From a virus, in the IMG/VR virus record IMGVR_UViG_3300042691_019546, positions 1 to 38,221 of that record: a stretch of DNA of 38,221 bases. One strand, 5' to 3'. How positions within the stretch are numbered: position 1 is the first letter of the stretch; each line of letters opens with the position of its first letter. Shown piece after piece: positions 1 through 38,221 of the stretch. The notes under the pieces were generated by a model that did no database searches, was not told where the DNA came from, and was given only the letters and a program-made list of their open reading frames with translations. The position numbers and the translations under genes are program-made.

Positions 1-594
1 GGCCTTGGATTCCTTGACGAGACTGAAGTCTCCGATATCCCCGGTGCGGTTCACGCTCCGATGCCTGCGGTGTCGGCGTCGCTGCCTACGATTGTTGACT
101 CCAAGCCGAAGGCGGCGGTTGTTGTCGAGGCTGCAAAGACTGACAACGAAAGCGCGCTGGAGCGACTGCGTCGCAAGGCTGGAGCCGTGGTTACAATCGA
201 GGAGGAGTCGCCCGCTGCGTCGGAGCAGCCAGCCGCGACACCAAGCCCCCGGAAGGGTCGGGGTGCCACTGCTCCTAGGCAGGAGAGCGCCCCGACCTCC
301 CCGGAGGGTGAGTACAAGCGAGTGAAGTTCAAGTACCTCGATGTGCGCACCACGAAGGCCGGTCAGGGCTATCTGAGCATGAAGACCCACGAAAACGAGC
401 AGTTGAACTGTTGGGATACGGCGCTTTGCACGGTGCTTGAGGAGATCGGAACGGATGTTGATGTTGACATCCTGACCCAGAATCCTCCGGCTAATGCGCC
501 GCAGACCGCTCGCCCGAAGATCGTTGAGGTTCGTCGTGTTGAGGTTGCAGCCGCGCAGGAAGTTGCGGCTGGCGAGGACGGCATTCCGTTCTGA
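1..594 (+). CDS. C-terminal part of a phage DNA-metabolism protein with SSB-like acidic tip (5' truncated)
   Basis: The frame is open from the first base of the window, so the true start lies upstream; an internal ATG at 61 is probably not the start. The visible part has a low-complexity linker rich in Ala, Pro, Glu and Ser, then a compact segment around KRVKFKYLDVRTTKAGQGYL and a cysteine pair in NCWDTALCTVLEE. It ends in Gly-Glu-Asp-Gly-Ile-Pro-Phe, like the acidic (D/G)IPF tip with which SSB and some phage recombination proteins recruit partners. The window ends in a RecE-like exonuclease, so a recombination or ssDNA-handling role is plausible if the genome is circular or permuted. The exact family is not recognised. 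Confidence 0.6.
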   Translation, partial: GLGFLDETEVSDIPGAVHAPMPAVSASLPTIVDSKPKAAVVVEAAKTDNESALERLRRKAGAVVTIEEESPAASEQPAATPSPRKGRGATAPRQESAPTSPEGEYKRVKFKYLDVRTTKAGQGYLSMKTHENEQLNCWDTALCTVLEEIGTDVDVDILTQNPPANAPQTARPKIVEVRRVEVAAAQEVAAGEDGIPF

Positions 595-607
595 TCACTC
601 GTGGGTA

Positions 608-635
608 GGGGCGGGCTTCGACGGTAGCCCGCCCC
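608..635 (+). other. Strong GC-rich intergenic hairpin
   Basis: A perfect 10-bp stem GGGGCGGGCT/AGCCCGCCCC surrounds the 8-nt loop TCGACGGT, and flanking GGGT/ACCC can extend it past a bulge. It lies between the stop at 594 and the GGAGG ribosome site of the gene at 661. No T-tract follows, so a classical Rho-independent terminator is not shown. It may be an mRNA-stability or processing element. Confidence 0.55.
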
Positions 636-660
636 TCACCCATTCGCATGGAGGCGAACA

Positions 661-1152
661 ATGCACATTGTGAGGTTGGAGGCGCACGAGGTCACTGCTG
701 CTGGCCTTGTAGGGTTCCGCAGGCAACTGCGCGCGAGCCTTCGTTCTGATCGCCCATCGTTTCCCGAGCGATACCCCGGCCAACTGTGGTACAACCATAT
801 TGCCGGAGCCTGCGCGGAATGCGCGGTAGCCAAACTGCTTGGAGTCTATTGGGATGCCAGCGTGGACACCTTCAACACGACCGACCTTCCGGGACTGAAC
901 TGCGAGATCCGGTTCAGCCCTTCTGGGAAGCCGAAGGTGAAGCCGCGAGACGAGCGAAACATCATCGCCGTCGTGGGCAATGCAAGCGAGATCGATAGGT
1001 ACGAGGTGGTGGGTTGGTTACCAGCGAAAGATGCGAAGAAGTCCGCGTGGGAGTCTGCTGACCTGCCGGTCTGCTGGTTTCCTCCACTCGACTGCTGGAG
1101 AGACATAAAGACACTTCCTCGCGGGGGGGCTGGAGTTGTCTCGTCAAAGTGA
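661..1152 (+). CDS. Hypothetical protein, possible PD-(D/E)XK-nuclease-like fold
   Basis: This 163-residue protein starts at an ATG six bases after a clear GGAGG. An early helix WYNHIAGACAECAVAKLLG carries a Glu. It is followed by Asp/Glu-containing strands (VDTFNTTDL, NCEIRFS), a basic loop with Lys and Arg, a strand RNIIAVVGN, and a closing block RYEVVGWLPAKDA. This order (Glu helix, D...ExR, strand, Y.v.GW) resembles small phage proteins of the PD-(D/E)XK type, but the catalytic set is inferred by eye only. The stop overlaps the GTG start of the metallophosphoesterase gene, which suggests translational coupling within a DNA-metabolism operon. It could also be a non-enzymatic homologue. Confidence 0.5.
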   Translation: MHIVRLEAHEVTAAGLVGFRRQLRASLRSDRPSFPERYPGQLWYNHIAGACAECAVAKLLGVYWDASVDTFNTTDLPGLNCEIRFSPSGKPKVKPRDERNIIAVVGNASEIDRYEVVGWLPAKDAKKSAWESADLPVCWFPPLDCWRDIKTLPRGGAGVVSSK

Positions 1153-2162
1153 TTACGCTGCCACCATGTTCGCTGCACGGTTGTGTAGTCACTAACGCCA
1201 TGTCCCGCCGTCGATCACAGTCGAAGGCTGGGTTTAGCGTCGAACATCATGGTCGCCAGATCCATGTTGTGAAGGTCGAATCCGAAAGCACGAAGAACTG
1301 GGAACAGTGGATTCTGCTGCGTTCGGATGCGCACCACGATTCAAAGCATTGCCGCAGAGATATCGAACTGCGTCACCTGCAAGAGGCCGTCGAGCGCAAC
1401 GCGATCGTGCTGGACCTTGGCGACTGCCTAGATCTAATGCAGGGGCGGGGCGATAATCGAGCCAGCAAGTCGAGCCTGCGAAGCGGCCTGCTTGCATCTA
1501 ACTACTTCGACAGAGTCATTCGCGAGGCGGCTGACTTCTACACCCAAGAACACAAGGGCGTCAAATTGTCTAGGCAGTTTGCGCTATTGGGCCAAGGCAA
1601 CCACGAATCTGCTTGGCTCAAGTTTCACGAAACATGCCCCACTGACAATCTTGTCCGCGCCATTAGAACTGCTGACCCAAGTAGTCAGATCGGGGCAGGT
1701 GCATACGGAGGCTATGTCCATTTCCAGTTCAAGATTGGAAGTGGTAGCGAGAGATCATTCACGATCCGCTACTTGCACGGCGCCTCTTCTGGTGGTCAGA
1801 TCACGATGGGGGCGCTCGACGCGAAGCGAATCGCCTCGTGGGTTGTTGACGCCAACCTGATCGCGATCGGACACACGCACGACTCGATGGTTCTGCCGTT
1901 GCCGCGCGAACGGTTCAGGACGAAGAACGGCAAGTTCTTCATCGAGAACGAAGATGTTGGATTCGTGCGCGTGGGCACCTACAAGGATGAGTTCTACCAA
2001 ACCGAAGGCATGGGGTGGGCCGTCGAACGCGGCGGCGGACCAAAGCCGTTGCGCGCAAAGTGGGTTCGCCTGTACCCGGTGTGGGAATACACGAAGGGGA
2101 ACGGAAAGACACATCACCGTGGGATCCTGAGGCTTGGGTGGGATGTCTACGACGCCACCTAA
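1149..2162 (+). CDS. Calcineurin-like metallophosphoesterase
   Basis: All signature motifs of the metallophosphoesterase superfamily are present in order: D-A-H-H-D at residues 60-64, GD at 91-92, GNHE at 150-153, H-G at 210-211 and GHTH at 241-244. These residues bind two metal ions and catalyse phosphoester hydrolysis, here probably on a nucleic acid or nucleotide. The GTG at 1149 overlaps the previous stop (GTGA) with a weak GGAG upstream. The ATG at 1201 (residue 18) is an alternative start, but it lacks a ribosome site. The 337-residue length suits phage MPEs related to exonuclease-type enzymes. Specificity cannot be read from the sequence, and no SbcC-like partner is visible. Confidence 0.85.
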   Translation: MITLPPCSLHGCVVTNAMSRRRSQSKAGFSVEHHGRQIHVVKVESESTKNWEQWILLRSDAHHDSKHCRRDIELRHLQEAVERNAIVLDLGDCLDLMQGRGDNRASKSSLRSGLLASNYFDRVIREAADFYTQEHKGVKLSRQFALLGQGNHESAWLKFHETCPTDNLVRAIRTADPSSQIGAGAYGGYVHFQFKIGSGSERSFTIRYLHGASSGGQITMGALDAKRIASWVVDANLIAIGHTHDSMVLPLPRERFRTKNGKFFIENEDVGFVRVGTYKDEFYQTEGMGWAVERGGGPKPLRAKWVRLYPVWEYTKGNGKTHHRGILRLGWDVYDAT

Positions 2163-2499
2163 ATTCCCCTGCTCATCCTGCGGCTCGTGCTGCAAGCGAG
2201 CGTTTTTGCTGCGCGACTGGTTTGCTGAAGTTGGGATTGAGATAAACGAAGACGGGTCGTGTGAGCATCTGGATCAGGACAACCGTTGTCGGATCTATGA
2301 AAGCCGCCCAAGTTTCTGCCGCATCGGCAATGCGAAGCCTGCCGATATGCCTATCGAGGAGTACTGGATTGCCACAGCAAGAATCTGCAATGTCTGGATG
2401 GACCAAGACGGAGTGCCAGTCGAACTGCGGATTGATGAGTCCGCGATCAAGGGGCAAAGCAATGCCATCGGGATGGTCAGAGAAGAAACTGAAATCTGA
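2143..2499 (+). CDS. YkgJ-family cysteine cluster protein (Zn/Fe-binding)
   Basis: This 118-residue protein opens with C10-x2-C13-x2-C16-C17, followed by C40, C49 in HLDQDNRCRIYESRP and C59. That arrangement is the hallmark of the UPF0153/YkgJ cysteine cluster family, predicted to bind zinc or an iron-sulfur centre; its biochemical role is unknown. The ATG at 2143 is preferred because it follows a G-rich ribosome site (GAGG then GGTGGG); an upstream TTG at 2134 is less likely. The start lies 20 bases inside the metallophosphoesterase gene, so the two are coupled. Presence in a phage nucleic-acid operon is unusual but not unique. Confidence 0.8.
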   Translation: MSTTPPKFPCSSCGSCCKRAFLLRDWFAEVGIEINEDGSCEHLDQDNRCRIYESRPSFCRIGNAKPADMPIEEYWIATARICNVWMDQDGVPVELRIDESAIKGQSNAIGMVREETEI

Positions 2500-2773
2500 A
2501 ACCCATCGCGACCGCGAATTGAAAGAGATGGGCGCAGAAGAACTTCGAAGGTGGGCGGAGTCTGAAGTCGGCAAGGCGTTCGACCGTGAGTCCGTGCGCG
2601 CGATCCACGCTGCTCGTCTCGACGATTGCCTGCGCAGTCTGTTGAGCAGGCTGCGAGAGATCGTCTACCTCGATGGCATCGAGGACGATGTTCGCAGGAA
2701 GATCGCGAACACCATCATCGCACATGAAGAAATGCAGGAGCGGGCTACTCAGCCAGCGCCGCGACGGAAATGA
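2462..2773 (+). CDS. Small hypothetical protein in the replication/recombination operon
   Basis: The 103-residue product is highly charged and predicted to be helical (EELRRWAESEVGKAFDRESVR, LRSLLSRLREIVYLD, DDVRRKIANTIIAHEEM). No family is recognised. The ATG at 2462 has AAGGGG seven bases upstream. A second in-frame ATG at 2528 (MGAEELRRW) has only GAAAGAG, so the longer form is preferred, with modest certainty. It overlaps the YkgJ-like gene by 38 bases and shares ATGA with the RusA-like gene that follows. Co-translation with the resolvase suggests a DNA-processing context, which is an inference from position only. Confidence 0.65.
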   Translation: MPSGWSEKKLKSETHRDRELKEMGAEELRRWAESEVGKAFDRESVRAIHAARLDDCLRSLLSRLREIVYLDGIEDDVRRKIANTIIAHEEMQERATQPAPRRK

Positions 2774-3216
2774 CTGAGCGCCGGATCATTCTGCCGCTGC
2801 CGCGAATCGAGGGATCGAACTCTCGATCGCACTGGTGCGTGAGGCAGAGGTCAGCAAAAACCGATCGCCTGCTGGCCGCGATCGAGGCTCGCGCTCTGGG
2901 TCTGATCGGCATCATCGAGAACCCGGTAGTCGAGATCGAGTGGTACACGAAGACCAGACGCATAATCGATTGCGACAACGCGCTGTCCCGGTGCAAGTCG
3001 TACATCGACGGGCTGACCGACGCCGAGTGGTGGTGGGATGACAAACAAATCAGGAAGATGTCAATCGAGGTCTTCCTGCCCGGAGAGGGGTGCGGCTTCA
3101 CCGACAAGGTCGTGATCACCGCACGGCAGCGTCCACAACGCCCCACAATCGATCCGAAGGGCCGGACAGGCCGTCGTACCACCCGACCCGATCCGATCGA
3201 TCCTGACGAATCCTAG
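2770..3216 (+). CDS. rusA: RusA-like Holliday junction resolvase
   Basis: The core D67-C-D69-N70 ... K76-SYIDGLTDAEWWWD-D91-K-Q-I matches the RusA pattern of D-x-D-N-x-x-K, DGL and DD-x-x-I, which contains the metal-binding aspartates. RusA enzymes are small dimeric nucleases that cut four-way junctions; in phages they resolve recombination or replication intermediates before packaging. At 148 residues the protein is slightly longer than the usual 120 because of a basic, proline-rich C-tail. ATGA overlap with the preceding gene shows coupling. Its stop overlaps head to head with the stop of the leftward DUF1376 gene inside CCTAGG, so the two transcription units converge here without any spacer. 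Confidence 0.85.
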   Translation: MTERRIILPLPRIEGSNSRSHWCVRQRSAKTDRLLAAIEARALGLIGIIENPVVEIEWYTKTRRIIDCDNALSRCKSYIDGLTDAEWWWDDKQIRKMSIEVFLPGEGCGFTDKVVITARQRPQRPTIDPKGRTGRRTTRPDPIDPDES

Positions 3217-3908
3217 GCGCCCGCGCTAGCCCTGAACCGGATCACTGCCGGTATGTTCCGGCATCCCTTCAGGTTATCGACCAGTTTCAGGCAGGCGTTG
3301 TATGGTCGTGTGCCGGTGTTCGCCCAGCCCTTCAGCAGGGAAGTCCAGACCACCTCGATCGTGTCCTTGTCGCAGCCCAACTGCGCGAGCCGCTTGTCCA
3401 CTCCAGCGCGGTTCGCTTCGCACATGCGCATGACCTCTCCGACAGTCACATTCTCTCGCCGCGCAATCTGCTCCGCTGCCAAGTCCGAAATGCCCTCCCC
3501 AGCACCCCTCCCGAAGGGAGGGGTTGTGGTTGTGGTTGTAGTTGTGGTTGTAGGACGGTTACTGTCACAGTCACTGTGGCGTTGACTGCGGCGGCTGTTG
3601 ACTGTTGCAATGTGGGCGCGGCGCTTCTCAGCAATTGAATTGCTGCGCTCCTTCTCCGCCAGCAGGCGAGGATGCGCCCAACCGCCATCGACCTCGACCA
3701 GTCTCGACTGGATCTGATCCCACTCGACGCCTTCGCTGCCTCCGCAGATCCTTATCCGCGCCGCGTGGTCCGCTGGAATCGATCCGGCTATCCACTGGTG
3801 CGACAGCAATCGGATGTAGGCGCCGACTGTTGCAGGTGACATCTCCAGCGTCGATGACAGGAAGTCTGTCGGGTAGAACGCGAACCACGGTAGTTTCTGT
3901 AGACTCAT
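3213..3908 (-). CDS. DUF1376-containing phage replication protein (replisome organiser-like)
   Basis: The N-terminal ~90 residues (LPWFAFYPTDFLSSTLEMSP..GAYIRLLSHQW) are a typical DUF1376/YdaU domain, a winged-helix module found in phage replication-initiation and helicase-loading proteins. A run of ten threonines followed by PPFGRGAGEG forms a linker at about residues 119-135. The C-terminal part (SDLAAEQIARRENVTVGEVMRMCE...KGWANTGTRPYNACLKLVDNL) is a small helical domain. The ATG at 3908 has GGAGG nine bases upstream. This is the last gene of the leftward early block. No separate helicase loader is visible, so this protein may bring the host helicase to an origin outside the window. The threonine codons come from a hexanucleotide repeat. 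Confidence 0.8.
   Translation of the reverse strand: MSLQKLPWFAFYPTDFLSSTLEMSPATVGAYIRLLSHQWIAGSIPADHAARIRICGGSEGVEWDQIQSRLVEVDGGWAHPRLLAEKERSNSIAEKRRAHIATVNSRRSQRHSDCDSNRPTTTTTTTTTTPPFGRGAGEGISDLAAEQIARRENVTVGEVMRMCEANRAGVDKRLAQLGCDKDTIEVVWTSLLKGWANTGTRPYNACLKLVDNLKGCRNIPAVIRFRASAGA
3505..3551 (-). repeat. Hexanucleotide microsatellite (ACAACC/ACAACT, five units) beside a perfect hairpin
   Basis: On the + strand 3522-3551 reads GGTTGT five times with one unit AGTTGT. On the coding strand it encodes ten threonines in frame. Immediately beside it, 3505-3523 is a perfect inverted repeat CCCCTCCC-GAA-GGGAGGGG that encodes part of the PPFGRGAG linker. Because the unit is 6 bp, slippage would add or remove two Thr without breaking the frame. 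Confidence 0.85.
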
Positions 3909-3932
3909 TTGGTGCGGCCTCCACTGCCGCGC

Positions 3933-3954
3933 CGCCCCGTTTCTATGCGGGGCG
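3933..3954 (-). other. Intergenic hairpin between the secreted-protein gene and the DUF1376 gene
   Basis: CGCCCCG and CGGGGCG form a perfect 7-bp stem with an 8-nt loop. It lies between the stop at 3963 and the ribosome site at about 3920. No T-tract follows on either strand, so it is more likely an attenuator or mRNA-stability hairpin than a full terminator. Confidence 0.5.
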
Positions 3955-3962
3955 TTATTGTT

Positions 3963-4313
3963 TCAATAGTTGCGCCACATCAGCAGCGCAGCATCGCACT
4001 CCATGCTTGTGTCGATCCGACGCCTACGGCGCGGAGTCGGAATCTCTTCCTCCTCCAGCATCATCGAAGTCAGCGCCCCCTGACCGCCCGGGAACTCGCT
4101 CCATCCGTTTCCGACCCACACGGTGCCAGCGCGGTACGCGCCTCCGCCATCCCACACCACCATGTTTGGCGTCGGGGTCAGAACCAAACGGCCCTCGATC
4201 AGATAGGTCTTGGGGTTGAAGACGATCGCCTCATCAGCGCGCGCTGCACCCCAACAGAACAGCGCGAAAGCGACCACGCTACTTCGCGAACAGGTACGAA
4301 CTTTCAATTGCAC
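3963..4313 (-). CDS. Secreted hypothetical protein with Sec signal peptide
   Basis: The product has 116 residues when started at the GTG at 4313, which is preceded by GGAGG at a spacing of six. The N-terminus MQLKVRTCSRSSVVAFALFCWGAARA has a basic n-region, a hydrophobic core and an ARA/DEA cleavage site, so export to the periplasm is predicted; no proper lipobox is seen. The mature part is rich in Gly and Trp (WDGGGAYRAGTVWVGNGW) and has a polar C-terminus with EEEE and RRRRR. It overlaps the sigma-like gene by 35 bases. No family is recognised. A periplasmic role such as superinfection exclusion is possible but speculative. Confidence 0.7.
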   Translation of the reverse strand: MQLKVRTCSRSSVVAFALFCWGAARADEAIVFNPKTYLIEGRLVLTPTPNMVVWDGGGAYRAGTVWVGNGWSEFPGGQGALTSMMLEEEEIPTPRRRRRIDTSMECDAALLMWRNY

Positions 4314-4506
4314 GAGCGGCCTCCAATCGGTTCTTTGCAGGCGGCAACGCTTGCCGCAGTTTCTTGAATATCTCACGCTCAATCCGGGCAACTTCCTTCG
4401 CCGGGATGTTCAGTATCTCACCCACTTCCTGCGGTGTGCGCAGCGGCCTGATTCCGCACCACCCGATCGCGGTTGAACGATCGTACTTGGTGGGAGCCAG
4501 CCTCAT
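4279..4506 (-). CDS. Sigma-70 region-4-like helix-turn-helix protein
   Basis: This 75-residue protein starts at an ATG six bases after AAGGAG. Residues 23-50 (RTPQEVGEILNIP, then AKEVARIEREIFKKLRQAL) match the helix-turn-helix of sigma-70 region 4.2, including the pattern EVG...RI.RIE...LRKLR. In sigma factors this region recognises the -35 element and touches the RNA polymerase beta flap. As a free-standing module it could act as a transcription activator, an anti-sigma factor or an appropriation factor; which one is unknown. It overlaps the upstream zinc-motif gene by ATGA and sits in the early operon, where a late-gene switch would be expected. Confidence 0.7.
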   Translation of the reverse strand: MRLAPTKYDRSTAIGWCGIRPLRTPQEVGEILNIPAKEVARIEREIFKKLRQALPPAKNRLEAARAIESSYLFAK

Positions 4507-4691
4507 CGAAACTCCTTTGCTTCGGTCTGACAATTCATGCACACGGCAATGCCGCGCCTCTCAATTACCGCACCGGTGTGCGGATTCGTCCACTGGTACG
4601 GATCAACCGCGATCCAGTTCTCGTGCTGGTGAGTCTTGCACACCTCGCACCGGCCATCGAACAGCGGATCAGAGAATCGGCTTGTGATCAT
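4503..4691 (-). CDS. Small zinc-ribbon-like protein
   Basis: The product has 62 residues, with two CxxC knuckles (CEVC near residue 15 and CMNC near residue 51) separated by a tryptophan-containing stretch, as in small zinc ribbons. The start ATG at 4691 has GGAGG with five-base spacing; an upstream TTG (4703) overlaps that ribosome site and is rejected. Its stop shares ATGA with the sigma-like gene, so the two are probably made together. It may bind nucleic acid or protein, but no specific family is recognised. Confidence 0.7.
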   Translation of the reverse strand: MITSRFSDPLFDGRCEVCKTHQHENWIAVDPYQWTNPHTGAVIERRGIAVCMNCQTEAKEFR

Positions 4692-5073
4692 CCTGACCTC
4701 CAATCCATGCGGCTGCGCGCGCAGCGAACTTCGCGATATCCGACATCATCTTCCGATCGTGGATCTCGAAGATGTGAACATGTTGCGATGTCGCGAGCAT
4801 CAGCCCGATGACTCGACCGCAGCAATCGCAGTCCTTCGTCATCCAGTTCAGGCTGCTGCCATCATCCGATGACAATTCCAATTCATCAGGCGCGTCTCCG
4901 GTTGGGCCGACGCGCTCGACTTCAGAGACGAGCATCGCATTGCGGCGAGCGAGTTTGTCGTTCTCCTGCGCCAGCCTCTTTGCCTCATCGCGGAAGTGTT
5001 CCGCTCGTTCCTCGCAGACTGCGAGCAGTGATCGCAGTCGCTTGACCTGCTCCGTGAGTTCCTTGTTCGTCAT
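4669..5073 (-). CDS. Coiled-coil hypothetical protein with CDCCG motif
   Basis: The 134-residue product begins with a long coiled coil (residues 1-55: KELTEQVKRLRSLLAVCEER, DEAKRLAQENDKLARRNAML). An acidic linker follows, and then a C-terminal part has DCDCCGRVIGLMLA and two His residues that might bind a metal. The ATG at 5073 lies seven bases after GGAGG. It overlaps the next gene by 23 bases and shares ATGA with the small membrane protein upstream. Function is unknown. Confidence 0.7.
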   Translation of the reverse strand: MTNKELTEQVKRLRSLLAVCEERAEHFRDEAKRLAQENDKLARRNAMLVSEVERVGPTGDAPDELELSSDDGSSLNWMTKDCDCCGRVIGLMLATSQHVHIFEIHDRKMMSDIAKFAARAAAWIGGQDDHKPIL

Positions 5074-5195
5074 AGCCAAACCTCCAGCCAGCCGCGAGCG
5101 AGTGCGGCGATGGCGAATGCAGCACACGATACAGCACCCCAGCAGAATCCCAACCAGAACCACAGCAGTATTCGCGGGTCGATGGATTGTTTCAT
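5070..5195 (-). CDS. Small single-span membrane protein
   Basis: This 41-residue ORF starts at an ATG after AAGGTG. It has a polar N-terminus (MKQSIDP) followed by one long hydrophobic segment rich in Trp, Phe and Ala (LLWFWLGFCWGAVSCAAFAI) and a short tail. It overlaps by ATGA at both ends, so it is embedded in the early operon. An early inner-membrane protein of this size may modulate the host membrane or block superinfection; no family is recognised. Confidence 0.65.
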   Translation of the reverse strand: MKQSIDPRILLWFWLGFCWGAVSCAAFAIAALARGWLEVWL

Positions 5196-5497
5196 GGCTT
5201 CACCTTGAAGCAGTCCCAGCCGCGCTGTTGCGCGTGTTCCTCTGGCGTTCCGCCTTTCGCCTCCGCAATCCACCGACAACATTCGCGTTGCGCTTCTTCA
5301 GCCTTATCGCAGGCCAACACTCCAACCCCGTGTACCTGTTTGAAGGACGCATCCATTTGTTCGTGAATGCGGACACATAACTTCAGCGCCTCTCTCAACA
5401 TTTCGATTTCATCAGCCGCTTGAGCAGCCATCCGCGCTCCGTGCAGCGTCGTGTTCATGCGCTGGATCTCTCGCAGCCTGTCAACAATGTCACTCAT
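5192..5497 (-). CDS. Hypothetical early protein
   Basis: This 101-residue, largely helical protein begins MSDIVDRLREIQRMNTTLHGARM. It has an amphipathic middle (AADEIEMLREALKLCVRIHEQMD) and a C-terminal Cys/Trp segment. The N-terminal pattern of a short helix followed by 'ADEIE.LR' is common in small phage proteins of unknown function. The start shares ATGA with the preceding gene, and its own stop shares ATGA with the small membrane protein gene. Confidence 0.65.
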   Translation of the reverse strand: MSDIVDRLREIQRMNTTLHGARMAAQAADEIEMLREALKLCVRIHEQMDASFKQVHGVGVLACDKAEEAQRECCRWIAEAKGGTPEEHAQQRGWDCFKVKP

Positions 5498-5694
5498 GGC
5501 TTGGCCTCGTCATCGATGATCGCGATACCTGCGTCGAGCATCATCTTCGTCGCCTGATTCGTCGCGTTATCCACAGCCTTCAGGAACTCCGGGTAGTCGC
5601 GCTGCTTCACGACGATCACCTTCGCGTTGTTGCACATCTCGCCTAGCACCCAGTTCCTAATCGAGGAACGCTTCACTGGGCCTGTGGTAGTCAT
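5494..5694 (-). CDS. Hypothetical early protein
   Basis: The product has 66 residues, with no recognised domain: a polar, basic N-terminus (MTTTGPVKRSSIRNW), a strand AKVIVVKQRDYP, and a helical C-terminus ending IAIIDDEAKP. The start overlaps the stop of the XRE-type regulator by ATGA, so translation is probably coupled. It may be a partner of that regulator, which is inferred from position only. Confidence 0.6.
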   Translation of the reverse strand: MTTTGPVKRSSIRNWVLGEMCNNAKVIVVKQRDYPEFLKAVDNATNQATKMMLDAGIAIIDDEAKP

Positions 5695-5990
5695 CGCGAC
5701 ACCCCCTCACACTCAGCCAGTAGAAGTTGGAGAGCGGCGAGGCTGATTCGCTGTTCTCCACGGGCTACCAGCGATAGATACGCTGGACTCAATCCCGTTG
5801 ACTTGGATAGTTCGCGCAGGCTCCGGCCACGCTTGGCCTGCTCAATCGCCAGCGGCCCGGTCGTTCGCAGCGCGGCATCCTGATACGCGGCCTGACTGAA
5901 CAGTTTTTGCACGGTCTTTGCCAGAGTCACGGTTTCCCGTGGTGCGTTGCGGCTCATCGTGACGGGTACTTGTCGCCATGCGTTTCTCAT
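5691..5990 (-). CDS. XRE-type helix-turn-helix regulator
   Basis: The 99-residue protein has a C-terminal helix-turn-helix at residues 55-90 (RSLRELSKSTGLSPAYLSLV, then ARGEQRISLAALQLLL), typical of Cro/cI-like XRE regulators. The N-terminal 45 residues are helical and may mediate dimerisation. The ATG at 5990 has GGAG eight bases upstream and shares ATGA with the previous gene. It is a candidate ligand for one of the inverted repeats at the early promoters (7495-7513, 9386-9408) or for the 9429-9446 repeat, but no binding can be inferred from sequence alone. Confidence 0.8.
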   Translation of the reverse strand: MRNAWRQVPVTMSRNAPRETVTLAKTVQKLFSQAAYQDAALRTTGPLAIEQAKRGRSLRELSKSTGLSPAYLSLVARGEQRISLAALQLLLAECEGVSR

Positions 5991-6310
5991 CGCAGGTGCT
6001 CCCACTTCAGAATCTTGAACTCGACGAGGTGCTCGTTGCCCCACTCGTTGTCGATCTCTGTCACGAACATTCCCAGACGCTTGCCGCCGGGAGACGGCGC
6101 ACTGGCAGTGTCCTTCCACACGCTGCATGGGAAGTTCCATGTGCGGTCTTCAATGCGGCGGAACTTGCGATTCTCGCGGACACGCACCATCCAGTATCCG
6201 GGCTGCTCGCGATACCACTCGCGAGTGACCTTGATCCATCCGGCATCGACCAGCAGTTGGATCGTGCCGACATCGGCGTAGGTCAGGTTGTCTAGGCTCA
6301 ACTCGATCAC
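5987..6310 (-). CDS. Hypothetical early protein (first gene of the overlapping chain)
   Basis: The start is placed at the GTG at 6310, because it lies six bases after the shared GATTGGAG ribosome site. A longer frame from 6352 would translate that leader. The 107-residue product (MIELSLDNLTYADVGTIQLL...) is rich in aromatic and charged residues, with W-Y-R-E-Q-P-G-Y-W and a closing EWGNEHLVEFKILKWEHL. No family is recognised. It heads the set of short genes at 6310-3963 and is the only one of them with a structured leader. Confidence 0.65.
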   Translation of the reverse strand: MIELSLDNLTYADVGTIQLLVDAGWIKVTREWYREQPGYWMVRVRENRKFRRIEDRTWNFPCSVWKDTASAPSPGGKRLGMFVTEIDNEWGNEHLVEFKILKWEHLR

Positions 6311-6314
6311 GGTG

Positions 6315-6388
6315 TACTCCAATCGGTTCGGGTTTCTCAAATGTTCCTGCACGGTGCAGGCATTGGTGGCCCCCCGAAGGGGGCCACC
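6315..6388 (-). promoter_or_regulatory. Structured leader of the 6310 gene
   Basis: Read on the - strand, 6388-6365 is a perfect 10-bp stem GGTGGCCCCC/GGGGGCCACC capped by TTCG. Then 6360-6346 forms CCTGC-ACCGT-GCAGG. Then comes AACCCGAACCGATTGGAGTA (6334-6315), identical to the leader of the gene at 9331, with the ribosome site GATTGGAG at 6324-6317. No T-tract follows the first hairpin, and no promoter is evident, so this gene is probably read from the DUF932 transcript. Confidence 0.75.
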
Positions 6389-6409
6389 GCAGCCAGCATC
6401 GTACCGGCA

Positions 6410-12404: not shown

Positions 12405-12616
12405 TCCGAGCAACCGACAGGCTGATCCCGCTGAGTTCGATCCACTACTGCGTGGACCGCAAGGACGGAATCAGCATCCACACGACGAGTGGCAGCGTGT
12501 TCTTTGCCGATGGCAAGGACGCTGAAGTGATCCGTGCGATGGTCGCGCGGATTCAGAAGACCGACTCCGGAAAGAAGGCAACGAATGTACGGAAAGAAGA
12601 AGAAGTCAGCCGGTAA
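12398..12616 (+). CDS. Small hypothetical protein
   Basis: The 72-residue product opens MLIRATDRLIPLSSIHYCVD, with a beta-rich core (ISIHTTSGSVFFADGKDAEVI) and a charged tail. The pattern of paired strands and a closing helix (AEVIRAMVARIQ) resembles small LytTR- or PH-like folds, but no family is claimed. The start is a GTG behind an A/G-rich stretch. It overlaps the next gene by 32 bases. Unlike its neighbours it is not strongly basic. Confidence 0.6.
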   Translation: MLIRATDRLIPLSSIHYCVDRKDGISIHTTSGSVFFADGKDAEVIRAMVARIQKTDSGKKATNVRKEEEVSR

Positions 12617-12725
12617 GAGCGGAAAGTCCTGCTCTGCTTGCAGCCGTCGTGGCATTCACGGCCATGATCGTGGCGGCAAGGGCGGCGGTTACGGCGGCGG
12701 CAAGGGCGGCGGTTTCAAGAAGTAA
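12585..12725 (+). CDS. Tiny Gly/Lys-rich protein with CxxC and His (46 aa)
   Basis: The ATG at 12585 lies six bases after AAAGAAGG. The product has a basic N-terminus (MYGKKKKSAGKSGKS), a knuckle CSACSRRGIHGHD, and a C-terminus of repeated GGKGGGYGGGKGGG. The Cys-x-x-Cys with two nearby His could bind a metal ion, and the Gly/Lys repeat resembles RGG-like disordered nucleic-acid-binding tails. It ends three bases before the portal gene. Function is unknown. Confidence 0.65.
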   Translation: MYGKKKKSAGKSGKSCSACSRRGIHGHDRGGKGGGYGGGKGGGFKK

Positions 12726-12728
12726 ACC

Positions 12729-14498
12729 ATGCTCAAGGGCGACCTCGCATCCATCAGGACGGAGATCGAGAACGCGGAGGACTTCCGCGACTCGCATCTG
12801 ACCCAGTGGCGCCATCTCATCGAGAGGTTCCACGGTCCAGCGTTCAGGAATATCGATCAGGGCGAGGATGACCCGGAGAACTTCGTGCATGAGTATGTGG
12901 CGCTTGTGCTGCCGCGAATCGTGCATGATGCGCCCAAGGTTCGCGTCAAGAGCGCACGACCAATCACGCAAGGTTTGACTGCCGGTGTGCTTCAGGTGGC
13001 ACTGAACCGCTGGTGCAAGATGACTCGTATTCGCACCACGCTGGAGCGAATTGCCACGGACATGCTGCTTGGCTTTGGCGTGGGCATGGTGGTGAATGAA
13101 CCACGCAAGGGCTACCGTGCTTCCGATGACGCCGATCCCTATCTACCTCGACTGTATCGAATCAGTCCTGACCGGTTTTTCGTTGATCCTGCGGCCACGA
13201 GCATCGAAGACGCCCGCTTCATGGGCCACTGCTACATCGTGGACAAGGAGGATCTGGTCAAGCAGTCGGAGGAGGAAGATGGGTGGGACAAGGAACTCAT
13301 CGACCGGATTGCCGAGAACAGCGGCGTCGATGAACTGCGCGAAGACTCGCGAGGCGACCGATCGGTGCCTGACCGTGGCGAAGTAGTGATCTACGAGGTC
13401 TGGGTGCCGGAAGTCCGCGAGGAACTGGTCGAGGAGATCGACGGCACCACCGGCATGAACATGTTCAACGGCACGATCTACACCGTGCTGAAGCATCAGT
13501 TCGCCGGTGAGAAGGAAACCTTCATGGGCTTTGTGCGCAAGCCGCGCCCATACTGGGGACCGCGATCAGGCCCATACGAGATCTTTGGCGTCTACACGGT
13601 GCCTGACGATCCGTACCCCCTGTCGCCCATCGTCGCGATCATTCCGCAGATGGACGATGTGAACAGCCACCTGCGAAACATGCGCTATGGCGCCAGCGCC
13701 TACAAGCGGCTGATCGCCGTTGATAGCCGTAACCCCAAGTTGGCGCAGGACATCCGCGATCAGAACGATCTGTTTGTCGTGCTTGCCGATGGCATCGACG
13801 CATCACAGGTGGTTCCGATCGAGGTCGGCGGCATCACTGCCCAGCAGGTCAACTATGCGCAGTTGGCGCAGGAGCGACTTGACCGAGTGTCTGGCATCCA
13901 TGACGCCATGCGAGGCAATGTGAAGGGGTCTGCTACCGCCACCGAGGTGGCTGTGGCCGAGTCTTCGGCTGGCCTGCGCATGGCCCACATCAAGCGGCAG
14001 TTTCAGGAGAGCGTGAACAACGCCCTGAAGACAGTGGCTTGGTACATGTTCCACGATTCCAAGGTCGAGTTCCCGCTGGGCGCTGACGGAATCCCGCTGC
14101 TTGGCGCCAGCCCTGAGCCGGTGTTCAGCGCGGCGGCTATGGTCGGCGCGTTTGAGGATCTGGATCTGGACATCGAGGCCATGAGCATGGAGCGGGTCAG
14201 CGAGCAGATGGTCCAGCGCCGCGCCCTTGAGGTGCTTCAGATCGTTGGAAACCTGAGCGCGGCGGTCATTCAGGCTCCGCATGTGAAGTGGAAGGATGTG
14301 ATGAGTCTGGTCGGTGATGCCATGAACATCCCGAATCTTGGCGACATGATCGATGTCAATGCGGGACAGAAGATGCAGCAGCAGATGGCGCAGGCGCAGG
14401 CCGCGCCGCCGTCCGCAGCCCGGTCTGGCGTCATCACTCCGTCATCGCAGGAGACTCAAGCGCAGCCAGCCGGTAGGTTCCGGCGAGGCAGTTTGTAA
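12729..14498 (+). CDS. Portal protein
   Basis: The 589-residue protein is recognised by its position after the terminase and by portal-like features. It has a helical N-terminus (FRDSHLTQWRHLIERFHG), the segment YRISPDRFFVDPAATSIEDA, and a clip/stem region (PIVAIIPQMDDVNSHLRNMRYGA, VVPIEVGGITAQQVNYAQLAQERLDRVSGIHDAMRG). A helical crown follows (ATATEVAVAESSAGLRMAHI), with a Gln/Ala-rich disordered C-tail. Portals form a dodecameric ring at one vertex, through which DNA enters and leaves. The start ATG at 12729 has only a weak purine stretch upstream. Its size fits podovirus portals. Confidence 0.88.
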   Translation: MLKGDLASIRTEIENAEDFRDSHLTQWRHLIERFHGPAFRNIDQGEDDPENFVHEYVALVLPRIVHDAPKVRVKSARPITQGLTAGVLQVALNRWCKMTRIRTTLERIATDMLLGFGVGMVVNEPRKGYRASDDADPYLPRLYRISPDRFFVDPAATSIEDARFMGHCYIVDKEDLVKQSEEEDGWDKELIDRIAENSGVDELREDSRGDRSVPDRGEVVIYEVWVPEVREELVEEIDGTTGMNMFNGTIYTVLKHQFAGEKETFMGFVRKPRPYWGPRSGPYEIFGVYTVPDDPYPLSPIVAIIPQMDDVNSHLRNMRYGASAYKRLIAVDSRNPKLAQDIRDQNDLFVVLADGIDASQVVPIEVGGITAQQVNYAQLAQERLDRVSGIHDAMRGNVKGSATATEVAVAESSAGLRMAHIKRQFQESVNNALKTVAWYMFHDSKVEFPLGADGIPLLGASPEPVFSAAAMVGAFEDLDLDIEAMSMERVSEQMVQRRALEVLQIVGNLSAAVIQAPHVKWKDVMSLVGDAMNIPNLGDMIDVNAGQKMQQQMAQAQAAPPSAARSGVITPSSQETQAQPAGRFRRGSL

Positions 14499-14505
14499 TC
14501 CAGAT

Positions 14506-14799
14506 ATGCCGCTATATCCTTTCATTGACGAGTCTGGCGAGGTGCAGGAATTCATGTTCAGCATGAAGGAAGCGCCGAGCATCGGAACAACCGTCACAAT
14601 CGATGGGAAGGAATGGATTCGGGTCGCGAGCGACTTCACGGTCGATCCCGGCACGAATCGATCCCAGTACCCCTATGTGTCCAACGCGCTTCCGCGCAAT
14701 CTTGCCGGATGCCCGACGAACAAGCAGGGGAAACCCGTCATCATGTCGCGGCGACATGAACGCAACATCGCCGCAATGCACGGTTACGCAAAGGATTAG
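14506..14799 (+). CDS. Small FmdB-like protein lacking the zinc ligands
   Basis: This 97-residue protein starts at the ATG at 14506. The opening MPLYPFIDESGEVQEFMFSM, then IGTTVTIDGKEWIRVASDF, resembles the FmdB-type MP-x-Y-x-F...G...E pattern often found in phages, but the Cys residues of the zinc ribbon are missing. The C-terminal half (SNALPRNLAGCPTNKQGKPV) is basic. The ribosome site is weak. Such proteins often lie near portal and scaffold genes; their role is unknown. Confidence 0.65.
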   Translation: MPLYPFIDESGEVQEFMFSMKEAPSIGTTVTIDGKEWIRVASDFTVDPGTNRSQYPYVSNALPRNLAGCPTNKQGKPVIMSRRHERNIAAMHGYAKD

Positions 14800-14805
14800 G
14801 ACACG

Positions 14806-15723
14806 ATGAGTGAACCCAATATCCAAGATGATGTCGAGACGCCGGAGACGGCGTCTGAGACTGTTCAGGCAAGCACCAACGACGCCGAAGAGGATGCAAT
14901 CCTCGATCGGCTTCTTGGCGGCAACGAGGAGACTTCCGTCTCTTCGAAGGCCGTCGAGAAGAAGTCTGAAGCGCCTGTCGCACCTGCTCCTGCACCGGCA
15001 AACCCGGCGCGGGAGAAGGCTATCGCCGTTCTCAAGCGAGACGGCGTTCCTGAGTCTGTGATCGCTTCAGCCAGCGACGAACTTATTGCCGAGTGGGCCG
15101 ACAAGGCTTCCAAGCGTCAGAAGGATGTCGATGGCTATGCGAACAAGATGAAGGAGTTGGAGAAGAAGGTCGCAGCATCCAGCAAGACAGCAGACGAAGA
15201 CGATGATGTCATCATCGAGGACGGCGAAGACGCCGAACCCTCTCTGACTGATGACGATTCCAATGAGTCTGTGAACGACGAGCAGACGGATGGTGACGAA
15301 CCTGAGAGCAAGCCCAAGTCCATCAAGAAGGTGGAGTCGGAACTTGCCGAACTGCGGAAGGCCCAACAGGACTTTCAGCAGCAATCGTTGCTGTATCAGG
15401 TGGAAGTGGCCGATGCCGCTTTCCGTCATCTCTACGGCGAGAAAGCCCCAGAGCGGGATGCAATCGTCGCAGAAATGAATCGACTTGGTGCAGCGAAACC
15501 CGGTTCTTATCAAACGATGATGCAACTGGCGGAAGAGGCTTATACCAACCTCGCTGGCCCAATCAAGAAGCAGAATGCCCGCAAGGCTACTCAGCCAACG
15601 GCTGCGACCAAGGTGTCTCGTGTTGAGCGCCCTGTCTCGAAGGCGGATGCTGAGGATGCAATCTTGGACGCCATCATGGACGGTAAGTCTCCGCTAGAGG
15701 CTCGTCAATCCATCAGAAAGTGA
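14806..15723 (+). CDS. Scaffolding protein-like
   Basis: The 305-residue protein directly precedes the major capsid gene. It has a highly acidic, disordered first half (runs of Asp and Glu, Ala/Pro linker), coiled-coil segments (DKASKRQKDVDGYANKMKEL, IKKVESELAELRKAQQDFQQ), and a basic helical C-terminus (KADAEDAILDAIMDGKSPLE) that would bind the capsid shell. This charge and helix layout is that of internal scaffolds, which guide prohead assembly and then leave. No protease domain is seen. The start follows AGGA at short spacing. Confidence 0.75.
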   Translation: MSEPNIQDDVETPETASETVQASTNDAEEDAILDRLLGGNEETSVSSKAVEKKSEAPVAPAPAPANPAREKAIAVLKRDGVPESVIASASDELIAEWADKASKRQKDVDGYANKMKELEKKVAASSKTADEDDDVIIEDGEDAEPSLTDDDSNESVNDEQTDGDEPESKPKSIKKVESELAELRKAQQDFQQQSLLYQVEVADAAFRHLYGEKAPERDAIVAEMNRLGAAKPGSYQTMMQLAEEAYTNLAGPIKKQNARKATQPTAATKVSRVERPVSKADAEDAILDAIMDGKSPLEARQSIRK

Positions 15724-15731
15724 GTTGAATC

Positions 15732-17033
15732 ATGGCTGGTACTCCCATCCAGACCTTCAATGACTTCATGAACGCGACTGGTCCTACCTACCTGACCAGC
15801 GCCGATGCTGTCATCAACGAGGCTGTCAAGAACACTTACGCACTGTCTCGTCTCCTCAAGGACAAGACCAGCGAGGCCACCATTCAGGGTGGTAACTCGA
15901 TCAAGGATGTCATCATGTTTGATGACTCCTCGACATACGATCACTACCTCCCGAACGACACCTTCAACTGGCGCAACGCGCAGGTGCTTGACACGATCAC
16001 CTGCAACTGGCGTTTCAGCATCGACCACATGGCGTGGACTGACCACGAGGTCGAACTGAACGCTGGCGAGGGTGCTGGCCGAGACTATGTCAAGGCTCAG
16101 TACAAGCGCCTGAAGCGGTCGAAGGAGCAGCGCATGTGGACGAGTCTCCTCAACGGCTTTGAGGATGACCTGTGGCGCACCACCTTCGGCAACAGCAGCG
16201 AGATGGAGTCGTCTGGCGGCAAGTTGCCGTTCAGCATCCCGGCTTTCATCACCGAGGCTCCTGACCTGAGCAACCCCTACGGCCTTCGCGGCGGTATGCC
16301 GCTTGGCTGGAGCACGGTGATGGGTCTGGCAAACGGCAGCAGCGGCGAGCGTCGTTGGACGAACCAGATTTCGTACTACGACCCCGGCGCGACTGACCCG
16401 AACCTCGCACTCTCGACCAAGACCGGCATCGAGAGCGTGACGGACGGCAGCACGACCTACAGTGCTGAAGTCGGTGGCCTGATCACTGCCTTTGATGACA
16501 TGTTCCTCAAGGTGCAGTTCACGCCTCCTTCGACCCGTCAGGAGTACTTTGAGAAGCCCAGCCTGTCGCGCCAGATGATTCTCTGCTCGCGTCTTGGTCT
16601 GAACCAGTACAAGCAGGCGCTGCGCGCCAGCAACGACACCCTCGTGTCGTATCAGGACGCTGCCTACAACGCCCCGGCGTATAGCGGCATCGAACTGATG
16701 TACTGCTCCAACCTCGACACGGCTGCGATCTTCCCGCGTCTTGGTGGCGGCGCTGTCCGCACGGCTCACGATGGCTCCATTTCGGCGGCATCGACCACCG
16801 CTGGTGCTGTTGAGAGCAGTTCCAACACCATCGACAGTGGCGCCCGGTACTTCTGGGTCAACGGTAACTACCTGACCCCGATTTACCACGCTCGTCGCTA
16901 CTTTGAGAAGCACGAGGTCATGCGTCATCCGAATCAGCCCTTCACCTATGTGCAGGTGGTGGACTGCTGGTGGAACCTGTTCTGCAACAGCCGCCAGCGG
17001 ATGGGCATCGTTGCTCCTCTGAACCTCGCCTGA
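15732..17033 (+). CDS. Major capsid protein
   Basis: The 433-residue protein lies immediately after the scaffold gene, followed by a strong hairpin. The N-terminus (TPIQTFNDFMNATGPTYLTS...VINEAVKNTYALSRLLKDKT) and C-terminus (DGARYFWVNGNYLTPIYHA-like, then RYFEKHEVMRHPNQPFTYVQ) fit HK97-fold capsid proteins of podoviruses. It has abundant aromatic residues and a central domain that may bear surface loops (GGMPLGWSTVMGLANGSSGE). It forms the icosahedral shell. Codon use is even and GC-rich, as expected of a highly expressed gene. The ribosome site is weak (GTGAGTTGA). Confidence 0.85.
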   Translation: MAGTPIQTFNDFMNATGPTYLTSADAVINEAVKNTYALSRLLKDKTSEATIQGGNSIKDVIMFDDSSTYDHYLPNDTFNWRNAQVLDTITCNWRFSIDHMAWTDHEVELNAGEGAGRDYVKAQYKRLKRSKEQRMWTSLLNGFEDDLWRTTFGNSSEMESSGGKLPFSIPAFITEAPDLSNPYGLRGGMPLGWSTVMGLANGSSGERRWTNQISYYDPGATDPNLALSTKTGIESVTDGSTTYSAEVGGLITAFDDMFLKVQFTPPSTRQEYFEKPSLSRQMILCSRLGLNQYKQALRASNDTLVSYQDAAYNAPAYSGIELMYCSNLDTAAIFPRLGGGAVRTAHDGSISAASTTAGAVESSSNTIDSGARYFWVNGNYLTPIYHARRYFEKHEVMRHPNQPFTYVQVVDCWWNLFCNSRQRMGIVAPLNLA

Positions 17034-17040
17034 ACCGAAT

Positions 17041-17065
17041 GGGGGGTGGGCTAGTCCCGCCCCCC
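17041..17065 (+). terminator. GC-rich hairpin after the capsid gene
   Basis: GGGGGGTGGG (17041-17050), loop CTAGT, and CCCGCCCCCC (17056-17065) pair over ten positions with one T-G wobble. It follows the capsid stop by seven bases. No T-tract follows, so it may act as an mRNA-stability barrier that helps the high capsid mRNA level rather than as a terminator. Confidence 0.55.
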
Positions 17066-17091
17066 ACTCTCAACACAGAAAGGACTGAAAC

Positions 17092-17598
17092 ATGATTTTC
17101 GCTCCCACTGCTGGCGCCTATGGCTTCCAGCCCCACGGCTCGATCTGCCGCATGAAGAATGCGGAGTCGAGCGCCGCCCTCGCCGTTGGCGATGTGGTGG
17201 TTACGAATGTCGGCAACACCACCTACACCTTCCCACCCACGACTGATGCTCATGCGGCTGCTTCGCCGTTTGCCAATGTCGTGAAGGCTGAGGGTGATCA
17301 GGCTCTCCACAACGGTTTCATCGGCGTTGTTGTGGATGTCGGTCAGTTGGCTGGTGCTGCTGGCACCGATGTTCTTGTGCAGTTTGGTGGAACGGCTATT
17401 GCGAAGGTGACTGCCACCTCCGCCGTGGCCCGTGGAACTCGCCTGCTCGTGTCCGACACGGCTGGCGAACTCGATCCTGCGACTGCTTCTGCCACCGGCA
17501 CGAACATCGCGGCGATTGCTCTGGCTCCTCTGGCAAGCGGAACCTCGACCATTCAGGTTCTGCTGAACCCCGGCCTGTGGTCCAGCACCTTCGTCTGA
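17092..17598 (+). CDS. Putative capsid decoration or head protein
   Basis: This 168-residue, beta-rich protein is made of short Gly/Ala/Thr/Val strands (ALAVGDVVVTNVGNTTYTFP, GTDVLVQFGGTAIAKVTATS, VARGTRLLVSDTAGELDPAT). That composition is typical of capsid cement or decoration proteins and of DUF2190-like proteins encoded next to the capsid gene. The ATG lies seven bases after AAAGGA. Its position between two strong hairpins suggests a separately stabilised, abundant mRNA segment. The assignment rests on position and composition only. Confidence 0.6.
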   Translation: MIFAPTAGAYGFQPHGSICRMKNAESSAALAVGDVVVTNVGNTTYTFPPTTDAHAAASPFANVVKAEGDQALHNGFIGVVVDVGQLAGAAGTDVLVQFGGTAIAKVTATSAVARGTRLLVSDTAGELDPATASATGTNIAAIALAPLASGTSTIQVLLNPGLWSSTFV

Positions 17599-17615
17599 TC
17601 TGACACTGATTTGAA

Positions 17616-17643
17616 CCTCTGGTGGGCGAAAGCCCACCAGAGG
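17616..17643 (+). promoter_or_regulatory. 12-bp GAAA-tetraloop hairpin that contains the ribosome site of the adaptor gene
   Basis: CCTCTGGTGGGC (17616-17627), GAAA and GCCCACCAGAGG (17632-17643) form a perfect 12-bp stem with a GNRA tetraloop. The last bases AGAGG are the only ribosome-site-like sequence, six bases before the ATG at 17650. When folded, the site is paired, so initiation should be reduced. No T-tract follows. Confidence 0.8.
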
Positions 17644-17649
17644 ACTTCC

Positions 17650-18390
17650 ATGCCTACCTTCGCAGAAGTCAAGAATCACGCGATCCTCGCTGTCGGCGGG
17701 TATCCATCGCTTGCGCCGAATCAGACGCGGGCGGAGCGTCTTGCCGAGATTGTGAATCAGGCTGGCAATCACCTGTTCTGCCGCCCGTGGCGCTTCCGAG
17801 AGCGCACGACGAAGTACATGAATCTAGTTGCGAGCCAGTCATATGTGGCACTTCCGAGCGATGTGGAGGAACTGCTGTCGATTATTTCGACGCAGTCGCT
17901 TGGCTATCTGATTGAGATGGTCACCCCGGATCACATGGAGCAGTTGCGTCAACTTGGGCTGACCATGACTGGCCCAAGCGTCACCCATGCCTGCTTCACT
18001 CGCACAGAACCAGCCGCTGGAGATGCACTTCCGGCAGTTCGGCTTGATATCTATCCGACTCCCACGGCAGCAGTTACGGATGCAATCGCGGTTCGCTATC
18101 GAGCGAACTGGGTAACGATTGCAAGCGGAGCCGCCGACTCTTACCAGATTCCGATTCCGAAGTATGTCGATGCTCTGTTTATCGCCTATGTGCGGGCGTT
18201 TGCTCAGGCATACGAAGACGAAGGTCTATCTCAGCGGATTGCTGAGATCGAGGCCGGTCCACTTCTTGCCACTTCGCAGACCAAAGACGGAATTCTTCAG
18301 CGCGATCTTGGACGCATTCGACCAAACCGACCAGCCACCTCGCTCAATTGGACGCGGCCTGATTACGGCTATGTCCAGAATCCGAACTGA
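17650..18390 (+). CDS. Head-tail adaptor protein
   Basis: The 246-residue protein resembles podovirus adaptors (gp4/gp8-type): an N-terminal helical part (FAEVKNHAILAVGGYP, AERLAEIVNQAGNHLFCRPW) and a middle part with YVALPSDVEELLSIIS. The C-terminal half has VDALFIAYVRAFAQAYEDEG and AEIEAGPLLATSQTKDGILQ. Adaptors form a ring below the portal that receives the tail. The ATG at 17650 is chosen because the upstream TTG at 17611 would translate the hairpin. The ribosome site is buried in that hairpin, so less protein than capsid would be made, as fits 12 copies per particle. Confidence 0.75.
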   Translation: MPTFAEVKNHAILAVGGYPSLAPNQTRAERLAEIVNQAGNHLFCRPWRFRERTTKYMNLVASQSYVALPSDVEELLSIISTQSLGYLIEMVTPDHMEQLRQLGLTMTGPSVTHACFTRTEPAAGDALPAVRLDIYPTPTAAVTDAIAVRYRANWVTIASGAADSYQIPIPKYVDALFIAYVRAFAQAYEDEGLSQRIAEIEAGPLLATSQTKDGILQRDLGRIRPNRPATSLNWTRPDYGYVQNPN

Positions 18391-18392
18391 AC

Positions 18393-18584
18393 ATGCGCAT
18401 GCGAGGCGAATACCAGAACAACTTCGTGTACCTGTTCAACGATGTTGTCTCGTATGACAGCAAGTTCTGGATTGCGAATCGTGTCATTACGATCAATAGT
18501 CCTCCGCCATTTGTTGGGTGGGATCGATATCCCAATCCAGATGCGGATCGGTCGGTAAATCAGAATCCAACACCCACGGAGTAA
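18393..18584 (+). CDS. Small virion protein with a carbohydrate-binding-like module
   Basis: The 63-residue product has YQNNFVYLFNDVVSYDSKFW, then IANRVITINSPPP and F-V-G-W-D. The spacing GEY...DVV.Y....W.A....P...W resembles short carbohydrate-binding modules (CBM5/12-like) used in phage fibres. It starts at the ATG at 18393, or at 18399, with no clear ribosome site, so coupling to the adaptor gene is likely. It may be a fibre accessory or small tail protein. Confidence 0.55.
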   Translation: MRMRGEYQNNFVYLFNDVVSYDSKFWIANRVITINSPPPFVGWDRYPNPDADRSVNQNPTPTE

Positions 18585-18587
18585 ACC

Positions 18588-19106
18588 ATGCCCTACTACC
18601 AACAGAATGTGCTTGCCCAGTTGAAGACGATGGTTGAAGACATCAAACTGGCATCGACTGCAAATGTGAACACGGCTACATCTACTGTTACCATTACGGC
18701 ATCCACCACGAACCCAGTTCAGTCTGGTCGTACCAATTCACACTGGATTGGTAGCGAAGGAATGTGCTACATGAAGATGTCGCCGTTCTTTGCAACTGGC
18801 GCCACGACTCCAAGCCTGCGAGTCATCGGATGGAACAGGAATGCCGAAAGCGGTCTTTGGATTCCAGTTACGCTTTGCGATCTGTCGATTACGACGAACT
18901 CGACCGACACCACGGTCAACGGCGCGAGCCTTCGTCAGGCGCGGACGATTACGAAGAATCAGGGCGATGCCAAGTTGTTCAACAGCGATGCAACGCTGAT
19001 CTCCGGAGCGGCTTTCTTGGTCGATACGCTTGGTTCGCAAATCATTGAAATCGCGTATCGAGGCGGTGGCGCTGGCGCAGCCAACACTTTCTACACGAGC
19101 ATCTAA
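18588..19106 (+). CDS. Hypothetical virion structural protein
   Basis: This 172-residue protein has a helical N-terminus (YYQQNVLAQLKTMVEDIKLA) and a long beta-rich Thr/Ser-rich part (SLRVIGWNRNAESGLWIPVT, LCDLSITTNSTDTTVNGASL). This layout, a short helix then beta strands, is seen in small tail or fibre-base proteins. The stop overlaps the start of the fibre gene (TAATG). Codon use here and downstream is visibly less GC-rich than in the terminase and capsid genes. Confidence 0.6.
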   Translation: MPYYQQNVLAQLKTMVEDIKLASTANVNTATSTVTITASTTNPVQSGRTNSHWIGSEGMCYMKMSPFFATGATTPSLRVIGWNRNAESGLWIPVTLCDLSITTNSTDTTVNGASLRQARTITKNQGDAKLFNSDATLISGAAFLVDTLGSQIIEIAYRGGGAGAANTFYTSI

Positions 19107-20872
19107 TGCAGCGTGTTAGAACATGGGACATGGCTCCGTTTGAGTTGCGAGGCCGCAACCGAGTTTTGCCAATTGAGGGAGGCGACGGCTCCACGCTGTC
19201 GCTCGACTTCACCGCGATGAGCAGCCTTGATTCGAGGTTTACATTTAGCCGATCTAGCCCTGCGACCTTTATCAACTCGCAGGGACGAGTGCAGTACGCT
19301 ACGCATAACTTCCTGCCAAACACGGTTTGGACCAGTACATCGATTCCAACAGGATGGACAGCCGGGGTTGGTACTGGACAGGTTACTTATAACGGCGACG
19401 GCTCAATTACGATTGGTGTAACTGGCAGTACACAACGCTTATTTCTTACCCCGTCAACCTCAATTACAGTCGCAAATGGTCTGAAATATCGAATCGGATT
19501 TCTAGTTCAGACTGTTACTGGTACTCCGCTGCTTTCGGATATTGTGGGTTCGAATGGCGGAACGGATACTTATTACATCAATGGAGAAGCAGCAGTATCG
19601 GGGGATATTGTTTTGGGGGGCGATTATGTCGAAGTTATCTCGACAGCAACCGGTTCAACCATGCAGCCGAGAATCGGTATTGGTGCATTTGGAAATCCAT
19701 CATCTTCCCCGATGTCCATTCGCGTAACAGCCCCAATGATGAACATTGGAAGCGAAGTGTTCGGTGGCAACACCAATTATGTTGCAAACACAGCAACATC
19801 TTCGTACCAAACTCCCCGCTTCGACTACGACCCGACCACGCTCGCGCCTCGCGGCCTGCTGATTGAGGGTAGTGCGACGAACCTTTCTCTGAACGGGAGT
19901 ATGGCGTATACCGCCACCGCCCCGACAAGTTGGACTCGTGCATTCAGCGGATGCACGGTTGCTTCCGTCGACTCCACCACCTTTCCGGGACAAAAGGCAT
20001 GGAGCATTTCAGCAACCGCCAGCGGACAGCGAGACATTTTGACGCAAACTATTTCGTTTGCTGCTAACACGACATACACGGTGTCGATTTATTTAGAGGC
20101 CGTGACGGGCACTACGGAATTGTTCTCGTATGTAGAGTCGCTTCCGGCTGGTGCGACGAGCAATAATGTGTCGAATCCCACGACTGCTGGCCGCGTTTCG
20201 TATACCGTCACAATAGGAGCAACCGCAGGAAATGGAACGCTTCGGATTGGTTTAGGTACATCATCGGGAACCGGAGTTTCCGCAAATGCTTCTGTCCGCT
20301 TTAGCCATGTTCAGGTCGAAGCAGGCTCCGGTGCATCCTCCTACATCCCGACTGGCTCCAGCACCGTACAGCGTGCCTTGGACGCATGCAGCATGACGGG
20401 TTCCAATTTCTCGTCGTGGTACGGAGCGCCATCCGCGTTTACGGTTTTGATTGAGGGCATCACGGTTTCTTCCGGTTCGTACAATCGAATCCTAAATCTA
20501 TCAAGTGGCGCAAATACAACTGGTAGTGTTCCGAATGCCAATATTGGAGTTGCTAATGCGAGTTCAAATAGGCCATTCTTGAATGTATTTGTTACAGCCA
20601 ATAACGATGTCGATGCGTATGTACCCCTTGCTGGCGCCGTCACAAATGGAGTTAGTTTCAAGGTAACAGCCCGATGCCAAGCAGGACTTTACCGCATTAC
20701 TAGAGGGGTTGGGTTGTCTACAAGTTCAACCCATAATGGATTCCCGGCCGGGCTTGCCAACCTTTATTTCGGCGGCTCAAGTGGCTCATATCAACTTTCA
20801 ACTCACTACAGCAAACTTCAGTTTTGGCCGACTGCACTTCCCGATTCCCAAATGGACACGCTAGCCACATGA
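19106..20872 (+). CDS. Tail fibre / receptor-binding protein with jelly-roll carbohydrate-binding modules
   Basis: The 588-residue, beta-rich protein contains the recurring phage-fibre block FTFSRSSPATFINSQGRVQY ... PRFDYDPTTLAPRGLLIEGS.TNLSLNG, followed by a beta-sandwich module (TYTVSIYLEAVTGTT...RVSYTVTIGATAGNGTLRIG). It ends with the module-closing VQVEAGSGASSYIPTGSSTV. A last LamG-like module has VLIEGITVSSGSYNRILNLS. Such modules bind cell-surface glycans. The start overlaps the preceding stop (TAATG). The lower GC and Thr/Ser codon pattern suggest adaptation or exchange, as is common for receptor-binding genes. It is an adsorption candidate together with the fibre at 21894. Confidence 0.75.
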   Translation: MQRVRTWDMAPFELRGRNRVLPIEGGDGSTLSLDFTAMSSLDSRFTFSRSSPATFINSQGRVQYATHNFLPNTVWTSTSIPTGWTAGVGTGQVTYNGDGSITIGVTGSTQRLFLTPSTSITVANGLKYRIGFLVQTVTGTPLLSDIVGSNGGTDTYYINGEAAVSGDIVLGGDYVEVISTATGSTMQPRIGIGAFGNPSSSPMSIRVTAPMMNIGSEVFGGNTNYVANTATSSYQTPRFDYDPTTLAPRGLLIEGSATNLSLNGSMAYTATAPTSWTRAFSGCTVASVDSTTFPGQKAWSISATASGQRDILTQTISFAANTTYTVSIYLEAVTGTTELFSYVESLPAGATSNNVSNPTTAGRVSYTVTIGATAGNGTLRIGLGTSSGTGVSANASVRFSHVQVEAGSGASSYIPTGSSTVQRALDACSMTGSNFSSWYGAPSAFTVLIEGITVSSGSYNRILNLSSGANTTGSVPNANIGVANASSNRPFLNVFVTANNDVDAYVPLAGAVTNGVSFKVTARCQAGLYRITRGVGLSTSSTHNGFPAGLANLYFGGSSGSYQLSTHYSKLQFWPTALPDSQMDTLAT

Positions 20873-21165
20873 GCGACTACTACCTACGCGCAAACACCGA
20901 GGCCGCGATGAAGAACGCTTTTCTCGCGGCGGGCATCACGGTGAAAGGCATCGACGGCGAGGTGGTGGATTTCGACGGAATCAGGCTCGACATCGGCTGG
21001 CTCGGCCCCATCTCGCGGCCTGACCCAAACGATCCCGAAGGCCAGCCAATCGTCGACAGTCTCTACCACGCGAACCTTCGGGTGAGCGGAGAACTGCCGC
21101 CGGAGGTGCTGGCGGAACTGCCGATTATCCCGACGCCGAATCATCCGTACCGGGTGTGGGCATGA
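20869..21165 (+). CDS. Small conserved phage protein beside the fibre gene
   Basis: The 98-residue protein begins MSDYYLRANTEAAMKNAFLA and continues GITVKGIDGEVVDFDGIRLDIG, with a C-terminus of Pro-rich strands (PEVLAELPIIPTPNHPYRVW). Short proteins of this kind are often found directly after fibre genes and before lysis genes, with unknown function; a chaperone role is possible. It overlaps both neighbours by ATGA. No ribosome site is visible, so coupling is likely. Confidence 0.65.
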   Translation: MSDYYLRANTEAAMKNAFLAAGITVKGIDGEVVDFDGIRLDIGWLGPISRPDPNDPEGQPIVDSLYHANLRVSGELPPEVLAELPIIPTPNHPYRVWA

Positions 21166-21368
21166 CTCTTGAATCAAACAACGCAACAGTCCATCTGTCC
21201 ATCAGGGACTGGATCGCGATCGCATCCGTTGCATTCACGATTATCGTAGCCGTTTTGGCTTCGTACCTGCACCACGATAGATTGCTCGTGCAGGTTGCAA
21301 CTCAGCAGCAAGCAATGTCCCAGCGCCTCGACCGTATCGAGGTCAACCTTGATAGGAGCAAACCATGA
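21162..21368 (+). CDS. Single-span membrane protein, holin or spanin-like candidate
   Basis: The product has 68 residues: a polar N-terminus (TLESNNATVHLSIRD), one transmembrane segment (WIAIASVAFTIIVAVLASYL) and a charged, helical C-terminus (HHDRLLVQVATQQQAMSQRLDR). One membrane helix plus a coiled-coil periplasmic domain fits an inner-membrane spanin or a class III holin. The neighbouring genes also look like lysis genes, but no endolysin is seen. The start overlaps the previous stop (ATGA). Confidence 0.6.
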   Translation: MTLESNNATVHLSIRDWIAIASVAFTIIVAVLASYLHHDRLLVQVATQQQAMSQRLDRIEVNLDRSKP

Positions 21369-21580
21369 CGAATGCACTCTTTGGCGGCAGTTGGAAGACC
21401 ACGGGCGCTGGAATCGGCGCGATCCTGATCGCTGTTGGCTCCGCAATTGCGGCCCTGACCGACAATGACCCGGCTACGACGATCGACATCGGCGCCCTGT
21501 CTGCGGCGCTGGTCGCCGGTCTTGGCCTGATCTTCGCCCGCGACAACGACAAGAGCAGCAAATCGCTCAAGGTGAAGTGA
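21365..21580 (+). CDS. Holin-like two-span membrane protein
   Basis: The 71-residue protein begins MTNALFGGSWKTTGAGIGAI. Two hydrophobic segments (AGIGAILIAVGSAIAAL and IGALSAALVAGLGLIFA) are separated by a polar loop TDNDPATTID. The C-terminus is charged (RDNDKSSKSLKVK). This size and layout fit small holins, and similar proteins occur in many phages. The start overlaps the previous stop (ATGA). The role in lysis is inferred. Confidence 0.65.
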   Translation: MTNALFGGSWKTTGAGIGAILIAVGSAIAALTDNDPATTIDIGALSAALVAGLGLIFARDNDKSSKSLKVK

Positions 21581-21894
21581 TGCCATGCTTCAGTCTGTCA
21601 TCCAAGCGATCCTGTCCGTGTTCGCGGGCATCGCAGAGCGCCTCTTGCGAGAAGGCAAGAAAGCGAAGGACGCTGACAGCGACCATCGCCTTCTTCGCCG
21701 CGCTGGTGGCCGGATTAGAGACTGGATGCACAAGGGCGGTTCTGGTGCCGGAAAGCAGTCCGGTCAGGATCGGACCTGAAGTGAGGTGCCGTATCTACCT
21801 GTTGGAGAACGGTGAGTGGGTGATCAGTGACAACGAGGTTCTGCTTCCAGAGGGCTGGTACTGCGTTCCGCCCTCCTATGTCGAGGACGAATAA
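21577..21894 (+). CDS. Lipoprotein (o-spanin-like) in an overlapping frame
   Basis: The credible part starts near residue 30 with RRTLTATIAFFAALVAGLET, then GC, a signal sequence with a lipobox-like Cys, followed by TRAVLVPESSPVRIGPEVRC and LPEGWYCVPPSYVEDE. This pattern is common for small phage lipoproteins beside holin-like genes. In the first 25 residues (CFSLSSKRSCPCSRASQSAS) the sequence looks like a shadow of the other frame. The ATG at 21577 gives an unusually long n-region; only CTG-type starts lie closer to the signal. Start is therefore uncertain; the stop at 21894 overlaps the fibre start (ATAATG). A spanin role is inferred. Confidence 0.55.
   Translation: MMPCFSLSSKRSCPCSRASQSASCEKARKRRTLTATIAFFAALVAGLETGCTRAVLVPESSPVRIGPEVRCRIYLLENGEWVISDNEVLLPEGWYCVPPSYVEDE
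21585..21779 (+). CDS. Small membrane-associated protein overlapping the lipoprotein gene
   Basis: The 64-residue product opens with a hydrophobic/amphipathic helix (MLQSVIQAILSVFAGIAERLL), then a basic region KKAKDADSDHRLLRRAGGRIRDWMHKG. The layout of a short hydrophobic helix followed by basic helices resembles small phage proteins located before lipoproteins. The frame is 0 and the lipoprotein frame is +1, so both are read from the same DNA. Its start lies five bases after the stop of the holin-like gene. It is probably the inner partner of a membrane pair. Confidence 0.5.
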   Translation: MLQSVIQAILSVFAGIAERLLREGKKAKDADSDHRLLRRAGGRIRDWMHKGGSGAGKQSGQDRT

Positions 21895-22991
21895 TGGCTA
21901 CGCGCATTCAGGTACGGAGAGGCTCAACTAGCGATTGGTCAACCGCCAATCCAATTCTCGCTGCTGGTGAAATTGGATTTGATACAACGACCGCCAATAT
22001 CAAGGTTGGTGATGGATCTACTGCATGGAATGCGCTTCCGTATCAATTGCCATATGCAACTGGGGCGCGAGCCAGCAGCCTCTCTGCAACGCTGTCTGTT
22101 GACAACGACAACGATCGTGTTGGAATCGGAACTACCACTCCATCTGAAAAGTTGGATGTTGTCGGAAACACAGAACTGAACGGCACTCTTTCAGTTTCTG
22201 GAAATACAACGCTTTCCGGAGATCTTGCCGTCGATGGCGGCGATATCACGACATCTGCTGGAACTTTGAACATTGCCGGAACGATTACTGGAGCGCAGAC
22301 CGTCAACATCGCGACAGGCGTTACCACGACAGGGAACACCAAAACGGTCAATATCGCTACCGGCGGAGACACCGGATCTACTACGAATGTCAACATCGGA
22401 AGTGCAAGCGGAGGAACTCTTGCCGTTCTGAAGAACGCAACAGTTGCCGGAACGCTTTCTGTTGCCGAAACGCTTTCTGTTACAGGAGTAATTTCTGGAC
22501 CCGGAACTATTCCAATCGGTGGAATCATCATGTGGAGTGGGGCGACTATTCCAACCGGATGGGCGCTTTGCGACGGAGCAAGTGGTAGACCAGACTTGCG
22601 AAACAAGTTTGTGTTCGGTGGACACACATATGGCACTACTGGAACGATGCCAGCGCCTGCTTGGTACGAAACGCTAACTGGAGGAAGTAATCCGGTTGGC
22701 GGAGGAAACAAGGATGCAATCGTTCCGACACACACCCACACCGTTACTGAAACGGCACACCGACACAACTTTGTCTATGACGATAATGTCGCAGACGCCA
22801 ATCTTGCACCATATGATGTCATCAGGACTCTTACAAACTTGGGTGGAGGAGCAGAAGGCGGAGGAACAACACTTCTTTATCAAACAAGTGCAGTTACTAC
22901 TGGAGTTACTGTCAATGCCGCCGGTGTGTCGGCAACCAACGGTCGAATGCCTCCATATGTCGTGATCGCATTCATTATCCGAATTGCCTGA
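21894..22991 (+). CDS. Tail fibre with tropism-determinant N-domain and tail-collar tip
   Basis: The 365-residue fibre starts with MATRIQVRRGSTSDWSTANP and AAGEIGFDTTTANIKVGDGS, the typical N-terminal domain of major tropism determinants. It continues through VGIGTTTPSEKLDVVGN, a trimer-forming shaft of repeats (LNGTLSVSGNTTLSG, TGNTKTVNIATGGDTGSTTN, VAGTLSVAETLSVTG), and ends with a T4 gp12-like collar domain (IPIGGIIMWSGATIPTGWAL, then CDG..GRPDLRNKFVFGG, THTHTVTETAHRH). The histidine cluster suggests metal-stabilised tip folding as in gp12. It overlaps the genes on both sides. Confidence 0.85.
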   Translation: MATRIQVRRGSTSDWSTANPILAAGEIGFDTTTANIKVGDGSTAWNALPYQLPYATGARASSLSATLSVDNDNDRVGIGTTTPSEKLDVVGNTELNGTLSVSGNTTLSGDLAVDGGDITTSAGTLNIAGTITGAQTVNIATGVTTTGNTKTVNIATGGDTGSTTNVNIGSASGGTLAVLKNATVAGTLSVAETLSVTGVISGPGTIPIGGIIMWSGATIPTGWALCDGASGRPDLRNKFVFGGHTYGTTGTMPAPAWYETLTGGSNPVGGGNKDAIVPTHTHTVTETAHRHNFVYDDNVADANLAPYDVIRTLTNLGGGAEGGGTTLLYQTSAVTTGVTVNAAGVSATNGRMPPYVVIAFIIRIA

Positions 22992-25348
22992 TGCCATACC
23001 TGCCCGGAAAACTTCCGTTTCGCGGATGGATTACCGACAGCCCATACAGCGCGGTTCCAGATGGATTTTCGGCATCAATGTTGAATGTGATGCCAAATGA
23101 CACATTCCGGCGTCGAGTTCGTCTTGGAACCAGACCTGCGTCTAACAGGGCGTATTCGTTTCCGTCAACGCAAAACATTCAGTGCATGTTGAGGACTATT
23201 TCGTTCAACAATGCAACGACTCCACCGACGCGGCGCGATCGAATTATTATTGTCGCTGGCGGAAAGTTCTATTACATGGATCAGGGTGGAGTTGCGCCTG
23301 TCCAGATCACGCATTTCGATTCCAACACCAGTTACACAAGCGCAATTCTTAGTTCTACTGTCTCGCGAATTGGCGGTGTGCAGCGTGGAAAGTACGCATA
23401 TTTCTGTGATGGATCAGGCACAAACGGATATGTGAAGGTTGATCTTCAGTCCAGCACTCTTCAGATCACATATTGGCATCACGGAAGTCATGGACCTGAG
23501 GACCATGTAAAGGCTGTTGTTGGAGCAAATACCTACACAGCCAATCTTATTTCGACATTTGGCGCTCGCATTGTCCTGTCCGGCGTAAAGACGCTGGAAA
23601 ATGTTTGGTACATGTCCAACATCCAAGATCCGGATGATTGGAATCCAAGCGGATCAGATGATGACGCTCAAGCCGGAACCACTGGAACAATCGGTCCAGT
23701 TGGTGATGAGATTGTTGCGATGGCCCCATTCGGAACATCTGGATTCCTGATGGCTGGCAAGCGAAGCGTTGCCTACTTGACCTCTGATCCTGCATATGAC
23801 CCAACCGGCGCGCGAATCGCAACATTGTCTAAGTCGATTGGTGTTGTTGGTCCAAAGGCGCTCTGCGAGGGTCCGGAGAAAAGCCTGTACCTGCTTGGTC
23901 AAGACGGCTTGTATAGGATCAGGCCCAACGATTTCAACCTTGATCGCGGATCTTTGATCTCGCTGAACAAGTTGGATTCGTTTTTCAGCGGACTGAAATA
24001 CGATCTGATCGATCCTGTTTTGCATTACGATGTGGAGCGTCGTGGCGTATGGATTTTCCTTACGCGAACTGACGCTCCGCAGAACAGCACACACCTGTTT
24101 TATAGCGAGCAGGTTGACGGGTTCTTTCCAATTCGTTTGTATGACCCGCTGTTCTATGGAGCGAGTTTTGCCTGTCAGGCAGCAGCCTATGACGGCAGAA
24201 ATCAGGTCATGCTATGCGCATACAAGAACACCATCTCCATGTTCGATCAAAGATTTGTGTCTGGATGCGATGGCTTTCCTGCATCCGGATACACATCCGC
24301 AACAACTCCGTCTGAGTCAAGCAGGCCGAGCCAGTTGATCTCCAGCACCCTGAACATCGGCCCTATCCAGCCGTTGCAACCAGAGTTGGTCTTGGCAAAA
24401 GAACTTCAGGTCGAACTTGCGAGCGACGAATACATTGTCCCAAACGAACTGAAGTCTGGTGGAACAAGCATTGCCAGCCGTCCGCGCGCAAGACTTCTTG
24501 GCGCCGATACGCCTCAAGAATCAATCGCAGAAGAAATCAACTCGATTACTGTCAACGAGGGTCTTTCTGTTACATACGATTGTGGTGGTCCAGTAAATTC
24601 CGAGACTCCCATCAGCGGTGGAACCGCATCCAGCGCAAGTCCTTTGTATGCAGATGGTGGATATGCGCCAAACACATTTGGAACATACATCGCGCAGGAT
24701 TCGCTTCAATCTCCGAACAACCGAAAGTATTACAGCGCGGATGGATTGCTTGTTGTTCAAAGACAGGCGTTTGAAACAATATCTCCGAGTTTGATTTACC
24801 AAGGCAACTGGTATCAAATCAAGACTTCTGGAGATACGCCGTGGACATCTCTTGGCGCACCTAATGGCACGGTCGGAACAGTTTTCAAGGCAACCATAAC
24901 TGCTGAGGAGGCTGGAATTGAAGGAACCGGATTTGCGTATGTTGTTCGATGGGTGATCAAGTACGCCACGAACTCTACGGTCAACTCAACATCAGCGTCC
25001 GAAGTTGTTCTGTATGGGCAACAACACTCTTCGCTAACGCCAGTGTCAGAAGATATAGACAAAGGTACATACCTGTGGCTGACTGCATTGTCAGGAGGTC
25101 CAGAAGGCACATTTGATTCTTCGAAGACGGCGTCTATTACCGCCGCTTTCTTTGTTGGCGCGGAAGCGAATGTGTTTGGATACCTGCGAGAAGGCATCAA
25201 CAATCGAATGCGGTGCAGGCTTCGATATGGCGCTATGTATGTTGAAATTTCATCTACGGGATGGCCGTGGGCGATTGAGCGCGTTGCCATCGACGCAGAA
25301 CCGATTAGCCGCCGCCGCACCATTGTTGATGTGAGCGCAAACGAGTAA
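22991..25348 (+). CDS. Tail nozzle / beta-propeller tail protein
   Basis: The 785-residue protein starts MPYLPGKLPFRGWITDSPYS in TGATG overlap with the fibre. The first ~450 residues contain beta-propeller-like repeats with RDRIIIVAGGKFYYMDQGG, GARIVLSG.KTLENVWYMSNIQDPDDWNP, GDEIVAMAPFGTSGFLMAGK and SLYLLGQDGLYRIRPN. These resemble tail tubular/nozzle and P22 gp10-like proteins. The last ~300 residues carry IYQGNWYQIKTSGDTPWTSL, GAPNGTVGTVFKAT, a block frequent in phage tail fibre proteins. It probably forms the tail tip below the adaptor. No enzymatic motif is seen. Confidence 0.7.
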   Translation: MPYLPGKLPFRGWITDSPYSAVPDGFSASMLNVMPNDTFRRRVRLGTRPASNRAYSFPSTQNIQCMLRTISFNNATTPPTRRDRIIIVAGGKFYYMDQGGVAPVQITHFDSNTSYTSAILSSTVSRIGGVQRGKYAYFCDGSGTNGYVKVDLQSSTLQITYWHHGSHGPEDHVKAVVGANTYTANLISTFGARIVLSGVKTLENVWYMSNIQDPDDWNPSGSDDDAQAGTTGTIGPVGDEIVAMAPFGTSGFLMAGKRSVAYLTSDPAYDPTGARIATLSKSIGVVGPKALCEGPEKSLYLLGQDGLYRIRPNDFNLDRGSLISLNKLDSFFSGLKYDLIDPVLHYDVERRGVWIFLTRTDAPQNSTHLFYSEQVDGFFPIRLYDPLFYGASFACQAAAYDGRNQVMLCAYKNTISMFDQRFVSGCDGFPASGYTSATTPSESSRPSQLISSTLNIGPIQPLQPELVLAKELQVELASDEYIVPNELKSGGTSIASRPRARLLGADTPQESIAEEINSITVNEGLSVTYDCGGPVNSETPISGGTASSASPLYADGGYAPNTFGTYIAQDSLQSPNNRKYYSADGLLVVQRQAFETISPSLIYQGNWYQIKTSGDTPWTSLGAPNGTVGTVFKATITAEEAGIEGTGFAYVVRWVIKYATNSTVNSTSASEVVLYGQQHSSLTPVSEDIDKGTYLWLTALSGGPEGTFDSSKTASITAAFFVGAEANVFGYLREGINNRMRCRLRYGAMYVEISSTGWPWAIERVAIDAEPISRRRTIVDVSANE

Positions 25349-25369
25349 AGACACACGAGGGATAATTAC

Positions 25370-26413
25370 ATGGAACCGTTTACAGCAATGGCGATTGGCG
25401 GAGCCGTCTTGGGAGGCGGAAGCATCCTTGGTGGAATCTTTGGCAAGAAAGCCGCAGACGCCCAGAAGCGCGCCCTCGATCAGATGAAAGCGTATGCGCA
25501 GCAGGAGTACAAGGCTCTTGGCGCATACAGCCTGAAGCAGAGTGACGAAATCCTCAACAAGTTTCTTCAAGAGCGCGAGGCCAATATCGGCCAGTATGGC
25601 TCTCAATACGAGTCTCTGATTTCTGACTTTGACCGCCGATATGCAGAGGCGCAGACCGCTTATTCGGGCGGCATGCGAGACATGGCCTCTGTGTTTCAGG
25701 GTGGAATGATGGATCTTGAAAGGCAGTATCGGACTGGCATGGAAACTGCCTATGCGACCGCTGCCACTGGTCGCGAAAACACCATTGCCGCTATTCGCCG
25801 CGCCACTGCATCAAGCCTTGGGCGAGCAACGCAAATGCAGCAATTGACTGGACTTGCTGGCACTACATTCGGCCAGTCGGCTCTTGCCGGATTGGAACAG
25901 GAAGGTGCTATGCGAGAAGGAGTTGTGCAAGAGCAGTACGCGAGTCAATTGTCCGGCATTCAGCAAGCAATGACAGGAAACCTCGCAGCGATGGGGCAGC
26001 GTCGTGTTGGTGGCATGACCGACATCGCTCGTGAGCAGATTGCTGGAGAGCGCCAGATGGCTCTTGGCAGAATGTCCACCATTGGCGGACTCCAAGAGAA
26101 CATGATTCAGCAGATGCTTTCGCAGCGCCAGCAGACAACCGGCGTTGGAACTTCCATGCGAGAATCCTCGCTTGGTCGATACATTGGAATGGAGCAGGCT
26201 CGCATTGGGTCTATCTTGGGCATCCAGCAGCAGCAGGCTGCGCAGGCAGGCGCTGGATGGTCTGCGGCTGCTGGCGCTATGGGTGGCATCGCGAGCGGAC
26301 TTGGAGGCAGTCTGATGATGGGCGGCCTGCTTGGTAGTTTTGGAGGCGGCGGAGCGGCTGGATCAACTGGTATGGATCCATACGGCGGATTCGGCGCGCG
26401 AGCCGGTATGTGA
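25370..26413 (+). CDS. Internal virion (DNA ejection) protein candidate
   Basis: The 347-residue protein begins with a glycine-rich hydrophobic segment (FTAMAIGGAVLGGGSILGGI), followed by long amphipathic helices rich in Ala, Gln and Met (QMKAYAQQEYKALGAYSLKQ). It ends in GGIASGLGGSLMMGGLLGSF, a second glycine zipper. Glycine zippers at both ends around a helical core are a hallmark of ejection proteins, which leave the capsid and build a channel across the host envelope. The ATG lies after GAGGG. No T7 gp14 homology is claimed. Confidence 0.7.
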   Translation: MEPFTAMAIGGAVLGGGSILGGIFGKKAADAQKRALDQMKAYAQQEYKALGAYSLKQSDEILNKFLQEREANIGQYGSQYESLISDFDRRYAEAQTAYSGGMRDMASVFQGGMMDLERQYRTGMETAYATAATGRENTIAAIRRATASSLGRATQMQQLTGLAGTTFGQSALAGLEQEGAMREGVVQEQYASQLSGIQQAMTGNLAAMGQRRVGGMTDIAREQIAGERQMALGRMSTIGGLQENMIQQMLSQRQQTTGVGTSMRESSLGRYIGMEQARIGSILGIQQQQAAQAGAGWSAAAGAMGGIASGLGGSLMMGGLLGSFGGGGAAGSTGMDPYGGFGARAGM

Positions 26414-26429
26414 TTCAAAGGACATCGCT

Positions 26430-27179
26430 ATGGCAAACAACAACGAACAATCGACATTCTCTCAACTGCTTGGCCGATCGCTGGTTATGTCGATCCCCGG
26501 AATGCTTTCCGGTGTCGGTCAGGGAATTGCAGCGTCTGATCCTCGACAGCCTTATCGTGGACTTGGTGTTGGCCTTGCGTCTGGCATCCAGCCGATGCAG
26601 CGTTTCGCAGGATCTGTCATCGATCAACAGATGGCAAATGAGCAATATGAAGGCGACACTGCTCGTGCGATCAAGCGCAAGAAGGCATTCGACATTGCAG
26701 ATCAGGAAGGCGCAGAGCAGAAATTCGATACCGAAACCGAACGGATGCTTCGCCGTCGCAAGGCCATCAAGGAAGCCGAATCTGGTGAAATTGCTGGCGA
26801 ATACGATGCGGAAACAGAGCGCATGCTGAAGCGCCGCAAGGCCATCAAGGAAGCCGAAGAGGCTGGTGCGGATCAGCAGTATGACACCGAAACGGAGCGA
26901 ATGCTTCGTCGTCGCAAGAGGGTCGGTGAAGTTGCTCGCGAGGAGCAGGCTGCTGATATCACGGCGAATCGTGACTTGAGTCGGCAGCAGGCGGCTGAAG
27001 ACGCTGCAAGGTTTCGCAAGATGCGAGACATGACAGCGGGAATCAACATTGGCATGCGTGGCCTTGACGATCAGTCGAAGATGTTTGCTGCGCAGTTTGC
27101 GGCATCGCAGATTCTTCCTAGCCCAGCCATGCGAATGTCCGGCATTCAGGGCGCTCGCCAAATCTTTGGAGGACAGTGA
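26430..27179 (+). CDS. Internal virion protein with four 26-residue repeats
   Basis: The 249-residue protein starts at the ATG at 26430, seven bases after AAAGGA; a longer reading through the upstream gap is rejected. Residues 15-62 are hydrophobic and Gly-rich (RSLVMSIPGMLSGVGQGIAA). From residue 73, four tandem units of exactly 26 residues carry the core DTETERMLRRRKAIKEAE in units 2-4, while unit 1 is diverged. They should form a charged coiled coil. The C-terminus is helical. Its stop overlaps the next gene. Position between two ejection-like proteins suggests the same function. Confidence 0.65.
   Translation: MANNNEQSTFSQLLGRSLVMSIPGMLSGVGQGIAASDPRQPYRGLGVGLASGIQPMQRFAGSVIDQQMANEQYEGDTARAIKRKKAFDIADQEGAEQKFDTETERMLRRRKAIKEAESGEIAGEYDAETERMLKRRKAIKEAEEAGADQQYDTETERMLRRRKRVGEVAREEQAADITANRDLSRQQAAEDAARFRKMRDMTAGINIGMRGLDDQSKMFAAQFAASQILPSPAMRMSGIQGARQIFGGQ
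26646..26957 (+). repeat. Four tandem 78-bp coding repeats
   Basis: Four units of 78 bp encode residues 73-98, 99-124, 125-150 and 151-176 of the 26430 protein. Equivalent positions are Tyr73, Phe99, Tyr125 and Tyr151. Units 2 and 3 share CGCAAGGCCATCAAGGAAGC at DNA level, which suggests recent duplication. Confidence 0.85.
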
Positions 27180-28525
27180 TGCTAAACAACTCCAATCAGG
27201 ATGAAATCAATACCCAGCCAGTGCAGGCTGGTGCGAATATTCCATCCGAAATCGGTCGAATGATCGATCAGGCGGATAGGGATGACACCATGTACCTTGG
27301 CAATCCGCAGATTGCGGGCCAGCGTTCATTTCGACGGGCTGTTGCTGGTGTTGAAAACGGGGATTATCAAGGTCTAGAACAACTGGACTTTGGGTCAATT
27401 GACGGCACTCCTGCTGTGTCCTTTACTGACGAGGATGGTCAGCGTCAGGTATTTCGCCTGACTATGCCGCAGTGGACCGCTGCTTTGGAAACACGATCGC
27501 GCGCCCGCAAGCAACTTGAGCAGGAGTACAAGACGGATGCGCTGAAGAAGGCATTGCGTCCTCAGTACGGAATGCTTCTGAAGAATGTCCCCGGAGCAGA
27601 AGATCCTGTCGCTCAGGCCGGATGGCGTGAACTGTTTGAACTTGATCCTGCAACCGCATACGAACTCGCTGGCGACTCTCTGAAGAAGGACACCAAGATG
27701 GGCGTCCTGTATGGACGCGAGCAGCCTGAGTCGTTCGTAAAGGCGCAGAATGCCATGCTGGATCAGCAGTACAAGCAGAAGATGGATCAGTTCCGGGTTC
27801 TGGACAGCGGCACGGTGGACATCGCGACCAAGGGCGGTCTTGCTGCCGCGCAGTCGATGGTTCGCCCTCCGGAGGCTAGCCACCTGCCGCTGGAAATGAC
27901 CCCTTCGGATTGGCTGTCGGTCAACAACGCCACCGTCCTTCCGATGGTCAACCTGATCCAGCAGGCATCGATGCCTCTTGGTCTTCCCGGTATGGACAAA
28001 CCGATCGTGGCACCGGCACCGGACATGGATGGCAACTACCGCGAGTCCACGGTTCGCAATTGGCTTGGTCAGTTCAACATGTCGGTGGTTCAGCCTCTGG
28101 GTTGGATGCCGTATGATTTCGACAATCCTGTTCACCAGCAGCAGATCATCGAGATGCTGAACGCATACAACAGCAACCGCACTGGCGCCATCACCCGTGG
28201 TGGCGTTCAGCAGACTGTTCAGCCCCGCCCGCAAGCGTCTCGCGACGCTGGTCTTATGGCGCAGGAAGAACCGCAGCAGTCCGCAAACAAGGCCATGTCA
28301 TCCGCCGAACAGTTCTTCCAGCGGTACGAGGACTTCGCGTTTGAGCGACCGGGCGTTTATGGAGAAAAGCCGAGCGATCCGAACGCAGCCACCCAGACTT
28401 CCGTGCAGGCTCTTCTGGATGCACACGAGGAGAATGAGCGCCTGAAGGCTCAGGGCAAGGCTCCGAACAAGTATCCTCCGCCGCAGGAGTTGGCAGAGTT
28501 CTACAAGGCCGTGACTGGAGGGTAA
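27179..28525 (+). CDS. Internal virion protein candidate
   Basis: The 448-residue protein starts at the ATG at 27179, six bases after GGAGG; a GTG one codon earlier is less likely. It is mostly helical and polar, with the blocks ALETRSRARKQLEQEYKTDA, LRPQYGMLLKNVPGAEDPVA, PSDWLSVNNATVLPMVNLIQ and a Gln/Pro-rich linker (QQTVQPRPQASRD). The C-terminus reads NPNAATQTSVQALLDAHEEN-like, ending in EFYKAVTGG. No family is recognised. By position before the giant protein and by composition it is probably another ejected virion protein. Confidence 0.6.
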   Translation: MLNNSNQDEINTQPVQAGANIPSEIGRMIDQADRDDTMYLGNPQIAGQRSFRRAVAGVENGDYQGLEQLDFGSIDGTPAVSFTDEDGQRQVFRLTMPQWTAALETRSRARKQLEQEYKTDALKKALRPQYGMLLKNVPGAEDPVAQAGWRELFELDPATAYELAGDSLKKDTKMGVLYGREQPESFVKAQNAMLDQQYKQKMDQFRVLDSGTVDIATKGGLAAAQSMVRPPEASHLPLEMTPSDWLSVNNATVLPMVNLIQQASMPLGLPGMDKPIVAPAPDMDGNYRESTVRNWLGQFNMSVVQPLGWMPYDFDNPVHQQQIIEMLNAYNSNRTGAITRGGVQQTVQPRPQASRDAGLMAQEEPQQSANKAMSSAEQFFQRYEDFAFERPGVYGEKPSDPNAATQTSVQALLDAHEENERLKAQGKAPNKYPPPQELAEFYKAVTGG

Positions 28526-28528
28526 AGC

Positions 28529-31500
28529 ATGGACCCGTCTGCGTTTCAGAACGCCATCAACGAGCAGAGGCGCAAGCGGTCACTTACTCCATTTCAGTCA
28601 GCGATTGAAGACATCAGGCTGAAGCGCCGAGAGGCGCAGTTGCCCGGTGGAGAAGAGGAAACTGCCTCCGCTACAGCCAAGCAATTGGGTGCCGGTGCTG
28701 GCGCCCTTGCCGTTGAACTGGCGATGTCTCCGTTTCAGGGATTGAGCGGACCGGTCGTTACGGAACTCGCAATGACCAAGACGATCAAGCCGGAGCGGCT
28801 TGGTCAGTTGGCCGAACTCAGCGCACAGCAGACGGCAGACCGATCTGCCGCCGGAATCGTTTCCCAGTTGGCTTACGGTGCAGTTACTTCTCTTGCGAGC
28901 GACATTGCGTCAACCGCCCGTGGCGTTTCGATGGTCACTGCGCCGTACACGCCGGTCGAGGCATTTGCCCGTGGCGCGCAGCAGACCGCGCAGTCTCGCC
29001 TTGACACTGTTCCGACCAACATCTCAAACGCGCTGACTCAGGGCGTGACGAGCATGGCGCTCATGGCTGGCACATCTGCCGCCGGTGTTCCTGCCGCTGC
29101 CCCAGCCGCCATGTTTGCCCGCAGCCTTGGCGCACAAGCGCAGGCATACGAGCAGGAATTCCTGAGCGGAACGATGGGCCAGAACCTGTCTCAGGCAGAC
29201 AGGTACATGGCTGCTGGTCTTGGCGCTGCGGTTGAGGCTGGCATCGAATACGGCGGTGGTCGAATGATCATGGGCGCGGCCAAGAAGTTGGTTGGCCGAT
29301 TTGCTGCTGGTCAGATCAAGAATCCGGTGTATTCGTTTGTGCGGACGGCTGCTGGTGGTGCCGCAGTTGAGGGTACTGAAGAGGCGCTTACCACCGGCAT
29401 TACCGAACAGGGAGTGACGCGACTCACCAAGCAGGAAACACCGACAGTCGGCAGCACACTTGGTCAGGCAACTGTTGACTTCATGTACGGCGCAATCGGT
29501 GGTGTCGGCGGAACGGTAACTGCGATGCCGTTTGCAGCCGCCGAACGCAAGGCTGTCGAGCGCAAGGTCGATGAGGTTCTGCGAAAGTCGCAGACCGAAT
29601 TTGCTAGCCCGGAGTTCTTGGAGAGGGCTACCGGCGGTCGAGTTCGCTCGATGGTGTCGATGACTCCAGATGAGCGTATTGCTGAAGTTGAGCAGCAGCG
29701 AGAGGCCGCTTTGTCTGCCCGTGGTACTTATGCGACAGCCGCGACAATGCACCAGAATCTTCTGGAGCAGCGCAAGAATCAGTCCGATGCGTTGAAGAAG
29801 GCGCAGCGTCGAAAGGATGCTGCTGGCATCAAGACCGCAGAAGATGCGATTGCGGACCTGACATCCAAGATCGACACATCCGAGCAGGGGCTGATCCTTC
29901 TTGCCGCAGACGCCAAGTCTGCCGAGGCTGGGTACTTTGCGTCCGCCGCTTTCCTTGCCCGCAATTCAGATCCTGTCCAGTTGTCTGTCGATGATGTCCT
30001 TCGCCAGAACAACGCCGCGACTGCTTCGGCATCAACCGATGCAGATCGGGCTGTCGAAAGCGAACTGAAGAACTTGGGTTACGAGGTCCAGTTCTACACG
30101 GGACCGAACAAGGATCAGGTCGGCTTCTACGATCCGGCTGCTCCAAACACGATCTTTGTCCAATCCGGACAGACGAACGCGGCGGAGGCGATTGGCATTG
30201 GTTACGAGGAAGGCGTTCACGGCATCCAGTATTCGGACGCTGCCTTGTGGCAGGCCATCCGCCAGATGCACAGCCCTCGCGCTGCGATCGACGCCGCCGT
30301 TCAGTATTTCACCCAGCGCACGAATCCAGAGGACATTGCCGCTCGTTCGGCAATCGATGCTCTCAGCAACCCACAGCGCGGAGCAGTTGATGCTCGATCC
30401 GCTGTTGCCAATCGATTCGGAAGCACCCTCGTCACTGCCGAGGGCGTAGCCAACGACATCCGCGATGGCGTCCAAACCCTGTTCCGTACCGGTCAGGCTC
30501 CGGGTCTTCTTGGTCGAGTCATTACGCGAATGGGCCTTCGTGGCCGTCAGGCTGCTACCGCCCTTCGCGTTCGCAACCTGATGATGGAGCGCGCATCGAC
30601 TCGCCAGCGCGGAGGAATCTCCGAGTTCGGTAGGCAGATTCAGGAAGCCAAGGGCGGCATTCAGGCGATGTCGGCATTTGAGCAGGAGGTTGCTCGCCGT
30701 GCCGCTGCACCGGCCCCTGCACCTGCACCGGCGCCAGTTTCGGCTCCCGCCGCCGCGCCATCGCCCGCCGCGCCATCGCCCGCCGCGCCAGCGACTGCAC
30801 CCGCTCCGGGCATGTTGTTCGCTCGCGCGCGGCGAGAGAGTGATATCGGTCACAAGCGCGAAAAGACCACTGGACGATATGTTGGAGCGCCAGATTGGGT
30901 TGGTGGCGATCCTGCCAAGTTGCGTGTCCTTCGCAACAAACTGCGTCAATTGGCAAAGGAAGGCGAAGTAGGCAAGTACTGGTACGAGAAGTCCAGCCGC
31001 GCGATTCTTGATGCGGTTGGTGGAGACATTGTCGAGGCAGAGAAACTCGTTGCGCTGATTGCGATCTATTCGCCCAACGCCACCGTCGCAGCAAACATGA
31101 CGATGGCGATGACTGCGTATTACCAGTTCAAGGCTGGGTTGCCGATCGAGGCTGGTCTTGGCGCATCGAATCGCAAGGCCGAAGATCTGCTGAAGAACAA
31201 CAAGCGTTGGGATGGAATCAAGACCAACTCGTTCTATCAGAACCTGATGGTTGATATCGATCCGTCCTATCTGGACACGAATGTCGCCACGATGGATATG
31301 TGGATGGCGCTCGCGTTCGATTACGGAGACAAGGTTCTCGATCAGGGGCCGAAGTATCGATTCTCAGAGCGCGAGATTCAGCGTCTTGCTGTGGAACTTG
31401 GATGGAAGCCGCATCAGGTTCAGGCCGCTATTTGGACTGCAATGAAGGGTCGAATCGATCCGATCCGCGATGCTTTGAAGCAAGAAGAAGTTCGCGTTGG

Positions 31501-34500
31501 TATTGGCGAGTTCGTTGAAGAAGTCGATAAGAAGACCGGCAAGAACAAGATCGTCTACAAGGTCAAGAAAGATCGCGAGCGAGATCACTTCAAGTTGGCG
31601 CACGAGATGGGAATGAGGGGCAAGGCGAATACCGCAGCCCTTGCGGAAAGCAAGTACGACTTTGGAGACGCGCTGAACGATCGCATGGTTCAGTTGTCTT
31701 GGGAAGCGACTCCGAGTACAGCGGCGAACGCGCCTCTTCCGGGCATCCACAATGCCCCGCTTGCACAGAAGATTGAATACCTGACCGACATTTCAGATGT
31801 CCTATCTCCCAACGGTCGAGACATCATCGCAGACATGGTTGGTTTGCCGCAAGGCCAGACCATCATTGGAATCAGTGCGTGGAAGGCTGCGATCGGTGCA
31901 GGCGCACAAACCTTCTACGCGGTTCCGATGGAAGGCGCCGGTGGCAAGCGACAGATCAAGGATGTAGCCAATGACATGCTGCGACTCGCGTCTGCGATTC
32001 GCGGATATGTATTGACTCAGGACATGGTGGTCTATCACACGCCGGTATTTGATTCGTCAGTCAAGTCTCAGAACGGTGTGCAACTACTGACCCAGCGATC
32101 ATTGACGCCTGATGAAATGCAGACGCTGTACAACGCGCTGAATGCCAAGTTCGGTACTTGGGATTTGGCTCCCGGCTATCTGCCACAAGGCGCTCGCATT
32201 CTGAACTTCGTCGAGGGGCTGGATAACAAGAAGTTCCACGACGGCGTGAGAGAAATCCTCACGGCCTTGCCGGATGATTTCGGTGGAGGTAACATAGAGT
32301 TCGGCAAGTACCGATCCGCAGGTGATGCGGTATTCAGCGACTGGAAGGACAACCCCAATGGCGAAATTTACCGAGAGATCATTGCCGCCCGATCACCCGA
32401 TCTTCTCCGAAGGGCCGACGATCTTCGCGCCAGTGTCGAAGCCGTCAACCGCCGCTTCGCAGACAAGTATGGGTGGGACAAGCCAACCGCAGCCGCAGCA
32501 GCCGCAGCCCCAGCAGCCAGCGAACAAGTAAGCGCCGAGCAAGAGCAGAGCAATCGGGCGCTCGCTGCTCGCCAGCGCGCAGTTGCCAACGCTCCAGCCA
32601 GTGCGATTCAGACTCAGCCGCTGCCAGCGGCGTTCTACTCAGCACTGAACCGCGCTATCGATGCGGCTCCAGACAAGTCCATGAAGCCTGACTCGTGGCG
32701 CCAGTTGATCACGAGCATGGTCAACAAGGGACAGGTCAAGTCTGAGGAGGTGTTCTGGTCTGGTCTTCAGCAGTTCATCGACCTGCTTGATCCCAATGTT
32801 GCCGTGAGCAAGGCACAGATTCGCGAGTCGTTGGGTGCCGGTGGTGTGTCGATCCGGCTCGTGCAACTGGATGATCCGCTCGACGATGTGTTCCAGAACA
32901 ATCGCTCAGCCTACCTTCCTCCGGGATATCAAATCACATTTGTTGAGGAGGACGAGGGATACTTTGAAGTTCGCGACGCAGCAGGTCAAGTTGCCTCTTC
33001 CGACGAAAACGATGCTGTTGCGGTTCAAACAGCATGGGAAAGTTATAACGCCGATGAACGCGCCGCAGGACGGACGCCGGTAAAGCCAACGGTGGGGCTT
33101 GCGTTGTATGGGCCGAGTCGTTTCCCCACCCAGACGCTTCGCGGTGGCAAGGACTATCGCGAGATGGTGATGCTGTTCGATAGAAGGCCAACGCCAGAAG
33201 TGACTGATGAGGATGTGAAGAACAGCGGATTGAGCGTTTTGTCTGTTGAATATGTGGGCAACACCACACGCTTTACAATTGTTCGCAATCTTCCATCGTC
33301 GAAACAGGGGGTAGTTAGAACTGAGACCGTCGATTTTGCAACTGTGGGAGGCCAGTGGACTAAGGACTACATCCTCAAGCAATATCTCACAAATCAACGG
33401 CGATCCGCTGCTGGCGCTCCATTCGCGGAATCGCACCACGAGGGAGTCGCGGAAGTTGCTGGATCAGAAGTGCTTCTGCACTACCGCGTGACTACCCGCG
33501 TAGTTGATGGCAAGCGTTACCTGTTCATCGAGGAGTTGCAGTCTGACTACGGCCAGAAGGGTCGAGCGCGTGGCTTCAAGCAACCGGGTGAAACTGGCGC
33601 AACGCAAGAACAGATTCAACAAGCGCGCGCTCGCGCGAAGAATGTTTTGCGCGACTACATTCTGAACCCCGATGAATATGAAGAAACAAAGAATGTTCTA
33701 GTACGCTTCTGGAAAGAGAGGGACAGCAATGATGTCTTCCTCAAGAAACTGGAGAAGCAATATGCGCGCACACGCGAAGGTTTGAATCCAGTTGAAAACC
33801 GCCAGTTGATTGCATCATGGGCGGATGCTTATAGGTCGTTGAAGGATGTGATGACCGCAGCAAATGTTGATCGAATCGGAGTTTCTCGCGGACCGATGGT
33901 GACATCCACTGATGCGTGGGTGACACTGGGTCTGAAGCAGATTCTGATGCAGGCCGTCAACGAGGGCTACGACGGAGTCGCATTCATCAACGGACGGCAG
34001 GAGGCAAAGCGAAACCAGCAGATCTACAAAGTGCCGTCGATCACATACCGAGATCTTGGCGATGGTCTGTATGACGCAATTACCGCAGACGCCGATGTCA
34101 ACATTGGAACGATCGAAGACATCAAGGATGAGTTTGGATCAACGGTTGCCGACATGATCAAGCGCGGCGAGGGTGTTCGCGCCGAAGGATCTGACCTGAC
34201 AACGATCGACACATCCGAGATGACCTTTGGAACTGAGGCGATGGAAGGTTTCTATGAAGGCATCGTGCCGAAGAACCTGAAGAAGTTGATATCCAAACTT
34301 GGCGGCCCCGAACTTGGCACGATTACGCTGTCTGAATTGGATAACCGTCCGAGTATTCGGGAAAGTGAAGATGTCGATGGAGCAACCCTTTACACGGTCG
34401 TTCGACCCAGCGACACCGGATTCGGCAATTCTCTGACTACCTACAGGACATTTGAGGCCGCACAGCGTCGCCTTGATGAAATCCAGAAGACCTTCGTTGG

Positions 34501-37500
34501 ACAACCAAGTCCGAAGCAAATTGCCTTGGAGATCACCGACGCGCTGGAAACCAATGTCCGAAAGGGCTTGGCTCTGTTTGCTCGCAGCCGCGAACAGCGT
34601 CAGGAATCGCTGGCATTCGCGATGGGTCGCCGCAGCGGTCAGGTCGCCGGAATGATGAAGGGCCGCGAGCAGGGTCTTCGCGAGGGCAAGGAGGAGCAGC
34701 GGCGCAAGGATGTCGTTCGTCGCCGCGAGATGCGCGCCAAGTTTGCCGAGCGAGTCGCTGGATTTGAGCAGCGCATCGAGAATGCTGCGCAGACGAACAC
34801 CGATCTTCGCCAGCGATTGAAGGATATGCGGGCTGCTGGAGTGGAGCAACGAGCCGACCTCATGGAGCGCGCCCGCGTTCGTGTGCTGAAGGCGTGGTTT
34901 GCAGGCCAGCAGAAGGGTTCCAACGCTGGGTACGAGCAGGCGAAGAAAGACATGGTTGCGATGCGGAAGGACGCATTGGCGATCATCAAGTTGCTTCCGC
35001 CGAGCATGCGCGGCGCATACGGCAACGCTCTTGCCACGATGAAGACTGTTGCTGGAATCGACCGTATCTCTCGCCGCGTGGTTCAGGATCTCGTGACCGC
35101 AGACGCTATCGACATGGTGAACGCGATCAATCGGATGGATCGCCGCGCTCGTAAGGTCGGGCTTCGTACCGACACTCGCGATGAGATCATCGACATGCTG
35201 AACACGGCTCGTGGAATGCTTGCGTCTGGACGGAACAGGCTGCTTCCATTCACCAACACGAGCGATCTGTCTGGGCGAATCAATGCAGCAAATGATCTGC
35301 TGGCTCAGGCTGTTGCCATGTTTGAGGACGAGCGGGCCGAGTACCGCATGGAGCGCGATGCTCGCGCTGCTGAATTTGAGCAGGATGCATCCGACCTGTC
35401 GGCCACGCTGGCTGGCAAGAAGGGTCTTCCACCAGAGCGTCTCGCATCGCAGGCTCCGCGCCGTGGCGTGTTCGGGCAGTTGTTCAGCAACAACGCGAAC
35501 ATGGACATGTACACGATCATGGAAAGGCTGGAGGGTTCAGCGAGTGGTGTGCTGAACAAACTCTGGAGCGGCCTGATCGCGGGCAAGAATGCGATGCTGA
35601 AGGATCGCCGCGATCTTGATACCCGAATTGATCAGGCTCTTCGCCGTGCTGGCTATGACGGATACGACGGCTATGCCACTCGTGCAGCCGGTCTGTACGG
35701 CGATGCTACTGCGGAGACTGTCGAGGTCAAGATTGGCGGAGAGATGCGCCGGATCACGGTGGATCAGATGATGCATCTTGCGGCGTTGGACAACGATACC
35801 GTCGAACTATTGATGGATGAGAATGATCCAGAGACGCGATCCAGCCCGATCGTGTTTGCGACATATCGCTACGAGCAGCCCATCTATCTGACCAAGCAGG
35901 AGCATGCGGCTCTCGTTGCTGGTTTGACCCCGCGACAGACTGCGCTGATCAGCGAACTCAAGGCGATCCTTGAGGGTTCTGTGCAGCCCCGCGTGTTTGA
36001 GATTCACTTCCAGCAGCAGGGCAAACAGCCGCCGCGTGTCGAGGGCTACTTCCCGCGATCCAGACTCAGCGATGAGGTCGGCGGCGAAGTGGTCGATCCA
36101 AACATGCAGCCGGGTCAGGTGCTGAACACCATGCTGACTAACGCTGGGTTCCTTCAGAAGCGAGTCCGTAGTTCTGCTCCGCTGGTGATCGGCGGCATGA
36201 TGCGAACCTTCGACGGCCACATTGACGAGGCTCTGCGACTGATTCACCTCGCGATTCCCCTTCGTCATGCGATGACTGTGCTTCGCCGTCGCGGCGTTCG
36301 ATCGAACATCGAGCGGATCATGGGTCGGGGCAGCAATGACGCCGTCCGAATGCTGGTTCTCAACGGTGTCGGACTGAGCGGAAAGCCGCAGGGTGATCTG
36401 GTCGAGATGGTGAACAGCAACATCAGCGGCGCCCTGCTGCTGATCAACCCGAAGACATGGTTGCGCCAGTTGGGCGGAGCATTCCGTCTAGTCACTGAGT
36501 TCGATGCCGACGCATGGGCCACAGGTCTGGCGGCATCTCTTACGCTGACACCATCGCAGCGCGCGCAGCAGATCCAGCAGATCGAAAGCACGAACGGATA
36601 CTTCTACGAGCGTCACCGCCGATCGCAGGTTGGACTGTTTGCCAATGTGCTTGGCGATCCCCGCACGGGACGCGAGCAGTTCGCGAACGGCATGCGAGCC
36701 GTTGGTCGCGCTCTTGCTACCGCTGGAGAGGACGCCGCTGCCGGTCGATGGCTACAGGCCGCAAACGATGTGCGTCAGGGAGTCACTGGCGTTGGACGCA
36801 TCATGCGAGCGGTTGACTTTGCTCTGCGAGGCGTGGACCGACAGATCATGCTGGTCGCATACAACGCAGCACTCGCGCAGTTGCGCCAGACCAATCCTTC
36901 GATGCCGAACATTGAGGATGCTGCGGCTGCGTTGGCAGAGCGGTCATTCCGCAGGACGCAGAATGTCAGCGATCCAATGGATGACACGATGTACTCTGCC
37001 CAGCAGAAGTTCAGCCGTGGAATCGGTCGCCTGATGTTCCCGTTCAGCAGCGATCCGCTGAAGGCATACAACCAGATGCGCCGCGCCTATGCGAGTGGAG
37101 ACGCGACACGAATTGCCAAGGCTACGGCTGGAGTTGGAACGAACATTCTGGCTGGCGCGGCTGTGAACCCCTTGTGGGCTGCGGCGGGCCTCGCGATCGC
37201 GTCTGCGTTCAACTCTGGCGACGATGACGAGGTGATCGCAGAGATGCTCCGCGAGAAGGAAACCAACGCGGCGGCTCGACGAATCGCTTCAGATGTCATG
37301 GCGACTGCCTTTGGCAACGCTGGAATGCTCGCTAGTGGAATCATCGAGGCAGCGGTTGGCGATCCTCGTATGGCCGAAGATGTCGGAGAACCTCTGGCGA
37401 TCCGCGCCCTTGGCGACCTTGCCACGGCCACTGCCACCGGCCAGTTCGGTCGCGCTGGCGGCATCGCTGCTCAGATGGTTGGTGTGCCGGTGGTTGCGCC

Positions 37501-37675
37501 ACTCAGCGCCATCACATCGACGGCTGCTGCTGTGCGGCCAAGCGACGAGAAACTGCTGACTGAGTACCGCAAGCGTCGGAAGGCTGGAACGCTGACGCCC
37601 CAGCAGGCTCGTCGCATGCGTGTTCTTGAGGCTTCAGAGCGACTGCGCAAGTTGCGCGAACAATCTACCCAGTGA
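28529..37675 (+). CDS. Giant polyvalent internal virion protein (3048 aa)
   Basis: The ATG lies seven bases after GGAGG. Modules in order: a Gly/Ala-rich hydrophobic region (about 50-340); a coiled coil (378-470); a metallopeptidase-like segment with EEGVH at 560-564; an Ala/Pro linker (725-760); and LFARAR (763-768). Then comes a helical DUF7178-like domain (788-1315, WYEKSSRAILDAVGGD, AIYSPNATVAAN), a second linker (1318-1340), and a polyvalent-protein domain of the PLxRFG group (1368-2015). That domain has FIEELQSDYGQKGRARGF at 1666, LKQILMQAVNEGYDG near 1800 and EAMEGFYEG at 1903. LFARSR follows at 2016-2021, then long coiled coils to about 2330, and a C-terminal part with hydrophobic segments and FPFSSDPLKAYNQMRR near 2836. 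Such proteins are thought to travel in the virion and act in the new host. Individual activities are unproven. Confidence 0.8.
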   Translation: MDPSAFQNAINEQRRKRSLTPFQSAIEDIRLKRREAQLPGGEEETASATAKQLGAGAGALAVELAMSPFQGLSGPVVTELAMTKTIKPERLGQLAELSAQQTADRSAAGIVSQLAYGAVTSLASDIASTARGVSMVTAPYTPVEAFARGAQQTAQSRLDTVPTNISNALTQGVTSMALMAGTSAAGVPAAAPAAMFARSLGAQAQAYEQEFLSGTMGQNLSQADRYMAAGLGAAVEAGIEYGGGRMIMGAAKKLVGRFAAGQIKNPVYSFVRTAAGGAAVEGTEEALTTGITEQGVTRLTKQETPTVGSTLGQATVDFMYGAIGGVGGTVTAMPFAAAERKAVERKVDEVLRKSQTEFASPEFLERATGGRVRSMVSMTPDERIAEVEQQREAALSARGTYATAATMHQNLLEQRKNQSDALKKAQRRKDAAGIKTAEDAIADLTSKIDTSEQGLILLAADAKSAEAGYFASAAFLARNSDPVQLSVDDVLRQNNAATASASTDADRAVESELKNLGYEVQFYTGPNKDQVGFYDPAAPNTIFVQSGQTNAAEAIGIGYEEGVHGIQYSDAALWQAIRQMHSPRAAIDAAVQYFTQRTNPEDIAARSAIDALSNPQRGAVDARSAVANRFGSTLVTAEGVANDIRDGVQTLFRTGQAPGLLGRVITRMGLRGRQAATALRVRNLMMERASTRQRGGISEFGRQIQEAKGGIQAMSAFEQEVARRAAAPAPAPAPAPVSAPAAAPSPAAPSPAAPATAPAPGMLFARARRESDIGHKREKTTGRYVGAPDWVGGDPAKLRVLRNKLRQLAKEGEVGKYWYEKSSRAILDAVGGDIVEAEKLVALIAIYSPNATVAANMTMAMTAYYQFKAGLPIEAGLGASNRKAEDLLKNNKRWDGIKTNSFYQNLMVDIDPSYLDTNVATMDMWMALAFDYGDKVLDQGPKYRFSEREIQRLAVELGWKPHQVQAAIWTAMKGRIDPIRDALKQEEVRVGIGEFVEEVDKKTGKNKIVYKVKKDRERDHFKLAHEMGMRGKANTAALAESKYDFGDALNDRMVQLSWEATPSTAANAPLPGIHNAPLAQKIEYLTDISDVLSPNGRDIIADMVGLPQGQTIIGISAWKAAIGAGAQTFYAVPMEGAGGKRQIKDVANDMLRLASAIRGYVLTQDMVVYHTPVFDSSVKSQNGVQLLTQRSLTPDEMQTLYNALNAKFGTWDLAPGYLPQGARILNFVEGLDNKKFHDGVREILTALPDDFGGGNIEFGKYRSAGDAVFSDWKDNPNGEIYREIIAARSPDLLRRADDLRASVEAVNRRFADKYGWDKPTAAAAAAAPAASEQVSAEQEQSNRALAARQRAVANAPASAIQTQPLPAAFYSALNRAIDAAPDKSMKPDSWRQLITSMVNKGQVKSEEVFWSGLQQFIDLLDPNVAVSKAQIRESLGAGGVSIRLVQLDDPLDDVFQNNRSAYLPPGYQITFVEEDEGYFEVRDAAGQVASSDENDAVAVQTAWESYNADERAAGRTPVKPTVGLALYGPSRFPTQTLRGGKDYREMVMLFDRRPTPEVTDEDVKNSGLSVLSVEYVGNTTRFTIVRNLPSSKQGVVRTETVDFATVGGQWTKDYILKQYLTNQRRSAAGAPFAESHHEGVAEVAGSEVLLHYRVTTRVVDGKRYLFIEELQSDYGQKGRARGFKQPGETGATQEQIQQARARAKNVLRDYILNPDEYEETKNVLVRFWKERDSNDVFLKKLEKQYARTREGLNPVENRQLIASWADAYRSLKDVMTAANVDRIGVSRGPMVTSTDAWVTLGLKQILMQAVNEGYDGVAFINGRQEAKRNQQIYKVPSITYRDLGDGLYDAITADADVNIGTIEDIKDEFGSTVADMIKRGEGVRAEGSDLTTIDTSEMTFGTEAMEGFYEGIVPKNLKKLISKLGGPELGTITLSELDNRPSIRESEDVDGATLYTVVRPSDTGFGNSLTTYRTFEAAQRRLDEIQKTFVGQPSPKQIALEITDALETNVRKGLALFARSREQRQESLAFAMGRRSGQVAGMMKGREQGLREGKEEQRRKDVVRRREMRAKFAERVAGFEQRIENAAQTNTDLRQRLKDMRAAGVEQRADLMERARVRVLKAWFAGQQKGSNAGYEQAKKDMVAMRKDALAIIKLLPPSMRGAYGNALATMKTVAGIDRISRRVVQDLVTADAIDMVNAINRMDRRARKVGLRTDTRDEIIDMLNTARGMLASGRNRLLPFTNTSDLSGRINAANDLLAQAVAMFEDERAEYRMERDARAAEFEQDASDLSATLAGKKGLPPERLASQAPRRGVFGQLFSNNANMDMYTIMERLEGSASGVLNKLWSGLIAGKNAMLKDRRDLDTRIDQALRRAGYDGYDGYATRAAGLYGDATAETVEVKIGGEMRRITVDQMMHLAALDNDTVELLMDENDPETRSSPIVFATYRYEQPIYLTKQEHAALVAGLTPRQTALISELKAILEGSVQPRVFEIHFQQQGKQPPRVEGYFPRSRLSDEVGGEVVDPNMQPGQVLNTMLTNAGFLQKRVRSSAPLVIGGMMRTFDGHIDEALRLIHLAIPLRHAMTVLRRRGVRSNIERIMGRGSNDAVRMLVLNGVGLSGKPQGDLVEMVNSNISGALLLINPKTWLRQLGGAFRLVTEFDADAWATGLAASLTLTPSQRAQQIQQIESTNGYFYERHRRSQVGLFANVLGDPRTGREQFANGMRAVGRALATAGEDAAAGRWLQAANDVRQGVTGVGRIMRAVDFALRGVDRQIMLVAYNAALAQLRQTNPSMPNIEDAAAALAERSFRRTQNVSDPMDDTMYSAQQKFSRGIGRLMFPFSSDPLKAYNQMRRAYASGDATRIAKATAGVGTNILAGAAVNPLWAAAGLAIASAFNSGDDDEVIAEMLREKETNAAARRIASDVMATAFGNAGMLASGIIEAAVGDPRMAEDVGEPLAIRALGDLATATATGQFGRAGGIAAQMVGVPVVAPLSAITSTAAAVRPSDEKLLTEYRKRRKAGTLTPQQARRMRVLEASERLRKLREQSTQ

Positions 37676-37701
37676 GTTGTTTGTGTCCAGTTTGTGTCCG
37701 C

Positions 37702-37717
37702 ACGGTTTCGATACCGT
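37702..37717 (+). terminator. Weak hairpin after the giant gene
   Basis: ACGGT-TTCGAT-ACCGT forms a 5-bp stem, 27 bases after the stop at 37675. A direct repeat TTTGTGTCC (37680-37688, 37691-37699) precedes it. There is no T-tract. Apart from this and the promoter downstream, the 114-bp gap shows nothing. Confidence 0.3.
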
Positions 37718-37753
37718 CGTGGCATGAACTTGCAGAAATACTCGTGCATGTAT

Positions 37754-37790
37754 TGGACATCAGCCGATGTGTGGTGTATGGTACACCACA
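37754..37790 (+). promoter_or_regulatory. Promoter with class B operator for the ribbon-helix-helix gene
   Basis: -35 TGGACA (37754-37759), 17 bp, -10 TATGGT (37777-37782). A perfect 9-bp inverted repeat TGTGGTGTA-TGG-TACACCACA (37770-37790) covers the -10 and start site, sharing TGGTGTA-N3-TACACCA with 8541-8557. Transcription would begin at about 37789-37790, on the A of the start codon. Confidence 0.75.
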
Positions 37791-38017
37791 TGGCACGGAA
37801 AACGAAGTTCATCTACATCGGTCTTCACGAGGCTCTCGCTCGTCGCGTTCGCGATGCAGCGAAGGCCAGCAACACCCGCATCTCTGCATTCGTGCAGTCG
37901 ATGCTTGATCAACACTACCCGGAGTCGCACAAGGCTTCTGACGAGGCTAACGAGCCGATCGTCATCACCGGCCAAGGCGACTACCAAACGATCGTTCGAC
38001 CCACAGACATCGCGTGA
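37790..38017 (+). CDS. Ribbon-helix-helix (Arc/MetJ-like) repressor
   Basis: This 75-residue protein has KTKFIYIGLHEALARRVRDA, then AKASNTRISAFVQSMLDQHY: a short strand followed by two helices, the RHH fold, with basic residues at the N-terminal strand that would enter the DNA major groove as a dimer. The C-terminal 35 residues (SDEANEPIVITGQGDYQTIV) may bind ligand or partner. The ATG lies at the predicted transcription start, with no ribosome site, so the mRNA is probably leaderless, as for lambda cI from PRM. Its promoter carries an operator that also covers the strong early promoter at 8541-8575, so self- and early-gene repression is the simplest model. Confidence 0.8.
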   Translation: MARKTKFIYIGLHEALARRVRDAAKASNTRISAFVQSMLDQHYPESHKASDEANEPIVITGQGDYQTIVRPTDIA

Positions 38018-38077
38018 TGTCTGTGAAATGAATAGGCCGCGTCAACATGGTCGATGCCGACGCGGCCCTGATTGGAG
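38002..38077 (+). promoter_or_regulatory. Double-hairpin leader of the exonuclease gene
   Basis: First hairpin: CACAGACATC-GCGT-GATGTCTGTG (38002-38025), with the repressor stop codon starting in its loop. Second: GGCCGCGTC (38035-38043), 15-nt loop, GACGCGGCC (38059-38067). The ribosome site GATTGGAG (38070-38077) follows three bases later and lies six bases before the GTG start. This is the same arrangement as in the leftward early leaders. Confidence 0.8.
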
Positions 38078-38083
38078 TCAATT

Positions 38084-38221
38084 GTGAAACTGTCAGAAAT
38101 CAAGTGGCCGTCAGTGGTTAGTGACTTGCCAGCGGAAGTGTATCACGCCGTCGATGCACTTTCCGCTAGCCGTCTTCAGATTCTGAATACGGGTACAAAC
38201 AAGCACCTTTCGCACAAGTTG
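38084..38221 (+). CDS. PD-(D/E)XK exonuclease N-terminus (RecE-like), 3' truncated
   Basis: The start is the GTG at 38084, after GATTGGAG; the frame is open to the window end (46 residues). The segment PAEVYHAVDALSASRLQILN, then TGTNKHLSHKL, matches the start of PD-(D/E)XK exonucleases of the RecE/exodeoxyribonuclease VIII type, in which YHA..ALSASGLK.L...P.H precedes the catalytic core. The active site is outside the window, so function is inferred from the N-terminal pattern alone. If correct, it would make 3' single strands for recombination or concatemer formation, matching the SSB-like C-terminus at the other end of the window. Confidence 0.65.
   Translation, partial: MKLSEIKWPSVVSDLPAEVYHAVDALSASRLQILNTGTNKHLSHKL

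Follow-up and report, generated by a model that had tools for sequence, protein, structure and literature searches.

The phage polyvalent proteins, described as a class by Iyer et al. in 2017 (PMC5512222), are very large multidomain products, typically encoded among the virion genes. That injected giant phage proteins are divided into functional pieces was proposed in that work, with the zincins embedded in polyvalent proteins as the processing enzymes (PMC5512222). P1 DdrB is processed before packaging (as cited in PMC5512222); N4 virion RNA polymerase, with an MPTase of its own, is packaged without being processed (PMC5512222), and this counts against a cleavage reading of the protein considered here.

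The protein in question, of 3048 residues, is encoded in the window, i.e. the whole stretch of DNA that was analysed, which is a complete IMG/VR virus record of 38,221 bases. Its architecture and position place it among the phage polyvalent proteins. Like the published class (PMC5512222), it is very large and multidomain, combining in one 3048-aa polypeptide several unrelated parts (a DUF7178 cassette, A; a second cassette, B; a zincin-like region; and a backbone), its relatives carry ART-PolyVal domains, and its gene lies with the late virion genes. The original prediction of a polyvalent protein agrees with the published class (PMC5512222), with the end of the virion cluster as the position of the gene and with the ART-PolyVal cassettes in the corresponding slot of relatives. 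Unlike the published polyvalent proteins (PMC5512222), the window protein has a backbone with two ends, internal exchangeable slots, and cassettes A and B of undescribed function. Together with a backbone-specific tag, the two-ended backbone and the exchangeable internal cassettes would seem to form a variant that we have not seen described.

The likeness to the antirestriction proteins DdrB/DarA of P1 is one of working only, as large virion-associated multidomain proteins processed before packaging in P1. N4 virion RNA polymerase is likewise a giant protein of a podophage in which a zincin-like domain is embedded, but no polymerase was detected in the window protein. The ejection proteins T7 gp15/gp16 and P22 gp7/gp16/gp20 share the genomic neighbourhood, and the backbone may play an ejection role; unlike them, the window protein is far larger, carries exchangeable cargo and shows no sequence match to them. 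In polymorphic toxins a constant delivery part is joined to swapped effector modules, with a motif at the junction; in the window protein, unlike these toxins, the variable part is internal, between constant ends, and no immunity gene was identified.

Gene and genome setting

The features of the late region are the following:

10038-25348, + strand: head and tail cluster, with terminase large subunit, portal/adaptor, major head protein, tail fibre and tail appendage (PHROG matches)
25370-28525, + strand: three genes directly upstream of the giant gene (347, about 251 and 449 aa), with no PHROG match
28529-37675, + strand: whole coding sequence of the giant gene, 3048 aa (ORF call and relatives)

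The giant gene had been predicted as a single 3048-residue reading frame, and so it stands: one intact ORF with an ATG start and one stop, beginning 4 bases past the stop of the upstream gene (27176-28525), with homologues in the same position. When the whole protein was used as query, 17 IMG/VR loci were found, at least 10 of which hold full-length or near-full-length homologues in the same position, with 41-74% identity in the best segment; the C-terminal part as query found 34 IMG/VR loci. Because of these 17 and 34 homologous loci, the gene is real and not a chance ORF. Moreover, the backbone codons of the window and of its relative L002 differ at 144 synonymous and 31 nonsynonymous sites, and the backbone is therefore under purifying selection.

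The record is described as podophage-like and is without a close cultured relative: terminase and portal have remote relatives only among sequenced phages, and the giant protein has no homologue among cultured or sequenced phages at 1e-5. No tRNAs were found in the 38,221-base window, and PADLOC gave no match. Further to the left, a strong DUF932 match (Pfam 9.3e-40) was obtained for a gene (6410-7522, -) in a block on the minus strand that lies between the left genes and the terminase; a repressor-like HTH_3 protein is encoded at 5691-6140 (-), and a sub-threshold RusA-like match (E 0.0038) lies at 2770-3216 (+).

The three genes directly upstream occupy the position of podophage ejection proteins, from which a putative ejection role is suggested. 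The giant gene itself is the last of the virion cluster, a place that is kept in the relatives, and phage polyvalent proteins are typically found among virion genes (PMC5512222). Both points argue against the possibility that the product is left out of the particle and made during infection as a late or a takeover protein, which we consider very unlikely. Packaging in the virion, followed by injection, is predicted from the gene position and the protein class.

Constant ends and exchangeable middle cassettes

The following parts can be distinguished along the giant gene:

28529-30733, + strand: N-terminal backbone, residues 1-735, with an Ala/Gly-rich helical region, a charged probable coiled coil and the zincin-like domain (identity to L002)
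29936-30700, + strand: zincin-like domain, residues 470-724, with ExxH...Q and an invariant Glu at alignment position 169 (alignment A3)
30206-30220, + strand: active-site motif EEGVH in place of HExxH, the first zinc ligand being Glu (alignment of relatives)
30854-32476, + strand: cassette A, residues 776-1316, DUF7178 module (Pfam, relatives)
30965-31453, + strand: DUF7178 (PF23802) match within cassette A, residues 813-975 (Pfam E 1.2e-11)
32624-34564, + strand: cassette B, residues 1366-2012, unannotated (alignments A4/A6)
34607-37672, + strand: C-terminal backbone, residues 2027-3048, with a basic helical start, a conserved body and two hydrophobic segments near the end (alignment A5, 34 loci)

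The protein consists of constant ends and exchangeable middle cassettes, and cassettes have been replaced within it. The clearest case is the comparison with the close relative L002, to which the window protein is 98.6% identical over residues 1-721. At the DNA level, most of the sequence as far as about codon 733 is 92-99% identical; identity then falls to about 40% across codons 751-1340, is patchy from 1340 to about codon 2010, and after about codon 2016 is again mostly 90-100% (lowest block, 81%). With flanks so nearly identical on either side, the middle must have been replaced recently. Across the relatives, the divergence of the N-terminal backbone is correlated with that of the C-terminal backbone (rho 0.84).

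The hydrophobic modules that had been predicted are found at residues 2872-2895 and 2976-3003 and in the Ala/Gly-rich region (residues 50-345), and a coiled coil at residues 345-480 is plausible from the composition (15% K+R, 15% D+E). A PLxRFG module, also predicted, found no support: the C-terminal GYFPRSRLSDE merely resembles the PLxRFG motif, and the NCBIfam model, searched without a positive control, matched neither the window nor the C-backbone relatives, L016 or L030. The C-terminal backbone of L030 has no homologues in cultured phages.

Concerning the predicted peptidase-like module, the zincin-like region exists, and an intact peptidase is not supported. Around residue 560 the relatives show HExxH...Q followed by an invariant downstream Glu (E169 in alignment A3); HExxH is present in about half of them, being intact in L005, L006, L008, L012 and L014, while the window, L002, L003 and other relatives have EEGVH or nearly so. 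Thus, the window copy, with EEGVH, is degenerate at the first zinc ligand and lacks the HExxH motif. Weak Pfam matches to Zn_peptidase_2 and DUF6782 (E 0.0063 and 0.0015) were obtained in relatives only, and the profile of the zincin alignment found nothing meaningful in the PDB, the best matches being designed TPR helices. The first ligand is His or Glu by clade, with the remaining motif invariant across the family, and this switching looks like repeated independent change. Furthermore, the variable regions of L006 and L012 hold, apart from the backbone zincin, a second zincin-like cassette with intact HExxH (FAHELMHAATS and FAHEMMHAATS), which in L006 has no Pfam match.

Cassette A contains the DUF7178 module expected from the first reading of the sequence, with a score of 45.3 bits against a curated cut-off of 27, and also matches PHROG 3842. 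It has spread horizontally: across different backbones it is 58-64% identical (typically about 62%), and in relatives whose backbones range from 29% to 63% identity its copies are 59-64% identical to that of the window; it is 59-63% identical in L010 and L016, giant proteins with unrelated backbones; and its distances are weakly correlated with those of the backbone (rho 0.38). The corresponding slot of L208, L215, L219 and L220 holds remote DUF7178-like modules (hhalign 88.8%), and for the slot of L002 a DUF7178-like module is only suggested (Pfam 0.018, sub-threshold; hhalign 3.4%). In a set of bacterial and archaeal genomes with one per species, the sole match of cassette A was L037, a contig of a Glaciecola MAG, where the giant protein that holds it is phage-like and has Q-type border tags of its own.

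Cassette B occurs widely in IMG/VR (80 loci kept), and in cultured phages it has two remote partial matches only. Its invariant residues (H286, R288, E303-E304, Q306-S307-D308 and W432, in module numbering) are of a kind typical of an enzyme, which makes it a candidate enzyme by its alignment. Modelling of single modules with AlphaFold, a check attached to the original prediction, could be carried out for both cassettes, and neither model matches a PDB fold. The model of cassette A, a fairly confident one (pLDDT 82, pTM 0.78), had no Foldseek match in the PDB below E 0.001 and resembles segments of numerous predicted proteins from uncultured phages, some of them named polyvalent; that of cassette B (pLDDT 78, pTM 0.67) had no PDB match, and its sequence profile gave nothing meaningful there. 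Two functional candidates for cassette A were rejected: an HhH-GPD glycosylase for DUF7178, from a K-T...D pattern (hhalign probability 0.1%, no Foldseek support), and a SAM-lyase-like C-terminal half (Foldseek E 0.57 and 1.0, too weak).

Other cassettes occur in the middle region of the relatives. ART-PolyVal domains (3e-13 to 5e-36) fill the corresponding variable slot in at least 7 of them; the window giant protein itself matches no polyvalent domain of Pfam. An unannotated cassette of about 280 aa, with no Pfam match, recurs in the variable regions of L012 (13907-14761; GPDPxIVAVAERYA ... AVHDAMGHSLEGAGFRARGEENAWQAH), L015, L030, L215, L220 and L230. In the giant protein of L002, the end of the replacement cassette (about 1250-1480) is GNAT-like by eye (GKSGYARALLAAAVQAGG...DCFDTVLPQYYAPHGF), with no Pfam GNAT match.

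The long conserved ends, the two hydrophobic segments near the C-terminus and the adjoining putative ejection genes would suit an ejection protein with a structural role alone, as a lineage-specific counterpart of T7 gp16 or P22 gp16, in which the middle is a tolerated insertion with no effector role. Against this stand the enzyme-like invariant residues of the middle domains, the ART-PolyVal enzymes in the corresponding slot of relatives and the modules common to unrelated giant proteins. Moreover, the profile of the C-terminal backbone (alignment A5) found no solved ejection protein and no meaningful match in the PDB. A purely structural role is, in our judgement, quite unlikely.

Border tags

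Each module border of the window protein carries a short repeated peptide:

30812-30832, + strand: border tag 1, M-L-F-A-R-A-R, residues 762-768, after an Ala/Pro linker (pattern match)
32558-32578, + strand: border tag 2, A-L-A-A-R-Q-R, residues 1344-1350 (pattern match)
34571-34591, + strand: border tag 3, A-L-F-A-R-S-R, residues 2015-2021 (pattern match)

The strict pattern x-[LSMV]-x-A-R-x-R has exactly 3 matches in the 3048 residues, one per module border, and none in the 18 other window proteins examined; the narrower form x-L-[FWYSA]-A-R-x-R likewise has exactly 3. The overall reading of the original prediction is partly supported; it missed the constant backbone, the exchangeable cassettes and this repeated tag.

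In a survey of relatives, module starts were set by conserved anchor sequences and [ILVMS][..]AR was sought within 40 residues upstream, the tag patterns having been defined after reading the sequences. The motif precedes 29 of the 31 modules in 18 proteins with the window-type backbone, against 2/31, 4/31 and 6/31 in control windows shifted by 60, 120 and 180 residues. Before the same anchors in other backbones it occurs in 4/40, and there an S-type tag (RYSL, FSLR) is present at 13/40 borders, against 3-4/40 in the control and 0/31 in the window-backbone family. For ART modules, the tag classes of the N- and C-flanks agree (10, 2, 0, 12; p 3e-5, a value that, as all tag p-values here, assumes independence, the proteins within a backbone family being related). 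The claim rests on anchored borders, since unsupervised scans alone do not support a general one: a within-protein repeat scan placed 14 of 86 proteins above shuffles, mostly helical noise, and border windows taken from BLAST edges gave a small tag effect, with a weaker one in the control windows too.

The same cassette can be found behind different tags. Cassette A is preceded by MLFARAR in the window, IRYSLPP in L016 and VLYQSGKR in L037, and the tag codons differ synonymously within one gene, so that the conserved feature is the tag peptide. Thus, the tag is a feature of the protein and goes with the backbone, not with the module, as expected for processing sites.

These two observations also weigh against the tags being recombination joints or an inherited linker, i.e. 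a by-product of cassettes recombining at short homologies, and a DNA recombination site as such is disfavoured by the synonymous variation. What speaks for such joints is that DNA identity between the window and L002 shifts near tags 1 and 3, returning above 80% at tag 3, and that the tag after cassette B is similar to the way in which the module ends in other proteins; this tag looks partly inherited with its module. As an account of the tags in general, a by-product of recombination is judged unlikely.

The backbone-specific border tag was not found described in the literature searched, mostly without subscription journals, and its novelty is not certain; in PMC5512222 no recurrent tag of this kind is mentioned, and the word "linker" occurs 0 times.

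Proposed delivery and release of the cargo

The best explanation, to which we give somewhat better than even chances, is that of a virion-borne polyvalent protein with exchanged effector cassettes and tags that are release sites. The conserved N- and C-terminal backbones would act in packaging, in leaving the capsid and in entering the cell, and the middle would consist of two enzyme-like cargo modules (A and B), exchanged between phages as cassettes. The lineage-specific border tags would mark the release points of the modules, which would most likely be freed by proteolysis, either in the virion or once entry has taken place, and would then act early on the host. Cleavage at the tags is inferred, as is an effector role early in infection, directed at the host or its defences. 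A polyprotein is the simplest reading, in which a delivery backbone would have its cargo freed at lineage-specific sites.

The protease that would cut the tags may not be the backbone zincin, since several relatives have also lost the first His of HExxH and yet keep their tags. Since the built-in peptidase of the window protein is degenerate, binding motifs remain a serious rival to cleavage sites. The tags would then serve for docking or unfolding, by binding a pocket of the backbone, portal or a chaperone, and would order the modules for passage through the tail, with the protein remaining uncut. The peptidase is often degenerate in the relatives too, and the tag type goes with the backbone lineage, as it would for a cognate binding site; on the other side, the two inter-cassette tags of the window lie in or beside low-complexity linkers, which suits cleavage too. 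Docking is given a low probability, and release by cleavage is kept as the preferred reading.

A broader form of the release model is put forward tentatively, at rather less than even chances: polyvalent proteins may be true polyproteins with backbone-specific cleavage signatures (ARxR in the window backbone; SL[KR]/FSR or xQ elsewhere), which cassettes must acquire from the recipient in order to be released, being exchanged like magazines in a fixed frame.

Cassettes A and B occur widely among uncultivated phages and have no match among solved folds. Tags that follow the backbone give exact predicted cut sites, here and in many other proteins, which can be tested by virion mass spectrometry. 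They would also provide a rule by which unannotated giant proteins of phages could be divided into their single effector domains.
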